Part shown: piece after piece, positions 1-64,000 of the stretch
Numbering within the stretch: position 1 is the stretch's first letter
How the letters are laid out: each line of letters opens with the position of its first letter
Assembly (NCBI GenBank): GCA_946557105.1
Contig: CAMNSZ010000007.1
Span: 1 to 64,000 of the forward strand
DNA length: 64,000 nucleotides
Reading direction: 5' to 3'
Source of the DNA: an uncultured Lachnospiraceae bacterium
GTDB lineage: Bacteria > Bacillota > Clostridia > Lachnospirales > Lachnospiraceae
The notes under the pieces: generated by a model
What the model saw: the letters and a program-made list of their open reading frames with translations, nothing else
Database searches by the model: none
What the model was told of the DNA's origin: nothing
Made by a program: the position numbers and the translations under genes

Positions 1-156
1 CCGCAGCACTCCTCGTCGTGGTCGTGATGATGGCCGTGACCGCAGCACTCCTCGTCGTGGTCGTGATGATGGCCGTGACCGCAGCACTCCTCGTTATGGT
101 CATGATGATGGCCGTGACCGCAGCATTCCTCGTCGTGGTCATGATGGTGATGCTCA
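1..156 (-). repeat. 39-bp tandem repeat encoding a His/Cys-rich tail
   Basis: At least four in-frame copies of a 39-bp unit start at 1, 40, 79 and 118. The first three are nearly identical; the fourth diverges in its second half. Each encodes 13 residues with five or so His, two Asp, two Glu and a Cys-Cys pair. The array continues past the window edge. The perfect codon phase shows it is part of the CobW-like protein and not a CRISPR or intergenic repeat. Confidence 0.9.
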
Positions 157-803
157 TGCTCCTCATGGACATGCTCCAGCATCTCCTTCATCATATCCTC
201 CAGCTTATCGGCGCCCTCAATGGTCTCTAACACTGTCCTTCCGTCCAATTGCTCCAAAGGCGTGGTAATGATTGTCGCCTTGTTATTATACTCGCGAATC
301 ATCTGTACGCACTCGCTAATTCTATCCTGATTCACCTTGTCCGTTCTGCTAAGGATGATTGTGCCCGCATAAGCTATCTGGTTGATAAAAAATTCACCGA
401 AATTCTTGATATACATTTTACACTTGGAAGCGTCCACAACCGCCACCGCGCTGTTCACCTGTACGTCCAAATCCTCGGCCACATCCTCCACCGCTTTCAG
501 CACGTCGGAAAGCTTTCCCACTCCTGATGGTTCGATCAAAATACGCTCCGGGGCATAAGTACTGATAACCTCCTTTAAGGAAGCGCCGAAATCGCCTACC
601 AGAGAACAACAGATACATCCGGAGTTCATCTCCTTAATCTCGATTCCCGCCTCCTTTAAAAATCCTCCGTCAATGCCTATTTCTCCAAATTCATTTTCAA
701 TCAGCACGGTCTTGCTGCCATCCAAGGCCTCCTTTAACAGCTTTTTTATCAAAGTAGTCTTCCCTGCTCCCAAAAAGCCTGACACTACGTCAATCTTCGT
801 CAT
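1..803 (-). CDS. CobW/YjiA-type GTP-binding metal chaperone (3' end cut by window)
   Basis: G3E-family P-loop GTPase of the CobW/YjiA/ZNG1 type, thought to deliver metal ions to target proteins in the cytosol. The start is ATG at 801-803. The reading shows a Walker A motif GFLGAGKTT at residues 9-17, the switch segment ENEFGE near residue 36, and the family's metal-binding CxCC motif (CICC, Cys63, Cys65, Cys66). A guanine-specificity motif SRTDK lies near residue 155. The C-terminal part turns into a His/Cys-rich tail made of 13-residue repeats (HGHHHDHDEECCG) that runs off the window edge, so the length of the tail and the stop codon are unknown. The CxCC motif and His tail point to Zn, Ni or Co handling, but the metal cannot be told from sequence. 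Confidence 0.88.
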   Translation of the reverse strand, partial: MTKIDVVSGFLGAGKTTLIKKLLKEALDGSKTVLIENEFGEIGIDGGFLKEAGIEIKEMNSGCICCSLVGDFGASLKEVISTYAPERILIEPSGVGKLSDVLKAVEDVAEDLDVQVNSAVAVVDASKCKMYIKNFGEFFINQIAYAGTIILSRTDKVNQDRISECVQMIREYNNKATIITTPLEQLDGRTVLETIEGADKLEDMMKEMLEHVHEEHEHHHHDHDEECCGHGHHHDHNEECCGHGHHHDHDEECCGHGHHHDHDEECC

Positions 804-945
804 TTCGCTCAATCCTTTCTCTTTAAATAATAAATTCGGTATACCGCTGCCGTAAAAATTCGGCGGTCCGTTTACTGACCTCTATTTTCTACCATAATTA
901 CCGAAATGTCAATAATGGGATTATTAAAGGACTATAAAAGTTTTA

Positions 946-1728
946 TCAAATCCGGTGCGAAACTATCTCTGCCTCCAAAACGTTAAGAGGCACTGCTGCC
1001 GCCGTCTCTCCGTCCTCATCCATTCCGCACAAAATCCCAAGAAAATGCCCTTGCATATCAAAAAGTCCTCCCCCCGACATTCCCGGATATGCTTCCACCC
1101 CTGCCAGCATCATGTACTGAGCAAAATCCTCCACATAAATCCAAGGCTCCAACAGGCTTCCTTCGTATGCGTCTCCCGCAGCCTCCGATTTTGACCCCAT
1201 GGCAATGATACCGTCTCCGGTCTTTAAAGCGTCAAAGCTTTCCTTATCTATATTTACACAATAATATTGCCGCAGATTCTCCTCGGGAATCCGCTCGATA
1301 TCCACCTTGACAAACGCCAAATCGGCATTGCCCGAAACAATATATTCCGTACTTTCCACCAAAAAGCCATCAAAAAAAGTAAGCCATACCGCTCCCTTCG
1401 TCTGCTCCAAAATATGTCCTGCGGTTATCACCACCAGCTTGTCATCACAAATCCCGTAAATAACGCCGCTTCCCGACAACTCCTTAGCCGCTACCTTCAC
1501 CATCATGCCCGCCGAAATCCTCTGCAGCACGTCCGCCGCATTTTCCTGATTTGGAGCTTCAAGCTCAACTAAGGGAGCGCATGACAGATTAAATCTATCG
1601 GCATCCCCCTGCCCGTCTTCCGCCGGTCCGCTCTCTTTGGTTTTAAATTCCGGCAAACTATCGTAGCTGCAGCCGCCAAACGCCGATATGCACAAAATGC
1701 AAGCTATAAAAATCAGTAATTTATTCAT
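946..1728 (-). CDS. Trypsin-like (S1C-type) serine protease lipoprotein
   Basis: 260-residue predicted secreted lipoprotein. The N-terminus is a short hydrophobic signal ending in a lipobox-like FGGC, with the lipidated Cys at about residue 20. The protease domain shows the His region (VVITAGHIL), an Asp in NADLAFVKV and the Ser region as GMSGGGLF, the expected His-Asp-Ser order of the chymotrypsin/HtrA fold. The usual GNSGG has become GMSGG, which should keep the nucleophile. There is no PDZ domain, so it is shorter than HtrA/DegP. It likely acts on the outer face of the membrane; the substrate is unknown. It stands alone between the CobW-like gene and rnpB. Confidence 0.8.
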   Translation of the reverse strand: MNKLLIFIACILCISAFGGCSYDSLPEFKTKESGPAEDGQGDADRFNLSCAPLVELEAPNQENAADVLQRISAGMMVKVAAKELSGSGVIYGICDDKLVVITAGHILEQTKGAVWLTFFDGFLVESTEYIVSGNADLAFVKVDIERIPEENLRQYYCVNIDKESFDALKTGDGIIAMGSKSEAAGDAYEGSLLEPWIYVEDFAQYMMLAGVEAYPGMSGGGLFDMQGHFLGILCGMDEDGETAAAVPLNVLEAEIVSHRI

Positions 1729-1885
1729 TAAACTGCTCTCCTATATTGCTATTATAAAGCATACATACAAAGTAAGCAAATTCCATGGCTGCGACCGCAT
1801 AACCGAAGCTCCATGCCCGTCAGTGACGATCTTCTATTGCCGACATTTTATACGGAACATGGTCCGAAATTTATGCATGGCACAA

Positions 1886-1935
1886 CAAAAAAATCCGGCA
1901 AAATGACGTAAAAAGCCAATTTACCGGGTTTTTTA
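1886..1935 (-). terminator. Probable rho-independent terminator of rnpB
   Basis: Just past the RNase P RNA 3' end, the minus strand can pair CCGGTAAAT with ATTTTGCCGG (one bulge) and is followed by ATTTTTTTG. Position and T-run fit a terminator; the stem is imperfect. Confidence 0.6.
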
Positions 1936-1936
1936 T

Positions 1937-2367
1937 TGTAAGCAAAACGATAAGCCGGGTTATGTCGTGAATAATCATCTATCTAGTACGGCTGTCGCCA
2001 GCCGCATCAAGCGACCTACCTGAAAGCAGGTCGGGCCAACCTATAGCCTTCTGTTTGGTCTTGCTTCGGATGGGGTTTACATGGCTCCGCCCGTTACCGG
2101 ACGGACGGTAGTCTCTTAAACTGCCTTTCCACCCTTACCATGCGGCAGCGCGCTGCGCTGCCGCACAAAAATCCGTAAAGGGATTTTCCCAGATTCTCAG
2201 GCAAAGCCTAAAATCTGTGGCGGTATATTTCTGTTGCACTAGCCTTGGAGTCGCCTCCACCAGACGTTATCTGGCATCCTGCCCTGTGAAGCCCGGACTT
2301 TCCTCACCTGTCCGCCGCTGCAAATTGCAGAAGCGGCACAGCCGCGATTATTTATCTTACTTACATC
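1937..2367 (-). ncRNA. rnpB: RNase P RNA, bacterial class A
   Basis: Catalytic RNA of ribonuclease P, which matures tRNA 5' ends. Read on the minus strand, the segment holds the conserved core near the 5' end (GAGGAAAGTCCGGGC), the GGTAAGGGTGGAAAGGC block, the AGACTACCGTCC region, the GTAAACCCC block, the GGTTGGCCCG region, and the conserved 3' block ACCCGGCTTAT. The last block marks the class A type. A short P1 helix (TGTAAG with CTTACA) suggests ends near 2367 and 1937, and the 5' end agrees with the promoter at 2374-2402. Several plus-strand reading frames here are artefacts of this RNA gene. Ends are good to about 5 bases. Confidence 0.95.
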
Positions 2368-2373
2368 CTGTTT

Positions 2374-2402
2374 ATTATATAAATTATTTTTCAAAAAAAC
2401 AA
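2374..2402 (-). promoter_or_regulatory. SigA-type promoter of rnpB
   Basis: Minus strand: -35 TTGTTT (2397-2402), a 17-base spacer, and a perfect -10 TATAAT (2374-2379). The expected start of transcription, about 2367, coincides with the RNA 5' end deduced from the P1 helix. Confidence 0.75.
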
Positions 2403-2510
2403 GCTTTTATCCTTCAATTATTTCTTGAACCAGACGATTCACAAAATTACAGAAGCCATGCGCATTCATTCCCATAAGCGTTATTATAGCACGCCGGCAA
2501 TGCGCACGCG

Positions 2511-4166
2511 CTATACATTAAAACAGCTTCCGCCCACAAATTCCCTGCAGATTGAGTTATTTGGCAGGCTTTCGCTGGTGACGTTCAGAAAATAGTCCAG
2601 AAATTTCAACAGACGCTTTGCCTCGTAATACTCCGGTACATCCTTTGGTATCTGGAAAAGAAGCGGCTCCGCAAACTGCTTTAACACAGCAAGCTCATAA
2701 ATCAAAACGGAATTGAACATAGCGTCCGCCTCCTCCTGAAACGGAAAAATGTTTTCCTCCTCGCCCCTTCGCACGGAAGGCCACATCTCAATTGTCCTTC
2801 TGGCGTCAGACCCCCTTGTTCTGGCATCCCGAACCATACGCCTTAACAGCCTTCCGTCCGTGGTGGGAATTCTGTTGTGCTCGTCAATATTAATATTTGT
2901 GAGGGCGCTGATATAAATTTTATATTTACTATCCGCAGGGAGCGCATAGGAGGTTTTGTCATTTAAGCCATGGATTCCTTCAATCACAAGAATATCGTCT
3001 GCTCCCAGCCGCTTAAATCTGCCCCTGTATTCCCTTTTCCCCGTCTTGAAGTTAAAGGTGGGAAGCTCTACTCTCTCCCCCTCTAAAAGACGCACCATAT
3101 CATCATTAAATTTCTCGATGTCAATGGCCTCCAGACATTCAAAATTATATTTTCCGTTCTCGTCCAGCGGTGTAAGCTCCCTGTCCACAAAATAGTCGTC
3201 CAGACCGATGGGATGAGGCGTTTTTCCCAAGGTGCGCAGCTGTACGGACAATCTGTTTGCAAAGCTGGTCTTGCCGGAGGAGGAAGGCCCTGCTATCATA
3301 ATAAATTTCACATTGCCACGCTTTATGATATCCTTTGCAATCTCACCGATTTTCCTCTCCTGCTCGGCCTCCTGCACCAAAATCAGCTCGCTCATGGAAC
3401 CGCTGCAAATCTGGTCGTTCAAATCGCCAACCGTCTCGATTCCAACCCTTTTTCCCCAGTCCGCAGAGGCCTTAAGCGTCTCAAACAACATTTTCCTCTC
3501 CACAAAAGGCTCCACCACGGCAGGCTGGCTTTTTGTAGGTAAAAGGAGCATAAAGCCTTCGTCATAGGCAATCACATCAAACCATTTCACATATCCGGCA
3601 TTAGGCAGCATATATCCGTAGTAGTAATCATAATATCCCTCTATCTCATAAATATTGACAAAAGAGCTCCTTCGATAGCGGAAAAGCTTCTCCTTGTCCT
3701 TCATCCCATGCTTCCGGAACAATTCCATTGCATCGTCCAAGGCACAGGATTTTTTCATAAAAGGAGTTTTTTGTGCAGAAAGCTCAAGCATTCTGCTCTT
3801 AATTTTTTCCGCGTTTTCTGCCGTTGCGGCAATGCTTCCTCTTGGATTGACATAGGAGCCGTGTCCTACGGCAAATTCCACCCTGCAGCGCTGTGCCGCG
3901 TCGGCGCCGAATACGTCGAACACACCCTTCAAAAACAGCATAGTGGCCGTTCTCACATAAGTCTTATAGCCTACGTCATCCTTCAATGTAAAAAAATCCA
4001 AGGTACAGTCCTTCGTCAGCTTTTTAAAGAGCTCCCGAATCTTGCCGTTAGCGGCAACTACCGCAATCATACCATCATACTGCTCCTGATACGGTTCTAC
4101 TACCGTTTCATAAGTGGTTCCCTGAGGATATTGCTTGCGCTCTCCGTTTATCGTTATCGTATACAT
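2511..4166 (-). CDS. TGS/ThrRS-editing-like + uridine kinase-like nucleoside kinase
   Basis: 551-residue two-part protein common in Clostridia. The N-terminal region (about residues 1-270) is ubiquitin-like/threonyl-tRNA-synthetase-like, starting MYTITINGERKQYPQGT and including FAVGHGSYV. The C-terminal region is a uridine-kinase/phosphoribulokinase-type P-loop kinase with Walker A GPSSSGKTSFA near residue 295, GLDDYFVDRE and VIEGIHGLN. It should phosphorylate a nucleoside or related small molecule with NTP; the substrate is not certain. I start at 4166 because an AAGGAAGG ribosome site lies about 8 bases upstream; the frame is open to an upstream ATG at 4190 without a comparable site. It follows trmK by about 50 bases in the same direction, so it may be co-transcribed. 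Confidence 0.85.
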   Translation of the reverse strand: MYTITINGERKQYPQGTTYETVVEPYQEQYDGMIAVVAANGKIRELFKKLTKDCTLDFFTLKDDVGYKTYVRTATMLFLKGVFDVFGADAAQRCRVEFAVGHGSYVNPRGSIAATAENAEKIKSRMLELSAQKTPFMKKSCALDDAMELFRKHGMKDKEKLFRYRRSSFVNIYEIEGYYDYYYGYMLPNAGYVKWFDVIAYDEGFMLLLPTKSQPAVVEPFVERKMLFETLKASADWGKRVGIETVGDLNDQICSGSMSELILVQEAEQERKIGEIAKDIIKRGNVKFIMIAGPSSSGKTSFANRLSVQLRTLGKTPHPIGLDDYFVDRELTPLDENGKYNFECLEAIDIEKFNDDMVRLLEGERVELPTFNFKTGKREYRGRFKRLGADDILVIEGIHGLNDKTSYALPADSKYKIYISALTNINIDEHNRIPTTDGRLLRRMVRDARTRGSDARRTIEMWPSVRRGEEENIFPFQEEADAMFNSVLIYELAVLKQFAEPLLFQIPKDVPEYYEAKRLLKFLDYFLNVTSESLPNNSICREFVGGSCFNV

Positions 4167-4216
4167 TTTATTTTCCTTCCTTCTCTTCATATAACCCCGC
4201 TAATTGATTTCTATAA

Positions 4217-4987
4217 TCATATTCCCCCCAGAAGCTCCAGTGCCTGACTAATTTCTAAAAGCTCCTCTCGCACCTGAATCAATCGTTTTGACGCGCGCTT
4301 TGTATCCTGACAAAGAAGCCCTTCTTCAATGCCTCTGACGGCACGCTGCCTATCCAGCAGATAAGCCCTTAACACGGGATGCCTTTTTGTAAGCAGCAAT
4401 TTTCCATACCTGTCATAAAGACTTTGAAGCTGCTTGCTTACAGGCTCTCGTGACAGATTGCCCACGGCTCCTTGCGGCTCCTCTCCCTCACATCCGCCCC
4501 ATGACGCTTTCATAAGAAAATAGTACTTCCCAGCCTCAAAAAGTACATTCTCCCCGAGTATTTCATATCCGCTTTCCCGGAGAAATTTCCTGAATTCATA
4601 AAGCTCCGACTGAGGCTGCAAAATCAACTCCTTGAAGCTTCTGGACTTATCCTCGTGGTCGGACAGAATTTTCTGCATCAGCCTCCCGCCCATTCCGGCA
4701 CAGACGAGAGTATCCGCTTCTCCCGCACAGTATGCCTCCAATCCGTCGGAAAGCCGTGTCTCTATGTAATCGCCCAGCCCGTAAGCCGCCACATGCTCTT
4801 GCGCCCGTGAGAGCGGACCCCTTCGCACATCCATGGCAAGCACCCTTGGACTGATCCCCCTCTGTATCAAATAAACGGACAAAAAGCCGTGGTCGCATCC
4901 CACATCGACAGCCCTGTTCCCCCGGGTCACCATATCCGCAAGCGCCTGAAGTCTCTCGGAAAGCGTAACTTCCTTTAGCGCTCCCAT
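4217..4987 (-). CDS. trmK: tRNA (adenine(22)-N1)-methyltransferase TrmK
   Basis: 256-residue SAM-dependent Rossmann methyltransferase of the TrmK (YqfN) family, which makes m1A22 in bacterial tRNAs. The SAM-binding motif AVDVGCDHGFLSVYL lies at residues 23-37, followed by LAMDVRRGPL and the family signature CAGMGGRLMQKIL near residue 95. The C-terminal third is predicted helical, consistent with the coiled-coil domain of TrmK. Its ATG overlaps the rpoD stop by one base (TGATG), suggesting translational coupling. The rpoD-trmK order is conserved in Firmicutes, which supports the assignment. Confidence 0.92.
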   Translation of the reverse strand: MGALKEVTLSERLQALADMVTRGNRAVDVGCDHGFLSVYLIQRGISPRVLAMDVRRGPLSRAQEHVAAYGLGDYIETRLSDGLEAYCAGEADTLVCAGMGGRLMQKILSDHEDKSRSFKELILQPQSELYEFRKFLRESGYEILGENVLFEAGKYYFLMKASWGGCEGEEPQGAVGNLSREPVSKQLQSLYDRYGKLLLTKRHPVLRAYLLDRQRAVRGIEEGLLCQDTKRASKRLIQVREELLEISQALELLGGI

Positions 4988-6099
4988 CAGTCCAAATAAT
5001 CCTTCAGCTTACGACTGCGGCTGGGATGACGCAGCTTACGCAGCGCCTTTGCTTCAATCTGGCGGATACGCTCACGAGTAACGTTAAACTCCTTGCCCAC
5101 CTCTTCCAGCGTTCGCGCCCGCCCATCATCCAAACCAAAGCGCAGACGCAGCACCTTCTGTTCCCTTTCCGTCAGAGTGCTTAGTACCTCCACAAGCTGC
5201 TCCTTCAGCAAGGTGAACGCTGCCGCATCCGCGGGAACCGGTACGTTATCGTCCTGAATAAAATCTCCCAGATGGCTGTCCTCCTCCTCACCGATAGGCG
5301 TTTCCAGAGAAACCGGCTCCTGACTGATTTTTAAAATTTCACGCACGCGGTCAACCGGCATGTTCATTTCTTCTGCAATTTCCTCGGGAGACGGCTCTCT
5401 TCCCAGCTCCTGCAGAAGCTGACGGCTTACACGGATGAGTTTATTAATAGTCTCTACCATATGCACGGGGATTCTAATGGTTCGCGCCTGATCCGCTATG
5501 GCTCTGGTGATAGCCTGACGAATCCACCATGTGGCATAGGTTGAAAACTTATATCCCTTACGATAATCAAATTTTTCCACAGCCTTAATAAGACCCAGAT
5601 TTCCCTCCTGAATCAAATCAAGGAACAACATACCCCTGCCTACATATCTCTTGGCAATACTGACTACCAGACGCAAGTTTGCCTCGGCAAGACGTTTCTT
5701 GGCATCCTGATCGCCAAGCTCCATTCTCTTCGCCAGCTCGATTTCCTCCTCAGCCGAAAGCAAAGGCACCTTTCCTATTTCCTTTAAATACATGCGCACG
5801 GGATCTTCGATGCTGATGCCGTCCGGAACGGACAAATCGAGATTTTCCACATCCACCTCGTCCTCATCGGTAAGGATAATCTCCTCGTCGTCCACATCGT
5901 CCTCATCCGTGATCCTGAGCACGTCCACATTGTTCTGGTCCAATACCTCTAAAATTTTCTCAAACTGCTCCTCCTCCAAGGACATATCGGAAAAGAAGTC
6001 GCTGATTTCCTGATATTCCAGAACATTTTTCTTTTTCTTTGCGGTACTCAAAAGCTCCTTCACTTTTTCATCGAACTTTACCTGTGTGTTTTCATCCAT
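4987..6099 (-). CDS. rpoD: RNA polymerase primary sigma factor (SigA/RpoD)
   Basis: 370-residue housekeeping sigma factor. A short acidic region 1.1 (residues 50-85 rich in D and E) precedes region 1.2 ([17 protein letters not shown]), the region 2 core ([17 protein letters not shown]), the region 3 segment ([19 protein letters not shown]) and the region 4.2 helix-turn-helix ([20 protein letters not shown]). The length is normal for Firmicutes SigA. It sits in the conserved macromolecular-synthesis group dnaG-rpoD-trmK, 74 bases after dnaG. This explains the TTGACA/TATAAT-like promoters found elsewhere in the window. Confidence 0.97.
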
Positions 6100-6173
6100 T
6101 TTCGTGGTTCCATCCTTCCCAGAATTTTCATTTCCTTTTGTATCGTTTTCTGTTGTTTTTCCTATTCTTGACC

Positions 6174-7946
6174 TTATTCTAAAGAAATATGCGTTTTTGC
6201 AAGCCCTTCCAGCGCTTTCTTGCCCTCAACCGCCTGCTTTAAGGCATTTACATCCGCCCCCAGATTAGCGGTATAGTATTCATAACTATTTTTTTTCACA
6301 GCAAGCAGAATATCGCGGAATGCCTTTTCCTTCTCCTGCACAGTGGTAAGCTCCGGCAGACTTGTATGAAAAAGCTCCGCCGCCTCCCGCTGCTTTTCCT
6401 CATCCTCAAACATGCTGATAATGCCCGCCGGATTATAATTTCCCTTCTCTAAATCAGAAAACAGTCTCTCGGCAACCTGCCTATACAGCTCCTCCGTAAA
6501 ATCCTCAGCCGAAATATAAGGTTTTATTTTATCATAAAGATTTGGCATATCCGTTATCCAAGTGAGCAAAAGTCTCTGCGCCCGCTTAGCGTTTTCCTGC
6601 GGATTGCTCTTTTGGTGCACTAATGTTTTCGGACGCTCTATAGGACGCGCCAGACCTGTTGAAGACGCGTAATTAAGCACCAGCTTACGCAAATTTTCCA
6701 CGCCGATAAAATATTTCTCCGCAACTGCCTGCAGATAATTATCCCTCTCCACTTCCTCCTGAAAACCGCAAAGCCTTCTTGCCGTCTCACGGTGAAATCT
6801 TGTCTTTTGCTCCGGATCCTTTAAATCATACTGCTCCTCCAATATGCGGATTTCAAAAAAGAAGCTGTTCTCCGCCTGCGCAATACGTTCTTCAAAAGCT
6901 TCCCTCCCAAGATTTTTCATAAACTCGTCGGGATCCTTATACGGCTTCATACTTATAACCTTCCCCGTAAGATTCGCTTCCCGCAAAATTCCGATTGCCC
7001 TAAGCGCCGCCTTTATTCCCGCGCCGTCGCTGTCATATGCAAGCAGTACATTATCGGTATATCTGCGAAGAAGATTGGCCTGTTCCTGCGTAAAAGCCGT
7101 TCCCAAAGAAGCTACTGCCTGAGTAAAGCCTGCCTGATGCATGGCTATCACATCCATATAACCCTCGCAAAGTATCACATTACCGCTCCTTGCCGTCCGG
7201 GCAAAATTCAACCCGTACAGATTCCTTCGCTTATCAAAAACAAGAGTCTCCGGCGAGTTTAAATATTTCGGCTCACCGTTGCCCATCACACGGCCGCCAA
7301 AGCCTATCACCCTGTGATTGATATCCTGAATGGGAAACATGACCCTGTTCCAGAATTGGCTTACAAGTCCGCTCCTCTCGGAATAATTGGCAAGCCCCGC
7401 CTCCTTTATCAACTCGTCCTCAAAGCCCTTCGTACGTAAATACCGCACCAGCTGCGCCCCATTTTTCCCCGCGTAGCCCAGCCCGAACCTATGCATGGTT
7501 TCCTCCGACAATTCTCTCTTTTTCAGATACGAACGCCCTACCTCCCCATGAGGCGTACGCAGCTGATAATAAAAGAATTTTGCCGCCTCCTTATTGACCT
7601 CGAGAAGCCTTGTCCTCTTGTCCGCCCTCTGTCTGGCCTCCGCCGAATACTCCGGCTCGGGAAGGCTCACTCCCGCTCTGCCTGCCAGAAGCTTAACCGC
7701 CTCGGGAAAAGTATAATTCTCGTATTTCATTACAAATGTATAGACATTACCGCTTACGCCGCATCCAAAGCAATGATACATCTGCTTCGGACCGGACACG
7801 GAAAAGGAGGGCGTCTTTTCATTATGAAAGGGACAGCACCCCCAGTGACTGCTTCCCTTTTTCTGTAGCTTCACATAGCCTGACACCACATCCACAATAT
7901 CGTTTTTCATTCTGATTTCTTCGATAAGTTCTTCCGGATAAAACAT
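6174..7946 (-). CDS. dnaG: DNA primase DnaG
   Basis: 590-residue primase that makes RNA primers at the replication fork. The N-terminal CHC2 zinc finger is visible ([12 protein letters not shown] ... [10 protein letters not shown], about residues 36-62), followed by the catalytic core and TOPRIM motifs ([16 protein letters not shown] and [10 protein letters not shown]). The C-terminal third is the helical DnaB-helicase interaction domain. I start at 7946 (MFYPEEL) because AAGGAG lies at 7954-7959, seven bases upstream. The in-frame ATG at 7968-7970 would overlap dgt, lacks a good ribosome site and would add eight atypical residues. Confidence 0.96.
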
Positions 7947-7957
7947 TTTATGGCTCC

Positions 7958-8962
7958 TTAAATCTGCCATGATTTAGGTATGTAAATATCCTCATATACC
8001 GCAATGGCAAAGCGGTCGCTCATGGCTCCCACATAATCGCAGACGACCCTCTCTCTGGGCTCTCCATCCGCTACCAGATTTAAAAATTCCTCGGGCAGAG
8101 CTTCGATATGCTTCAGGTAATGGTGATACAAAGTCTCCATAAGCTCCTCCGCTTTCCCCTCCTCGCTTTTTGCCTCCGGATTCTGATATACTCTCTCAAA
8201 CATAAATTGGCGGAGGCTCTTCATCGCATCGGCGACCGGCTCCGACATAATAATATCGTTCTGCTCCATGCTGTTCATCACAATATCATGGATAAAATGA
8301 TCCAACCGTTCTCCCGGTGTAGAGCCCAGCACCTCTCTGATACTTTTCGGAACATCGCTCTCCTTTAAAATGCCGGCACGCACCGCATCGTCCATGTCAT
8401 GATGGATATAGGCTATCTTATCGGACAACCGAACTATCTTCCCCTCCAGCGTATGGGGCTTTCCTATGGTCTGGTGATTCCTGATACCGTCTCTCACTTC
8501 ATAAGTCAGGTTAAGACCCAGACCGCCCTTCTCCAGCCTGTCCACGGTCCGCACGCTCTGCTCACTATGTTCAAAGCCAAGAGGACATACTCTGTTCAAC
8601 GCTCTCTCACCCGCATGTCCAAAAGGCGTATGTCCTAAATCATGTCCCAATGCTATCGCTTCCACCAGCTCTTCATTCAGCTTTAGCGCTTTTGCTATGG
8701 TACGGGCATTCTGCGAAACCTCCAGCGTATGAGTAAGCCTTGTCCTGTAATGGTCTCCCTCCGGCGTCAAAAATACCTGTGTCTTATCCTTGAGTCTCCT
8801 AAATGCCTTACAGTGAATTATCCTGTCTCTGTCTCTCTGAAAAACAGGTCTGATGTCACACTGCTCCTCGGGCTTTGACCTGCCCTTTGACCTCATGCTC
8901 AAGGCGGCATAAGGACTGAGATAGTCCTTCTCCCACTGTTCTAAGCTCTCTCTGATTGTCAT
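7958..8962 (-). CDS. dgt: Deoxyguanosinetriphosphate triphosphohydrolase-like protein
   Basis: 334-residue HD-domain phosphohydrolase of the dGTPase family, which removes triphosphate from dGTP or other dNTPs and so influences nucleotide pools. Visible elements are the N-terminal CKAFRRLKDKTQVF segment, the metal-binding HTLEVSQNAR and GHDLGHTPFGHAGE (HD motif), and YIHHDMDDAV. It is shorter than the about 500-residue E. coli Dgt and matches the short Firmicutes type that precedes dnaG. Start ATG 8960-8962 has an AGGAG site upstream. Substrate range is not readable from sequence. Confidence 0.9.
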   Translation of the reverse strand: MTIRESLEQWEKDYLSPYAALSMRSKGRSKPEEQCDIRPVFQRDRDRIIHCKAFRRLKDKTQVFLTPEGDHYRTRLTHTLEVSQNARTIAKALKLNEELVEAIALGHDLGHTPFGHAGERALNRVCPLGFEHSEQSVRTVDRLEKGGLGLNLTYEVRDGIRNHQTIGKPHTLEGKIVRLSDKIAYIHHDMDDAVRAGILKESDVPKSIREVLGSTPGERLDHFIHDIVMNSMEQNDIIMSEPVADAMKSLRQFMFERVYQNPEAKSEEGKAEELMETLYHHYLKHIEALPEEFLNLVADGEPRERVVCDYVGAMSDRFAIAVYEDIYIPKSWQI

Positions 8963-9100
8963 GTCAGCTCCTATCCGACGCTTCTTACGCGCCTAAGTAA
9001 GACTTCTCCTGTACATCCCTCAAGCTAAAACGCTTAAAATATCGCCCTATTTTATGTATTCTGCGCGATTCCTTGAAATCCTTTTTTCCTATAAAAATAT

Positions 9101-9538
9101 TTAAAAAAATAATCTTTTACATTTTGCCGCCGCTTTAGACAAAGCCGGTCTTAAAGGACGCAAAAAGAGCCACAATCCTGCAGCCGTTCTATAAGCAATA
9201 TGATTAACGGAAAATTTTTTCCCTTTTCTTATAATTCCTACCAATACTCCTTTTATCTGCTCCCTGTTCAGCGGGCCTTCAATTTCACTCTGATTGTCGC
9301 CTACCATATAATAGGCCCCTCCCCTGCGTCTCCAGATGCGGTGCAGCACCAAAATTCCCTTGTCCCTGCGATACAAAACCACATCCCCCCGCTTAGGCGT
9401 CCTATCACCAATGGGCGCTATGACCGCCTCGTCTCTTTCCGGCACAAAAAGCGGATACATGCTGTAGCCCCAAGGCTTGAGCTGAACGGTTTTTCCCTCC
9501 GCTAAAAGTCTCTCCACATCCTTTTTATCCACTTTCAT
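9101..9538 (-). CDS. S24/S26-family (SipW-like Ser/His) peptidase of the peptide locus
   Basis: 145-residue signal-peptidase-like protein. The nucleophile box is GYSMYPLF near residue 24; GDVVLYRR follows, then LVLHRIW and VGDNQSEIEG. A His in the HR(I/V) position instead of the bacterial-type Lys is the hallmark of the S26B (SipW/eukaryotic SPC) branch, so a Ser-His dyad is likely. Unlike SipW there is no N-terminal membrane anchor; only a weakly hydrophobic C-terminal stretch (AAGLWLFLRPLRPAL) could touch the membrane. I start at 9538, where GGAGG lies just upstream, rather than 48 bases earlier. It is transcribed away from the PqqD/HPrK fusion gene. Such peptidases recur beside PqqD and HPrK-like genes; the likely role is leader removal, which is inference. 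Confidence 0.75.
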   Translation of the reverse strand: MKVDKKDVERLLAEGKTVQLKPWGYSMYPLFVPERDEAVIAPIGDRTPKRGDVVLYRRDKGILVLHRIWRRRGGAYYMVGDNQSEIEGPLNREQIKGVLVGIIRKGKKFSVNHIAYRTAAGLWLFLRPLRPALSKAAAKCKRLFF

Positions 9539-9575
9539 ACTAAACCTCCATGTCAGAGCTTTATTTTCCTTTTTC

Positions 9576-9609
9576 CATTGTAGCATTTCTCCCCATGTAA
9601 TGCTATAAT
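9576..9609. promoter_or_regulatory. Divergent extended -10 promoters between the S26 peptidase and PqqD/HPrK genes
   Basis: On the plus strand TGCTATAAT (9601-9609) is an extended -10 serving the gene at 9693. On the minus strand TGCTACAAT (9576-9584) is an extended -10 serving the peptidase gene. Both lack a good -35, which extended -10 promoters tolerate. The two start regions are only about 25 bases apart, so expression could be linked. Confidence 0.45.
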
Positions 9610-9692
9610 AATTTCATTAACAAACAACGGCTTTGGCGCGATAAATACGCATATTGTCGTAATAGCGCTTATATGACGGAAACGAGGAATTG

Positions 9693-10847
9693 ATGAAACA
9701 AAATGATTGTTATGTGCTAAAAAGAATAGCGGGGGTTCCCTACCTTCTTCCCGTCGGGCAAATGATAGGGGATTTTAAGCGTAGTATCCGAATTAACGAA
9801 ACAGGAGTCTATTTGTGGAAGCTGCTGGAAAAGGACCGCTCCCTTGAAGAACTGATACGGCTGTGCGCCTCTCATTATTCCATCAAAGAAGAAACGCTTC
9901 CCCAGTTGGAGAATGACGTCGCAGAATTTGTTTCCTCCCTGACGGCACAAGACATCCTTGTTCCGTCGCATACCGTCACGGATATAAAGAGCCCGTTCTA
10001 TAAATGTATTGAAATTGCCGGCTTAAGGTGTAAGCTCTATGGACCCAAGGAAGCCTTTTCTCAAAGCTTCAAGCCGTTTTTCTGTGAGTCCTGCGCCGAT
10101 TGTATACAAAACATCGAAGTTCTTTACCACCTTCCGGAAACGCTGGAAAACGGCAGACTGCTCTTAAGGAATCACGAGCTGTCCATTATCGAGCGGGGAG
10201 ATAAATACATTTTACTGTTTCCGGCGGCATGCCGGATTCTGGAAGCACACCTTACAAAGAGCGGCTCTCTCGCCAGATTTTACTGCCTGCCTCCCTTGAC
10301 AGACAGTCTTCGCAGCGATTTGTTCCATGCAATCCGCCTTGTCTGGCTTTATCTTGCCCAGCTGCACAATATGGCGGCGCTGCATTCCGCATCCGTTTTA
10401 TACCGTGGCCGTGCATGGCTCTTTTCCGGCTCATCGGGAACAGGCAAATCCACCCACACCAATCTGTGGAGCTCCCTTTATAATGTTCCGATCATAAACG
10501 GAGATTTAAATCTCCTCGCCATGGAAAACGGGCACGCGGTAGTTCACGGGATACCTTGGTGCGGAACCTCCGGAATATTTGACACTCACACCTATCCTTT
10601 GGGAGGTATTATCCTGCTCAGACAGGCTGACGGAGATTATGTGGAGAACCTGCCGGACGCCGAAAAACGTTTATTGGTGCTGCAGCGCCTTATCTCCCCC
10701 TCATGGACCAAGGCTCTCTTAAACCGCAATCTCGCTCTCATAAATTCTCTCGCACAGGACATAATGATATGCCGTCTGTGCTGCACGCCCCGAAATACTG
10801 CCGCCGAAACCGCCAAAAGGCAAATAGACAGCTTTCTGGACGCCTGA
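9693..10847 (+). CDS. PqqD/RRE domain fused to HPr-kinase-like P-loop kinase
   Basis: 384-residue fusion. Residues 1-95 form a PqqD-like winged helix, the RiPP recognition element fold that binds leader peptides (INETGVYLWKLLEK ... LIRLCASHYSI ... DVAEFVSSLTAQDILVP). A middle region (about 100-225) carries four Cys, including CESCADC. The C-terminal part is HPrK/lasso-kinase-like: HSASVLYRGRAWLFSG, the P-loop GSSGTGKST near residue 246, an INGDLNLL segment with a catalytic Asp candidate, and PWCGTSG. HPrK-like kinases in lasso-peptide clusters phosphorylate the precursor tail; normally the RRE protein is a separate polypeptide. Start ATG 9693 follows GAGG by 6 bases. It converges on the ABC exporter gene with a 30-base gap. 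Recognition of the 136-residue protein nearby is inference. Confidence 0.8.
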   Translation: MKQNDCYVLKRIAGVPYLLPVGQMIGDFKRSIRINETGVYLWKLLEKDRSLEELIRLCASHYSIKEETLPQLENDVAEFVSSLTAQDILVPSHTVTDIKSPFYKCIEIAGLRCKLYGPKEAFSQSFKPFFCESCADCIQNIEVLYHLPETLENGRLLLRNHELSIIERGDKYILLFPAACRILEAHLTKSGSLARFYCLPPLTDSLRSDLFHAIRLVWLYLAQLHNMAALHSASVLYRGRAWLFSGSSGTGKSTHTNLWSSLYNVPIINGDLNLLAMENGHAVVHGIPWCGTSGIFDTHTYPLGGIILLRQADGDYVENLPDAEKRLLVLQRLISPSWTKALLNRNLALINSLAQDIMICRLCCTPRNTAAETAKRQIDSFLDA

Positions 10848-10877
10848 CGGAAGGCTTCCGCTTGGAATCCTCCCGTC

Positions 10878-12653
10878 TTAAAATTCCCGAATCAAGGCTT
10901 CTATTTCTTCATCATTTAGCGCTGCGCACTGCCCCCTTCTGATAGCATATACGCGATTACACATGCTAAGCGCTGTAGGACGATGTGTGGTGACAATACA
11001 GGTGCGGGGATAATTGTCCTTCATTATATTCTTCAGCACTCTTCTCTCGGTGGCCACGTCCAACGCAGACGTCGCCTCATCCAAAAGCAAAAGCGGAGAT
11101 TTCCTCAACAGCGCCCTCGCTATGGAAAGCCTCTGCGCCTGCCCCTCGGAAAATCCCCCTCCCCTTTCTTTTACCACACTGTGTATTCCGTCGGGCAGCT
11201 TGCTTACAAAATCCCATGCACAGGCAAGCCTTAACGCATTTATTATCTCTTCCTCCGAGGCGTCCGGCTTCACATTGCGCAGATTTTCCGCAATCGTGCC
11301 CGAAAACATAGTGTTTCCCTGAGGCACATAAGAAAACAGCTTTCTTGTAGAGGGAGTCAGGGGAATGGAATCCGACTGCGTGTTTTTAGCTCCCCCGCAA
11401 AGAACCGCCTTTCCCTCCTGCGCCGTCACAAGCGACAGGATAAGACGCATCATGGTAGTTTTCCCTTCACCCGAGGGTCCTACCAGACCGATAATCTCAT
11501 GGGGATGTGCCTCCAGAGATACGTTTTCAAATACTTGCGTTCCCGTACGGTACGCATAGCTTATATCCTTAAGGCATAAGCTGATGCCCTCCTTCGCATA
11601 GGTCTTCCGAAATCTCTCCACCGCTTCGTCGCAAGTATAATCCTCTCTGGGCATTTCCACAATATCCATAAGTCTTCCGGCCGAGGTCATAAGACCGATT
11701 GCCATGGGTACGAGAGAGGTGAGATTATGCAGCGCCCCCGTGAGCGTTCCCGATAAGCTGAGAAACATTGTCATGGTTCCATAGGTAATCGCCCCGCTCC
11801 ATACTCTGTAGATCCCCCAGCCGTAGGCCGCATAGGACACCAAAAGCCCCACCGTGGACAATAAAAGCGAGGTGCCAATTGACATTTTTTTAAATTCCAG
11901 CTTCATATTGATATATTCCTTTTGAAGCTGCTTAAGCCTTGCCGCATAAAGTCTCACCAAATCAAAGGCCTTAATAATCTGAATATTGGAAAAGGTTTCC
12001 TGATTAAAGCCCGACATTTTAGCTCCCATCGCCGCACTTTTCTCATTATTGTTTACCATACGCCTCATCAGGGTCTTTGACAAAATAAGGCTGACCGGCA
12101 TACTTAAAAACGCAAAGCCCGCAAAAGACACATCATGATAAGCTACTACAGCAAAAGTACTGATAAATCGAAAAACATAAATAATAAGGTTCGGGAGAAA
12201 GTTCAGTACTCCGCTCGATATATTGGAAGCGTCCGAGCTCCACCTTGTCAGCAAATCCCCCGTATGATACCCCGTTAAGGCTTCCCAATCCGTCACCAAT
12301 ATCTTCTCAAAGATATCCGCTTTTATCTGCGCGTCTACCTTCATCCCAATCCAGCCCGACGCATAATCCGAAGCCATACTAACCAGCGTAGTACCCACAT
12401 TCAGCCCTATCATAATGCAAAATGTCTTAAGCACCATGCCTGTCTCATGTCCTGTGATAATGTCCACCAAATCCCTTGATACCAGACTTGCAGCAAGTGA
12501 AACAAGCGTTCCCAACAGTCCTAACAGAGTATAAAAAACCATTGCCAGCCAATAACGTTTGGCATAATGATAAATCCAGACCGTCTGCTTTTGCATCTCC
12601 TTCAATCTGCCGGACTTAATTCTCTCTATATAAAACTTTATTCTTCCGCCCAT
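10878..12653 (-). CDS. ABC exporter half-transporter (membrane + ATPase) of the peptide locus
   Basis: 591-residue type I ABC exporter subunit acting as a homodimer in the cytoplasmic membrane. About six membrane segments occupy residues 30-300. The ATPase shows Walker A GPSGEGKTTMM near residue 395, Q-loop region FSYVPQGNTMF, signature FSEGQAQRLSIARALL, Walker B LLLLDEATSAL and the H-loop VTTHR. There is no N-terminal C39 peptidase domain, unlike many bacteriocin exporters, so leader removal would need a separate protease such as the S26 enzyme at 9101-9538. It lies just after the terminator of the 136-codon gene. Substrate is inferred, not proven. Confidence 0.85.
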   Translation of the reverse strand: MGGRIKFYIERIKSGRLKEMQKQTVWIYHYAKRYWLAMVFYTLLGLLGTLVSLAASLVSRDLVDIITGHETGMVLKTFCIMIGLNVGTTLVSMASDYASGWIGMKVDAQIKADIFEKILVTDWEALTGYHTGDLLTRWSSDASNISSGVLNFLPNLIIYVFRFISTFAVVAYHDVSFAGFAFLSMPVSLILSKTLMRRMVNNNEKSAAMGAKMSGFNQETFSNIQIIKAFDLVRLYAARLKQLQKEYINMKLEFKKMSIGTSLLLSTVGLLVSYAAYGWGIYRVWSGAITYGTMTMFLSLSGTLTGALHNLTSLVPMAIGLMTSAGRLMDIVEMPREDYTCDEAVERFRKTYAKEGISLCLKDISYAYRTGTQVFENVSLEAHPHEIIGLVGPSGEGKTTMMRLILSLVTAQEGKAVLCGGAKNTQSDSIPLTPSTRKLFSYVPQGNTMFSGTIAENLRNVKPDASEEEIINALRLACAWDFVSKLPDGIHSVVKERGGGFSEGQAQRLSIARALLRKSPLLLLDEATSALDVATERRVLKNIMKDNYPRTCIVTTHRPTALSMCNRVYAIRRGQCAALNDEEIEALIREF

Positions 12654-12733
12654 ATTCCATTCTCCGGCAAAGAAACAAAGGTCGCATCATTGCCCTTTAC
12701 ATACCTTCTTATCACTATAATTTCCTTTTCGCT

Positions 12734-12764
12734 AAAAAGGAGGCTATGCGCACACATAACCTCC
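12734..12764 (-). terminator. Strong rho-independent terminator after the 136-codon gene
   Basis: Minus strand: GGAGGTTATG, a six-base loop, CATAGCCTCC (one G-U pair), then TTTTT. It lies 44 bases past the stop of the small gene and about 80 bases before the ABC exporter start, making the small gene a separate transcription unit. Confidence 0.85.
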
Positions 12765-12807
12765 TCTCATTCTACATAAGTCCAAATGCATAAAAGCCGG
12801 ATACAAC

Positions 12808-13218
12808 CTACCAAGTATGCTGATCACATTCTGCGTTACAATAGGTACATCTCACTCCTACAACGGCTAAGCCCTCACCTGCCGATACATACACGTCGCC
12901 TAAACCAATGTTGTCATATGCATTACTATGGTATGCATACGTCAGAATAAGCTTGGAGCTGCCGCTTCCCGATGCATTAGCTGCATTACTGCTGACATAA
13001 TCAACACTCTGATTAAAGGATAACTCTACTATCTGTACAGTAGCATGATGCCCGTCCGACGCTGCATGAGACGCATTAAGCTGGATAGTATAAGTTTCAC
13101 GTCCCGCCTGAGGAGACTGTGTTATCCTTGCATCCACAGTATAGCATCCACTTGCCGCGTATACTCCTTCCGCCAACTCGTCATTCACTAATACATACGG
13201 TTTTTCGTAAGTCTTCAT
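12808..13218 (-). CDS. Candidate leader-bearing secreted peptide/protein precursor (unknown family)
   Basis: 136 residues; I do not recognise the mature part. The N-terminus MKTYEKPYVLVNDELAEG is not a Sec signal (no hydrophobic core). It looks like a RiPP-type leader: Tyr4-x-x-Pro7 resembles the YxxP element of lasso leaders bound by PqqD-like domains, and it runs to a small-residue stretch VYAASGC (residues 19-25) that could be a signal-peptidase-like cleavage site. The rest is Ser/Ala/Gly/Thr-rich, predicted beta, with few charges, and ends in a Cys cluster RCTYCNAEC (Cys124, 127, 131) and HTW. It has AAGGAG seven bases before ATG, its own near-consensus promoter and a strong terminator, so high expression as a single gene is likely. 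It sits among a PqqD/HPrK fusion, ABC exporter, S26 peptidase and nucleotidyltransferase. Alternative: an ordinary small beta-sandwich surface protein. Confidence 0.65.
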   Translation of the reverse strand: MKTYEKPYVLVNDELAEGVYAASGCYTVDARITQSPQAGRETYTIQLNASHAASDGHHATVQIVELSFNQSVDYVSSNAANASGSGSSKLILTYAYHSNAYDNIGLGDVYVSAGEGLAVVGVRCTYCNAECDQHTW

Positions 13219-13271
13219 CCTCCCACTCCTTCCGATATATGTTTGTCAAATGTAACTTAATTATTATAATC

Positions 13272-13300
13272 AGTATAATAAATTATTATGCTAATGTCAA
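13272..13300 (-). promoter_or_regulatory. Near-consensus SigA promoter of the 136-codon gene
   Basis: Minus strand: perfect -35 TTGACA (13295-13300), 17-base spacer, -10 TATACT (13272-13277). Transcription should start near 13265, giving an untranslated leader of about 47 bases. Confidence 0.8.
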
Positions 13301-13401
13301 TAAAAAACCCGTTTTTATTAAATATTTATTGGTAAAAATTCTCAAACCGAATACTTTTTCTACCTCCAAAAGAACTTTGGTTCCGTATTTTTTCCGCGGC
13401 G

Positions 13402-16197
13402 CTACCTCCTGTTTTTCTTAGAATTATTTTTATGCGCCTTAAAAAGCTTCATCTGTTCTATCATCCTGCCCCTCTGTCCCGCTTTTTCCAAGATGGCCAG
13501 AGTCGGGGTTCTCCTGATTTTTCTGTTATTCTGCATAAAACGTACCAAAGTAACCGTCCAGAGCGCCGGCCACAGCAAAGCGCATTTTCCGCTCTTGGGA
13601 AAATTCAAATGCATTTGATGATGAAATTCCCTTACATAATCAAACGCATCGCTCCCCCTAAGAGCCACCATCCTATCCGCGGCAGACTTGCCGAACTCCT
13701 CCGCCTCCAGCACCTCCAGAAGGAAACGCTTTGCATCATAGGTCGTCCGTATCTCCAGCCACTGCGCACGGCTTGGGCTAAGACCAAGATACTTGATACA
13801 GGCTAACGTTACCATATCCGAAAATCCCTTTATTCCGCTCTCCTTCACAAGTGTTAAATACTTGTCTCTCTCCTTTTGCGTTATCTCCCGGTTCCAAAAT
13901 ACCACCCAGTCACACAACAGCTTCAATCCAAAGCCCGACCGCAAAAAATGCTGCAGCATATGGAGCAAAAGCTCATAGGCATGATACGGCGTATCCAAAA
14001 CGGGAAGCTCCACGCCCATAATATGCTTCCGTTTTATATTTTCGGCACATTCCTCCAGCTTCCCCGCAAGATACTCGTTCATCCTGCCGTTGTCAAAGGG
14101 TTCGGCAAGCATAGTGTGAAGCTCTATCTCAATTCCTTCCGGCGAACGGTACACAATATGATGCAGAGACGGCTGTCTTGCCTGCAATACACAGCCGGCG
14201 CGCTCCAATACAATACCGGCAGCCTCCTCCCTCTTTGGCTCTAAAAGCAGCAAATCCACATCCCCTGATTTTCTGAGCTCCGGTACGGGATAGAACCCGG
14301 CGGTACCCACACCCTTCAGCAGCGCCACGGGAATTCCCTCTTCCTCCAGACGCTTTATCAGATACCGGCTTAAGAAAAGAAGATGATAGCTTTGCCTTAC
14401 CGTCATCCGGGCGCTCGTCTCCGCCTGCTTCCTCAGCCAATTCGGAACCTTCTCCCCCTCGACAAGAGAATGATACAAAAGCGGCAGCACCCCATGTCGT
14501 TGCGCCATGCGGGAAAGCTCCTCCCAATCTGAGGGAACCGTCTGCTTATACTGTCCGGTAAGTTCACCCTGCAACAGCTGTAACAGACACCTTTCCTCCG
14601 GGGAAAAGCCTGCATCCCTGTAAGCGTCCTCCTGCTCGCAGGCCTTGCGCTTCTCTGCCCTTTCACGCCGGTATTTTTTCACCAGCTGCACAGCCTTTTT
14701 CCACAACAGCCCAAATTCCTTTGTGCGGTGATAGAGAACCAGATAAACAAGATTAGCCGCAGCAAAGCATAAAAGCACGCGCAGCACGCACACTGCCCAC
14801 GGATTGCCCTTTATATTACCGCACACCGCATCCAAAACATACCAAAGCGCAAAGGTCACGGAGGCATACAGTAAATACCTCAGAAAATAGAATCTACAGG
14901 GCGCCTGCAGCCTGTGCTTGTACAACATATAAGGCTCCACCCACAGCGATGTGACAGCCGTACTCGCCATAGTGCCCAGAAAAACGCCTGCGGTTCCCAG
15001 ATACCTCCCCAGTATCAGAGAAACCACCAGATTAATCACGGCCTCCGCCAAAGATTTATATCTGTCATACCAAAAAAGTCCCATGGAATCCCGAAACACC
15101 AAAGAGGCCTGCCTCATTCCGGTAATATAAAAATTTAGGCATAATATCAATGTAACATTTCCTGCAAATACATACTGCCTTCCGAAGCTGAGTCCTACGA
15201 ACAGGTCGAGCGCCTCATACATGCAAATAGCCGCCAGACCATATATCCACTGACCCATAAAAAAGGAGGCCTCGAATATTTTTTTAATTCTGCTTCTGTC
15301 GGCCTCCACTCCCATATTGCCAACGCTTGCGGTAATTCCCTGAAACATCTGTTCCAGAACCTGCCTTACAGAGCCTATGATCAAAAAATAGTTTGAATAT
15401 CTTCCCACGCTGACCGTTCCGACCAACGCGGATAAAAGGAGATTGTCCGTGTTGTTGACTACCACATTTCCGATTTTGTGCATAAGCATGGCCCGTATAT
15501 TTTGGAAAATTCCCCGCCTTTCTTCATTTGACAAGCGCTCAACCCTTTTATCCTTAAGAAACGGATACATCCTATCCGCTTTGCGGGATATGCACACATT
15601 GTTAAGTATGGTACATATTATCAGAATAGACAGATATAATATAAAATTTCTTGTGGAGAGCAGCACTATAATCTGTAAAGTATTCTGCAACACCCATGAA
15701 AGCGTCTGATACAGTACCCCGATATAGCTAAGCTGATGCGCGTCGATTAACGTCCTTTTATAAATCCCAAGATAAGAAACCACCGAATTCGTCAGATACA
15801 TAATGTAAATCAGTGTCAGATGCCCTACCTTGGGCTGATCCTTGATCAGTAGGTCCATAAAGGGGATAACAAAGAGCCCTGCCGTAAGCACTATAACGGC
15901 AACTATTCTGTAAAAAGTCCTGTACAGCTTCATAAGGGACTTCTGCTTTTCCACATCCTTCTCGGATATCGGTTTATATAAGGCATATGTTATCGCCGTG
16001 CCGACTCCCAGCTCCGACAGCGCAAGCACGCTTAAAATATCCGTAAAAAGCCCGTTAATCCCCACATAATCCTCACTGAGCGTATGGGTAAATACAACTC
16101 TCGCCGCAAACCCCATCAATATAGCGCTTATTCTCGCTGCCATAGCCACAGTAGTGTTCCGTGCAGAGTACTCGGTTCTGCTCTTCTCCGTCGCCAT
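13402..16197 (-). CDS. Wzx-like polysaccharide flippase fused to NTP_transf_5-like nucleotidyltransferase
   Basis: 931-residue fusion. Residues about 15-495 are a MATE/Wzx-type polysaccharide flippase with roughly twelve to fourteen membrane segments (start SARNTTVAMAARISAILMGFAARVVF). A basic linker (KKYRRERAEKRKACEQED) follows. Residues about 530-890 resemble the nucleotidyltransferase family found in lasso-peptide and polysaccharide loci: LLYHSLVEGE, VALLKGVGTAGFYPVPELR and the metal-binding SGDVDLLLLEP. Such enzymes, with HPrK-like kinases, have been reported to add sugars to phosphorylated lasso peptides, so a transferase working at a lipid or peptide phosphate is possible. It is the last gene of the long minus-strand operon. 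Start ATG 16195-16197 has GGAGGGAG upstream. Confidence 0.78.
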   Translation of the reverse strand: MATEKSRTEYSARNTTVAMAARISAILMGFAARVVFTHTLSEDYVGINGLFTDILSVLALSELGVGTAITYALYKPISEKDVEKQKSLMKLYRTFYRIVAVIVLTAGLFVIPFMDLLIKDQPKVGHLTLIYIMYLTNSVVSYLGIYKRTLIDAHQLSYIGVLYQTLSWVLQNTLQIIVLLSTRNFILYLSILIICTILNNVCISRKADRMYPFLKDKRVERLSNEERRGIFQNIRAMLMHKIGNVVVNNTDNLLLSALVGTVSVGRYSNYFLIIGSVRQVLEQMFQGITASVGNMGVEADRSRIKKIFEASFFMGQWIYGLAAICMYEALDLFVGLSFGRQYVFAGNVTLILCLNFYITGMRQASLVFRDSMGLFWYDRYKSLAEAVINLVVSLILGRYLGTAGVFLGTMASTAVTSLWVEPYMLYKHRLQAPCRFYFLRYLLYASVTFALWYVLDAVCGNIKGNPWAVCVLRVLLCFAAANLVYLVLYHRTKEFGLLWKKAVQLVKKYRRERAEKRKACEQEDAYRDAGFSPEERCLLQLLQGELTGQYKQTVPSDWEELSRMAQRHGVLPLLYHSLVEGEKVPNWLRKQAETSARMTVRQSYHLLFLSRYLIKRLEEEGIPVALLKGVGTAGFYPVPELRKSGDVDLLLLEPKREEAAGIVLERAGCVLQARQPSLHHIVYRSPEGIEIELHTMLAEPFDNGRMNEYLAGKLEECAENIKRKHIMGVELPVLDTPYHAYELLLHMLQHFLRSGFGLKLLCDWVVFWNREITQKERDKYLTLVKESGIKGFSDMVTLACIKYLGLSPSRAQWLEIRTTYDAKRFLLEVLEAEEFGKSAADRMVALRGSDAFDYVREFHHQMHLNFPKSGKCALLWPALWTVTLVRFMQNNRKIRRTPTLAILEKAGQRGRMIEQMKLFKAHKNNSKKNRR

Positions 16198-16209
16198 ACT
16201 CCCTCCAAT

Positions 16210-17229
16210 TTATATGATTTCAAAGGCTGATTTTCGGGGCAGTATCTGCTCAAAGGCTCCTTGTATTTCCTCCTTGGCTTCTTGAAACTCACCGCCCGTC
16301 CATGTGTCATTGATACAAATTATCCTGCATTTTTGCTTTCTGATTACCTCCGCCAGCTTTTTATTATCGGAGGCAATCTCAAAATATTTAAAATCCTTCA
16401 ATATATTTTTAGGCCTAAAATTACCGGACAGCTTCTGCCACTCCCTGAACAGATACGGCGTCACGTCGTCCTCATTGCGGAACCGGTTATGAGACGTCTT
16501 TTTCAAAAGCTCCCCCTCCTTATTCCACAGCTCTTCAAAGGTTCCCCTGACAAAGGGAGAAGGTCCGTGCACCGTGTAAAAACCTGTGTACAGAGGGAAA
16601 GCAAGCTCCAATATATTATAAAAGAAATATAAAAAGGGGTATCCTATTTTAAAATATCCTCCCGGATTCCTGCGCACGCATTCTCTCTTGTTAAAATGCC
16701 TGGACAGCACCAGCGAATTGTTTAAAAACAAATGTGACATCACCGGATTTTTGGGATTTGCCACTACCGGCTGAAACGCAAGCATATCACAGGGCTTTGC
16801 TCCCTCGAAAAAAGCTTGGGGCTTCACCCTGTCTATCAGAAACATATCGTCGTTAAAATAGACGAAATGCTCCGACAGCCCCTCTATTCTGTGAAGGAAC
16901 AGCTCCAACACATTACTGTTGAAGGTGGGCAGAAATTCCTCCGGAATATAATCCTCATGCCTGACTATATGAAGCTTCGGATTTTGAATATCCAGCCACT
17001 TAGGCAGATGCCCCCATGTAATAAAATGGATTTTTCTGACCCACGGCGCATATTCTTCCACTCCCCTGAACCAATATTTTAACAGCCCCCAGTCCCTGTA
17101 CCTCTCCTCATGATTATCCTCTTTACAATCCTGCTTATATTCCTTTCTCTGTCTGTTCCATGCCTCGTCGGCGCCGTCCACCCATGTGACCACAAAATCT
17201 ATATCATACTGCATTTCATTAGCCTTCAT
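16210..17229 (-). CDS. Stealth-family sugar-phosphate transferase
   Basis: 339-residue member of the Stealth family, enzymes that transfer hexose-1-phosphate from UDP-sugars to make phosphodiester-linked glycans. CR1 is clear (IDFVVTWVDGADEAW). CR2 follows (RYRDWGLLKYWFRGVEEYAPW ... FNSNVLELFLHRI ... FVYFNDDMFL). CR3 is GPSPFVRGTFEELW with RNEDDVTPYLF, and a CR4-like CINDT lies near the C-terminus. I start at 17229: its ATG overlaps the upstream gene's TGA by four bases (ATGA). A TTG start 27 bases earlier has poor spacing to its ribosome site. In this operon it suggests that phosphodiester bonds occur in the glycan or on an acceptor. Confidence 0.88.
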   Translation of the reverse strand: MKANEMQYDIDFVVTWVDGADEAWNRQRKEYKQDCKEDNHEERYRDWGLLKYWFRGVEEYAPWVRKIHFITWGHLPKWLDIQNPKLHIVRHEDYIPEEFLPTFNSNVLELFLHRIEGLSEHFVYFNDDMFLIDRVKPQAFFEGAKPCDMLAFQPVVANPKNPVMSHLFLNNSLVLSRHFNKRECVRRNPGGYFKIGYPFLYFFYNILELAFPLYTGFYTVHGPSPFVRGTFEELWNKEGELLKKTSHNRFRNEDDVTPYLFREWQKLSGNFRPKNILKDFKYFEIASDNKKLAEVIRKQKCRIICINDTWTGGEFQEAKEEIQGAFEQILPRKSAFEII

Positions 17230-18731
17230 TTCAGTTCTCTTCTCCACTGCCTCCAACCCTCCAAAAACGTCTCCACAGGTTCAAGGCTTATCAGCCCCAC
17301 CTTATAGCCGTATTCCTCCGGGTCCTGCTCATTAGCCAGAAGGATCCTCTCCCTCGAAGCACAATCCCTGATGTCAAAATAAACCTCATATTCCCCTGCA
17401 GTCATCCCTGTTAAAGGAATCTCCTGAAATATGGTGTAAATCATATTTGAATCGTTTCCGCCGGAAAGCTCACGCAAATCACCGTCAGTCTCATAATAAT
17501 GCACGGCGCCGCTTACTTTATCCTTCAGTATAATCCATACTCCGGCTTCGTGATAAACGGGAGCAAACCCCACATTCCGCAAAGCAACCGCTACCGACAG
17601 CCTATCCTTGGCAAACGCATAGTCAAACGACGCATCGTCGATGAACAGCCTGTACCCCAAATGCCTTTCTATATAAGATAAGCCGTCCATACCCTGAAAA
17701 CAGCCCTCCTCAGCCACCGTTACCCCTGCCCATTTATCAAGCACCTTTCTGTCATAATCCTTATTGAGATAGGTGACGTGCATCCGTCTCATATCCTGCA
17801 CTGCGTTTTCAAAATCATTATAAGGATTATCCACGATTACCTCGCCTCCTATAGGCACGCTTTTACAAAGAATCTCCTGAAATTCCAGTTCCTGCTCCCT
17901 GTTCCAATATGTAAAATAACCGTGCTCCTCCTTGGTATGCTCGCCGTAAGTACCGTAATCGCTCCAGCTGCCCAGCATCCCGTCGTTAAACAAGCCCAGC
18001 CGAGAGGCAAGCGAACCGTCTCCTCTCACTACCTCCTCCGCCTCCTTGATCTGCGTTACCATACGCCACTGCATGGGCATGCGCACGGACAAAAAGGTAG
18101 ATTCATCCGTCGCCTCCGCCAGCTCCCTTGCCAAAACCTGCATATCCTGAGGATTGGAATATTTCGTACCGTTCATTTCCCCCCAATTACCTATAAACAA
18201 CCCCTGCATAACAAATATCCTGTCCTTATACTTGCGCAGAGCAGGCCCCACCTGACGGATATGCTCCAAAATCACTTCAACATTTTCCGGCTCATACTTC
18301 TCGTTCTCCCCGTTCCAATCATAGAGAAATCTAACGATTAACTGTTTATCAACCTGCTCCAGCGCCATAAACAACGCCTCCAGATTTTCAAGACCCTGCT
18401 GAGAAATCGGCCTGTCCTTGAAATATTGCAGATTAAACTCTATCATAGTCAGCTTCGTCTCGTCATCCCGGCAGAACCTATCGGCAATATTTTGTCGAAA
18501 ATCTGTTTCGTCGTCATTGATGTGAAAACCATGCATATAATAGAATCCCCTATTGGGATTATACAGCCTGCGCGCGGATTCCGTGAAGGAATAGCTCTCT
18601 GTAATTACGTTTCCGTGCCCCCTCGAAAGAAGGAGCCTGTCTCCCGCCTTAAACAATAATACTGCAAGGACGACTACGACAATCAATACAAATGCGCGTA
18701 TAATGCCTCTTCTCAACCAATGTTCCCTCAT
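17226..18731 (-). CDS. DUF4832/DUF4874 membrane-anchored glycoside-hydrolase-like protein
   Basis: 501 residues. One N-terminal membrane anchor (residues 9-29) places the rest outside the cell. The body matches the DUF4874-DUF4832 pair often seen in exopolysaccharide loci: LYNPNRGFYYMHGF at the start, GLFIGNWGEMNG in the middle, LGLFNDGMLGSWSDYGTYG, and MRRMHVTYLN. These resemble TIM-barrel glycosidase active-site loops, but no activity can be assigned. A C-terminal beta domain follows (about 370-490). It is a paralogue of the gene at 21191-22507 and overlaps the Stealth gene by four bases. Confidence 0.75.
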   Translation of the reverse strand: MREHWLRRGIIRAFVLIVVVVLAVLLFKAGDRLLLSRGHGNVITESYSFTESARRLYNPNRGFYYMHGFHINDDETDFRQNIADRFCRDDETKLTMIEFNLQYFKDRPISQQGLENLEALFMALEQVDKQLIVRFLYDWNGENEKYEPENVEVILEHIRQVGPALRKYKDRIFVMQGLFIGNWGEMNGTKYSNPQDMQVLARELAEATDESTFLSVRMPMQWRMVTQIKEAEEVVRGDGSLASRLGLFNDGMLGSWSDYGTYGEHTKEEHGYFTYWNREQELEFQEILCKSVPIGGEVIVDNPYNDFENAVQDMRRMHVTYLNKDYDRKVLDKWAGVTVAEEGCFQGMDGLSYIERHLGYRLFIDDASFDYAFAKDRLSVAVALRNVGFAPVYHEAGVWIILKDKVSGAVHYYETDGDLRELSGGNDSNMIYTIFQEIPLTGMTAGEYEVYFDIRDCASRERILLANEQDPEEYGYKVGLISLEPVETFLEGWRQWRRELK

Positions 18732-18743
18732 GGGCGCCTCCGT

Positions 18744-21188
18744 CTACTGTATCGCCAGCTGATACAGCCTTAAAACATTTTGTCTGAAATAATAGCATAC
18801 AAAATCATCATCCTCATAATATGTGTGCAACTCTCCCGGATACAGCCGTTCAAATTCCCTGCACCAATTATACAGTCTGGCTTCCAAAGCCGTACGCGTT
18901 TCCAAATTAGAATATATCCGGGAGGAGTTCTGAAATTTCCCCCGATAATTATCCGCCTCGCCTCTTTCTATATCCGAAGCCGTAATATCCGGGCACTGAC
19001 TTACAAAGGAATTGTAATATGCGGGATACTTCTCCCATGCAAGCCATTCGGGACCGCCGAAGAAATGACTCTGCGCATATTCCAGAGGCTTCTTCTCCAC
19101 ATAGATAAACACATATTCCGTGGGAAGCGTATAATCCTTATCCTGACTTTTATTCACGAAATCTATTGCCTCCTCGTGAAATCCATATTGAATCATGTGA
19201 TACAGCTCATCCACCGTTGACACAATGGTATAGTTGTTTTTGGGCAGTTCCTGCGTAATGGCGCTGGTCATCATAACCGCAGCGTTATACCTTGTCAGCT
19301 CATAATACAGATAGCCGTGAAAGCTTCCTGTCATTATGGCCCCCGCATAAATTCCCGCCACACAAAGCGCCGCTGCAGCCTTCATGACTCCCTGATGCAC
19401 CACAAAACTGACGGCGGTAAATAAAAGATCAACCGGCACCACCATCACGGAAACAATCAAAAGCTGAGCCACCGAACAAAGTCTGGAACCGGCGACCAAG
19501 GACGGCAGCCCCAGAGCGCCTGCACAGTACATCGCCATAAAAATCACGGAGGCTAATGTCAGGGAAAAATATCGGTCAAAATAATTTGCGGCTATTTTCT
19601 TTCTTTTGCGCAATATTAGCTTAAGCAGAGTAGCAATCACCCTGTATACCAGCCATAATGCCAGCGCCAGCGCCGTAAATCCCAGTATCACGTCGGCGCT
19701 CGTCCGTCTATATAAAGTGACATATGATTTATCATACAGGATTTTTGCCTTCTGCCGTATTACATGGGTCAGCCTTCCGGCTAAATTCTGCAGCCTCTCC
19801 CCAAAGGAAGGCTCAGGCTGTATAACGCTTTGTTCGGGAAGCTTTTCCTCAAGTGGCAGGCTTACCTCATCGTTTTCTTTATTTTGGGCGCCGCCGAAAA
19901 TATTGCCCGTGATTTCCTCTCCTGTGTTTTCATCCACCACGATATTTCCGCCGCTCTCGCCGTCCGTGCCGTTGATAACATTCACCGCCCAGCCTATGGA
20001 CCCCTGAAAGGGAATACCCGAGGCAAGGGCGCCCGCCATGGGCAGCACTGCAATAAAAAATCCGCAGCATACCCCCGCCGCCAACGGTACAAACCGCTTG
20101 AGACGAAAAACCTTATTTAACTCCATGGGAACAAATGCCGCACAGAGGAAAAACGCCATGATAGTGACGTAAAAATGAATGGCAAGGGAGGCGGCAAGCG
20201 CAAACATAAAGACAAGAAGATTTCCGTCCCAATAAAATCTTGTCAGCTTATCCGTCCTCTTCTTAAAAAACAGCTTTGCCTTGGGTATCCTTCCTGCCTC
20301 CCGAAGATATTTCAAGAAAAACGCCGCGCACAAAAACTGGGTATAAAGTGCAAATTCCTGAGGGATAGTCCATTGCAGGCGGGACATACTGTATATCTCG
20401 TCAATACATACCACTTCAAGCGTAAGAAACAGCGTAAGCGCAAGCATAGGCGCATACCTCCAGCGAAACACCTCCCTTAGCAGGATATATGCCGACAGCA
20501 GAAATACTGCGATATGAATGCCCGCCGCAAAGAGCAGGCAGCTGTAAATCCTGATTCCGAACAGAGTATGGAGCGCGTAAAGAAGACAGTGCATACCCTC
20601 GGGATACACGCCCGCAGAGAAGATTTTTCCTTGGGTAAGCCCATAAATCCACGCATTATGGGGATACATATCACCGAAACCGTAGGAGAAATCCTGAAAG
20701 GCTCCATAGGTAAAATAAATCATACCATACACGACAATAACGGCAAGCAGCCCGTATTCCCATACATGGCCCTTTACCAGACTGCAAAAGCTCTTAAAGC
20801 ATATACGCATTCCCTTTCTTATCAGAATGACGCCGTCTTTTAAGAAGGTCTTAATACCATAGGTTCCGTTTGTCAGATAATGCAGCTTTTTTATTGTCCT
20901 TTTGTCAATCCTTATCCGCCTTGCGATACAGAACAAAAAAATCCCGTAAAATATCGCTCTCACCGTAAAAGGATACAGCAAATGCACCAGTCCCAGAACT
21001 AGTACCGCCGTATTTACAACTATCGGCTGTACCGTAACACAGAAGGCAAAATAAAAGGTCTTGGACCTTCCCTTCAGATAGTTCCGGAAAACTACGCAAG
21101 GCCAGATAAACATAATAAACATATATGCAAAAAATACTTTTCCGTATTCCAGCGCCCAATATAATGTAGTCAAAAATCCATCTCCCAA
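18744..21188 (-). CDS. Large polytopic membrane protein of the polysaccharide operon
   Basis: 814 residues with about a dozen predicted membrane segments, concentrated at residues 15-300 and 520-640. A long hydrophilic insert (about 400-480), with acidic and Asn-rich stretches, separates the two halves. A soluble C-terminal part follows (LYHMIQYGFHEEAIDFVNKSQ ... LYPGELHTYYEDDDFVCYYF). The topology resembles GT-C glycosyltransferases or Wzy-like polymerases, but I see no decisive motif. It sits 3 bases from the DUF4832 paralogue upstream and 13 bases from the one downstream, suggesting the three products work together in polymerising, modifying or exporting the glycan. Confidence 0.6.
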   Translation of the reverse strand: MGDGFLTTLYWALEYGKVFFAYMFIMFIWPCVVFRNYLKGRSKTFYFAFCVTVQPIVVNTAVLVLGLVHLLYPFTVRAIFYGIFLFCIARRIRIDKRTIKKLHYLTNGTYGIKTFLKDGVILIRKGMRICFKSFCSLVKGHVWEYGLLAVIVVYGMIYFTYGAFQDFSYGFGDMYPHNAWIYGLTQGKIFSAGVYPEGMHCLLYALHTLFGIRIYSCLLFAAGIHIAVFLLSAYILLREVFRWRYAPMLALTLFLTLEVVCIDEIYSMSRLQWTIPQEFALYTQFLCAAFFLKYLREAGRIPKAKLFFKKRTDKLTRFYWDGNLLVFMFALAASLAIHFYVTIMAFFLCAAFVPMELNKVFRLKRFVPLAAGVCCGFFIAVLPMAGALASGIPFQGSIGWAVNVINGTDGESGGNIVVDENTGEEITGNIFGGAQNKENDEVSLPLEEKLPEQSVIQPEPSFGERLQNLAGRLTHVIRQKAKILYDKSYVTLYRRTSADVILGFTALALALWLVYRVIATLLKLILRKRKKIAANYFDRYFSLTLASVIFMAMYCAGALGLPSLVAGSRLCSVAQLLIVSVMVVPVDLLFTAVSFVVHQGVMKAAAALCVAGIYAGAIMTGSFHGYLYYELTRYNAAVMMTSAITQELPKNNYTIVSTVDELYHMIQYGFHEEAIDFVNKSQDKDYTLPTEYVFIYVEKKPLEYAQSHFFGGPEWLAWEKYPAYYNSFVSQCPDITASDIERGEADNYRGKFQNSSRIYSNLETRTALEARLYNWCREFERLYPGELHTYYEDDDFVCYYFRQNVLRLYQLAIQ

Positions 21189-21190
21189 CG

Positions 21191-22507
21191 TTATCCTTGT
21201 CTCTTAAGGCAGCCTAAAGCAATCCTGCCCGCCCTGCCGGAGCTGTTTGCAAAATACAGGGGTCTTTCGTCACGCTTAAGCCTTGCTCTCAGAAACAGCA
21301 TGCCTTCGTCGGCTTCTATCGTACACACCGCCTGCCCCGCGCTCCCTCCCGCAAGCTTCCGCATGTCAAAGTCAATCCGCTTACTTTTCTCGTTTCCCTC
21401 CCCGTCCTTCCATTCCAGACACAGCTCCGCCTCCTGATATAGGCTGGCAAAGCCTAAATTTTTTATTTCAATCCCCAACCGGCACATAGTCTCGGGGCAC
21501 TGGTCCTTTACAGGCAGTATGGCAACGCTTTTAACCCAGAAACGATAGCCCAGATGCGCGCCGATATATTCGTACAGCTTCCTTCCCGCCCACACCCCCT
21601 TGCCTTCATAGACGGTTTTTTTCCAGCTGTCCAAAAGCTTGGCGTCATATTTACTGTTCAGATAAGTAATATGCATACTTCTTAAGTCCTTCAGCAGCTG
21701 CTCCTGACTCATCCCCTCCGAATATCCCTCTCCGTAGACCGCCTCGCCTCCGTTGGGAACATTCTTACATAATATGTCCTCAAACGCAAGCTCTTCCTCC
21801 CTGCTCCATGCGCTATGTTCACCCACGGTATCCCTCGTCTGAGTTCCGAAGGTTCCCAGATTGCTGGGCGAACCGAACATTCCGTCGTCGAACAGTCCCA
21901 TGTCCGGCAAATCTCCGGGTTCGTTCAGCATTCTCCAATAAACAGGACGTCTGACTGCCAAAAATGTTCCCTCTCCGATATTCTCTCGCAAAACGGCCGC
22001 CATCTGTTTCAGATACCCACAAGACACAAAACGCGAAGTGTGCATTTCTCCCCAGTTTCCGATAAGCAGCCCCTGATAAATAAAGACAGCGCCACTAACC
22101 TCCTTAAGGATTTCCCCCACCTGCGTTATGTGCCTCACTATTTGAGAAAATAGAGAGGGCTCCTTCTCCATCGCCCTGCCCTCGTGGTCATAGGTCACAC
22201 GCAGTATAATATCCTTTTTATTACGGATAAAAAATGCCAGAATTGCTTTGATTCGCTCGACAGACGGCAAATCCAAATCCCTGCTTTGAAAACTGCCAAT
22301 GTCAATCAAAATCAACGCTAATGTCTCGCTTTCGTCAAGACAATACTCAAGCTGCTTAAAGTCAGGATCTTTTTCCGCCTCAAAGGTAAAGATACTGTAC
22401 CAGCCCCTCAGAGGATTATAAAGCAACTCCGTCGACTCTGTAAAATCCGCTTTCTGGAGCCCCCATTTCTCTTTTCCGCAAAACAGCCTACGAAGCGTTT
22501 CCTTCAT
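21191..22507 (-). CDS. DUF4832-like protein without membrane anchor
   Basis: 438 residues, paralogous to the product of 17226-18731. It shares LLYNPLRGWYSIF, QGLLIGNWGEMHT, MGLFDDGMFGSPSNLGTFG, NVPNGGEAV and LRSMHITYLNSKYD in the same order. In contrast to its relative it has no clear signal peptide or anchor: the N-terminus MKETLRRLFCGKEKWGLQ is basic and polar, so it may stay in the cytosol or bind the membrane through a partner. It overlaps the upstream GT2 gene by 20 bases. Function is unknown; a glycosidase-like fold is inferred from the family. Confidence 0.7.
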   Translation of the reverse strand: MKETLRRLFCGKEKWGLQKADFTESTELLYNPLRGWYSIFTFEAEKDPDFKQLEYCLDESETLALILIDIGSFQSRDLDLPSVERIKAILAFFIRNKKDIILRVTYDHEGRAMEKEPSLFSQIVRHITQVGEILKEVSGAVFIYQGLLIGNWGEMHTSRFVSCGYLKQMAAVLRENIGEGTFLAVRRPVYWRMLNEPGDLPDMGLFDDGMFGSPSNLGTFGTQTRDTVGEHSAWSREEELAFEDILCKNVPNGGEAVYGEGYSEGMSQEQLLKDLRSMHITYLNSKYDAKLLDSWKKTVYEGKGVWAGRKLYEYIGAHLGYRFWVKSVAILPVKDQCPETMCRLGIEIKNLGFASLYQEAELCLEWKDGEGNEKSKRIDFDMRKLAGGSAGQAVCTIEADEGMLFLRARLKRDERPLYFANSSGRAGRIALGCLKRQG

Positions 22508-23270
22508 TCCTTACCTCCGTATCCACATGAAATAATCTTATCCGCAGCCAGACGGCTATAATGGAAAACATCATGCGGAACATATATATCACCGGCTTAA
22601 GACCCGAGTGCATGCTGATACCTTCGGTTCTCACATGCATCAGCGCCGGAATCTCCTCCACCTTAAAGCCCAATAGCAGCATCTGTGTAATCATATTGGC
22701 GTCAGGATATTTATCGTCGAAATGATTATAGCGGGCATAATAGGTAAACGCTCTTCTGCTCAAGCCCTGAAGCCCTGTTGTGGGATCCATGATTTTCTTT
22801 CCCGTTCCTATCTTAATCAGAGCCCTAAATAGCTTATAGGCAATTTTCTTTACCAAGGAGACCGGATAACCTACGCTCCCCTCCACAAACCTTGAGCCTA
22901 GAACAATATCGGGATATTTCCCGTTTTCGTCCGCCGTTTTCAGACAGCGCAGAATCGTTTCCACGTTACAGGCGTCATGCTGCCCGTCCGCGTCCATCTG
23001 AATCACATAGCGGTATTTTCTCTCCGCGGCATATTTATACCCTACCTGAAGCCCGCTTCCATATCCCAGATTATACACGTGGTTCACCACGGCATGGCCT
23101 CTTTCCAAAACTATTTTCCCAGTATTGTCCTTAGAAGCATCATTCATAACCAAAATATCTGCCTTCTCCGAAATCTCCGGCTGCTCAAGCCGGTCCAGAA
23201 GGGCCCCAATGGTCTTTTCTTCATTATACGCCGGTATAATAACAAGCAGCTCCTTATTTTGGCCACCCAT
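22488..23270 (-). CDS. GT2 glycosyltransferase (polyprenyl-phosphate sugar synthase type)
   Basis: 260-residue GT-A fold glycosyltransferase of the DPM1-like branch. Motifs: LLVIIPAYNEEKTIG at the N-terminus, DILVMNDASKDNTG, YVIQMDADGQHD (DxD metal site) and IVLGSRFVEGSVGYPVS, followed by MDPTTGLQGLSRRAF. No membrane segments like those of larger family members are present, apart from a moderately hydrophobic C-terminus. It likely charges a polyprenyl phosphate with a sugar for membrane-side transfer. DUF2304 proteins, like that at 24545-24940, commonly pair with this enzyme type. Confidence 0.85.
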   Translation of the reverse strand: MGGQNKELLVIIPAYNEEKTIGALLDRLEQPEISEKADILVMNDASKDNTGKIVLERGHAVVNHVYNLGYGSGLQVGYKYAAERKYRYVIQMDADGQHDACNVETILRCLKTADENGKYPDIVLGSRFVEGSVGYPVSLVKKIAYKLFRALIKIGTGKKIMDPTTGLQGLSRRAFTYYARYNHFDDKYPDANMITQMLLLGFKVEEIPALMHVRTEGISMHSGLKPVIYMFRMMFSIIAVWLRIRLFHVDTEVRNEGNAS

Positions 23271-23284
23271 TTAACCTCCTCCTC

Positions 23285-24484
23285 TCAAATCATAGAAAGC
23301 AGCTTTTCTATCTGCATTTCATCCTCTGCATTTCTTTTTTGTGCCTCCGTTCCCAGACGGATTCTCATTTCTTCATCATGTATAAGCTTCATAATTCCAC
23401 AATATATTCCCTCCGGCGTCAGTCGGCACATCAGCCCGTCGACCTCTGGAACTACCTGTTCCCTGTTGCCGCTGCAATCAGATACCAGAATGGGCTTGCC
23501 CAAAATCTGCGCCTCCTGTATTGCAATGCTTTTCCCCTCAAAGCGACTGGCATGTACATAAATATCCGCCTGCGCCATATAAGGATAGGGATTATCCACC
23601 GCTCCGGGCATCAGAAAATCCTCCTCCAGACCCAGCTGCTTTATCTTTTCCTCCAGACTCTTTCTCTGGTCGCCGTCGCCCAGAACATACCAACGTACCC
23701 TCTCCCCCTTATCCTTTAAAAGCTTCATTGCATCGATGGATACTTCAAATGCCTTTTGGACTGTAAGTCTTCCCACGGACAAAATGCGCACTCCGGCATA
23801 GCCGTCTCTAAATCCCCCCGGCAGCTGCGCTTTACTGCGAATTCTCTCACGATTTACTATGTTATGAAACACCTCTGTCCTGTCCTCACATTCGGGATAT
23901 ACATTTACAAAAGCGCTTCTCACCTCATCGGAAACCGTAAACACCTTGTCAAAGCCTAAGTAACAGACTCTATCCAGCTCTCTGGTGTAGCCTGCTTTTT
24001 CATAATCCACATGGATAAACGCCGCCTTCCTGTCCGCTTTCACATGGTCTGCAACGTAATATGCGGAACCTCCCTCCAGATATGCCACCGCAAGGTCGAA
24101 ACGGGCGTCAAAACGTTCTCCTCCGTCCGACAACGCCCTCCAGAGGAGTTTATCAAGAAGCACCTGCTTCTTCTTAAGCATGGCAAAAAAGTTTTTGATA
24201 ATATAAGGAAACAGCCGTATCACCGTTCCCCGGGAAAACAGCGCGCGCAGAACATTTTTCCTAAGACCGCCCTTTCCCTCACTGCTCAACACGGATACCG
24301 GGTCAAAGCGCTTGTTTAAAAGCTTAACGTTCTGCGGAAGCTCATGTACCATTTCTCCCTGCCCCATCAACACATATAGGGAAATCTCGTATTCCATAGG
24401 CTCCATGCAGCGAAGCAGCTCCAACAGAGCCGTCTCGGCGCCGGCATGCCCCAGCGTATTTATAACAAACAAAATCTTTTTCAT
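23285..24484 (-). CDS. GT4 glycosyltransferase
   Basis: 399-residue GT-B fold glycosyltransferase. The N-terminal half begins KKILFVINTLGHAGAETALLELL. The C-terminal nucleotide-sugar half has ILSVGRLTVQKAFEVSIDAM, WYVLGDGDQRKSLE and the GT4 loop ASRFEGKSIAIQEAQILGKPIL with the two conserved Glu. I start at 24484, with GAGG seven bases upstream; an ATG six bases earlier is possible. The donor and acceptor cannot be told. It is a member of the long polysaccharide operon. Confidence 0.85.
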   Translation of the reverse strand: MKKILFVINTLGHAGAETALLELLRCMEPMEYEISLYVLMGQGEMVHELPQNVKLLNKRFDPVSVLSSEGKGGLRKNVLRALFSRGTVIRLFPYIIKNFFAMLKKKQVLLDKLLWRALSDGGERFDARFDLAVAYLEGGSAYYVADHVKADRKAAFIHVDYEKAGYTRELDRVCYLGFDKVFTVSDEVRSAFVNVYPECEDRTEVFHNIVNRERIRSKAQLPGGFRDGYAGVRILSVGRLTVQKAFEVSIDAMKLLKDKGERVRWYVLGDGDQRKSLEEKIKQLGLEEDFLMPGAVDNPYPYMAQADIYVHASRFEGKSIAIQEAQILGKPILVSDCSGNREQVVPEVDGLMCRLTPEGIYCGIMKLIHDEEMRIRLGTEAQKRNAEDEMQIEKLLSMI

Positions 24485-24544
24485 TTCCATACCTCATATC
24501 GCTCCGCCGGACTATTGTGCATCCAAAGTCTCTTTTTACAGGCT

Positions 24545-24940
24545 TTAGTTGATATTGTCCAGCCTTTCGACAATTTCCTCAAGCTTCTTTTTCAGCTCGT
24601 CCTTCTCATGGTTTAACAACGACACCTGCATGGAAAGCTCCATGTTCTTTCTCATCAACTCTGACACCTTACTGCTCATAAAATATGCTCCATATATAAT
24701 GCAGAAGCCGATAAGCAAAAGAAGCAGCATACCCATAGCGCTTATGTACCTGTTCCACTCCGCAGGCCGCAGCAAAATACCCGCCAGAATAATAATGATG
24801 GCTATCATTCCCCATGTCAGACAAAAGGACTCTGTCATTTTTCTTTTAGCCAGAGACGATACCACTGCTATCAGAAGATAAAGGCCCACTACAATCATTA
24901 TAATCTGCAAAATTGATCCCGGTTCCATAAATCCTACCAT
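24545..24940 (-). CDS. DUF2304 membrane protein
   Basis: 131 residues with three hydrophobic segments (about 9-30, 42-60, 68-90) and a C-terminal coiled coil (SKVSELMRKNMELSMQVSLLNHEK is its start). This is the architecture of DUF2304 proteins, which accompany polyprenyl-phosphate glycosyltransferases and may anchor or regulate them. The start overlaps the pelG stop (ATGGTAG). An internal ATG at 24928 is an alternative. Confidence 0.7.
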   Translation of the reverse strand: MVGFMEPGSILQIIMIVVGLYLLIAVVSSLAKRKMTESFCLTWGMIAIIIILAGILLRPAEWNRYISAMGMLLLLLIGFCIIYGAYFMSSKVSELMRKNMELSMQVSLLNHEKDELKKKLEEIVERLDNIN

Positions 24941-26400
24941 CCTTCCTCTCTTGTAATCTTAAACTTTTTCTCATATACCTTATCAGGGGGGCGTTTTCCA
25001 TTCCCCCTTTTCATAATACTACCGTTACAGAAAACATGCGTATCCAAATTTTTCTCCATTACCCTTAACCTGAAATATGCCATGCACCAGCCTACAAGAG
25101 AACCCATGACCAATCCGATGCCATACCATATGGAAGGCAGCTTTGTGGCAAAAATACTTCCCAACAGAGTAACCGACGTAAAGCTTAGCGCCGTAATAAG
25201 CGCCCCGTTTAAGTCGTTAAAATAGTATAGGAAAATAATAGCCGCATACATAATAAACAGAATAAAGTAGCCCGCCGCCAGACAGGGATATATCTGCATT
25301 ACCAGACCTCCGAAGCCCAGCTTTGGAAGAAACATGATGCAGATAAAAAACACCACTACGGATACAATAAACTGAACCCTCACAAGATTCATCAGCTCCT
25401 CTGCAAGCTGCTCAAACATGCGCTTCTTACTGTTTTTAATATCTATCCCCCTGCCGCCGATAACCGCTTCGGAGTACTTCTTATATCTCTCATGGAAATG
25501 CATTTCCACTCTTGATATAAATATAACGCTGGAAGAAATATTTGTCAGCATGGCAAGGCAGGTCGCCATATCATATGTCTCTGCACATACAAAGCTTTTC
25601 GCCACCTCCATGCGCATATCGGTCGTCCAGAAAACAAAATTGTGGATATAAAGACCCAGCATATATAGAAAATTTGTGGCTACGAGCTGCCAGTTATATT
25701 TAAAATATTGCAGCACCTCCCTATATTTCCCACTATTTTCCCTAAAATAGCTTCTGATTAGCGCAAGCTCCAGACTTGCTATCAAGATAAATCCTCCTGT
25801 CAGCGCTATCATCATCCCAAAGGTAACCTCCACCCGAAACAGCTTCACCAGTATCAGCGAAAGAAAAAGAGCCGCCGCCATGCCTATAAGAAAGAAAAAG
25901 GAAATTTTTTTATAATCCTTACAGATGGAAAGATAAAGCATGGAGTAAAAAACCAATACAAGCGCCATATACCCGCAATATCCTACAAACACATAGGGAA
26001 CGGAAACCTTTCCCACAATATGCTCCCTTATACAAAAAGGAATTCCCAAAAGAGAGCTTAAAACAACATTCATGAGCATTCCCAAGTAATAACAAGGTAA
26101 AATATCCCCGTAGCTCTCTCTGTAAATTACATCCGATAAATATCTGGAGAGTACTGCGTTAAAGGGAGACGCCGTCAAAAGTGCAAAGACAAAAATATAA
26201 AGCACTGTACTGGAATATAACGCCCTGTCCGCATACCCCAGCTTGGAAAAACCCAGCAGCTGCTGCATAATGATAACGGCAAAAATAACCAGAAACATTG
26301 GCGCTACAGTAATGACGGTGCTGTAGCCCAGACCCGCTATACTTGTAACAATCGTATGTTTACTGTAAATTTTGTTCAGCCTGACGCCTATTCCTGCCAT
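24934..26400 (-). CDS. pelG: PelG-like polysaccharide transporter
   Basis: 488-residue integral membrane protein with about 12 segments, of the PelG branch of the MOP flippase superfamily. In Pel systems PelG is the inner-membrane component that, with PelD, PelE and PelF, forms the synthase/transport complex. The N-terminus MAGIGVRLNKIYSKHTIVTSIAGLG and the FNAVLSRYLSDVIY segment fit PelG. Assignment is strengthened by the adjacent pelF, only 6 bases upstream. The last 40 residues are a basic cytosolic tail. Confidence 0.85.
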   Translation of the reverse strand: MAGIGVRLNKIYSKHTIVTSIAGLGYSTVITVAPMFLVIFAVIIMQQLLGFSKLGYADRALYSSTVLYIFVFALLTASPFNAVLSRYLSDVIYRESYGDILPCYYLGMLMNVVLSSLLGIPFCIREHIVGKVSVPYVFVGYCGYMALVLVFYSMLYLSICKDYKKISFFFLIGMAAALFLSLILVKLFRVEVTFGMMIALTGGFILIASLELALIRSYFRENSGKYREVLQYFKYNWQLVATNFLYMLGLYIHNFVFWTTDMRMEVAKSFVCAETYDMATCLAMLTNISSSVIFISRVEMHFHERYKKYSEAVIGGRGIDIKNSKKRMFEQLAEELMNLVRVQFIVSVVVFFICIMFLPKLGFGGLVMQIYPCLAAGYFILFIMYAAIIFLYYFNDLNGALITALSFTSVTLLGSIFATKLPSIWYGIGLVMGSLVGWCMAYFRLRVMEKNLDTHVFCNGSIMKRGNGKRPPDKVYEKKFKITREEGW

Positions 26401-26406
26401 TGTCCG

Positions 26407-27894
26407 TCACTTCCTTTTAAGTTTGCCGTTTCCTTTTTTACTATCCGTTATACCCTGCGTAAATTTCTGTTCATATATGATATCATAAGCCTCGTCATAG
26501 ATATCCTCGTATGTCCTCTGCATCTGATGAATCTGATAGCGGCTCAGCACCCTGCGGTATCCGCACTCTCCCATTCTTTCTCTCAGCTGCTTAGAAGCTC
26601 CCAGCTCTACCATGGCGCCGGCAAGCTCCTCCGTGTTCATGATATGAGTCAGTATTCCCGCCGTGCCGCACTCGTCGTTTCCTATGCCGTAAATCAATTC
26701 CCTGCAGTTTCCCACATCCGTGGCTATCACCGGCTTGTGAGCTGCATAGCTCTCCAAAATAGTAAGGGGCTGCCCCTCGCTGATGCTGGTGAGAATGGTA
26801 AAGTCCATTCTTCCCAGATAATCGGTCACATTGATACGGCCCGTAAAGATGATATCCTTTACCCCAAGCGCCTCCACCAGCTCAAAGCATTCCTTTGCAT
26901 AGTCCTCGTCCTCGTCACACGGTCCCATGATCCACAGCTTAAGAGACGGCAGCTTTTCCTTCGCAAACGCAAAGGCACGTATCATGGTTTTCACATCCTT
27001 TATAGGCGTCACCCTAAGTACGGCGCCTATGTTGACAAATCCTTCGTCCTCCTGCCGCTTTCCGGAGAGATTCTCAAATCTTTTGACGTCGATGCCGTTG
27101 GGCGTCACCTGCGTCTTTCTCTCGGGGCAGCCCAAATCAATCTGCAACTGTCTGGCATGGTCATATAATGCCGTCACTTTATCAGCCCTGTCATAGGCAA
27201 GCTGAGACATTTTACGGAACTGCTCAATCCATATATTTTTGTAAATGCCGTTTACCCAGCCTGCCTTCAGTATTTCCTCCTCGCGCTCTCGCGTATAAAT
27301 ACCATGCTCCGAAATAATGAGTCCGCAGCCATATAAATATTTAGCCATTCCTCCCAGTACCCCTGCATAGCCGGTTGCCACACAATGGTAGATATCCGCC
27401 TGCGGAACCTTTGTTTTAAGTATCAAAAATAAAGGCAGATAAATAGAGCGCATAGTCCACAAAAAATCCGAAAAAACTATATGGGGATATCGTTTTTCAT
27501 AACTTTCCTGTACTATATGCAAAAAATCCGCTCCCATCAAAATGTCGTCAAGAGAGTACTTTTCTTTTTGAAACAAGTCAAATAAAGGCTCCCAGTCCAC
27601 CTCGCGGTTCAATATAATACTTCTCAATGAACGGTATTGAGACGCGCTTAAATTTGTCCTTTTTCTCCGCTTTGATTTTCTGTCCCAATCGCAATCGTCC
27701 AGATAAGTCTCATAGACAGCCGATACATTCTCCGGCAATTCATATACGAATTTCCCTCTCTGCTTACGGTCCGCAACAATGGAAAGCACAATAAACTCCA
27801 CATATGGAAATGCTTTAATCATACTGTGTATCCATCCTGAAACACCGCCTACCAAATAGGGGTAGCAGCCCTCCGCAACAATGCATATCTTCAT
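26407..27894 (-). CDS. pelF: PelF-like GT4 glycosyltransferase
   Basis: 495-residue GT-B glycosyltransferase of the PelF type, the cytosolic polymerising enzyme of Pel polysaccharide (UDP-sugar dependent in characterised systems). The PelF N-terminal signature is clear: MKICIVAEGCYPYLVGGVSGW. The C-terminal part has VTPNGIDVKRFE, LWIMGPCDED, FTGRINVTDYLGRMD and SISEGQPLTILESYA. The length matches PelF (about 500). It sits between the DUF2194 gene and pelG. Confidence 0.9.
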   Translation of the reverse strand: MKICIVAEGCYPYLVGGVSGWIHSMIKAFPYVEFIVLSIVADRKQRGKFVYELPENVSAVYETYLDDCDWDRKSKRRKRTNLSASQYRSLRSIILNREVDWEPLFDLFQKEKYSLDDILMGADFLHIVQESYEKRYPHIVFSDFLWTMRSIYLPLFLILKTKVPQADIYHCVATGYAGVLGGMAKYLYGCGLIISEHGIYTREREEEILKAGWVNGIYKNIWIEQFRKMSQLAYDRADKVTALYDHARQLQIDLGCPERKTQVTPNGIDVKRFENLSGKRQEDEGFVNIGAVLRVTPIKDVKTMIRAFAFAKEKLPSLKLWIMGPCDEDEDYAKECFELVEALGVKDIIFTGRINVTDYLGRMDFTILTSISEGQPLTILESYAAHKPVIATDVGNCRELIYGIGNDECGTAGILTHIMNTEELAGAMVELGASKQLRERMGECGYRRVLSRYQIHQMQRTYEDIYDEAYDIIYEQKFTQGITDSKKGNGKLKRK

Positions 27895-27918
27895 GGTTAA
27901 TCCTCTTTTTCGTAATAC

Positions 27919-29748
27919 CTATGAGGCAAAAGCCCCTGTATATTCAAGTACATCCCGCGCTTTTTCCAAATGAATCTCCACCTGCCGCGACAATGTGTGA
28001 ATCAAATAAGCTCCTGCCTCCAGTTCTTCATATTCTCCGTTCTCTATTCCGGCAATCCTTTGATTATGCAGCCGCAGAACAAACCATGCGTCTTGATTTC
28101 CCTCCGATACAAACAGGGTAATCCCGTTTTCATCGCCCTTCTCTCTATAGTCCAGATTTAAAAAGGCACGCACTCTCGCATCTGCCTCCGACAGCGTCGT
28201 ATACGCAAAAGCATCATAACGCGTCCAATATGTTCCTATATTGCTGAACACTTCATCCGAATAATTTTCCCATCTGTCATCCCTTGAGGAAGGCCACCTT
28301 AAATTTTGCATTTCAATCAAGAGATTGGAATACCCCAGTGCGGTGACAAGGCTTCTTAGCTGCAAATCCTTGGAATATGTGTATTCTCCCGCCGTATTCG
28401 TTGCCCCTTGAAGAGTAACCGAATCCTTGACATAAGAAATAAGCGGCAGCTCTCCTCTTTTCGCGCACACCACGGTACGCACATCTTCAAGCCCGTTTTC
28501 TTCCCTTAACAGCACATCCAAATCCTCCGGCATACTCTCAAGATATACGGCGCTGTATTTGTAGGTGCTGTTAGTCGAGGCAAAAAATGCCCCGTCGGCT
28601 TCTGCCTTTTCTTCCAGTGTGACGCCTTCTTTAAAATTCAAAGACCGACATGCCTCGGCGTTTATCTCCTTCATCTGCTGCAAATAGAAGGGAAGCTCCT
28701 CCCCCGAGGCAGCCGCGGGGTCAGTATAGTCATATTTTGTGCTGATACAGCAAGACGGTCTTAATTTGTTGCTGACGGCAAGGGAAACCAAACCCGACCA
28801 AAAAACGTCGCGGAGCGCCGCCTGCGGACTCCGGCTGTATAATTCCTCCATCTCTGCCGCATTTTCCGGAGCAAGGTAAGGAAAATCCACCACAACGGCA
28901 TTCTGTGCATTTACCACGGGATAAAGCGCATAAGGCTTCAATTCATAAAGCATCGCATCCAACAGACCCATACCTGTCAGCCCTGACATATATTCGCCGT
29001 TTACGGCAAAAACAAAAGTATCCTTATACGCATTCCTCCAGATTATCGCTGGAAACTCCTCCCTTTTTACCTCATCCTCATCCATAATCCCTACCATATA
29101 TGTTTTGGTTCCCTTACCCGTCACGTACCACGGAACCTGCAAGTCAAAGTCACAAAGCTCCAGATCCTCAGGTCTCTCAATCCGGTAAAGTGCCTCTCCT
29201 CCCAACAAAAAGCCTGAAAACATATGCAGCCCCAAAACCTCCACACTACCCTGACGTATTTCGGAAATTCCCAAAAGCTGCGCCAGACGCTTATCTTTCT
29301 TAATTAACGAAGCGTCGGGAAGGTTACAAAACACAATCGGAGTACCCGTGTCGGCAAGACGAAGAAGCCTGTCCGTCTCCTTCCCGAAATCAATGCTCTC
29401 AGAATCTATCAATATCATTTCCCAAGACGTATCATCATCAAAATCATAATTATCGGTATTCCCCAAAACCTTTAACAGACGCTTGGAATAAGTACACCAT
29501 GATAATATCATATCTCCCAGCCCGTCTTCCTCATTTCCGATAAACAAAACATGGCTCCGTTCACCGAACTGCTCCATGGAATCATTGTCACTGCTCCATC
29601 GGTATTTTCCTGACACAGGGTCCTCTACCGCAAACTCATTAAAATTATAGTTATTTCCGTTCTCCTTTATAACCTGAGAGAACTGAAACATAAAAAGCAG
29701 CGCTACCATCATTATAATAATGCTAAAAAAATTTCTACGAGATACCAT
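27919..29748 (-). CDS. DUF2194 membrane-anchored protein of the Pel-like locus
   Basis: 609 residues. A single N-terminal membrane segment (about residues 8-25) puts the rest outside. Residues about 60-260 look like a class I amidotransferase-type or Rossmann-like domain (LIDSESIDFGKETDRL ... GTPIVFCNLPDAS). Residues about 290-600 may be a degraded deacetylase-like barrel and a beta domain. In Gram-negative and Bacillus Pel loci a PelA hydrolase/deacetylase is present; none is seen here, and this gene occupies the corresponding place. Whether DUF2194 replaces PelA is inference; I see no intact deacetylase motif. Confidence 0.65.
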   Translation of the reverse strand: MVSRRNFFSIIIMMVALLFMFQFSQVIKENGNNYNFNEFAVEDPVSGKYRWSSDNDSMEQFGERSHVLFIGNEEDGLGDMILSWCTYSKRLLKVLGNTDNYDFDDDTSWEMILIDSESIDFGKETDRLLRLADTGTPIVFCNLPDASLIKKDKRLAQLLGISEIRQGSVEVLGLHMFSGFLLGGEALYRIERPEDLELCDFDLQVPWYVTGKGTKTYMVGIMDEDEVKREEFPAIIWRNAYKDTFVFAVNGEYMSGLTGMGLLDAMLYELKPYALYPVVNAQNAVVVDFPYLAPENAAEMEELYSRSPQAALRDVFWSGLVSLAVSNKLRPSCCISTKYDYTDPAAASGEELPFYLQQMKEINAEACRSLNFKEGVTLEEKAEADGAFFASTNSTYKYSAVYLESMPEDLDVLLREENGLEDVRTVVCAKRGELPLISYVKDSVTLQGATNTAGEYTYSKDLQLRSLVTALGYSNLLIEMQNLRWPSSRDDRWENYSDEVFSNIGTYWTRYDAFAYTTLSEADARVRAFLNLDYREKGDENGITLFVSEGNQDAWFVLRLHNQRIAGIENGEYEELEAGAYLIHTLSRQVEIHLEKARDVLEYTGAFAS

Positions 29749-29763
29749 TACTTCTCCTACTCG

Positions 29764-30663
29764 TTAATTAAAAACGCGAATCAGCTCCAAAGTTTCGCTG
29801 TCAACCACCACCGCCGACTTCTTTAGCTCTTCTATAACCTCAAAAAACTGCTTCTTCTGCCCGTTTGTAAAATACAGCTTCAGCTGACAGGTATACGTGG
29901 AAAGCGTATTGGGATAATGATACCCCGCCCTGTCGCACCACTTCTTACAATTAGAAAAGTCCTTTATCTCTAACAAGCGCATGCTGATAGCCTCAAATTG
30001 GCTGCTCGACATTTTACCCGGATATTTGTCATAATAAATATCACATATTTCATCCATAATACCTACATAATTTTTTTGTTCCATATCCGTAAATACCTTC
30101 TGCTCCAGCACTTGATTCATATAATCAATCAACTGCTCCGCATAAACATACATATTAGGCCCGCCCTTCTCAACAAGCTGCCTTTGCTTTTCCACACTGA
30201 TGCGAAAATCGTTGAGCGCATCCTGCAGCACGGACGCGGCATAATGAGCGGTTTCCGTATCCTCACTGTTTAACGCCAAAGCGATGGACGCAAGAAATTT
30301 CTGTATATCTCCCCGGACTACATTCATCATAAGAACTCTTAAATCCTTCTCCCCCGTGACTTCAATCGCCTCCTCCAAAGGCACCATGTTGCGCTCCCGC
30401 TCCTCCTCCGCATGAGTGACGGTCTTTACTCTCTCCTTACTGAAAACCACATCCTCCAAATCAACGGGAGCCGAAAAAAACAGCCTGTACCAAATATAAG
30501 AAAACACAAAAAAGCAGATTCCTACCACCGGACACATCAGCATAACCGCCGACCTAAACACATAGCCCTTGCTTTTTCGCGATATACTCCATAACAAATA
30601 GAAGAGGCTCGCCAAGGTATTAATCGCCAACAGACAAATAAACACCGCCGTTTGCCCTGTCAT
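29764..30663 (-). CDS. PelE-like membrane protein
   Basis: 299 residues. Two N-terminal membrane segments (about 5-24 and 36-60) are followed by an all-helical cytosolic region with TPR-like spacing (ADMEQ-like helices; ALNDFRISVEKQRQLVEKGG, YVGIMDEICDIYYDKYPG). This is the layout of PelE, which links PelD and PelF in the Pel complex through its TPR part. Sequence similarity is not strong by eye, so the call rests on topology and position between the PelD-like and PelF-like genes. Its start overlaps the upstream gene's stop by four bases. Confidence 0.6.
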   Translation of the reverse strand: MTGQTAVFICLLAINTLASLFYLLWSISRKSKGYVFRSAVMLMCPVVGICFFVFSYIWYRLFFSAPVDLEDVVFSKERVKTVTHAEEERERNMVPLEEAIEVTGEKDLRVLMMNVVRGDIQKFLASIALALNSEDTETAHYAASVLQDALNDFRISVEKQRQLVEKGGPNMYVYAEQLIDYMNQVLEQKVFTDMEQKNYVGIMDEICDIYYDKYPGKMSSSQFEAISMRLLEIKDFSNCKKWCDRAGYHYPNTLSTYTCQLKLYFTNGQKKQFFEVIEELKKSAVVVDSETLELIRVFN

Positions 30664-32840
30664 TCCACATCACCCTCCACAATATCACTGTCGTATCCTA
30701 TCTCCTTGAGTCGGTTTATAACAAATTGCACGTCATTGTTGTTAGAGTTTGCAAGCAACACATACAGACCGCCATCCTTCAGCGTACCTATATAGTCCGT
30801 CTGCCGCAGCTTTTTCATGATTGCCGTACTCGCTTCCTTAAAATCCGCAGAAGACACATGTATCTTTAATAGCATACATTCCGTCAAACCGCTCTTCTGC
30901 GCTTTTAAGTAAGCCTTGGACAATGCCGTGAAGGCCTCTGTTTCCATCGTCTGGGTTCCTTCCACATATCTCTTTTCCTCCAATGCGGCAAGATATCTGT
31001 TTGCCCTGATAACCGCATTCTGAATCAGGGCGCTGATAATCACAAGCTGATTTGCCTGCCCCAGAGTCATGCTTTCCCATGGAATACTCCATATCATTAC
31101 AATCATTTGCATGGAGGCCTGATCGTCATATATGGCATTCGCCATTAACGGATATCTATCGTCAAGCCTTCTGTTGATAAATACCTTGTGCTCCAGCAGA
31201 GTATCATATAGCTCGCCCAGCTCTGTGTATCGAATAGAATTGCCCATCATCCTTGCCTTCTTGGAGGTTGCGGAAAACAGTCTGGCATAGCTTGCGTTGG
31301 AAATCACATAAATTGCAACGTCCTTACTTTTAATCAGCTTTCCAAGCACCTCCGCCGCATAAAACAACACCTCCTCCGAGCTGTAATGATCCAATGCGGA
31401 GGTAATATTATAAATTTTACCGACACTGTCGTTCTGATTGATAATCTGTGTTTCCAAGGCGTCCTTCACCCGAACGTTACTGCTGTTTATATCATGAATG
31501 TCATTAAGCTGTACGGAAAGGAAATCCTTTTCATCCTCACTCTCCCTCTTCAGCTTGGAAATATTATCCCTCATATAGCCCACAACAAGACCTAAAATAA
31601 ACAATTGGGCTATCCAGACATAGGTGTTCGTATCCAGCATAAGCTCAAAGCCGGACCTGTCATACATCTGTCTGAAACAATATCCCGCCACCGCAAGCAC
31701 TGCGGAAAAGGTTGCCTGCTGCTGCCCGTACACAATGGCAAACAAAAGCACATATAACAGATAAAAATCAAGGCTTGCAAAATATTCGCTTCCCACCGCA
31801 CGGTTGTTGAGCATAAAGAAGGGGATAAACGCCGCAAGGTTCTCCACAAAAGGAATCAGCGCTTTAAGAAGCCATCCTGCCTTCTTTATGAGACGCCGAT
31901 ACAAGGAATGCCTCTTTTCTTCTCCGTGCAAAAATATATGCCTGTCCTTTTTCATCTTGTCCAGAATTTTCTTAATAATCCCGGAAAGCTCACAAAAGAA
32001 GGGGCTTCCAAACTCGCTGTCGTACAGGCGGTTAGAAAGGATTTTCCTGCTTGGCTCCCCCTCCTTTACCGCAACGTCCACGGGATTCTTTAAATGAGAC
32101 TGTATTAACTCTGCTATTTCCCGTTCGGATACCTCTTTGCAAGAAGATATATTGTAAACAAAGCTTTTATGCTGTGCGCATACTGCCACCCGGTATATAT
32201 ATTCCACGGCGTCCCTCTCAAAAAGCAGGGAGAATCTATTATCTTCCCGTATTGTAACGGATTCACTGTCGAGCGCCTCCAGACACATCCTGTTACAAAT
32301 ATCCTTCACATCCCTCATAGATTCGGGGATTCCGTACAAATGATCCAGCCTCAGCGTAACAATATCCAGCCCCCTGCTTTTACGATAGCTCTCGCACATT
32401 TCCTCCGCCTGTGCAAGAACCATTGCCCGAAAGCCGCTCGGAGAGACCAAGGCTTCCTCCGGAATATCCTCCTCATAGCTGCCTCCATACACCTCATGGG
32501 AGGACAAATAAATGAACCTCCCCAGCCCCTTCCTCGCATAGCCCATAAGGATATTCATCAGTCCGGAGGAATACTTGACAGCCTCTTCCTCCTCGTCCTT
32601 CCAGCTAAAGTTTGTGTCATAAGCGCCCATAAAAATAACCAGATCAGGGCTGATGCTCTCAAATATCTCGTTCAGGCAGCTGCTGGTATATGTAAACCGG
32701 TATTTTTCAAACACCCGTTGATACGGCAGATTACCGAATTTGTCCCCCGTCAGCAAATATACTCTGTGCTTTTCCTTACTCAGTTTGATAATCAAATTAT
32801 TAATCATGCTGCCGGCGCCGCCTATCAGCAGAACATTCAT
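30660..32840 (-). CDS. pelD: SDR/epimerase-PelD fusion with c-di-GMP I-site
   Basis: 726 residues in four parts. Residues 1-290: an NAD(P)-dependent sugar epimerase-like Rossmann domain (MNVLLIGGAGSMINN, FIYLSSHEVYGG, VTLRLDHLYGIPE); the catalytic YxxxK appears lost or displaced. Residues about 325-430: four membrane segments. Residues about 460-610: a GAF-like domain after a short coiled coil. Residues about 630-720: a degenerate GGDEF domain. At residues 679-682 (30795-30806) RQTD matches the RxxD inhibitory c-di-GMP site, exactly five residues before the position of GGDEF, which reads KDGGL and should be inactive. PelD binds c-di-GMP in this way to switch on Pel synthesis. It is probably the regulatory subunit here too. 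Confidence 0.85.
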   Translation of the reverse strand: MNVLLIGGAGSMINNLIIKLSKEKHRVYLLTGDKFGNLPYQRVFEKYRFTYTSSCLNEIFESISPDLVIFMGAYDTNFSWKDEEEEAVKYSSGLMNILMGYARKGLGRFIYLSSHEVYGGSYEEDIPEEALVSPSGFRAMVLAQAEEMCESYRKSRGLDIVTLRLDHLYGIPESMRDVKDICNRMCLEALDSESVTIREDNRFSLLFERDAVEYIYRVAVCAQHKSFVYNISSCKEVSEREIAELIQSHLKNPVDVAVKEGEPSRKILSNRLYDSEFGSPFFCELSGIIKKILDKMKKDRHIFLHGEEKRHSLYRRLIKKAGWLLKALIPFVENLAAFIPFFMLNNRAVGSEYFASLDFYLLYVLLFAIVYGQQQATFSAVLAVAGYCFRQMYDRSGFELMLDTNTYVWIAQLFILGLVVGYMRDNISKLKRESEDEKDFLSVQLNDIHDINSSNVRVKDALETQIINQNDSVGKIYNITSALDHYSSEEVLFYAAEVLGKLIKSKDVAIYVISNASYARLFSATSKKARMMGNSIRYTELGELYDTLLEHKVFINRRLDDRYPLMANAIYDDQASMQMIVMIWSIPWESMTLGQANQLVIISALIQNAVIRANRYLAALEEKRYVEGTQTMETEAFTALSKAYLKAQKSGLTECMLLKIHVSSADFKEASTAIMKKLRQTDYIGTLKDGGLYVLLANSNNNDVQFVINRLKEIGYDSDIVEGDVE

Positions 32841-32921
32841 AACTCTTCTCCCTTATTGTAAATATACCGTAACGTTACGCACAGCTTCGCATCAACGCGC
32901 CCGCTTCAAAAGACAGAATTG

Positions 32922-33200
32922 TCACATGATGCCGTACTCTTCCAACTGCCTTAAAAAATCCGACACATCTTCCCGCATGGCATCCCTGTCGGTCTGGTAT
33001 TCCTCGCTCAGCTTATCGACAATTTCCTCGGGCATATCGCCCTTTTCAAGCTGCCGCCAGATATAAGCTCCGACACTGTTTATGGCAAGGGGCTTTTTAC
33101 AGGGGATTTTGTCCTGTTCCATATCCAACAGCCAATAAAGCCCTGCTGCATAACGCAATTGATAACGGGAGCCTTCTCCCTCTTTTTTCTCAAATATCAT
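32922..33200 (-). CDS. PqqD-family peptide-recognition protein
   Basis: 92-residue stand-alone PqqD/RRE-type winged-helix protein. Visible are a beta start (YQLRYAAGLYWLLDME), the helical block INSVGAYIWRQLEKGDMPEEIVDKL and the tail VSDFLRQLEEYGIM, the usual PqqD arrangement. Such domains bind leader peptides and present them to modifying enzymes. It is the first gene after the promoter at 33237-33265 and heads the polysaccharide operon, 81 bases before the SDR-PelD gene, far from the other peptide genes at 9-13 kb. This is a surprising place for a PqqD protein. Confidence 0.8.
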   Translation of the reverse strand: MIFEKKEGEGSRYQLRYAAGLYWLLDMEQDKIPCKKPLAINSVGAYIWRQLEKGDMPEEIVDKLSEEYQTDRDAMREDVSDFLRQLEEYGIM

Positions 33201-33236
33201 ACGTGTGTTTCACCCTTATAAACCATAATTAATTAT

Positions 33237-33265
33237 ATAATATGCCATTTTTACAAATATTACAA
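33237..33265 (-). promoter_or_regulatory. SigA-type promoter of the PqqD/Pel operon
   Basis: Minus strand: -35 TTGTAA (33260-33265), 17-base spacer, -10 TATTAT (33237-33242). It is well placed to transcribe the 14 closely spaced minus-strand genes from 33200 to 13402. Confidence 0.6.
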
Positions 33266-33310
33266 GCATATCCGTTTGTTCAATATTGCCATATTTCTTA
33301 TCTCCGCCAT

Positions 33311-34207
33311 TTATTCCGCATTATGATAAATAAAGTCCGCTATTTTGTCCATTGCCTCATATGCGGTCTTAAAAGGAGACATTTGAAATACATGCCACAT
33401 TCCCGGGAAGCTGTCCATCCTCGCCAAGACACCGGCACGCCTTAACGCCTTATAAAGCCTTGTGGAATCATCCAACAAAATTTCATTCTCCCCTACCTGA
33501 ATATACACGGGAGGAAAGTCTGCAAAATCTCCGAATAACGGGGATATAAAAGGAGTTTCCAATTTTCGCTCCCTTGCATACGCCAAAATCATACGATTGA
33601 TATAAGGTTCGTCCAACACAGGGTCAAGCTCCGCCTTTTCCCTGAATGAAGCCCCCGAAGAGGTCATATCCGTCCAGGGAGACATTAATACCAGTCCTCC
33701 CGGTAAAAACCTCTTCTCCTCCTTTAATTTAAGCATAAGAGCAAGCGCGAGATTGCCTCCCGCGGAATCCCCCGTAAGAATCACATCCTTTGCCCCATAG
33801 CCCAGCAGCATCAAATAGTTCCATGCCTTCATTGCATCTTCAAGCGCCGCCGGATACGGATTTTCCGGCGCAAGACGATAATCAAAGCACAATACCTCCA
33901 TGGAGGTCGAAACGGCAAGCTTAGAAGTCAAGCTTCTGGCATAAAGACTGCTGCCGGTAGAATATCCGCCTCCGTGGCAATGCAGGATAACCCGCTTTTT
34001 AATGTGCGCTCTGTTGACGCTTATCCACTCGCCGTACATACCCATAATATCCGCTTCTCTATAACTGACCTCCTTTGTATTGCCCAAAAACGCGCCGATT
34101 TGATCCTGTGAATGCCTGTGCTTCTCGATATCCGTATTTTCCACCAACCCGTGCACGCGCTTGATAAGCTGCATCAGATTCTGGTTTCTCTTACTTACTT
34201 TAGTCAT
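33311..34207 (-). CDS. Alpha/beta hydrolase (hormone-sensitive-lipase-type esterase)
   Basis: 298-residue cytosolic carboxylesterase of the HSL family. The oxyanion motif HCHGGGYSTGS lies near residue 80 and the nucleophile elbow GDSAGGN near residue 145. The acid and His are expected in PVLDEPYI... and GMWHVFQM. It hydrolyses short-chain acyl esters in family members. It is the third gene of a unit with an alcohol-acetyltransferase-like gene and a zinc-ribbon membrane protein, so it might reverse or balance acylation by the first gene. Confidence 0.88.
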   Translation of the reverse strand: MTKVSKRNQNLMQLIKRVHGLVENTDIEKHRHSQDQIGAFLGNTKEVSYREADIMGMYGEWISVNRAHIKKRVILHCHGGGYSTGSSLYARSLTSKLAVSTSMEVLCFDYRLAPENPYPAALEDAMKAWNYLMLLGYGAKDVILTGDSAGGNLALALMLKLKEEKRFLPGGLVLMSPWTDMTSSGASFREKAELDPVLDEPYINRMILAYARERKLETPFISPLFGDFADFPPVYIQVGENEILLDDSTRLYKALRRAGVLARMDSFPGMWHVFQMSPFKTAYEAMDKIADFIYHNAE

Positions 34208-34220
34208 TTATTCTTCTCCT

Positions 34221-34925
34221 TTAAAAATGCAGTCTTCTGCGCACCGCATTGCGAAGCCTTCTTCTGGACAGCATTGTAATAATGGTAATGTCCACTATTA
34301 CGCACACCGTTACGACAACTGCCGACCAGAGAATTTCAATTACTCCGTTTACATACAGGTCAATCAATATCTCCAGCCCCACACAGCCAATACCGATAGC
34401 CGTAAAAACATATAACGCTATCGTCAAAAACGATTTGGGCAGCCTCCTCACGCAGAGAATAAACACCTCTGTCAGCACCGTAAGCAGCAGCACGATAGGC
34501 AGACCCAAGCCCCAGAGCCAATCGTCACGACGTATCATATAAGCAAGCATATACAAATAGACTGCAACCGACACCCCGTCAAAAAATACCGAGACATATA
34601 TGGACTGCTTCGTATAAATTACCACCGGTACCAGAATCACCCAAAGTATCACGCATACGCCGATAACTGCAAGCGACCACGCCGTCTTGTTAAAGACGAG
34701 CAGATTTAAAAGCCCGCAGGTAATTGCCGTGGCAAGAACTACCGCCGACACCAAAAAGCCTAAATCCTTTCTTTTTACGGTCTCCACCTGCCCCTTCTCC
34801 TTCGGGAACGGAAAAGCTTCCTTCCCCTTAGACAAATCCTTTGGATTGATAACCGGCGTATTGCACAGAGGACACATCTCCTGACCTGTCGAAAGCTCAA
34901 CGCCGCAATTCACACAATATGACAT
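34221..34925 (-). CDS. Zinc-ribbon membrane protein (DUF6320-like)
   Basis: 234 residues. The N-terminal zinc ribbon (YCVNCGVEL ... MCPLCNTPV) is followed by a linker and about six membrane segments (residues 55-215), then a very basic C-terminus (RRRLRNAVRRRLHF). I start at 34925, where AGAGG lies upstream, immediately after the acetyltransferase stop. Zinc-ribbon proteins of this type repeatedly lie next to alcohol-acetyltransferase-like genes. The function is unknown; the ribbon may sense or hold a partner at the membrane. Confidence 0.7.
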   Translation of the reverse strand: MSYCVNCGVELSTGQEMCPLCNTPVINPKDLSKGKEAFPFPKEKGQVETVKRKDLGFLVSAVVLATAITCGLLNLLVFNKTAWSLAVIGVCVILWVILVPVVIYTKQSIYVSVFFDGVSVAVYLYMLAYMIRRDDWLWGLGLPIVLLLTVLTEVFILCVRRLPKSFLTIALYVFTAIGIGCVGLEILIDLYVNGVIEILWSAVVVTVCVIVDITIITMLSRRRLRNAVRRRLHF

Positions 34926-34933
34926 ATTTCCTC

Positions 34934-36256
34934 TCATTCCGCAATCATTTCACGATTGCTCTCGATTTTTACATGTATACCATCCTGTACCAGCTTCCTG
35001 AAAAAATAGCGCTCCACGTCCGCTTCTATGATACTGCTTGCAAAATTGACCGTCAGAATATCTTCATAGCTGATTATCGCGCAGTTCGTTCTGGTGGAAA
35101 AAGGCTGCCCCATATAAATATCAAAACGCTCAATATAGGGCTTCATGCCCTCCGGCACCTTAAGCGCCCCCATATTGGTAAGCCCCGCCGAGGAATTTTT
35201 ATCCTGCACCTTCGTATAAAACTGCCTCACCACAAAATCCTTGACAAAAAGCGGCACTACACGAATCAGCGGATTCCTCTGGGTCGCTGCGTTGGTTGTG
35301 ATATCGCCGCGCAAATGCTTTTCGTTCACATAAAAACGCATATAATTGCGCACCTCCTCCACAATCTCCTCAAAGGAATACTCCCCCAATCTGGGATCCA
35401 CTCCGGGATATATCATAGTAATAAAATTCCGAAGCGTCTTGGATGGGAAAAAGCGTCTCAGGTTTACCGGCATGGCAATCCTCACCGGCTTTAACCGAAT
35501 ATGCCAATCCTTTTCCTGCTTAGTCAAAAGTGCGTGCAAAAGCACCGCGTTAAGGTACTCCGTCATAGTCGCATTATATTTTTTTGCCACGGAAAGCACC
35601 TGTTTCACAGACATAATCCCATCTATAATATTTAACGTGTAAAAGGGCTCCTTCGTTCCCCTGACGCGGTAAGTCTTCTCTGCCGGTCTGGGCGGGCACA
35701 CCTTAGCGTTCGCATATTTCATGTAGGCGTCCTCCAGCTCCTCCTTATCGGGCGCCTCCGCAATATTCAGCACAAAGCCTCCGCTTTCAATTTCTCCGTG
35801 CCCCAATAACCTTAAATATACGGCTGTCACTGTCATCAGCACACACATACCGCCGGTTCCGTCACCCAGACTGTGGTGGGCCTCAAGCGAAATCCTGTTT
35901 CGATAATAATAAAATCTTACCAAATACCTGTTATTTGCCTTAAAATACATGGGCTGGCAAGGATTTTTCACATCCTTTTGCACGAAAGGGCCCGGGCGGC
36001 TGTTCGGCTCCAGATAACGCCAAAAAAGCCCTTTTCTGATCGCCGCCTTATAGGTGGGAAAACGGGGCAGCGTCAAATCCACTGCACGCTGCAGCAAATC
36101 GGGCTTTATCTCTTCCTTCAGAACCACCGAAAGACGATAGACGGAAGAAAAATCCCTCCTCTGCAGGGTAGGGTACACAATGGCGGACAAATCAAGCTTG
36201 TACCAATCTCTGCGTTCGTTTCTCTCCCCTGCCGGCTTTTTCTTAAACAACGTCAT
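34934..36256 (-). CDS. Alcohol acetyltransferase/condensation-like acyltransferase
   Basis: 440-residue member of the CoA-dependent acyltransferase superfamily (condensation/WS-DGAT/alcohol acetyltransferase fold). The catalytic motif HHxxxDG is present as HHSLGDGTGG near residue 130. A second conserved region is MPVNLRRFFPSKTLRNF, and the C-terminus carries FDIYMGQPFSTRTNCAIISYED. It would transfer an acyl group from acyl-CoA to an alcohol or amine acceptor. It is first in a three-gene unit with a zinc-ribbon protein and an esterase; the substrate is unknown. Confidence 0.78.
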   Translation of the reverse strand: MTLFKKKPAGERNERRDWYKLDLSAIVYPTLQRRDFSSVYRLSVVLKEEIKPDLLQRAVDLTLPRFPTYKAAIRKGLFWRYLEPNSRPGPFVQKDVKNPCQPMYFKANNRYLVRFYYYRNRISLEAHHSLGDGTGGMCVLMTVTAVYLRLLGHGEIESGGFVLNIAEAPDKEELEDAYMKYANAKVCPPRPAEKTYRVRGTKEPFYTLNIIDGIMSVKQVLSVAKKYNATMTEYLNAVLLHALLTKQEKDWHIRLKPVRIAMPVNLRRFFPSKTLRNFITMIYPGVDPRLGEYSFEEIVEEVRNYMRFYVNEKHLRGDITTNAATQRNPLIRVVPLFVKDFVVRQFYTKVQDKNSSAGLTNMGALKVPEGMKPYIERFDIYMGQPFSTRTNCAIISYEDILTVNFASSIIEADVERYFFRKLVQDGIHVKIESNREMIAE

Positions 36257-36269
36257 GTCTCTCCTTTCC

Positions 36270-36671
36270 TCAGCGAAGTGTTTTTATCTCTTCCGCTTCC
36301 ACGTTTTTAATATTTCTTATTATTTTACGTTGTTTGCCCATAAAATACAACCCAATGTTTCCGTATAGTCCGCCGTCGGCTTTATTTAAGCAAAAATTAA
36401 AGAGCAAGCTCTTATCGGAGATTGCTCTTCTCATATAAAATTTAATTCTATCCTGACTTATCCCACCGCTGTAAACTTTCAAAATCACAGGCCTTCCATG
36501 CCTTTTTCCAACCTTGTCTGCTGTTTCAACATCCTTTGAAAAGTGCGCATATAAACGGCTCGTGGGTTTTAACCCTTCTGTCATGATATCTCTTAAAAAT
36601 CTATCGGCAGTTCCATGATATAAAAACTCAGGCGGTAATTGTTGATAAAACAAAAAGATATCTGAAAACAT
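36270..36671 (-). pseudogene. Broken RNA 2'-phosphotransferase (kptA/tpt1 remnant)
   Basis: The frame encodes a recognisable middle/C-terminal part of KptA, the NAD-dependent enzyme that removes splice-junction 2'-phosphates: PPEFLYHGTADRF, GLKPTSRLYAHFSKD and VETADKVGKRHGRPVILKV. The N-terminal winged-helix half (about 80-90 residues) is missing: upstream sequence runs straight into the tRNA-Leu terminator hairpin. The C-terminus after VYSGGISQDRIKFYM does not continue as in the family. It reads through an inverted repeat (AAGAGCAA ... TTGCTCTT) followed by T-rich DNA, probably the original or a foreign terminator. No ribosome site precedes it. A functional short ADP-ribosyltransferase is less likely. 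Confidence 0.7.
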
Positions 36672-36684
36672 CAGATATCTTTTC
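36648..36684 (-). terminator. Rho-independent terminator of tRNA-Leu
   Basis: Minus strand: AAAGATATCTGA, five-base loop, TCAGATATCTTT, then TTGTTTT. A perfect 12-bp stem, 27 bases beyond the tRNA 3' end. Confidence 0.85.
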
Positions 36685-36710
36685 TTGTACCCGCTGATAA
36701 TAAGTTAAAG

Positions 36711-36794
36711 TGCAGGAAAAGAGACTTGAACTCTCATGGTATTGCTACCACACGGACCTGAACCGTGCGCGTCTGCCAATTCCGCCATTCCTGC
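36711..36794 (-). tRNA. tRNA-Leu (anticodon CAG)
   Basis: 84-base class II tRNA on the minus strand. Acceptor GCAGGAA pairs with TTCCTGC; the D arm contains GGCAGACGC; the anticodon stem-loop CACGG-TTCAGGT-CCGTG gives CAG, which reads CUG. A long variable arm (TGGTAGCAATACCA) marks it as Leu. The T arm is AGAGTTCAAGTCTCT. CCA is not encoded. Confidence 0.95.
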
Positions 36795-36893
36795 GAACAA
36801 GTCATATTGTATATCGTTTCCTGCCAAATGTCAATATATTTTTTCAATTTTTTATACAGTTTAGATAACAATCAAACCTTTTCCCGCCAATAC

Positions 36894-37664
36894 CTAAAAA
36901 TATCCGCTGAACAGGTTCCCCGTGTTAAAATTACTGTAAGTTCCCCGTCCTGTATATGTGCTTGCCTTGGAAGCTGCCGTATCTGCGGCAAAATTCATCA
37001 TGGACGCCTGTGAGGAAACCTGATACCCGTAGGAGCCGTTACCCTGAAACAGCGACTGAACCTTCGTCATATCAGACTTCATAAAGGTATCCTTATCCAA
37101 AGAGAGGGTGCTGTCTGCATTGATACTTATACCTATCTTATTGAGCATCCTAAGATTTGCAATGGAATGATTTACCATACTGGTTGCCCGGTTGGTTATA
37201 GAGCTGTTGCTCACGTCATCAAGAGAATTAATCACCTGATTATAGCTTGTCACAAAACCGTTTACCGCCTTATAAATACCCTCGGTGTCATAACCTTTGG
37301 TGGTGGTCTCCACACCGTTCTCATCAGTGGTGATTATATCCTTCTTCTCAAATACGGATTTGCTTCCCTTTACCAGCATAGCATCCGCAGATTCCTTCAG
37401 GGCATCCGTGGCGCTCTGTACCTTGGTATACGCCTTTACCTCCTTCGAGGTCACTTCCTTATTCTTGTTGGTATCCTTGGCAACCGCCTTTACGGAATCG
37501 CTGCTGTCCTTTGCATAATAAGCCTTCATCAGCTTTGCATAGCTGCCGTTCTTGATGCTCGCATATTCCCCAAGGAAATTACTGCTTGCAACATTAGCCG
37601 CACCGCCTCCCAGGCCGGAAAACAAAAAAGACATATCCTGTCTTGCACGAATATTAATACTCAT
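36894..37664 (-). CDS. FliD/flagellin-like small protein, non-flagellar context
   Basis: 256 residues, rich in Ser, Asn, Lys and Thr, with no signal peptide. The C-terminal half resembles the tail of flagellar cap/hook-associated proteins: GFVTSYNQVINSLDDVSN, LRMLNKIGISINADSTLSLDKDTF and SYGYQVSSQASMMNFAADTAA. The N-terminus MSINIRARQDMSFLFSGLGGG and the end NFNTGNLFSGYF are distinctive. I start at 37664, with AAGGAGGT five bases upstream; the frame is open further upstream but lacks a site. No flagellar genes are nearby. It may be a surface or T3SS-independent assembly protein; function unknown. Confidence 0.6.
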   Translation of the reverse strand: MSINIRARQDMSFLFSGLGGGAANVASSNFLGEYASIKNGSYAKLMKAYYAKDSSDSVKAVAKDTNKNKEVTSKEVKAYTKVQSATDALKESADAMLVKGSKSVFEKKDIITTDENGVETTTKGYDTEGIYKAVNGFVTSYNQVINSLDDVSNSSITNRATSMVNHSIANLRMLNKIGISINADSTLSLDKDTFMKSDMTKVQSLFQGNGSYGYQVSSQASMMNFAADTAASKASTYTGRGTYSNFNTGNLFSGYF

Positions 37665-37879
37665 CCTGCTACCTCCTTGTAAAAATAAATTAATCCCCGT
37701 CTGCCCCGATCCTCCCGCAGACTTATACATGCCGGCATCCGTGCCCTTAAAATATCTACCCGTTCTGATGCTTGGCACCACATACGCAATAAATACTTTC
37801 ATGTATATTTTACCATATTTTCGGCTGAATTACAAAATAAATTTAGGGGTTTTATGAAAAAATCAAATAAATTTATTTC

Positions 37880-38596
37880 CTAAATCACCTGTACAATATT
37901 TTCCGAGATTGCCTTGTGATTTCTCATAACGGAAACGTCGTGAAAGGGCAGCGGAACATAACCCTTTTTGTGGGTAGCCTCAATAAACGCAGCATTCCTT
38001 TGCTTATCCCGGCATACGCCCGTAGGAATATTCTTCAGCAGATTGTCGCACACATAACATTCGTCTCCGGTAATAACATAATTAATTCCCTTATCCGCAA
38101 AATAAACCACCGAGGAATCCGGAGAATGACCGCCGATAACGCGATATAAGAATTTATTCCTGTAGAGATACTCCTTCTCCACAAGAATCACATTTTCCTC
38201 ACCCAGCCTCCGCTTCACCCCATCGGATGTACTGCCCATGGCGATGGCATACCCTTCTTTTGCCATTACAATATCAATGTTTCTATATAAATCCAAATTT
38301 CCGATATGGTCAAAATGACTGTGGGTGACAATCACGGTATCCGCCAGAGGCTGCTCCCTTCCGAATAACGCCTTTAGCTCCCCTGCAATGTCCAAAAGGG
38401 TTATACCCATATACTCCGCTTTCTCTAAGTCGCGAAAGCCAGTGTCAAACAGAATAATCTGCCCGTCATATTTCGCCACATAATATAAAAAGGGAAACTC
38501 CTCCAACATCTCGCCGGGGTTTGGGGCGTCTTCAAATACCGTACCGTGATTGGCATATTTAAAATCTTTGCCGTACCGCACCGCATATAACTCCAT
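37880..38596 (-). CDS. Metallo-beta-lactamase-fold hydrolase (lactonase-like)
   Basis: 238-residue MBL-fold enzyme. The dinuclear metal motif HSHFDHIGN lies near residue 95, with further ligands in VIGGHSPDSS and ITGDECYV and a C-terminal His (PFHDVSV). The overall layout (N-terminal FDTGFRD, short length) is like N-acyl-homoserine-lactonase-type and related lactonases. The substrate is unknown. I start at 38596, GGAG just upstream. The gene is alone, and an inverted repeat lies in its leader. Confidence 0.82.
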   Translation of the reverse strand: MELYAVRYGKDFKYANHGTVFEDAPNPGEMLEEFPFLYYVAKYDGQIILFDTGFRDLEKAEYMGITLLDIAGELKALFGREQPLADTVIVTHSHFDHIGNLDLYRNIDIVMAKEGYAIAMGSTSDGVKRRLGEENVILVEKEYLYRNKFLYRVIGGHSPDSSVVYFADKGINYVITGDECYVCDNLLKNIPTGVCRDKQRNAAFIEATHKKGYVPLPFHDVSVMRNHKAISENIVQVI

Positions 38597-38657
38597 AATA
38601 TACTCCTTCTTGGATAATATTCCCAATTTCTGAAAATTTATCCCTAAAAAGGAGGAA

Positions 38658-38682
38658 CCGGCAAGAATTTTATTCTTACCGG
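38658..38682. terminator. Inverted repeat in the MBL-gene leader; possible terminator/attenuator
   Basis: CCGGCAAGAA, five-base loop, TTCTTACCGG (one mismatch). On the minus strand it is followed by TTCCTCCTTTTT, a weak T-run. It lies about 185 bases after the GNAT gene and 60 bases before the MBL start, so it could end the first transcript or affect the second. Confidence 0.4.
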
Positions 38683-38867
38683 CATAAATGAAAAAGAAAA
38701 TATATTTGTTAAAATAACTGTTTTCTTCTGTTTGTTTTACTATAATATATAAATATGACTCAGATTAGTCCGAAAAATGAATAAATTGTGAACATTTTTG
38801 AAACATAATTTAAGAATTATGTTTTGTAAAACAAACTTTGGTTTCTCGCCGCCTTTATCGGTATTAT

Positions 38868-39284
38868 TTATATTTCCTTACTCATTTTCACATGCGGGCA
38901 GTACTCCTCCAAATATGCCTCGCCCCCGCCTGAATATCCCAGCTTTTCGTAAAAGCCTACGGCGCGTACCTGAGCAGACAGTACTATCTTCCTGCCTCCA
39001 AGCTTTTTGATTGTGCTTTCCGCCTCCTGTACAAGCCTTCTGCCCGTACCGCTTTTCCGATAGGAAGGTATGACGGCGATTCGCCCCAGAACATACACCT
39101 GCGGTTCGTCCTTTGAGAAAAGCCGACACACTGCAACAGGTAAGCTCTTGTCATACATTACAAGATGTGTTGCCATGTCGTCAATATCGTCAAATTCCTC
39201 TGTAAACTTTTGTTCCTCCACGAACACCCTCCGCCTTATTTCTTCCGCATCCTTATGTAAATAATCATATATTCTGGTTTCCAT
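38868..39284 (-). CDS. GNAT-family N-acetyltransferase
   Basis: 138-residue GNAT acetyltransferase. The acetyl-CoA loop is RIAVIPSYRKSGTGRRLVQEAE (Q/RxxGxG/A pattern as RKSGTG, residues about 80-95). The C-terminal FYEKLGYSGGGEAYLEEYCPHVKM resembles the ElaA/YjcF type, with a conserved E...CPH segment. The N-terminus RRRVFVEEQKFTEEFDDIDD also fits that group, which acts on unknown small amines or thiols. ATG has AGAGGGG upstream. Confidence 0.85.
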   Translation of the reverse strand: METRIYDYLHKDAEEIRRRVFVEEQKFTEEFDDIDDMATHLVMYDKSLPVAVCRLFSKDEPQVYVLGRIAVIPSYRKSGTGRRLVQEAESTIKKLGGRKIVLSAQVRAVGFYEKLGYSGGGEAYLEEYCPHVKMSKEI

Positions 39285-39441
39285 GTAACCCCTCTTTTCT
39301 TCGTTTTACGTCATGCTTCAGATCGCCGGAGCAATGCAGACCGCCATCCCGTTTCCCACCTCCAGACAGGTGATATCCTCCGGGCTCTTTCTGTCAAACG
39401 CCTTCTGCCGGCAGTCATTGCTGACTGCCCTTTCACATCAC

Positions 39442-41079
39442 TTAGCTGTTTTTCTTAAGCTTCTTTACCAGATACACAAATTCATCCTTGTATTCGTCGG
39501 CGTCGGTATCTGCCTTTTCCAATAATTCCAGTACGTTTTCAAAAGAAGCGTCCTTTTTATATTCACTGTCGCGTACAAGAAGTCCGAACTCGGCCACCGC
39601 CGCCGCAAAATAAAAGTCCTCCGCAGGCTGCTCCATATACATATCCTCCGTTACGACATAGCTGTCCAGCTGGCTTTTATCGGAATCGGGAGCTTTGTAA
39701 CGTATTTTTAGATTCATCCATTCTCCGTTTTCCACTCCGACGCTTTCCTGTTGTTCCTGATATTTTAATTCCGTACTCGGCACCTCTTGCCCGGACCCCA
39801 CCGGTATAATTTCATAAAGGGCGGTAACCATATGACCGGCCCCTATTTCACCGGCATCCTTCTTATCATCGTCAAAGTCCTGTGTTTCAAGCATTCTGTT
39901 CTCATACCCGAGCAGCCGGTAACCCTCTACATATGCCGGATTAAATTCCACCTGAAGCTTCACATCCTTAGCCACCGTCACCAGCGTAGCGCCCAGCTGC
40001 TCCACAAGCACTTTTTTTGCCTCGCCCAAAGAGTCGATATAAGCATAATTTCCGTTGCCACTGTCGGCAAGGGCTTCCATCTTATTATCCTTAATATTAC
40101 CTGTTCCAAAACCAAGCACAGACAAATATACGCCAGATTCCTTCTTTTCCGTAATCAGCTCATACAATTCGCTTTCGCTTGTTACGCCCACATTCAGGTC
40201 GCCGTCCGTTGCCAGAATAACGCGGTTGTTTCCGCCTTCAATAAAGTATTTTTCGGCAAGCCTATATGCCGTTTCAATCCCGTCGGAGCCGTTTGTAGAG
40301 CCTCCTGCCCTCAATGTCTCTAAGGCCTCTATGATAGTAGACTTATCGTCGCCGCTTACTCCTTTTAGGACAATCTCGTCGGAGCCCGCATAGGTCACAA
40401 TAGACACTCTGTCTTTCTCGTCAAGCTCCTCTACAAGCAGTGCAAACGACCTCTGTAGAAGCGGCAGCTTATCATCATCGTACATAGAACCCGATACATC
40501 CAGCAAAAATACCAAATTCGATTCGGGCGCCTCGCTAAAATCAATTTTCTTTGTCTTGAGACCTATCTGCAAAAGTCTGGCGTCCTCATTCCATGGGCAG
40601 TCTCCCATAAGGGTTGTCACTCCAAAGGGCGCATCCCCCTTCGGCAGGTTATAATCGTAAGAGAAGTAGTTGAGCATTTCCTCGATACGCACCGCACCCT
40701 TCGGTATGCTTTCCATAGACCAGTTCTCCGTAATCATACGGCGCAGGTTACTGTAGGAAGCAGTGTCAACATCAGCCGAAAAGGTTGACAACGGCTCGTT
40801 TTTTACGGATTTATAGCCAAGCTCCTTAAGACTATTATACTCCTCCGTATTCATATTGGGGCCCATAATATCTTCCTGTTCCTTCAATACGGCTACGTCG
40901 TTATAGCCAAACCCTTTTTCCGCCGCGTCAAACGCCTCCACTTCCATACCCGCCATGCCTTGACCGTCTGCATACAAATTATCCGTGGCAGCGTTTTTGT
41001 TCCCTCTGCCGCAGCCTCCCAGAATCACACCTGCGATAAGCATTGCCGTTAAGACTGCCTGCATTTTTTTCTTTTTCAT
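39442..41079 (-). CDS. VWA-domain lipoprotein (YfbK-like)
   Basis: 545-residue predicted lipoprotein. Signal peptide and lipobox VILGGC near residue 22. The N-terminal conserved segment (PLSTFSADVDTASYSNLRR ... VRIEEMLNYFSYDY) precedes a von Willebrand A domain with a complete MIDAS (FLLDVSGSMYDDDK, GSTNGSDGI, ATDGDLNVG). The C-terminal region matches the DUF3520-type tail of YfbK. I start at 41079, with GGAGG upstream. It lies after an ECF sigma factor and a small membrane partner, a common grouping; it may be a target or sensor of that system at the cell surface. Confidence 0.85.
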   Translation of the reverse strand: MKKKKMQAVLTAMLIAGVILGGCGRGNKNAATDNLYADGQGMAGMEVEAFDAAEKGFGYNDVAVLKEQEDIMGPNMNTEEYNSLKELGYKSVKNEPLSTFSADVDTASYSNLRRMITENWSMESIPKGAVRIEEMLNYFSYDYNLPKGDAPFGVTTLMGDCPWNEDARLLQIGLKTKKIDFSEAPESNLVFLLDVSGSMYDDDKLPLLQRSFALLVEELDEKDRVSIVTYAGSDEIVLKGVSGDDKSTIIEALETLRAGGSTNGSDGIETAYRLAEKYFIEGGNNRVILATDGDLNVGVTSESELYELITEKKESGVYLSVLGFGTGNIKDNKMEALADSGNGNYAYIDSLGEAKKVLVEQLGATLVTVAKDVKLQVEFNPAYVEGYRLLGYENRMLETQDFDDDKKDAGEIGAGHMVTALYEIIPVGSGQEVPSTELKYQEQQESVGVENGEWMNLKIRYKAPDSDKSQLDSYVVTEDMYMEQPAEDFYFAAAVAEFGLLVRDSEYKKDASFENVLELLEKADTDADEYKDEFVYLVKKLKKNS

Positions 41080-41291
41080 AATAATCCTCCGTTCCGCCAA
41101 CGACCTGCAAATTCGGGTGCAATCACAAGCGTGTGATAAACACTGCCTTTTTGCCGTCGCTTGTCTGGCTGCTTATTTGTCTTATAATACATACACGAAC
41201 AAAGAAGTTTATTTTTATGGAAAATATTATAATTTTTTTGCCCGGCGGCACGCACCTGAAGCCATAATTAAGTACACATATTTGTTCACTC

Positions 41292-41858
41292 TCACCGAAT
41301 GCTTTGAATTGAGTATTTTGTTGTTCCGCTGCCGATTATCAAAACCGAGAAATCAAACGAATAAGATTCCCCCTCTATAAGCTCCTCCTCCAAGATACCC
41401 TCGTCATACAGCCTGACGCAGTTTCCCTCAAGAAAGCCTGTGCTGCCCTTATCCTCCACCAAAACGGTATAAACCGTCCTGCCTTCTTCTTTGGAAATCT
41501 CCGTTACCTTGGCCCGGATTGAAAGCAAGGCCTCCCCGGCAGATGTCTCACATTTGTAATTCTTTGGCTCCTCTTCATATGCCATACCGTCTTCCGCCTC
41601 TGCAGCCGCCATATTATCAAATTGTGCGCCGGATTCGCTTTTACTAGAGCCGTGAGCCGTTCCGAATACAAGAGGTACGACTACCGCAAGGCTTAAGACC
41701 GCCGCTGCCGCTCCGCCCCACATACGATATTTTCTCCAAAGACTGCTCCCTTTCGCCGTCCGTTCCTTCGCTTCAAGACCTGCTTCTATTCTTTCCCACA
41801 AATCAGGCGCGCCCTCTGTCATAAGCTCTTTATATTCTTTCTCTAAATTCTTACTCAT
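41292..41858 (-). CDS. Membrane-anchored partner of the ECF sigma factor (probable anti-sigma)
   Basis: 188 residues: a cytosolic N-terminal helical part (about 1-45, KEYKELMTEGAPDLWERIE), one membrane segment (about 47-65) and an outer beta-rich domain (about 90-185). The topology is that of single-pass anti-sigma factors, although no zinc HxxxCxxC is present. The N-terminal ELMTEGAPDLWERIE motif is shared by regulators beside YfbK-type VWA lipoproteins. The ATG at 41858 overlaps the sigma stop by eight bases and has AGGAGGTG upstream, so translation is coupled. Confidence 0.6.
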   Translation of the reverse strand: MSKNLEKEYKELMTEGAPDLWERIEAGLEAKERTAKGSSLWRKYRMWGGAAAAVLSLAVVVPLVFGTAHGSSKSESGAQFDNMAAAEAEDGMAYEEEPKNYKCETSAGEALLSIRAKVTEISKEEGRTVYTVLVEDKGSTGFLEGNCVRLYDEGILEEELIEGESYSFDFSVLIIGSGTTKYSIQSIR

Positions 41859-42474
41859 ATCCGCACCTCCTAAGCTTCTTGACCGCATTTTGATATCGCC
41901 ATGTAACAGTTCCCAAAGGCTGCTTTAAAATATCCGCAATCTCTTGAAAGGTAAGCTCACCCATTATCTTCATATTTACTATCTCCCGCTCGCTTGGCTT
42001 CAAGATATCAAGCGCCGACCGCAAACTCATATCCGATACCACCTTACCTTCGACTTCTTCGGACGGACTCTCGGTAACGGCGTCGGCAAAATCTTCCGTC
42101 AAAACCTCCCGCCTGTTTTTGCGAAGCAAATCAATCGCCATATTCCTTGCAATCACTGCAATCCACGCCCTGTGACCGTTACCGCTCTTGTAGGTATCCG
42201 CCAGCTTCCACAGCTTAATAAAAAATTCGCTTGTCACATCCTCCGCATCCTCTTTATTTATAGTCACCTGAACGACAACGGAATAAATATAGCCTGCATA
42301 TGCCTCATAAATCTCTCGCAATGCCGACTTATCGCCTGCTTTGATTCTTTTCATGCACGCATGAAACCGCTTTTCCTCCAAATGATCTCCCTTCCGACAG
42401 CTCCGTATATCCTTAACACGCTTTTGTCTTATTATTTTTATGGGCTCTCGTGATTTATTCTCCGGATAACCCAT
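41851..42474 (-). CDS. ECF-type sigma-70 factor
   Basis: 207 residues at the longest start. Sigma region 2 is EIYEAYAGYIYSVVVQVTINKEDAEDVTSEFFIKLWKLA-like (about residues 54-92), and region 4 is LKPSEREIVNMKIMGELTFQEIADILKQPLGTVTWRYQNAVKKL-like (about 158-200). Regions 1 and 3 are absent, as in ECF factors. The true start may be 60-120 bases downstream (near 42390 or 42354), where GGGAG or GGAGG precede TTG or ATG codons, since the first 35 residues have no match to the family. It probably controls its own operon with the partner and the VWA lipoprotein. Confidence 0.85.
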   Translation of the reverse strand: MGYPENKSREPIKIIRQKRVKDIRSCRKGDHLEEKRFHACMKRIKAGDKSALREIYEAYAGYIYSVVVQVTINKEDAEDVTSEFFIKLWKLADTYKSGNGHRAWIAVIARNMAIDLLRKNRREVLTEDFADAVTESPSEEVEGKVVSDMSLRSALDILKPSEREIVNMKIMGELTFQEIADILKQPLGTVTWRYQNAVKKLRRCGYE

Positions 42475-42509
42475 ACCTTATTCTATCACAGGGCTGCGGA
42501 TTTTTCTAT

Positions 42510-43157
42510 CTAACAGAATTTTTTGCGTATTTCCCTAAGCATTATTGACACTATAATAAGGATGACTCCCGTGGCAAACAGCCATAGCTTTGGCTCAAAC
42601 AATCCTGTTGTCATGGAAAACAAATAAAAATTTTGAAGCTTTCCGCCCGCCCCGTAATTGAGGGCATAATAAATCATGGGCGCCATATACGCAATCACCG
42701 TGTTGTTGCATATTGACGAGGTAATCATCCCCAATGCGCCGAGGAATACGGCGTCGGCAAAGGCTCCTGCGGAAAGCAGAAGGTTCACATCGCAGCCTCT
42801 AATACCCATGTATACCGAAAACAGGCTTACAAATACGGCTATCATAATCACCGAGTAAATTGTCCTGATGAAATATATTTTCATACAGCTTACATATTTC
42901 GATGAAACCAAATCACAGATATCGGCATTCTGCTCCGGCCAAAACACCGGAGTCAGCATAACGATTCCAACTAATGAAACAAACATTTCCAACGGCACTG
43001 CCGAGGTGAGGCTGTCCAAATTTGCCGTTCCGACTATTACAGGCGTCAGAAGGAGCAGGGCGGCGGACACAGCTGCCGATAAAAGCGCGTTATGCTTAAA
43101 ATTTATTTTTGCGATTTCCCAGACCAGAAATTGCCCTTCGGATTTTATAATTTCCAT
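42510..43157 (-). CDS. ABC-2-type permease component 2
   Basis: 215-residue membrane protein with six hydrophobic segments (about 26-45, 55-75, 95-115, 130-150, 155-170, 190-208). It resembles the second half of ABC-2 permeases. It overlaps the upstream permease gene by 62 bases, suggesting tight coupling and possibly a split of one longer ancestral permease. With the ATPase at 44442-45350 it makes an export or efflux system, whose substrate is unknown. Confidence 0.65.
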   Translation of the reverse strand: MEIIKSEGQFLVWEIAKINFKHNALLSAAVSAALLLLTPVIVGTANLDSLTSAVPLEMFVSLVGIVMLTPVFWPEQNADICDLVSSKYVSCMKIYFIRTIYSVIMIAVFVSLFSVYMGIRGCDVNLLLSAGAFADAVFLGALGMITSSICNNTVIAYMAPMIYYALNYGAGGKLQNFYLFSMTTGLFEPKLWLFATGVILIIVSIMLREIRKKFC

Positions 43158-44442
43158 TCAACTTCCCCTTTCTCTTGCATTCATAGATAATAATTGTCAT
43201 TGCAACGACAAGCAAGGATAATAAAACAAACAACAAACGGTTGGCAGCCAACCGGTTATAATTATCCGTAAAGTCCTGTGTCCTGAAATATGAGCTTTCC
43301 CCCGCGTTATGCCTCGGCGCCAGTCTGAATAGGGAATAGGACGCCGCCACGGACCGCATGCCCATATTTAAATCCACCAGCCACCAGAAGCCTTGGACCG
43401 CCGCCGCTATAGGCGTGTTTGTCAGCTCTGTCAGGCACATACCCAGCGCCACCGCCATCATAGCGCCGGGCATAATCCACCCAATGTCATATTTGAGGGG
43501 GGCAAGATAGTCCAACCTTGCCTCGCCATACATACCCCACACGGTAGCATTTGAGATATAGGATAGTATCATAACGGGCAGCATTGCGGCTGCTATAACG
43601 GCAAGATACCTCGATAAAATTACCCTTGCCGCCGATATCCCTTTCGTGTAAACAAGCTCTTCCACCCTTGCCCGTCTGTCCTTCATACACATGATGACCG
43701 CAAGAAATACAGGAAACACGCACATCACCATAGCCCCCGCATAATCCGAAAATAACCGGGCATATCCGCCCGTTATCCTGTCGCTTTTCACGGCGAGCTC
43801 ATAGCTTCGGAGGGCTTCCTCATAGCTTAACGGAACTGCTCCAAAGCCAATCAGGCTTTCCGCATCATAATCCGAGCCTCCTCCCAAAATATCGTCGACC
43901 CTCTGCATAAGCGCTTTAAATTCCGAATAATCCATATCATCGCGCACCGTAAGCCTGAAATTCTTTTCCTCAGGACTATGATTCGTCTCATTATCAGGTC
44001 TTGAAAAGACAAATTCACCGTTGTCGTTCATCACCATATCTTCACCTACATGAAACGCCAAGCCCTCCTCGTCGCCGTCTGAACACTCGGCTTGAGCCTC
44101 CATAACTGCCGCCTTGTCCATACCGGTTATGTCCGATAGGATTTTTGCAATTTGCCCCTGCTCGTTGTGATTTAGCTTCACATGCTTAATCAGCCCAATG
44201 GGATATGTCCTGTAATTATTTTCACAAAATTCACTCCACAGCTTCTCTAGTGCCTTCGGCATGATGATTTCCGGAATCTCCTTGTGAGTTACGCCATAGC
44301 TTTCTCCCTCCTTAGGCCGTATCATTTTGCTGCCGCTAAAATCCAGCGCCTCTTGAGAGTTTAAGGCGACGATAAGCACCACGACAAATAAAACGTAAGA
44401 AACGTTAAAAATCGTTTTTTTCATCTCCCGCAAAAACAACAT
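43096..44442 (-). CDS. ABC-2-type permease component 1 with large external domain
   Basis: 448 residues. One N-terminal membrane segment (about 9-27), a long outer domain (about 30-230, acidic, with KLNHNEQGQIAKILSDITG), and then about six membrane segments (about 235-425). This shape is common in ABC-2 exporters regulated by two-component systems. Its start overlaps the ATPase stop by one base. It probably pairs with the 215-residue permease and the ATPase. Confidence 0.7.
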   Translation of the reverse strand: MLFLREMKKTIFNVSYVLFVVVLIVALNSQEALDFSGSKMIRPKEGESYGVTHKEIPEIIMPKALEKLWSEFCENNYRTYPIGLIKHVKLNHNEQGQIAKILSDITGMDKAAVMEAQAECSDGDEEGLAFHVGEDMVMNDNGEFVFSRPDNETNHSPEEKNFRLTVRDDMDYSEFKALMQRVDDILGGGSDYDAESLIGFGAVPLSYEEALRSYELAVKSDRITGGYARLFSDYAGAMVMCVFPVFLAVIMCMKDRRARVEELVYTKGISAARVILSRYLAVIAAAMLPVMILSYISNATVWGMYGEARLDYLAPLKYDIGWIMPGAMMAVALGMCLTELTNTPIAAAVQGFWWLVDLNMGMRSVAASYSLFRLAPRHNAGESSYFRTQDFTDNYNRLAANRLLFVLLSLLVVAMTIIIYECKRKGKLNGNYKIRRAISGLGNRKNKF

Positions 44443-45350
44443 TATATTTCACCTCCCGAGCCTTGGTCCGATAGCGGCATGTAAGCTCCGCTTTCTCTTA
44501 AATACAGCATGTATGCGTCTTCGATATTTGGTTCACACGCCTGTGCGTTATCGTCGCCGCTTTCGGATAAAAAGCGCACATGAACCTCTTTTCCCTGAGT
44601 GTGCATACCCGTTATCATAAGCTCCCGCTTCAGCTGCGGAAGCTTCGCCTTCTCCACCGCTTTGGCAAAGACCTTTCCCTGCGCCGCACAAAGAAGCCCC
44701 TCCACCGTTCCGTTGTACAAAACTTTTCCCTCGTTTAATATGGCAATATCCTCACAGGCAGCTTCAATGTCTCCAACAATATGGGTGGAAAGAATTACAA
44801 TCCTGTCCTGCGCGATTTCGGACAACGAATTACGGAACCTGACACGCTCCTCCGGGTCAAGCCCCGCCGTAGGCTCATCCACAATCAACACCCTCGGATT
44901 ATTTAACAGAGCCTGCGCGATTCCAAGACGGTGTTTCATACCGCCGGAAAGAGTCTTTACCTTTTTGTTCCTGTGTTCCGTTAAGTTAACCTTTTGTAAA
45001 AGCATTTCCGTCCTTTCCTTTCTTTCGGCGGCGCTTAAGCCGCAGAGAATCCCCAGATAATTCATCACCTCCCCCACACTCATAGAAGGATACAGGGAAA
45101 ATTCCTGCGGCAGATAGCCTATTATCTTTCGGATTTCCTTCACATTTTCAATGGGTATCCCACAGATTATGATTTCCCCATCTTTTTTTGGAAGCAGGGT
45201 GGCGAGGGTTTTCATCAGCGTTGTCTTGCCTGCGCCGTTTTTGCCCAGCAAACCGAACATTCCCTGCCCGATGGAGAGATTCACGTTTTGCAGGGCGTGC
45301 TTTTTCCCGTAGAACTTATTCAGATTTTTGATTTCGATAATATCATCCAT
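44442..45350 (-). CDS. ABC transporter ATP-binding protein
   Basis: 302-residue ATPase of the ABC-2/CcmA type: Walker A LLGKNGAGKTTLMK near residue 35, Q-loop GYLPQEFSLYP, signature LSGGMKHRLGIAQALL, Walker B VLIVDEPTAGLDPEER, H-loop STHIVGD. The C-terminal 80 residues are an extra beta region seen in this class. I prefer the start at 45350 with GAGG about seven bases upstream; the frame is open to 45362. It is the first gene of a unit with two permeases. Confidence 0.88.
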   Translation of the reverse strand: MDDIIEIKNLNKFYGKKHALQNVNLSIGQGMFGLLGKNGAGKTTLMKTLATLLPKKDGEIIICGIPIENVKEIRKIIGYLPQEFSLYPSMSVGEVMNYLGILCGLSAAERKERTEMLLQKVNLTEHRNKKVKTLSGGMKHRLGIAQALLNNPRVLIVDEPTAGLDPEERVRFRNSLSEIAQDRIVILSTHIVGDIEAACEDIAILNEGKVLYNGTVEGLLCAAQGKVFAKAVEKAKLPQLKRELMITGMHTQGKEVHVRFLSESGDDNAQACEPNIEDAYMLYLRESGAYMPLSDQGSGGEI

Positions 45351-45452
45351 TTTCATCCTCATTTCTGTAATTATTCAGCCTTTTGCCAAATAACTGCTCC
45401 TTTCTGCGCTGCTTTTCATGATTTGGTTTATTTAGACCATGAGCAGATACCT

Positions 45453-45482
45453 CTTTGCGCCAAGCGGCGCCCAGACGCAAAG
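45453..45482. other. GC-rich inverted repeat in the ABC operon leader
   Basis: CTTTGCG (45453-45459) pairs with CGCAAAG (45476-45482), with an inner GCGCC-AAGC-GGCGC hairpin (45457-45470). It lies about 100 bases before the ABC ATPase start and could be an operator for the adjacent OmpR-type regulator or an RNA leader structure. No direct evidence for either. Confidence 0.4.
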
Positions 45483-45542
45483 TGCGTTCCTCTTACTGCC
45501 AGACGACTTTATTATGAATCGCATTTTTCAACTTTTTATCTA

Positions 45543-45581
45543 CACAAAAAAATCTTCTTACCAACCGTCCGTAAGAAGATT
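45543..45581 (-). terminator. Rho-independent terminator of the two-component operon
   Basis: Minus strand: AATCTTCTTAC, nine-base loop, GTAAGAAGATT and then TTTTTTG. A perfect 11-bp stem 22 bases past the histidine-kinase stop. It separates the kinase/regulator unit from the ABC unit. Confidence 0.9.
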
Positions 45582-45602
45582 CCTGCATACGCCCTTATAA
45601 AA

Positions 45603-46826
45603 TTACTGCTTGAACACAGCCGTTACAAGGGCTCCCTGAGCATTTTCCAATTTTAAAGAGCCGCCATGTTTCTCACAAAGTATTTTACAAATATTTAATC
45701 CCATGCCAAAGGAGCCGCCGTCCGATTCTTTTGCCGATTTATAGAACGGCTTTACCGCATCGGTCAAATCCTTCTCCGAAAAACCCTTCCCGTCGTCGGA
45801 TACAATAAGATAAAAAAAATCCTCCCTGACCTTAACAGAAACCACAATGTTCTCTTTCGCAAATCTCAGTGCGTTGGAAAGAAGATTTTCATACACGCGC
45901 ATAATAATTTCCATATCCAGATTCATTTTTACGAAGCTGCTTATTTCGGACGAAAACGAAAGCTTTTTCTCCTTGCGCACCGTCTCTCCGGTGCAAAGCA
46001 TTTGACTTATAACATCCTTTATGCTCACGAGCGCCTTATTAACATCAATATCCTCCAGCCGCTTCAGCTGATTCATCGTATTTACATACGCCTCAAGCCT
46101 TATTATATGGCGCTGCATCATTTCCGCTGTTGCGGCTATCTTTTCCGCAGTCATCTGAGGGGCGTACCTGATAAGCATTTCACTCTGCCCCTTCAGGACA
46201 GTCAGGGGAGTCCTCAAATCATGGGCAAAGGCGGCGTTAAGCGCTTTTCGTTCTTCAATCTGCCTCCACATTTCTACATTGTTGTCATATAATGCCCCTC
46301 TCATTTTTTCAAACGAATCGCATAGCTTCCCCAGTTCGTTCTGTCTGTTGTAAACGATTCTAAAATCAAGATTATTGCCTGCTATATTATCCGCGGCATT
46401 ATCAAGAATTTCCAAAGGTTTTTTCAGCTGCCTTCTATAAAATAAAAGACTTGTCATTCCCATACAAAACACAAAGCAAAGGGGATAGACGCCAATGCTC
46501 AAAAAACCAAACACATTGTATAGGAAGTCCTCTAATGGCGTGAATAATGAGGTAATGTTTTCCGCATAAAACTCCAGCGTCCCTATATCATCTACATAAA
46601 ACTCGAATATTTCATCGCCGTCCTCACCATGCTCCACATTGCTGATTTTATATTCATGTTTTCTTATCAATTCCTTATATTTTTTGCAAATCCGAACCTG
46701 TCCTGCCTGACAGAGGTTAGAAAGAAACAGCGCCAAAAAAACAGCGATCAGTATACAGCCCAGCATATAAGCCATAAAGGACGCTTTTATGGACATTTTA
46801 CGAATAACACTCCTTATTTTACCCAT
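45603..46826 (-). CDS. Sensor histidine kinase
   Basis: 407-residue membrane kinase. Two membrane segments (about 14-36 and 112-134) flank an outer sensor of about 75 residues. A HAMP domain follows (about 135-190), then the H-box AFAHDLRTPLTVLKGQ (His near residue 210) and the ATPase motifs NLLSNALRFA (N box), SDDGKGFSEKDL (G1), FGMGLNICKILCEKHGG (G2). It phosphorylates the regulator upstream, whose stop it overlaps by 13 bases. The downstream ABC exporter is the likely target. Confidence 0.9.
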   Translation of the reverse strand: MGKIRSVIRKMSIKASFMAYMLGCILIAVFLALFLSNLCQAGQVRICKKYKELIRKHEYKISNVEHGEDGDEIFEFYVDDIGTLEFYAENITSLFTPLEDFLYNVFGFLSIGVYPLCFVFCMGMTSLLFYRRQLKKPLEILDNAADNIAGNNLDFRIVYNRQNELGKLCDSFEKMRGALYDNNVEMWRQIEERKALNAAFAHDLRTPLTVLKGQSEMLIRYAPQMTAEKIAATAEMMQRHIIRLEAYVNTMNQLKRLEDIDVNKALVSIKDVISQMLCTGETVRKEKKLSFSSEISSFVKMNLDMEIIMRVYENLLSNALRFAKENIVVSVKVREDFFYLIVSDDGKGFSEKDLTDAVKPFYKSAKESDGGSFGMGLNICKILCEKHGGSLKLENAQGALVTAVFKQ

Positions 46827-47488
46827 TTATAACCCACCCCCCAAACCGTCTCAATGTACTGCTTCATTCCTGCCGCAGAAAATTTTGTACGGATGCGGCG
46901 GATATGCTCGGCAACCACCTGACTGTCACCATCGCTGTCGTAGCCCCATACAAGTTCATATATCCGCTCTTTGCTAAAAACCTGTCCTGTATGCAGGGAC
47001 AAAAGCTCGACAATGTCAAATTCCTTCTTGGCAAGCAGGACCGTCTCTTTGTCATAATACAGGCTCCTCTCCGTGTAATCTATCGCCAGCTTATCGTCAA
47101 GCCGTACCTTTGCCAAATCCCTCTGACGGCGCTCTCTTCTTATATGAGCCGAAACCCTCGCCCCAAGCTCGTCTATGGAAAAAGGCTTCACGATATAATC
47201 GTCAGCCCCAATACCGAATCCCTTGATTTTATCGTTATCCTCTATCCTTGCCGTAAGGAACAAAATAGGGCAGGACACAAAAGCCCTTATTCGGGAACAG
47301 ACCTCCAAACCGTCTAAATCCGGCATATTGATGTCCAAAAGAATAATGTCCGGCTGCCCTTGCGCTTTCTTTATCGCTTCCTGCCCTCCCAACGCCGTCA
47401 ACACCTCATATCCGTTATACTCAAAATAGTCCTTCAGCATTGATATGATATCCGCTTCGTCATCCACAATCAATATTTTGTCTCTCAT
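46814..47488 (-). CDS. OmpR-family response regulator
   Basis: 224 residues. The receiver has ILIVDDEADIISM at the N-terminus, the phospho-acceptor Asp in IILLDINMPDLDG near residue 51, and the Lys in YIVKPFS near residue 101. The C-terminal winged-helix DNA-binding domain ends GVGYKWVK. It works with the kinase whose gene overlaps its end, and likely controls the ABC exporter unit at 42510-45350. Confidence 0.92.
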   Translation of the reverse strand: MRDKILIVDDEADIISMLKDYFEYNGYEVLTALGGQEAIKKAQGQPDIILLDINMPDLDGLEVCSRIRAFVSCPILFLTARIEDNDKIKGFGIGADDYIVKPFSIDELGARVSAHIRRERRQRDLAKVRLDDKLAIDYTERSLYYDKETVLLAKKEFDIVELLSLHTGQVFSKERIYELVWGYDSDGDSQVVAEHIRRIRTKFSAAGMKQYIETVWGVGYKWVK

Positions 47489-47620
47489 AAAATTCCTCGC
47501 TTCTATGCATGAAAATTTTCAACCCAGCCTATCGCCTGTAACAAAAGTTTACTATATAATTTTCAACTATTTATCTACTTTTCTGTTTTTCTAATAAAAT
47601 TCCCTATCATACACATTCAT

Positions 47621-47950
47621 CTAACACATCACTTCCAATCGCAACCACACTCGCAGAAATATAAACATATCCGCTCTAAATAATGCAATAATATTTCCAA
47701 CTGACCTGAATGGCTCTTCCATAAGAATTTTATTGTTACCAGTATTTCGGTTTGCAACAGCATAATCAACTATCAAGCGAACAAAACGCATTTGGTTGAT
47801 ATTCAATCGTTCTTCTATGAAAAATTCACTAAATCTTCATTGACTACAGTTTTATCTACGCCAAATATTTTTCTAACCAGACTATTTCTTTTACATAAAG
47901 AGTATCAGAATTAAGGAATAGAAACAAGTTTAATAAAGCAAATGTTTGTA
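47621..47950 (-). pseudogene. Remnant of a type I restriction enzyme HsdR C-terminus
   Basis: Two minus-strand frames together read as the C-terminal part of an HsdR-like type I restriction subunit. Upstream piece (about 47835-47950): YVKEIVWLEKIFGVDKTVVN and EDLVNF. Then, after a one-base frameshift near 47830, comes EFFIEERLNINQMRFVRLI, VDYAVANRN and ILMEEPFRSVGNIIALF. The typical LNxxQxxFVxxII...EEPFRSVGxIxxLF pattern of this family supports the call. There is no rest of the gene and no hsdM or hsdS in the window. It marks decay of a restriction locus in this AT-rich island. Confidence 0.65.
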
Positions 47951-48462
47951 GAGCTAAAACGCAGAGATTGCAAAAAGCTTTGTTAGCTGCTCTAAAAATG
48001 ACAAACCGCCTTTTACATGATTTACAATCCGATGATAAACGTACTTTAAGATTTCTCTTCTTAAGTATAAATATGAATCATTATATTTTTGCTTTTAATC
48101 CTAAACAACATCTTACTCTATATTTAAGAAAGAACACAGCACCGACGAACTTATGCGTAACCACAGTTTCCCGATTTAAAACCGTATATTTAGACATAGG
48201 CTAACTCCTTGCAAATTGACAATAGACTACATGATGTCAAATTTAGGCAAGCAGGGATAATTGAGACTTAACAAAACAAAGCATAGAATATCAGAAAAAC
48301 CATTATTATTTTCACATACTTGATAGAAAAAGTGCTTATCAATGCTTCTCCGAAAAGTTTTTGAAAATTTTTATCGACAGATAAGAATACCACTTAATTT
48401 GGATTTCAAAATTGCGCTTCACAATTAATGCTTTAAGCGATTATTTGGCATTGTTAATCACT
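47951..48462. other. AT-rich non-coding stretch, no supported gene
   Basis: Between the HsdR remnant and the palindrome the DNA is AT-rich and interrupted in all frames. A plus-strand frame at 47968-48204 has no ribosome site and no family look, so I do not call it. It is probably decayed accessory DNA. Confidence 0.6.
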
Positions 48463-48503
48463 ACTACGAATCATATATGCCAAAAGTATATATGATTCGT
48501 AGT
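48463..48503. promoter_or_regulatory. 16-bp perfect palindrome upstream of the HTH/ankyrin-like gene
   Basis: ACTACGAATCATATAT (48463-48478), nine-base spacer, ATATATGATTCGTAGT (48488-48503). It is perfect over 16 bp and ends about 100 bases before the gene at 48606. No T-run follows on the plus strand and none on the minus strand, so a terminator is unlikely. It could be an operator for the HTH protein it precedes, or an end of a lost mobile element. Confidence 0.65.
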
Positions 48504-48605
48504 TTATAAAATATATATGTTTTTTATATATACAAATATATGATATACTTTGTTAAAAAAACATGGTACAATCTTTTTAAATCTTTTTCAAAAGGAGTAA
48601 TAAAA

Positions 48606-49841
48606 ATGTCTTATAAAATTAACAATCAGGAAATTGGAACTTATATTTCAGGATTAATTGAACGAGAATTTAAATCCGCACGACAATTTTGCAAAAAATA
48701 TCTTCAAGCAAGCGGTACAAAAGAGCCTACCGAAAGTGATATCCAAAATATGGCAAACCGTATATCTCAAATAAAAGAAGGTAGAAAATCAATCCAGATT
48801 CATGATTTGCCATTTTTTTCAGAGTTGCTTCATGTTTCCTTTGAACAAATATTGAGTGCCGGAAAATGTGGTGAACCCCAAAACAATAGAATGACAAATT
48901 ATACCATTGCCCAATCACACAGCGAGGCAGAATGGATTGCTTACATTGAGGAGAAGAACAAGCCCATCCTCAATCCTGACGAATATGGAAAAACTGTGTT
49001 GGATTATGCAATCATGTTTGGAAATTATGATTTCTTGAAATTTTTGGTAAACAAGAACTACATATGGTTTGACAGCCGAAAAGATAACGATTATGTTATG
49101 ACATTTGGTGCGGGAACGAATATTCAGCGTATTAAATTTGAGGAACGTGATAATGGTGTTTTTATACGCAAACCCGATATGGATGATTTACAATACAAGC
49201 TTGCAACAGAAGATCAGCTGAGAATGTATATCATTTCGTTTGCAGCAGATTACAATGACCTATCTATGCTGAAAAAATTGAGGGCAAGAGAAATCCCTGA
49301 ATTATATTATAAAGCACATTATTTGTCCTGCACATGCCCGGATTTCAATGTTCATTATGACAAAAACATGGTAAGCCATATTGCGAAGTCCAGCAATAAA
49401 ATACTAAATTATTTTACTGAGCCATTTGAAATCCAAGACCGGATTCGATATAAGGACGGCAGCAACCGTAAGCACAAATTTTTGTTTCCGTATATCTCCC
49501 AACTGTTGGATATGCTGATTGAAAATAATAGTCCTTTTTTAAAAATAGCATTGGAAAAATCCATTAAACATAATGAAAGCACAAGAAAGAAGCTAGAATT
49601 ATTGATAAAGGAATCTATCAATAACGGCTGTTATTATGACGATTATTGGAAAAAAGAAATTAATTTTCACGAAAACGGAAATATTATCCACTTCCGAGAT
49701 ACGCTTGCTATTACTGGAATCATTACAAATATAGCCAGAGTAACAAAGGAATCTGCGAACAGCCAAATAAACCAGCTTATCAAAAAATTGAATAACTCCT
49801 ACAATAGCATTAAATATATTACAGAGAAGGAAATAACATGA
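48606..49841 (+). CDS. HTH/ankyrin-like accessory protein
   Basis: 411 residues. The N-terminal ~90 residues look like a Cro/CI-type helix-turn-helix (SARQFCKKYL ... NRISQIKEGRKSIQIHDLPFFSELLHVSFEQILSAG). Residues about 100-350 resemble ankyrin repeats (NPDEYGKTVLDYAIMFGNYDFLKFLVNKN; LRMYIISFAADYNDLSMLKKL). The start at 48606 has AAGGAG seven bases upstream; an upstream ATG at 48540 does not. Codon use is AT-rich, unlike the flanking genes, consistent with horizontal transfer. Its stop overlaps the start of the next, broken gene (ATGA). Phage or defence-type regulators have such layouts, but the role is unknown. Confidence 0.65.
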   Translation: MSYKINNQEIGTYISGLIEREFKSARQFCKKYLQASGTKEPTESDIQNMANRISQIKEGRKSIQIHDLPFFSELLHVSFEQILSAGKCGEPQNNRMTNYTIAQSHSEAEWIAYIEEKNKPILNPDEYGKTVLDYAIMFGNYDFLKFLVNKNYIWFDSRKDNDYVMTFGAGTNIQRIKFEERDNGVFIRKPDMDDLQYKLATEDQLRMYIISFAADYNDLSMLKKLRAREIPELYYKAHYLSCTCPDFNVHYDKNMVSHIAKSSNKILNYFTEPFEIQDRIRYKDGSNRKHKFLFPYISQLLDMLIENNSPFLKIALEKSIKHNESTRKKLELLIKESINNGCYYDDYWKKEINFHENGNIIHFRDTLAITGIITNIARVTKESANSQINQLIKKLNNSYNSIKYITEKEIT

Positions 49842-50181
49842 GAAAAGCTTTCTATACCTCATCGTTTCTATTACTTTTTCTTATGTAATAATTAATTCCA
49901 TGGTAAAAGACAATCGGGAAGCAGGTTATAAAGACTGCTAATGAATATCATTTTGGGGTGATAAGAGGGATTTCGATATAGATTGTGGTAATTGCATTTT
50001 ATTTCTGGCTGGTTGAATGATAGTGACAATGACTAATTGAAAATCATATTGCGTTTCGGTTAAGAACAAATTACATCATAGATGGAAAACTGTATATCCC
50101 ATTGACATTTACTATAATGGTGTTGATATTATCAAATCTCCATCCGTTGAAAATATAAGGAAATATTTCAAAAACGCTTGA
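49838..50181 (+). pseudogene. Broken gene coupled to the HTH/ankyrin-like gene
   Basis: An ATG overlapping the upstream stop (ATGA), with AAGGAA before it, begins a signal-like MRKAFYTSSFLLLFLM and stops after 16 codons at 49888. Further downstream, disjoint frames keep fragments that read like one decayed protein: MVKDNREAGYKDC, then NYIIDGKLYIP and, in another frame, DIYYNGVDIIKSPSVEN and IRKYFKNA to a stop at 50181. The gene probably encoded a membrane-inserted or secreted partner of the HTH protein. No family is recognised. Confidence 0.6.
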
Positions 50182-50201
50182 AACGGAATCATTCAGAAAA
50201 A

Positions 50202-50235
50202 GGAAAAACGGCATAGCCACAAACGACTATACCGT
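50202..50235 (-). terminator. Rho-independent terminator after prfA
   Basis: Minus strand: ACGGTATAG, loop, CTATGCCGT, then TTTTTCC (one G-U pair). It lies 42 bases beyond the prfA stop. Confidence 0.8.
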
Positions 50236-50276
50236 AATTTGATACAGGACTGCTAAAATCCAATCCTCCGGACACG

Positions 50277-51353
50277 TTACGCTTCTCCCATCTTCGCCAG
50301 CTTAGCCGCCTGATCCGCCGCAATGCAGGCGTCCAAAATTTCCTGAATGTCGCCGTTCATCACCTTATCCAGCTTATACAGGGTAAGTCCGATACGATGG
50401 TCGGTGACGCGCCCCTGTGGGAAATTGTAGGTGCGGATTTTCTCGGAGCGGTCTCCCGTACCAATCTGGCTTCTTCGCATTTCCGCCTCCGCGTCATGTC
50501 TTTGCTGCTGCTCTATGTCGTACAGCTTAGCCTTCAGCAGAGCGAAAGCCTTCGCCTTATTCTGCAGCTGTGATTTCTCTGTCTGACTGTAAACCACAAT
50601 TCCCGTGGGATAATGAGTGAGGCGCACTGCAGAATCGGTGGTATTGACGCACTGTCCGCCGTTTCCCGAGGCACGCATAACGTCAATACGGATGTCCTTT
50701 TCATCGATTACAATATCAATATCCTCATCCACCTCAGGCATTACCGCCACGCTGATGGTGGAGGTATGGATACGCCCGCCGCTCTCCGTCTCGGGTACAC
50801 GCTGCACGCGATGAACGCCGCTTTCATACTTCATCTTGGAATAAGCGCCCTGCCCGGTAATCATAAACTGTACTTCCTTCATACCGCCGATACCGATTTC
50901 GTCCACGTTCATGGTCTCTACCCTCCAGCGCTGCCCCTCCGCATAATGCACATACATACGATAGATTTCCGCCGCAAACAGCGCTGCTTCGTCTCCGCCG
51001 GCGCCGGCACGGATTTCCACAATGACGTTTTTCTCATCGTTAGGATCCTTGGGAAGCAGCAGAATCTTTAACTCCTGCTCCAGCTCCTCCATGCGCTTCT
51101 TGCTGTCGCTTAATGTCTCTTTAATCATCTCGCGCATTTCTTCATCGTTCTCTTCCTCCAGCATTACCAAAGAATCCTCGATATCCTGCTTACATTTTTT
51201 ATATTCGTTATAAGCCTCCACAAGGGGAGCCAGATTGCTCTGCTCCTTCATCAGCTTACGGAAACGCTCCTGATTGTTTGCCACGGTGGGCTCGTGAAGC
51301 TCTCCCATAATTTCCTCATATCGAATTAGTAAATCCTCTAACTTATCAAACAT
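50277..51353 (-). CDS. prfA: Peptide chain release factor 1
   Basis: 358-residue class I release factor reading UAA and UAG. The catalytic GGQ motif is in [21 protein letters not shown] near residue 235. The stop-recognition region [15 protein letters not shown] precedes it. Length and the C-terminal [19 protein letters not shown] segment are typical for RF1. It follows prmC, whose product methylates the GGQ glutamine, so enzyme and substrate are co-encoded. ATG 51351-51353 lies 75 bases after prmC. Confidence 0.97.
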
Positions 51354-51428
51354 AACTACCTCTCAATTTCTGTTTTTCATTCATGGCGCCTGCGACGGCA
51401 TAGCTAACCTCCGTCTCGGGCTACGCAT

Positions 51429-52337
51429 CTATGCCGAAGCATCGGCCGCAGGAACGCCGCCGTCCGTCCATATTCCGCAGACCACCCTGTCAAGCCCTGC
51501 ATAGTCCTTTATCACTTCTATATATTCAAAGCCCGCATGCCGCATAAAAGCGCAAACTTCCTCCGCCTGATCATATCCGATTTCAAAATAAAGCCTCCCG
51601 CCCCGATTTAAATGAGCCTTTCCCTCCTCTACGATTCTGCGATAGAAAAGCAAACCATCCTTGCCGCCGTCTAAGGCAAGAGACGGCTCATGCGCCCGCA
51701 CCTCGGGCATCAGCGTTTGAATATCTCCGCTCTTTATATAAGGCGGATTTGAAACAATAAAATCGTACCTTCCCGTAACCCCTGTAAACAAATCACCCTC
51801 CACAAAGGTAATATCCGCCTGATTCGCCTCAGTATCCGGCAATAGAGGCAGTCTTTCCTCACAAAATATCCGCTTTGCGTTCTCCCTTGCCACCGCAAGC
51901 GCTTTTGCCGAAATATCCACCCCCACGCCCCTGCAGCCGTTGGTGTAATATAAAAGACTTATCAAAATACATCCTGAACCGGTACACATATCGACCACGC
52001 TCATGCCGTCCTGAAGCTCCTTCAACACTTCTTCCACCAAAATTTCCGTGTCCTGTCTGGGAATCAGCACATGCTCGTTCACCTCAAAGCTAAGGCCCAT
52101 AAATTCCTGTGTTCCCGTAAGCTGCTGAAGAGGAATCCTCGATGCCCTTTTATCCAAAAGAGTACGGTATTCCCCCTCCTTTTCAGGCGCAACACTCTGC
52201 TGTCCATGTACCAGAAGGTCATTGCGGTTTGTTCCGCATACATATTCCAAAAGCAATCTGGCATCCAAAGCCGCCTCCTCCACTCCCGCACGCTCCAGCA
52301 CACCGCTGCCCTCTTGGTATAAAGCCTGATATGTCAT
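51429..52337 (-). CDS. prmC: Release factor glutamine methyltransferase PrmC
   Basis: 302-residue N5-glutamine methyltransferase of the release factors. The SAM site VVDMCTGSGCILISLLYY lies near residue 114 and the NPPY motif in DFIVSNPPYIKSG near residue 197. The N-terminal five-helix domain (LLEYVCGTNRNDLLVHG) and LIPRQDTEILVEEV fit PrmC. Its ATG overlaps the DUF1385 stop by four bases. It acts on prfA, the next gene. Confidence 0.95.
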   Translation of the reverse strand: MTYQALYQEGSGVLERAGVEEAALDARLLLEYVCGTNRNDLLVHGQQSVAPEKEGEYRTLLDKRASRIPLQQLTGTQEFMGLSFEVNEHVLIPRQDTEILVEEVLKELQDGMSVVDMCTGSGCILISLLYYTNGCRGVGVDISAKALAVARENAKRIFCEERLPLLPDTEANQADITFVEGDLFTGVTGRYDFIVSNPPYIKSGDIQTLMPEVRAHEPSLALDGGKDGLLFYRRIVEEGKAHLNRGGRLYFEIGYDQAEEVCAFMRHAGFEYIEVIKDYAGLDRVVCGIWTDGGVPAADASA

Positions 52338-53320
52338 TCTTCCTCCAAAGCCTTGCGAATCCGGCTGTCCTCTGCTTCATATCCGAAATTCTCTCCGAGA
52401 TATTTCTTCCAGTCAAATATTGCTTCCACAGAAGCGATAGCAACCTCCACCATATTTCTATCCGGTTCTCTGGTAGTCAGCTTCTGAATCATCATACCGG
52501 GAGCGGAAAGCAGTCTCACAAAAATATTGTCGCTGCGACCTGCAAGCCGGATAATCTCATAGGAGATTCCCGCAACCACCGGCATAAGTAAAATACGCAA
52601 GACCACTCTCTGTACCATATTGTCCACACGGATAAAGAAAAATAAAATGATACTCACAAACAACACAAAAAAAATAAAACTGGTTCCGCATCTTCTGTGA
52701 AGTCTGGAGCTCCTCATCACATTTTGCACCGTCAGAGGCCTTCCCTTTTCGATACAATTGATACACTTGTGCTCCGCGCCATGATATTGATACAGACGCC
52801 TGATATCCTTCATGGCACTGATGCCCCACACATAAAGCAGAAAAATCAAAATACGAAGCGCTCCTTCGATAATCATCAGCAAAGAGCGATTACGCACAAA
52901 GCCTTCAAACTGTGCCGAAATAAAATAGGGCAGTACGATAAAAATCCCTACTGCAAATATCACGGAAACAATCGTCACCAAAGTAGTCAATATCTTTTCC
53001 CCATTGCCGCCGCTTATTTTATCCATCGTCTTGTCGAACTTTGTCTCCTCCCCTTCCTCCTCATAGAAGGAAGCCGAATAATTCAACACCTTATTGCCAA
53101 GTATAAGGGAATCCGCAAAATTGAAAATACCGCGGATAAAGGGCAGCTTTTTTAACTTACTTTCATGAAGCACTCCCTGAAAATTCTCTATTTCCACTTC
53201 TATTTCACCGTTGGGTCTTCGCACCGCAACGGCATATTTTTCTTTATTTTTCATCATTACTCCCTCCAATACCGCCTGTCCGCCGATACCGGAATAACGA
53301 TTACATCTCTTTCTTGCCAT
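52334..53320 (-). CDS. DUF1385 (YqhQ-like) membrane protein
   Basis: 328 residues. The N-terminus SGIGGQAVLEGVMMKNKEKYAVAVR is the signature of the DUF1385/YqhQ family. About four to five membrane segments occupy residues 105-245, with the conserved YHGAEHKCINCIE and HRRCGTSFIFF in between. The family is found across Firmicutes next to rpmE and prfA/prmC. The His and Cys residues suggest metal binding, but the function is not known. Confidence 0.92.
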   Translation of the reverse strand: MARKRCNRYSGIGGQAVLEGVMMKNKEKYAVAVRRPNGEIEVEIENFQGVLHESKLKKLPFIRGIFNFADSLILGNKVLNYSASFYEEEGEETKFDKTMDKISGGNGEKILTTLVTIVSVIFAVGIFIVLPYFISAQFEGFVRNRSLLMIIEGALRILIFLLYVWGISAMKDIRRLYQYHGAEHKCINCIEKGRPLTVQNVMRSSRLHRRCGTSFIFFVLFVSIILFFFIRVDNMVQRVVLRILLMPVVAGISYEIIRLAGRSDNIFVRLLSAPGMMIQKLTTREPDRNMVEVAIASVEAIFDWKKYLGENFGYEAEDSRIRKALEEE

Positions 53321-53358
53321 ACCTTTTCCTCATTCCAAAGCTAAAAACGCCTTATAAC

Positions 53359-53391
53359 ATAAAAGGTTGAGATAGAAATACCTCAACCTTT
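53359..53391 (-). terminator. Terminator-like hairpin after rpmE
   Basis: Minus strand: AAAGGTTGAG, ten-base loop, CTCAACCTTTT. It lies 13 bases past the rpmE stop. The stem is perfect but the T-run is only four, so read-through into the DUF1385 gene is likely. Confidence 0.6.
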
Positions 53392-53403
53392 CCGATTACC
53401 TTC

Positions 53404-53604
53404 TTATTTGACACCGTATTTCTTGTTGAACTTATCAATACGTCCGTCAGCCCTTGCAGTCTTCTGCTGACCTGTGTAGAATGAATGGCATTTGGAGCAA
53501 ACTTCTACGTGAATCTCCGGCTTGGTAGAACCGGTTACAAATGTATTACCGCAGTTGCAGGTAACGGTTGCCTGATAATATTCAGGATGGATTCCTTCTT
53601 TCAT
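53404..53604 (-). CDS. rpmE: 50S ribosomal protein L31 (zinc-binding type)
   Basis: 66-residue large-subunit ribosomal protein. The zinc-binding cysteines are present ([11 protein letters not shown] ... [16 protein letters not shown]), so this is the Zn-containing form, which can be replaced by the Cys-free paralogue during zinc shortage. It has its own promoter at 53686-53714. Confidence 0.97.
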
Positions 53605-53685
53605 GTCTTTTCACCTCTCTATTAAAAATCAGTATTAGTTCTATGTTCTCGTCCCACTGCCTATGGAACCACAAACAGCGGTATT

Positions 53686-53714
53686 ATTGTAACATAAGCG
53701 TACAAGGCTTGCAA
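53686..53714 (-). promoter_or_regulatory. SigA-type promoter of rpmE
   Basis: Minus strand: -35 TTGCAA (53709-53714), 17-base spacer, -10 TACAAT (53686-53691). Start near 53680 gives a leader of about 75 bases. The rest of the rpmE-rho gap (53605-53919) shows no gene and no clear terminator. Confidence 0.7.
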
Positions 53715-53919
53715 TACTAAATTTACAAATTTTTAAATTTTTAAAATTAAATATTTTATGTCAAAAAGCTTTTCCTGTCCGCTCTGTCAGACGCCCGCTT
53801 CTTTTGATACACAAAAGCCCCGTATTTGTCCTGCGTCAGGCCTAAAGATTCTTCACCGCCGTCCACACCGACTCAGTCTCATACTTCTATGCGCAAAACG
53901 CCGGCGGCTTATATAGTAT

Positions 53920-55476
53920 TTAGATAAATTTATTCTTTTTAACCATTCCTACAAATTCCATATTATTTCTTGTACGGGCAAACATATCCAATATACGGTC
54001 GGTTGCCTCGTCGGATTTCATACCGTTCAACGCCCTGCGCATTATATTGATAGCCTCCAGTTCATCGCCTGACAAAAGCAAATCCTCTCTTCTGGTGCCT
54101 GATTTCTGAAGGTCGATAGCCGGAAAAATACGCTTTTCGGAAAGCTTGCGGTCCAGCACCATCTCCATATTACCCGTTCCCTTGAATTCCTCATACACCA
54201 CATCATCCATCTTGCTTCCCGTATCTACCAGCGCCGTGGCAAGAATTGTCAGACTCCCGCCCTCGCGCATATTACGCGCCGCACCGAAAAATCTCTTCGG
54301 CATATGTAATGCCGAAGGGTCAAGACCGCCCGAAAGAGTACGTCCGCTGGGCGGCACTACCTGATTGTAGGCTCTTGTAAGACGAGTTATACTGTCAAGC
54401 AGGATTACCACATCCTTCTTGTGCTCCACCAGACGCTTTGCGCGTTCAATCACCATCTCTGAAACCCTCTTATGATGTTCGGGAAGCTCGTCAAAGGTGG
54501 AATAGATTACCTCTACATTATTTCCTCTGATTGCCTCTTTGATATCCGTAACCTCCTCGGGACGTTCGTCTATCAGCAAAATCAGCATATGCATATCCGG
54601 ATTGGTACGAAGAATAGACTTTGCCACATCCTTAAGCAAAGTGGTCTTGCCCGCCTTAGGGGGAGATACGATCATTCCGCGCTGCCCCTTACCCACCGGA
54701 CTTACCAAGTCCATAACGCGCATTGCAACGCTGCACCCCGGTGTTTCCAGCTTAATGCGCACATTTGGGAAAACAGGGGTCATATCCTCAAAAGCCACAC
54801 GCTTTGCCGATTCTTCAATGGTATAACCGTTAATACTCCTGATAAAAAGCAGGGCGCTGAACTTCTCCTGCTGAGTCTTAACACGTTTATTCCCACACAG
54901 GATATCTCCCGTCTTCAAGCCGAATCGGCGTATCTGGCTGGGAGCCACATAAACGTCATTCTCACCCGGCAGATAATTCTCGCAGCGGATAAATCCGTAT
55001 CCGTCAGGCATGACCTCTAAAATACCGCTTGCCTCCACGCCGCTGTCAAGCTCCTTCGGATACTGGTTCTCGTCATAAACTTCATTGGAACGATAAGTCC
55101 TGACGCCGCCCTCCGTCCTTGCCGCCGCTTCACCCTCCGCGCAGCCCTCGCCTTTTGTAGGACTTTCATTCCTTGCCGCCATATCGCCTCTGCCATGCTT
55201 CTCGTTTCTCGAAACAGCGTCGCTTTTGTAAGAGTTTTCGTTTCTCACGGCATTCTCGCTTTTAACGGTCTCGTTTCTGGAAATATTCCTAACAAGGCCT
55301 TCGCTTTTAACCGGCTTGGATTCCGACTGCTGCCCTTCGCGCTTTTCTCTTTCGTCTTCAGCCAGCATGGCTTCCACGAGCTCTGACTTTTTCATGGCGG
55401 AGATTCCTTTGATCCCACGCACCTTAGCCAGCTCCTTCAGCTGCACCAATGCCAACGATTCATACTTTTCTCTCAT
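53920..55476 (-). CDS. rho: Transcription termination factor Rho with disordered N-terminal insert
   Basis: 518-residue hexameric RNA helicase. The N-terminal Rho_N helix bundle (residues 1-40) is followed by a charged, low-complexity insert (about 45-125) with repeated RNE/SE-type units such as [10 protein letters not shown] and [11 protein letters not shown]. The cold-shock RNA-binding domain follows ([20 protein letters not shown] ... [13 protein letters not shown]). The ATPase has the P-loop [22 protein letters not shown], and the secondary RNA-binding loop region. ATG 55476 has AGGAGGA upstream. The insert is longer than in the E. coli enzyme (about 419 residues) and is typical of some Clostridia and Bacteroidetes. 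Confidence 0.95.
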
Positions 55477-55800
55477 ATATTCCTCCTGATTTAAAAACAG
55501 TTTCGGCTGCTTTATTCATAAATTGTACTTTAAATGGGGGTCTTACAAAGACTTGTCATGGACGTGTTATTCTGCCGGACGACATTAACATCATGATTCA
55601 TTAGTCACACTCATTTTATATTATAGTACACTTTCCATAAAATAGGAAGTCCTAAAATTTAGATACTTTCCCGGCCGCCTCATTTTACCGGATACGGCAA
55701 AGGCTCTTACGCTGATTTTACCCAAAACGGCTCCCCGCAGCTATACATGGCTGCGCAACCGGCATTTCATAAAGGATTGTCCGCCGCTCTCAAAAAAGCC

Positions 55801-55829
55801 TTGTAAAGTAAAGCAATCTATTATATGAT
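55801..55829 (+). promoter_or_regulatory. SigA-type promoter of the malic enzyme gene
   Basis: -35 TTGTAA (55801-55806), 17-base spacer, -10 TATGAT (55824-55829), about 85 bases before the ATG. Within the 444-base divergent gap (55477-55920) a minus-strand TATAAT at 55620-55625 may serve rho; no gene is seen there. Confidence 0.6.
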
Positions 55830-55920
55830 ACATATGCAAGATTTTAAGACAATCCTTTAAGACTGTCAACTTCATAAATAAATGGATTAAAAATAAACGC
55901 ATATTGAAAAGAGGTATCCT

Positions 55921-57075
55921 ATGACAACAAATGAAGAAGCACTGTTGATGCATGAAAAATGGAACGGAAAGCTGGAAACCGTATCCAAATCCCCTGTCAA
56001 ATCACGAGAAGATTTATCCGTTGCCTATACTCCCGGCGTAGCCGAGCCCTGCAAAGTGATTGCTCAGGATAAGGAGGCGGCATACAAATATACCATGAAA
56101 TCCAACACTGTTGCCGTTGTCTCCGACGGAAGCGCCGTTTTGGGGCTTGGAAATATCGGTCCGTATGCGGCGATGCCCGTCATGGAGGGCAAGGCTGTGT
56201 TATTTAAGGAGTTTGGCGGCGTCAATGCGGTGCCAATCTGCCTTGACACGCAGGATACCGAGGAAATTATCAAGGCTGTTACCTATCTTGCTCCGGGCTT
56301 CGGCGGCATCAATCTGGAAGATATCAGCGCGCCCCGCTGCTTTGAAATCGAGGAGCGCCTGAAGGCGGTATTAGATATTCCCGTTTTCCACGACGACCAG
56401 CACGGAACAGCTATCGTAGTCCTTGCCGGGATTATCAACGCCCTTAAGGTTGTAGGCAAAAAAAAGGAAGACTGCCGCGTGGTGGTAAACGGTGCGGGCA
56501 GCGCCGGCGTGGCAATCACCAAGCTTCTTTTGACCTATGGCTTTGCCGACATCATCATGTGTGATAAGGTAGGTATTGTCTCCAAGGATACCGAAGGGCT
56601 CAACTGGATGCAGCAGAAAATGGCGGAAGTTACCAACCTCAGGAACGAAAGGGGCTCCCTTGCGGATGCTTTAAAGGGCGCCGATATCTTTGTGGGCGTA
56701 TCCGCTCCCAACATTGTAACTGCCGAGATGGTAGCCTCCATGAACCCGGACTCCATTCTCTTTGCCATGGCAAATCCCGTTCCCGAGATTATGCCCGACG
56801 TAGCTAAGGCGGCCGGCGCAAGGGTTGTGGGTACCGGACGCAGCGACTTCCCGAATCAAGTGAACAATGTGGTTGCATTCCCCGGCATTTTCAAGGGCGC
56901 TTTGGAGGGTCGCGCCGCACAGATTACGGAGGAAATGAAGCTTGCCGCCGCGGAAGCTATTGCCGGTCTCGTACCCGAGTCCGAGTTAAATGAGGACAAT
57001 ATTATGCCGGAGGCGTTTAATCCCAAGGTCGCAGAGCTTGTCGCCGACGCCGTAAAGTCCCATATCCGCAGATAG
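55921..57075 (+). CDS. NAD(P)-dependent malic enzyme
   Basis: 384-residue malate dehydrogenase (decarboxylating), which converts malate to pyruvate and CO2. Motifs: YTPGVAEPC (catalytic Tyr) near residue 36, the substrate/metal segment [17 protein letters not shown] and [10 protein letters not shown], and the nucleotide-binding [11 protein letters not shown] near residue 195. The length fits the short bacterial NAD-type enzyme, without the phosphotransacetylase-like tail of MaeB. GAGG lies upstream of the ATG. The radical SAM gene follows after two bases. Confidence 0.95.
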
Positions 57076-57077
57076 AC

Positions 57078-58088
57078 ATGCTGCCCGGAATATGGCACGG
57101 TAAGCCCTACTACTCCTTGGATGCTTACTGCAAAAATACATTTCATCGAAAATGCTATAAGATAGCCCTGAATGCCCATATGACCTGCCCTAACCGAGAC
57201 GGTCTTATCGACACTCGGGGCTGTATCTTCTGTAGCGCCGGCGGCAGCGGGGATTTTGCCGTATCAAACCAAGCCCCCGCCGCGGAAAGGAATACGGACA
57301 CAGGTTTTCAAGTCCTTGACGCTGCCTGCGGTTTCCGTCTTCTCGACATTCAGACCCAGCTGGCGAACGGGCTGGCCTTCTTTGGCGGCAAAAATGTGGG
57401 AAATACCTTTATTGCTTATTTTCAGGCATACACCAATACCTATGCCCCCGTTCCCTATCTGAGGCAGGTTTACACACAGGCATTGTCTTCCCCCGATATA
57501 TGCGGTATTTCCATCGCTACAAGACCGGACTGTCTGCCCACGGATGTTCTCGCTCTTCTTGCTTCGCTAAAGGAACTTTTTCCTGATAAATTTATCTGGG
57601 TTGAGTTGGGCTTACAGTCCATCCATGAAGAAACCGCCGTCTATATCCGCAGAGGTTATCCCCTCTCAACCTTTGAAAAGGCTTTGGCAGAATTACGCGC
57701 TCTGGATATTCCGGCGATTGTCCACATAATATTGGGGCTTCCCCATGAGACGTCAAAAATGCAGCTTCAAACCATTGATTATCTGAATAAACGGAAAATC
57801 TTCGGCATTAAGCTGCAGCTTTTACACATTTTGAAAGACACGGACCTTGCCGCCGAATACCGTGCCGGCAAGATAAATGTACTGGAAAAGGACGCCTACC
57901 TCAGGCTGCTTATACAATGTCTGGAAGGATTGTCCCCTGAAATCGTGGTTCACCGGGTAACAGGCGACGGACCTAAGGCAAGCCTGCTCGCCCCTGACTG
58001 GAGCCGCAACAAGCGCGACGTACTCAATACCCTTCATAAGCTTATGAAGGAACAGGACTCCTTTCAGGGAAAGCAGTTTACTTTTTAA
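57078..58088 (+). CDS. TIGR01212/YhcC-type radical SAM protein
   Basis: 336-residue radical SAM enzyme. The iron-sulfur cysteines are in MTCPNRDGLIDTRGCIFCSAGGSG, with the CxxC and the spaced first Cys typical of this family. Other signatures are IATRPDCLP, WVELGLQSIHEETA and HIILGLPHE. It starts right after the malic enzyme stop without a clear ribosome site, so translation is likely coupled. The reaction of this family is unknown; some members act on RNA. Confidence 0.9.
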   Translation: MLPGIWHGKPYYSLDAYCKNTFHRKCYKIALNAHMTCPNRDGLIDTRGCIFCSAGGSGDFAVSNQAPAAERNTDTGFQVLDAACGFRLLDIQTQLANGLAFFGGKNVGNTFIAYFQAYTNTYAPVPYLRQVYTQALSSPDICGISIATRPDCLPTDVLALLASLKELFPDKFIWVELGLQSIHEETAVYIRRGYPLSTFEKALAELRALDIPAIVHIILGLPHETSKMQLQTIDYLNKRKIFGIKLQLLHILKDTDLAAEYRAGKINVLEKDAYLRLLIQCLEGLSPEIVVHRVTGDGPKASLLAPDWSRNKRDVLNTLHKLMKEQDSFQGKQFTF

Positions 58089-58123
58089 TTCTTATGCCGT
58101 GAATCGGCAGGATGGGAGGAAAC

Positions 58124-58639
58124 ATGTTACAGGATCCCTTAACTCTATACAAATTAATAATTCTATATATGCTCAACAGAGTAACCTTTCCTCTGACGGC
58201 CGCGCAGGTAAGCGACTTCATTTTGGAAAAAGAATATACAAGCTTTTTAACTCTCCGACAGGTAATAGGAGAACTGACCGACACCGGCATGATTTCCGCA
58301 AGCTCCATGCGCAACCGCACGCAGCTTGCCATTACAGAGGAAGGGCGTGAAACCCTGCACTATTTTGAAAACAGAGTCAGCGAAGCTATTAAAAAGGATA
58401 TTGACGACTATCTCCGGGAAAATGAATTTTCCCTGCGCAATGAAGCGTCGGTACAGGGCAACTACTATAAATCCACCTCCGGAGAATATGAAGCGCGTCT
58501 GGTCGCCAAAGACAGGGATATCACATTGATTGATATTACCTTGTCCGTTCCTGACGAGGAATCCGCTTCCGCCATCTGCGATAACTGGCAGAAAAAAAAT
58601 CAGGAGATCTATAAATTTTTGGTACGGGAGCTTTTCTGA
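58124..58639 (+). CDS. DUF4364 family winged-helix protein
   Basis: 171 residues. The N-terminal winged-helix part (LTLYKLIILYMLNRVTFPLT ... FLTLRQVIGELTDTGMIS) and a C-terminal alpha/beta part match DUF4364, widespread in Clostridia. It may be a PadR-like regulator. I start at 58124, six bases after GGGAGG. Its last 31 bases overlap, tail to tail, the amidohydrolase gene on the other strand. Confidence 0.85.
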   Translation: MLQDPLTLYKLIILYMLNRVTFPLTAAQVSDFILEKEYTSFLTLRQVIGELTDTGMISASSMRNRTQLAITEEGRETLHYFENRVSEAIKKDIDDYLRENEFSLRNEASVQGNYYKSTSGEYEARLVAKDRDITLIDITLSVPDEESASAICDNWQKKNQEIYKFLVRELF

Positions 58640-60264
58640 CGCCTTCGCCTTTTGCCTGCGGCGGACCACACCACTCTTCCGTCCACCCAGACGCACTCCG
58701 TTTTGATATTTGCAAGCCCATCCGGCCCAACCGTTAAGGGATTCTTGTCAAGAGCCACAAAATCCGCTTTCTTTCCCGGCTCAATGCTTCCTAAAATATC
58801 TTCCGTTTTATATTGATACGCCGCGTAAACGGTGACTCCCTTTAACGCCTCCTCCACCGTAATCTTCTGCTCCTCCCCCAGTATACGCCCTTTCTTTGTC
58901 TGTCTGGTCACGGCGTTCCAGACGGCCTCTAAAGGCTTCGTCTGCGTTACGGGCGAGTCGTTATGCAGGCTAAAGCAAAGCCCTCTCTTTACGGCGCTCC
59001 CCAAGGGAGCCAGCCTTTCCGCCCTCTCCCTTCCAAGAAAGGTGTCATAATGCCTGTCTCCCCACACATACAAATGCGCCGGAAAAAAGGAAGGATACAG
59101 GTTCAGCTCACGAAACTTATCCAGCTGGTCCTCCCTCACCACCTGACAATGAATAATAATATTTCTTTTATAACGGTTTTTTACGATATTTTCACAGCCC
59201 TCCAGCGCCTCTATAATCTTGTCCAGCGCTGCGTCTCCGTTACTGTGAATGGCAAAGGAGCGACCTGAATCCAAAATCGTCTCAAGCTTCCCCCGAAGCG
59301 CCTCCACGCTCATATAAGCGCTCCCACAGTAATCCTTTTCCCCTTCATGTTCCGGCGCCATAGCGGCATACGGCCGGGAAAGAGCGGCAGTATAGCACTG
59401 TATGCTTCCGTCCATCAGAAGCTTTACGGGTCCGTTGATAATATGCTTGCCCCGAATCCTTTCCGGCACCTCGCCGGTGGACGTCAATGACGGACAAACA
59501 ATATATCTTGCCGGAAAGCTTCCCTTCCTCATTGCCCTTAAAATCAGATCCGCCATATCGTTTCCGCTTGCTCCCTCGCAGATAGTGGTAACACCCTGTT
59601 TAAAATATTCTTCGCACACCTCGCCCAGCTTCCCCGGCAAATCCCCCAGCATATCTTTGCTGTATATCAGCTCCATAAGAGGCTTTATTGCCGACACCTC
59701 TTCAAACACTCCGACTGCCTTACCGTTCCTGCGGCGGACCACCCCGCCTTCCGGCGTAAAATCCGCTCCGTCCACGCCCGCTATCCGCATAGCCATGGTA
59801 TTCGCCATCACCACATGAAAAGAAGCATGAATCACCACTACCGGACGTTCCCTTGAAATCTTATCCAAATCGGCGGCTTCCAACATTCTTTCATCCGCAC
59901 AAAGGGTATCATCATAGCCAAAGCCTACAATAATACCCTTTCCTTTTCTCATTTGCGTCGAATTTTTCATTACGGCTATCAACTGCTCTATGGTTCTGAT
60001 TTTTCCAATAGGCGCGCAGCGCACGTCTACAAAAAAGAGCTTTGCCAGCGCGGTGGAAATAAAATGGCCATGGGCGTCAAAAAAACCCGGCATCAGCGTC
60101 CTGCCCTTTAAATCTATAAGCTTCGCCTTTTTACTCGCTTTGGCAAACACTTCATCCTCTGTTCCCACACAAGCAATATTCCCGTCCTCAACCAAAACGG
60201 CGTCAGGAGCGGGATATTGACTGCTCATCGTCAGTATCGTTCCGTTAAAAAAAATTTTCTGCAT
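58609..60264 (-). CDS. Amidohydrolase family protein (YtcJ-like)
   Basis: 551-residue metal-dependent hydrolase of the amidohydrolase superfamily. The first metal site is GFFDAHGHFIST (HxH) near residue 65. Further sites are the conserved IHSNGDAALDKI, the His in IIIHCQVV and the Asp in LCFSLHNDSPVT. The N- and C-terminal beta sandwiches (LIDLKGRTLMPG and GKKADFVALDKNP) are present. Members of this group act on imides or amides; the substrate here is unknown. Confidence 0.88.
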   Translation of the reverse strand: MQKIFFNGTILTMSSQYPAPDAVLVEDGNIACVGTEDEVFAKASKKAKLIDLKGRTLMPGFFDAHGHFISTALAKLFFVDVRCAPIGKIRTIEQLIAVMKNSTQMRKGKGIIVGFGYDDTLCADERMLEAADLDKISRERPVVVIHASFHVVMANTMAMRIAGVDGADFTPEGGVVRRRNGKAVGVFEEVSAIKPLMELIYSKDMLGDLPGKLGEVCEEYFKQGVTTICEGASGNDMADLILRAMRKGSFPARYIVCPSLTSTGEVPERIRGKHIINGPVKLLMDGSIQCYTAALSRPYAAMAPEHEGEKDYCGSAYMSVEALRGKLETILDSGRSFAIHSNGDAALDKIIEALEGCENIVKNRYKRNIIIHCQVVREDQLDKFRELNLYPSFFPAHLYVWGDRHYDTFLGRERAERLAPLGSAVKRGLCFSLHNDSPVTQTKPLEAVWNAVTRQTKKGRILGEEQKITVEEALKGVTVYAAYQYKTEDILGSIEPGKKADFVALDKNPLTVGPDGLANIKTECVWVDGRVVWSAAGKRRRRQKSSRTKNL

Positions 60265-60356
60265 TTAAATTATACTCCCTTTCCAAAATCAGACAGCTAC
60301 AGCCATCCAACAGTCTCCACCGTACCCGGCTTTTTATCGCCGTCAGGCTCTAACGC

Positions 60357-61727
60357 TTATTTTAACGTCTGGTTTCCATGTAAGAGCGCTTCCTGTCTAA
60401 TTCGCTTCATATGCTCCTTGATTTTTACCTCATACCCGTTCCCTGTCGGACGATAAAACTCCTTTCCGTCCAGCTCATAGGGCAGATACTGCTGCTCCAC
60501 ATAATGATTCGGATAATCATGGGCATATTTGTAACCTGTTCCGCGCCCTAGTTTTTCTGCCCCTTTGTAATGAGCATCCCTAAGATGCGCGGGAATAGGC
60601 AGATTTCCCGAACATTCCACCTCTTCAAGCGCCTTAAAAACCGCGCTGCAGCAGGCGTTGCTCTTGGGAGCGCACGCCACATATACAGCCGCCTGCGAAA
60701 GAATAATCTGCGCCTCCGGCATACCTACCCGCTCTACCGCAAGGGAAGCATTCACCGCCACTATAAGAGCATTAGGGTCCGCGTTTCCCACATCCTCCGA
60801 CGCGCATATCATGATTCTTCTGGCAATAAAGGTAACGCTTTCTCCCGCATTCAGCATCCGCGCCAGATAATACACCGCCGCATCCGGGGCAGAGCCACGC
60901 ATACTCTTGATAAAGGCGGATACCGTATCGTAATGATTGTCTCCGTTCTTATCATACCTCACTGCACGCTTTTGTATACATTCCTGCGCCACATCCAGCG
61001 TTATATGTATCTTGCCGTCCTCCCCTCGTCCGGTAGTCATGATTGCAAGCTCAACGGCATTCAGCGCCTGTCTGGCATCCCCTCCCGAAATATCCGCCAA
61101 AAACTCTAACGCCTCCTCCTCTATCACAGCATCATATGCACCCATACCTCTCTCCGAATCATAGACCGCCTTTTCCAAAAGTCCCCGGACCGCCTCTCTG
61201 GAAATGGGCTTTAATTCAAAAATAATAGAGCGGGAAATGAGAGCCCCGTTTACCTCAAAATAAGGGTTTTCCGTAGTCGCGCCGATTAATATGACCGTGC
61301 CATCCTCCACAAAGGGAAGAAGATAGTCCTGCTGGCCCTTATTAAAACGATGAATCTCATCAATAAACAGGATGGTGCGCTTACCGTACATCCCCTGAAG
61401 CTCCTTCGCCTTCGCCACCACCTCCTCCATATCCTTCTTACCTGCCACGGTGGCGTTAATCTGAGTAAATTCCGCACTGGTGGTATTGGCTATCACTCTT
61501 GCCAGCGTAGTCTTGCCCGTTCCCGGAGGACCGTAAAAAATAACCGAGCTGATCTTATCCGCCCTGATAGCACGATAAAGAAGCTTGTCTTTCCCGATAA
61601 TATGCTCCTGACCCGCCACCTCGTCAAGACTCCTCGGACGCATTCTTGCTGCTAACGGCGCTTCCTTCTCCATATTGGAGCTTCGCATATACTCAAATAA
61701 ATCCGTAAATTCTTTGTTGTTATTCAA
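60357..61727 (-). CDS. rarA: Replication-associated recombination protein A (RarA/MgsA)
   Basis: 456-residue clamp-loader-like AAA+ ATPase acting at stalled forks. Motifs: LDEVAGQEHIIGK, Walker A YGPPGTGKTTLARV near residue 68, Walker B LFIDEIHRFNKGQQD, sensor 1 IGATTENPYFEVN and the C-terminal tetramerisation part. It starts with TTG (61725-61727) six bases after GGAGG, and the resulting LFEYMR start matches the family; the first ATG, 42 bases in, would cut it. Confidence 0.95.
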   Translation of the reverse strand: MNNNKEFTDLFEYMRSSNMEKEAPLAARMRPRSLDEVAGQEHIIGKDKLLYRAIRADKISSVIFYGPPGTGKTTLARVIANTTSAEFTQINATVAGKKDMEEVVAKAKELQGMYGKRTILFIDEIHRFNKGQQDYLLPFVEDGTVILIGATTENPYFEVNGALISRSIIFELKPISREAVRGLLEKAVYDSERGMGAYDAVIEEEALEFLADISGGDARQALNAVELAIMTTGRGEDGKIHITLDVAQECIQKRAVRYDKNGDNHYDTVSAFIKSMRGSAPDAAVYYLARMLNAGESVTFIARRIMICASEDVGNADPNALIVAVNASLAVERVGMPEAQIILSQAAVYVACAPKSNACCSAVFKALEEVECSGNLPIPAHLRDAHYKGAEKLGRGTGYKYAHDYPNHYVEQQYLPYELDGKEFYRPTGNGYEVKIKEHMKRIRQEALLHGNQTLK

Positions 61728-61910
61728 ATCAAACCTCCATGCCGGAGCTTATCTGCCTAAACGCCGCGCAAGAGTTCTATATTTTGCGCCGCAATTCAAA
61801 CATCCCCCTGCAATTTTCTTTATATTTGAATTTCAGTTTACCACAAGCCCATTGGTTACGCAAACCTTAAAATCTTATCCCCCGCAATGCCTTGCTTTAA
61901 AATGTAATCA

Positions 61911-61939
61911 TTGAATTACCAAATTTAATATGCTATAGT
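61911..61939 (+). promoter_or_regulatory. SigA-type extended -10 promoter of the DUF4190 gene
   Basis: -35 TTGAAT (61911-61916), 17-base spacer ending TGC, -10 TATAGT (61934-61939). It lies 55 bases before the ATG and faces away from rarA. Confidence 0.7.
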
Positions 61940-61994
61940 ATAAATATACTTCTTACAATGGAATTTATATGAATATTTGAGGAAGGGTGTCAAT

Positions 61995-62870
61995 ATGGAT
62001 TACAACAACAATGCGAATAACAATAATTTTAATAACGGCTGCAACAACGGCAATTACTATATAGATAACACCGGCTCAATGTATAACAATATGCCCAATC
62101 AGCTTTATAATCAGCCGCCTCAGCCTCCTAAAATGGGTATGGCTATCGCCGCACTGGTAATCGGGCTTTTATCCATGACTCTGTGTTGTACCGGCGGTAC
62201 GTTTCTCGGTATTGTGGGCATTATTTTGGGCATTATCGCCCTTACAAAAAATTACGACGGCAAGGGCATGGCAATTGCCGGAATCATTACCTCCGCACTT
62301 GGCGTCCTGATCGGGCTTTTTATGATAGTCTATATGGTAGTGTTCGTATATGCGTTTAACGAAGCCATGGAAGAGTATGAAGATATAATGTACGACCCTT
62401 ATACAGACTCCCTGCTGGAGGAAGAATACGACTTTAAAAATCTCTATCAGGCAAATACCTTTTCCACTCACTTTTTTGAGGCGTCAGATGGCTCCGTCAT
62501 TTATTTTAACGACGACGGAACCTATATATGGTATCAATCCCACGACAGCTATAGCGATAATTACCATTACGGCACCTATAGCGAGTACTATGAAAGCAGC
62601 GCCTGCGATTATATCGTAAACAGTCTGCCGGAATACGGCATAACACAGAAAGAGCTTGACGACTATTTTGCACGAAACGAAGACAACTATTTCTACGATA
62701 AGGAAAATTTCTGTTGTCTGGCATTACACATCGATGCCCTCATAGTAAACGGTGAAAGCCTGTTGGATCATTCCTATGAATCCAATTATATGGGCTTTTA
62801 TTATTTTGATACTTTTGATGCTACCAATATGGCAAGCGGCGATTATATCCTGTTTTCTATGATAGAATAG
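61995..62870 (+). CDS. DUF4190-type membrane protein with Asn-rich N-terminus
   Basis: 291 residues. The first 30 residues are extremely Asn-rich (MDYNNNANNNNFNNGCNNG). Two hydrophobic segments (about 47-80 and 93-120) form the DUF4190 core (MGMAIAALVIGLLSMTLC, GIVGIILGIIALTKN, GKGMAIAGIITSALGVLIG). An acidic, Tyr-rich outer domain follows (about 130-291). The start at 61995 has AGGAAGG upstream. It resembles Gram-positive surface or stress membrane proteins of unknown role. Confidence 0.75.
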   Translation: MDYNNNANNNNFNNGCNNGNYYIDNTGSMYNNMPNQLYNQPPQPPKMGMAIAALVIGLLSMTLCCTGGTFLGIVGIILGIIALTKNYDGKGMAIAGIITSALGVLIGLFMIVYMVVFVYAFNEAMEEYEDIMYDPYTDSLLEEEYDFKNLYQANTFSTHFFEASDGSVIYFNDDGTYIWYQSHDSYSDNYHYGTYSEYYESSACDYIVNSLPEYGITQKELDDYFARNEDNYFYDKENFCCLALHIDALIVNGESLLDHSYESNYMGFYYFDTFDATNMASGDYILFSMIE

Positions 62871-62875
62871 AATTT

Positions 62876-63922
62876 TTAATATTCATAAGACCAAATATGC
62901 TTAATTTGATGTTCTATTTGACCAAAGCTCCAGCTTTGTCTGCTCCGCGCCACACAATTTGAGTCGTTGACTTGAAAACCGTCTTCATTATATCCATATA
63001 TAACAATGAAGTGTCCGCCTGCGGTAAAATCCCCCTCTCTCATGGAACAAATCAATATATTTCCTTTATCCAGCTCCGACTTCATGACATACTCACTGGT
63101 TTGGGGCTGACTCACCCGCACCCCATACAAGATGGGAAGCTCTTCCAGAAGCGTCCACAGCGTTCCTGTTCCCGCCAGATAGTATCCGTTATCCATACTG
63201 AACTGCGCTATTATATCCGGAGTAAGTGCTTCATCCTTTGTCAAATAATAGAGCATCATGGAAAGGCAGGTCGGACCGCAGCCCGATAGACCTATATTAC
63301 TGCCGTCATCACCATATTGGACATAGCCCCATCTGGGATCCCACTGCAGGAAAAGGGGGTATTCCTGCTGTCTCTCCAAATCCGTCAAGCCTCCCGCTGC
63401 CTCACTCTTCCTTGTCAGATAATTCCCTACAAAATCGGCCATTTCGGGATTATTTGCCAATGCCCCAAGCATTTCTTCCGAATACGCTTCGCTTTCCTTC
63501 AAAATCTGCCCGATAACAGTATTTTCCTTCCCCAATTCACTCAATTTTTCAAGGATTTCGTAATAGCTTCGTTTTGCCGGTTTATCCACCTTGGGCAGCC
63601 CGCACATGCTTACATAATCCAGCGTGCCTACCACCGGAGCATCATTTGATGCGGACAAATACTTCTGGGGCTGCTCCTGCTTCGTTCCTTGGATAATGTT
63701 TTGAGCTTCCTGCGGGATGACGTCTTTTTGCTTTTCATCCCGCATGCCGGTATATCGTGTATATTCTAACTGCTTCAGAGCGTCATTTGCGCTTTTTAAC
63801 TGAATCTCTATCTTTAACAGTAAAAATATATTTACCGCCAAAAGTACCAGCAGAACCATCGTAAATATTCTCAGCTTACCTTTTTCTTTTGTTCTCTTTT
63901 GATTTTGTCTGCGACCCGTCAT
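62876..63922 (-). CDS. C39-like membrane-anchored cysteine peptidase
   Basis: 348 residues with an N-terminal membrane anchor (about 19-37) and a coiled region (about 38-60). The outer domain resembles C39/papain-like enzymes: Cys in LSGCGPTCLSMMLYYLTK near residue 220, His in TAGGHFIVIYGYNE near residue 305, and an Asn/Asp in FQVNDSN. The upstream EYPLFLQWDPRWGYVQYG segment is typical of C39_2 proteins in Firmicutes. It should cut peptides at the outer membrane face; its target is unknown. It ends convergent to the DUF4190 gene with a 5-base gap. Confidence 0.82.
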   Translation of the reverse strand: MTGRRQNQKRTKEKGKLRIFTMVLLVLLAVNIFLLLKIEIQLKSANDALKQLEYTRYTGMRDEKQKDVIPQEAQNIIQGTKQEQPQKYLSASNDAPVVGTLDYVSMCGLPKVDKPAKRSYYEILEKLSELGKENTVIGQILKESEAYSEEMLGALANNPEMADFVGNYLTRKSEAAGGLTDLERQQEYPLFLQWDPRWGYVQYGDDGSNIGLSGCGPTCLSMMLYYLTKDEALTPDIIAQFSMDNGYYLAGTGTLWTLLEELPILYGVRVSQPQTSEYVMKSELDKGNILICSMREGDFTAGGHFIVIYGYNEDGFQVNDSNCVARSRQSWSFGQIEHQIKHIWSYEY

Positions 63923-64000
63923 ATTGCTTACCTTTTCCTTAACATTTCGTGTATATATTAGGATTGATACATTTTTGCCGGATAATGCATCAATCCGGTT

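Follow-up and report, generated by a model that had tools for sequence, protein, structure and literature searches.

A candidate pathway for the leader-guided maturation and export of folded secreted proteins within a Pel-like exopolysaccharide locus of an uncultured Lachnospiraceae bacterium

The window analyzed here, the first 64,000 nucleotides of contig CAMNSZ010000007.1 (assembly GCA_946557105.1) from an uncultured Lachnospiraceae bacterium, contains a compact group of genes of types that recur in ribosomal peptide (RiPP) loci. A preliminary description had reported four such genes and a candidate precursor within 4.2 kb, and the S26B-like peptidase, the PqqD-HprK fusion, the ABC exporter and the 136-aa protein are all present where it placed them. 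Its limits of 9101..13300 proved too narrow, missing an NTP_transf_5 domain, a second RRE and a Pel-like operon, and the unit appears to extend to about 33200, with the following features.

9101..9538, minus strand: S26B (SipW/LppS-like) leader peptidase; the longest ORF is 9101-9586, and a GGAGG ribosome site before the ATG at 9538 favors that start over 9586
9693..10847 (alternative start 9690), plus strand: PqqD-type RRE fused to an HprK-like kinase (PqqD E 2.5e-11)
10878..12653, minus strand: MsbA-like ABC exporter without a peptidase domain (ABC_membrane and ABC_tran over cut-off)
12808..13218, minus strand: precursor of 136 aa, whole gene
13147..13218, minus strand: precursor leader, 24 residues, YxxP ... 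EGVYAASG, common to 60 distinct proteins
12808..13146, minus strand: precursor core, 112 residues, modeled as a beta-sandwich
13272..13300, minus strand: promoter-like site of the precursor gene (11/12 matches)
13402..16197, minus strand: Wzx-like flippase fused to NTP_transf_5 (PF14907, E 8e-40; flippase half below cut-off)
16210..17256, minus strand: Stealth-type sugar-phosphate transferase (Stealth_CR2 E 2e-44)
17226..18731, minus strand: DUF4874/DUF4832 protein (Pfam)
18744..21188, minus strand: large membrane protein (judged by eye), without a Pfam family, recurring in relatives
21191..22507, minus strand: second DUF4874/DUF4832 protein
22488..23270, minus strand: glycosyltransferase family 2
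23285..24490, minus strand: glycosyltransferase family 4-like
24934..26400, minus strand: PelG (PF16933 E 3e-149)
26407..27894, minus strand: PelF-like glycosyltransferase (DUF3492 and Glycos_transf_1)
27919..29748, minus strand: DUF2194 protein inside the Pel operon
29764..30663, minus strand: candidate PelE by position alone (no family over cut-off)
30660..32840, minus strand: PelD-like protein with an N-terminal epimerase domain (Epimerase E 1e-17, over cut-off; DUF4118 below cut-off)
32922..33200, minus strand: discrete PqqD-type RRE (PF05402 E 1.5e-15, over cut-off), 82 bp upstream of pelD

The separate promoters of the preliminary description are weakly supported, with 20 promoter-like matches compared with 13.1 (sd 3.7) in shuffled sequence and one box of 11/12 matches that lies 54 bp ahead of the precursor gene. 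In the peptidase, S42, H82 and D97 are invariant across an alignment of 17 rows that includes the window; NCBIfam gave a weak, below-cut-off signal-peptidase match (E 5e-4), and Pfam returned no family at E 1. The kinase half keeps its P-loop and NGDxNL in 16 aligned rows, again with the window, scores below the profile-library cut-offs, and in the fused PqqD-HprK form makes up its own clade (support 100/99). The HPr-rel-A system of NCBIfam was rejected, the HprK-related kinase A equivalog TIGR04352 scoring 14.9 bits where the cut-off is 200. No C39 peptidase domain appears among the exporter's domain matches, which agrees with the earlier statement that it has no peptidase of its own. PDB sequence searches matched the fused RRE to TbiB1 (E 0.0087) and the discrete RRE of locus L151 to TbiB1 and TfuB1; LppB structures were not among the RRE matches, and the peptidase, kinase half and core had no useful match. 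As previously remarked, a lasso cyclase is missing: the families listed for the 16 proteins scanned between 9.1 and 32.8 kb include no macrolactam cyclase or B2 peptidase, and a lasso peptide was rejected as the product.

The leader of the precursor is disordered in the predicted structure, with pLDDT < 50 for residues 1-23, and recurs in 60 distinct relatives, all collected by their fit to one extraction pattern. YxxP is present in 59/60 of these leaders and Ser occupies position 23 in all 60, where the pattern permitted S, A or C; the spacing from P to Ser is 16 residues. The cores, 53-147 residues long, fall into 13 BLASTP groups. The nearest fold of the modeled window core is CBM2, and on this model the product resembles a folded domain some 110 residues long, not a short peptide; the model for another core type, A5, built from 4 rows, was of low confidence (pLDDT 33) and was set aside. 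In one congeneric pair the leader is identical, the core 51% identical and the flanking genes 88-99% identical. A hypervariable core is not claimed as a general rule, because it is clear in that pair and absent in two further congeneric pairs, where core change was not in excess (the G043/G359 pair being left out of the comparison).

Among 397 genomes of the same family, the leader and the fused kinase each occur in 23 and coincide in 22 (Fisher 7e-34), and their pairing is therefore not due to chance; the partner test proposed earlier for homologs of the small protein thus found the kinase in 22/23 leader-bearing genomes and left the proposal standing. Within 10 kb of 46 distinct fused kinases, some of which had been fetched for their leader, lie an exporter (44), an S26 peptidase (40), a leader protein (36) and NTP_transf_5 (28), and around the 24 loci fetched by kinase alone the corresponding counts are 22, 21, 16 and 12. 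The cassette lineage is found in Lachnospiraceae and some Erysipelotrichaceae. Its distribution is patchy at close range: the congeneric genome G344 has no leader, kinase or PelG, and nothing in the 5.3 kb preceding its dgt matches the window; in G022 the cassette adjoins that genome's own Pel genes, on a different contig from dgt.

PelG is present in 23/23 leader-bearing genomes versus 47/374 others, and in the 19 genomes with both genes on one contig it lies 8-19 kb from the kinase. In Anaerobutyricum hallii DSM 3353, a gut commensal that can be cultured, the distance is 14 kb. Of 20 readable cassette genomes, 16 have a discrete RRE no more than 82 bp upstream of pelD, versus none of 12 readable control Pel loci; in the window, this RRE is beside pelD and 22 kb from the fused kinase-RRE. 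As the cassette is almost always found with Pel genes in related genomes, these data suggest that secreted proteins and slime are made together.

The NTP_transf_5 domain is fused to sugar-handling partners in several combinations: to a flippase in the window, L112, L113, L115 and L264, to GT2 in L117 and L131, and to Stealth in L120, with flippase and NTP_transf_5 encoded separately in several relatives. The annotated nucleotidyltransferase PsmN puts hexoses on phospho-Ser in pseudomycoidin (PMC9266682). PsmN is probably of the PF14907 kind.

Clusters with the same five enzyme types, producing linear polyphosphorylated peptides (LPP), were published in Nat Commun in May 2026 (PMC13381572, main text). 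The preliminary reading of a RiPP-like locus acting by phosphorylation and not cyclization gains good support from the accompanying genes, whereas its description of the class as unrecognized does not wholly hold in view of LPP. The gene set, the conserved leader, the co-occurrence, the Pel linkage, the RRE-pelD adjacency and the fusions of NTP_transf_5 to sugar-handling domains, all visible in the sequences themselves, point to a system, related to LPP and built into a Pel-like exopolysaccharide locus, in which a leader guides the maturation and export of folded secreted proteins, a reading to which we give a probability of roughly 0.6. From them we infer all chemical steps (phosphorylation and any sugar link), the step order and the matrix role. 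The PqqD-type RRE, fused to the kinase, would bind the YxxP motif of the leader, and the HprK-like domain would phosphorylate Ser23, which is invariant and lies where leader and core meet. To the Ser23 phosphate NTP_transf_5 may add a sugar or sugar-phosphate, possibly aided by the flippase and Stealth proteins. The ABC exporter would move the protein out and the S26B peptidase would cut the leader off near EGVYAA/SG, in either order. The mature core would most likely belong to the matrix or the cell surface and be produced alongside the Pel-type polymer. The discrete RRE upstream of pelD would tie the same leader to the polysaccharide machinery.

A more specific version of this scheme is unlikely, in which the phospho-Ser at the start of the core would be the attachment point of a Pel-type or Stealth-made glycan, a phosphodiester would fix the folded proteins covalently to the exopolysaccharide, and the RRE upstream of pelD would hand leader-bearing proteins to the polysaccharide synthase. 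It is doubtful, too, that the locus is a true LPP member that happens to lie beside Pel genes, its product a phosphorylated signaling or antimicrobial protein and the Pel link a matter of shared habitat only. The same enzyme types, the YxxP leader, the embedding of LPP clusters in polysaccharide loci as well (main text of PMC13381572) and the patchy spread (23/397 genomes, with the congeneric G344 negative) favor such membership, but FET occurs in 0/60 leaders, the FET-type kinase and peptidase of L228 and L229 are distant, on long branches, and the link to Pel is stronger than shared habitat, because RRE and pelD adjoin in 16/20 genomes versus 0/12 controls.

That adjacency also fits a regulatory module, with Pel synthesis governed by the kinase and RREs and the small protein staying in the cell as a phosphorylated regulator, and control of Pel by protein phosphorylation has been suggested for a CotH-like gene near Pel (PMC7112168). 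With an exporter near 44/46 kinases, a leader peptidase near 40/46 and 13 core groups unlike one regulator, this is very unlikely. We consider it equally unlikely that the precursors are variable secreted conflict proteins, such as phage receptor decoys or polymorphic surface or toxin-like proteins, which would use one common leader for export and be carried on a Pel surface; the many core groups and the one congeneric pair with a divergent core between conserved leader and flanks would suit them, yet the two other pairs compared (G043/G359 aside) have no excess core change and no toxin or immunity family is listed for the 16 window proteins scanned.

RiPP leader and RRE machinery has been described mostly for bioactive peptides of short length. 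Under the preferred reading of a maturation system for folded proteins, such machinery appears here to serve domains of ~100 residues that belong to many sequence families, and to have a gene-by-gene tie to an operon for a biofilm polysaccharide, which suggests a way for gut Firmicutes to equip their matrix with proteins. Since the tight Pel link is seen also in the culturable A. hallii strain, the roles of LPPs and PF14907 transferases become testable, and were the covalent glycan-attachment version true, the locus would represent a RiPP-derived pathway coupling protein to slime.

The closest known system is the lpp cluster of Paenibacillus alginolyticus, which, as described in the main text (PMC13381572), has in common with the window an SpI-like peptidase, an RRE, an HprK-like kinase, an NTP transferase (by inference PF14907), an MsbA-like exporter, a YxxP leader with a variable C-terminus, 1-3 precursors per locus, polysaccharide surroundings and no cyclase. 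In that system RRE binding requires YxxP, the kinase phosphorylates core Ser3, and the SpI peptidase cleaves after RRE presentation; LppS, homologous to SipW, requires S29, H68 and D93, and the window peptidase is likewise SpI-like (archaeal-type) with Ser, His and Asp. The LPP leader consensus is YxxPxVLxHQxIxFETxxS, with 15 residues from P to Ser, versus ...EGVYAASG here; all 60 leaders lack FET and have Glu at the place of F, each having been fitted to the extraction pattern. Further differences from LPP as published are the RRE, discrete there and here fused to the kinase with usually a second RRE at pelD, the cores of 53-147 residues in 13 groups, the transferase fused in some loci to flippase, GT2 or Stealth, the companion Pel operon, and the hosts. 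An NTP_transf_5-derived profile matches inside the FET-type loci L228 and L229, whose kinase and peptidase lie far from the window lineage in the tree, with rough placing because of long branches. The lack of a FET motif, the fusion of RRE and kinase and the separate kinase clade mark the system as a sister variant of LPP and not a member. The main text of the LPP paper, supplements aside, contains no word beginning Clostridi or Lachnospir, and Lachnospiraceae may be the source of some of the 126 SpI proteins it covers. Literature searches for the leader strings VYAASG, EGVYA and VFAASG returned only papers on other subjects, judged by their listing, and searches on PF14907 and on LPP each listed a single paper.

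The Gram-positive Pel locus pelDEADAFG (PMC7112168, main text) resembles the window in PelF, PelG, a DUF4832 accessory gene and a clostridial PelD with the same domain order and an N-terminal epimerase, and differs in that the window has a DUF2194 protein in the place of PelADA, an RRE gene before pelD, and the RiPP-like cassette. The PelE position of the window is occupied by a protein without an assigned family. PqqD does not occur in that main text, and a search combining PqqD with Pel and RiPP terms gave only titles on other subjects. Paeninodin-like phosphorylated lasso peptides (PadeK, PsmK/PsmN) have an HprK-like kinase, an NTP-transferase-type gene and an RRE in common with the window, whereas their leader motif has W where Y is found here, and the short core with a C-terminal Ser is theirs alone. 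The SipW-TapA-TasA system of Bacillus subtilis is alike in devoting an S26B peptidase to secreted proteins rich in beta structure and in its link to biofilm exopolysaccharide. TasA is exported with a Sec signal peptide, in place of which the RRE, the kinase and the ABC exporter would act here.

The four genes named in the preliminary description were all found, at 9101-13218: an S26B-like peptidase, a kinase with a fused PqqD-type leader-binding domain (RRE) and an HprK half, an ABC exporter, and the 136-residue leader protein, whose 24-residue leader (YxxP...EGVYAASG) places Ser23 at the leader-core junction. The exporter was rightly described as having no peptidase domain of its own (no C39 peptidase by Pfam), and the gene list omitted the next gene after the four, at 13402-16197. 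Both the peptidase and the kinase half score under library cut-offs; the Ser/His/Asp set of the peptidase is invariant among relatives (17 aligned rows including the window), and the kinase motifs GxxGxGKST, NGDxNL, and GxPWxGTS are conserved (16 aligned rows including the window). The features are as follows.

Residues 24-90 of the 385-aa kinase protein: PqqD domain (Pfam E 2.5e-11)
Exporter gene: ABC_membrane and ABC_tran, above the Pfam cut-off
13402-16197: Wzx-like flippase at the start (below cut-off) and NTP_transf_5 (PF14907) at the end (Pfam E 8e-40) of one gene
After this gene: Stealth, two DUF4832/4874 proteins, two glycosyltransferases, then a Pel-like operon
Pel-like operon: PelG (E 3e-149), PelF, and an epimerase-PelD protein
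32922-33200, same strand as pelD, 82 bp upstream of pelD: discrete RRE, 92 aa

Elsewhere in the window, 48000-50000 is low in G+C (0.318, versus 0.43-0.50 over most of the window) and holds a 433-aa ORF (48540-49841, +); this stretch is perhaps acquired DNA.

With a cut of E 1e-90, 23 of the 397 same-family genomes searched carry the fused PqqD-HprK gene, and at E 1e-10 the kinase search matches 92 genomes, mostly through separate kinases from other systems. Leader protein and fused kinase occur together in 22 genomes. Leader proteins without a fused kinase occur in G146 (68% complete), and G096 has the fused kinase with, in 18 kb there, an exporter and an AEGIYAGSG protein lacking YxxP (E 1e-3). 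The latter protein (L207, 7681-8169) sits between exporter and kinase, in a genome without PelG. More diverged full-length fused genes, at about E 1e-60 and so under the 1e-90 cut, occur in G023 (60% complete) and G049, with no other cassette parts found in the 18-20 kb examined there.

Within 10 kb of 46 distinct fused kinases, counted after removing three duplicates, lie an exporter in 44 cases, an S26 peptidase in 40, a leader protein in 36, and NTP_transf_5 in 28; the 19 loci with at least 7 kb on both sides give 18, 16, 14, and 9. The leader count is favoured in these figures because the first 20 stretches were chosen by leader match. The 24 distinct loci chosen by kinase alone, several of which end early at contig ends, give 22, 21, 16, and 12 in the same order. 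Fused-type kinase domains form one clade (support 100/99; tree of 113 rows, G023 and G049 left out) of 45 fused kinases and L136, a gene cut by a contig end, and peptidases from fused-kinase loci group too, though less strongly supported and including one foreign row. For the leader proteins at L049, L050, L209, L210, L211, L212, L213, and L214, neither a kinase nor an S26 peptidase was present in the stretch examined; they are possibly clients served in trans.

PelG was found in 70 of the 397 genomes, comprising 23/23 with the leader protein and 47/374 without it; Pel counts take genomes as independent, and the 23 leader genomes represent 19 genera. Of the 22 genomes that carry both leader and kinase, 19 have PelG on the kinase contig, 8.2-19.0 kb away, and G025, G240, and G389 have it on a separate contig; in Anaerobutyricum hallii DSM 3353 about 14 kb separate the two on one contig. 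Pel loci were compared between 20 genomes with the cassette and 20 controls without it, hand-picked from the 47; several of the controls have a simpler kind of Pel locus in which neither DUF2194 nor GT was matched. Among genomes with a readable pelD start, 16/20 with the cassette have a same-strand RRE no more than 82 bp upstream of this gene, versus 0/12 controls (Fisher 1.6e-5), a count that leaves out G025 (cut), G146, and G240. The RRE is 505 bp upstream in G029, and none was found upstream of the readable pelD start in G043, G304, and G389. Nor was one found beside pelD in the remaining 8 controls (6 with a pelD match without its start, 2 with no pelD match). All these RRE calls rest on a profile built from cassette loci, which could therefore miss remote RREs. 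In control locus L251, a gene for NTP_transf_5 precedes pelD, and 15 kb on lies an RRE/S26/HprK set of a different kind.

NTP_transf_5 is fused to a flippase in the window, L112, L113, L115, and L264, to GT2 in L117 and L131, and in L120 to Stealth, as called by Pfam except in L113, L115, and L264, where local profiles were used; elsewhere these genes are unfused neighbours. Such domain fusions argue that the transferase would work with sugar or sugar-phosphate partners. A GDxD pattern is present in 22 of 28 strong NTP_transf_5 domains.

In linear polyphosphorylated peptides (LPP), the motif before the leader cut is Fx[T/A] (PMC13381572). By analogy, cleavage here would fall between [YF]xA and SG, making Ser23 the first core residue. 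A signal-peptidase-like cut between VYA and ASG would be the alternative, but 11 of the 60 leader proteins carry Leu, Met, or Thr at leader position 21. A simple Ser-kinase model has against it the Cys or Tyr that sister lineages carry at the place matching Ser23. Leader proteins with NE[FY]VAACGD, where a junction Cys replaces Ser in a lipobox-like setting without a signal peptide, were seen at L140 (2106-2522), L144 (9894-10316), and L141 (11830-12243). In one congeneric pair (L034, 9799-10215; L035, 9794-10222) the core has been exchanged behind an unchanged leader: the leaders are identical and the cores 51% identical, the break in the DNA falls at the core, and seven flanking genes are 88-99% identical, five of them at least 95.9%; core-specific change was not seen in two other congeneric pairs compared.

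The preliminary description had proposed a RiPP-like locus of unrecognised class. The observation is real and the RiPP-like reading holds in part, yet the class is a variant of the LPP kind, published in May 2026. Neither the link to Pel, nor the RRE that precedes pelD, nor the large number of folded cores was found reported in the literature searched. The paper on Gram-positive Pel loci (PMC7112168) reports clostridial PelD in its epimerase-fused form, accessory genes for DUF4832 and CotH kinase, and Roseburia Pel genes within a capsule or teichoic-acid-like cluster; its main text does not mention PqqD.

LPP clusters encode a SpI-like LppS, a discrete RRE (LppB), an HprK-like LppK, an NTP transferase (LppN), and an MsbA-like LppD; LppK phosphorylates core Ser3, and LppS acts together with LppB to cut off the leader. 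Deleting lppN made no visible difference, and that study did not find the final product (PMC13381572). LPP are said there to be restricted to Bacillota. Unlike that range, an HprK-like kinase and an S26-like peptidase occur together in Bacteroidota and one Fibrobacter MAG (L138, L142, L143, L145, L147, L153, L157, L159, L172, L181, and L187), with an RRE in all except L187 and NTP_transf_5 in some. The window's own genome has a second RiPP-like locus (L203, contig C20, 4943-13745) with a discrete RRE, an HprK-like kinase, an S26-like peptidase, two ABC exporters, an NTP_transf_5 protein, and, by eye, a radical-SAM-looking protein. L228 (4372-13151) seemingly holds three leader systems, with WxxP lasso-like, FET-type LPP, and ENVFTKC-type precursors. 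L228 (G493) and L229 (G407) each encode a precursor matching the LPP consensus (YVKPMII....FETLVS), accompanied within that stretch by a second system whose leader is ...ENVFT[KN]C. In L228, the ENVFT-system peptidase is far nearer the window peptidase (E 2e-44) than the FET-type peptidase is (7e-7), so that the window system is, by sequence comparison, a sister lineage to FET-type LPP.
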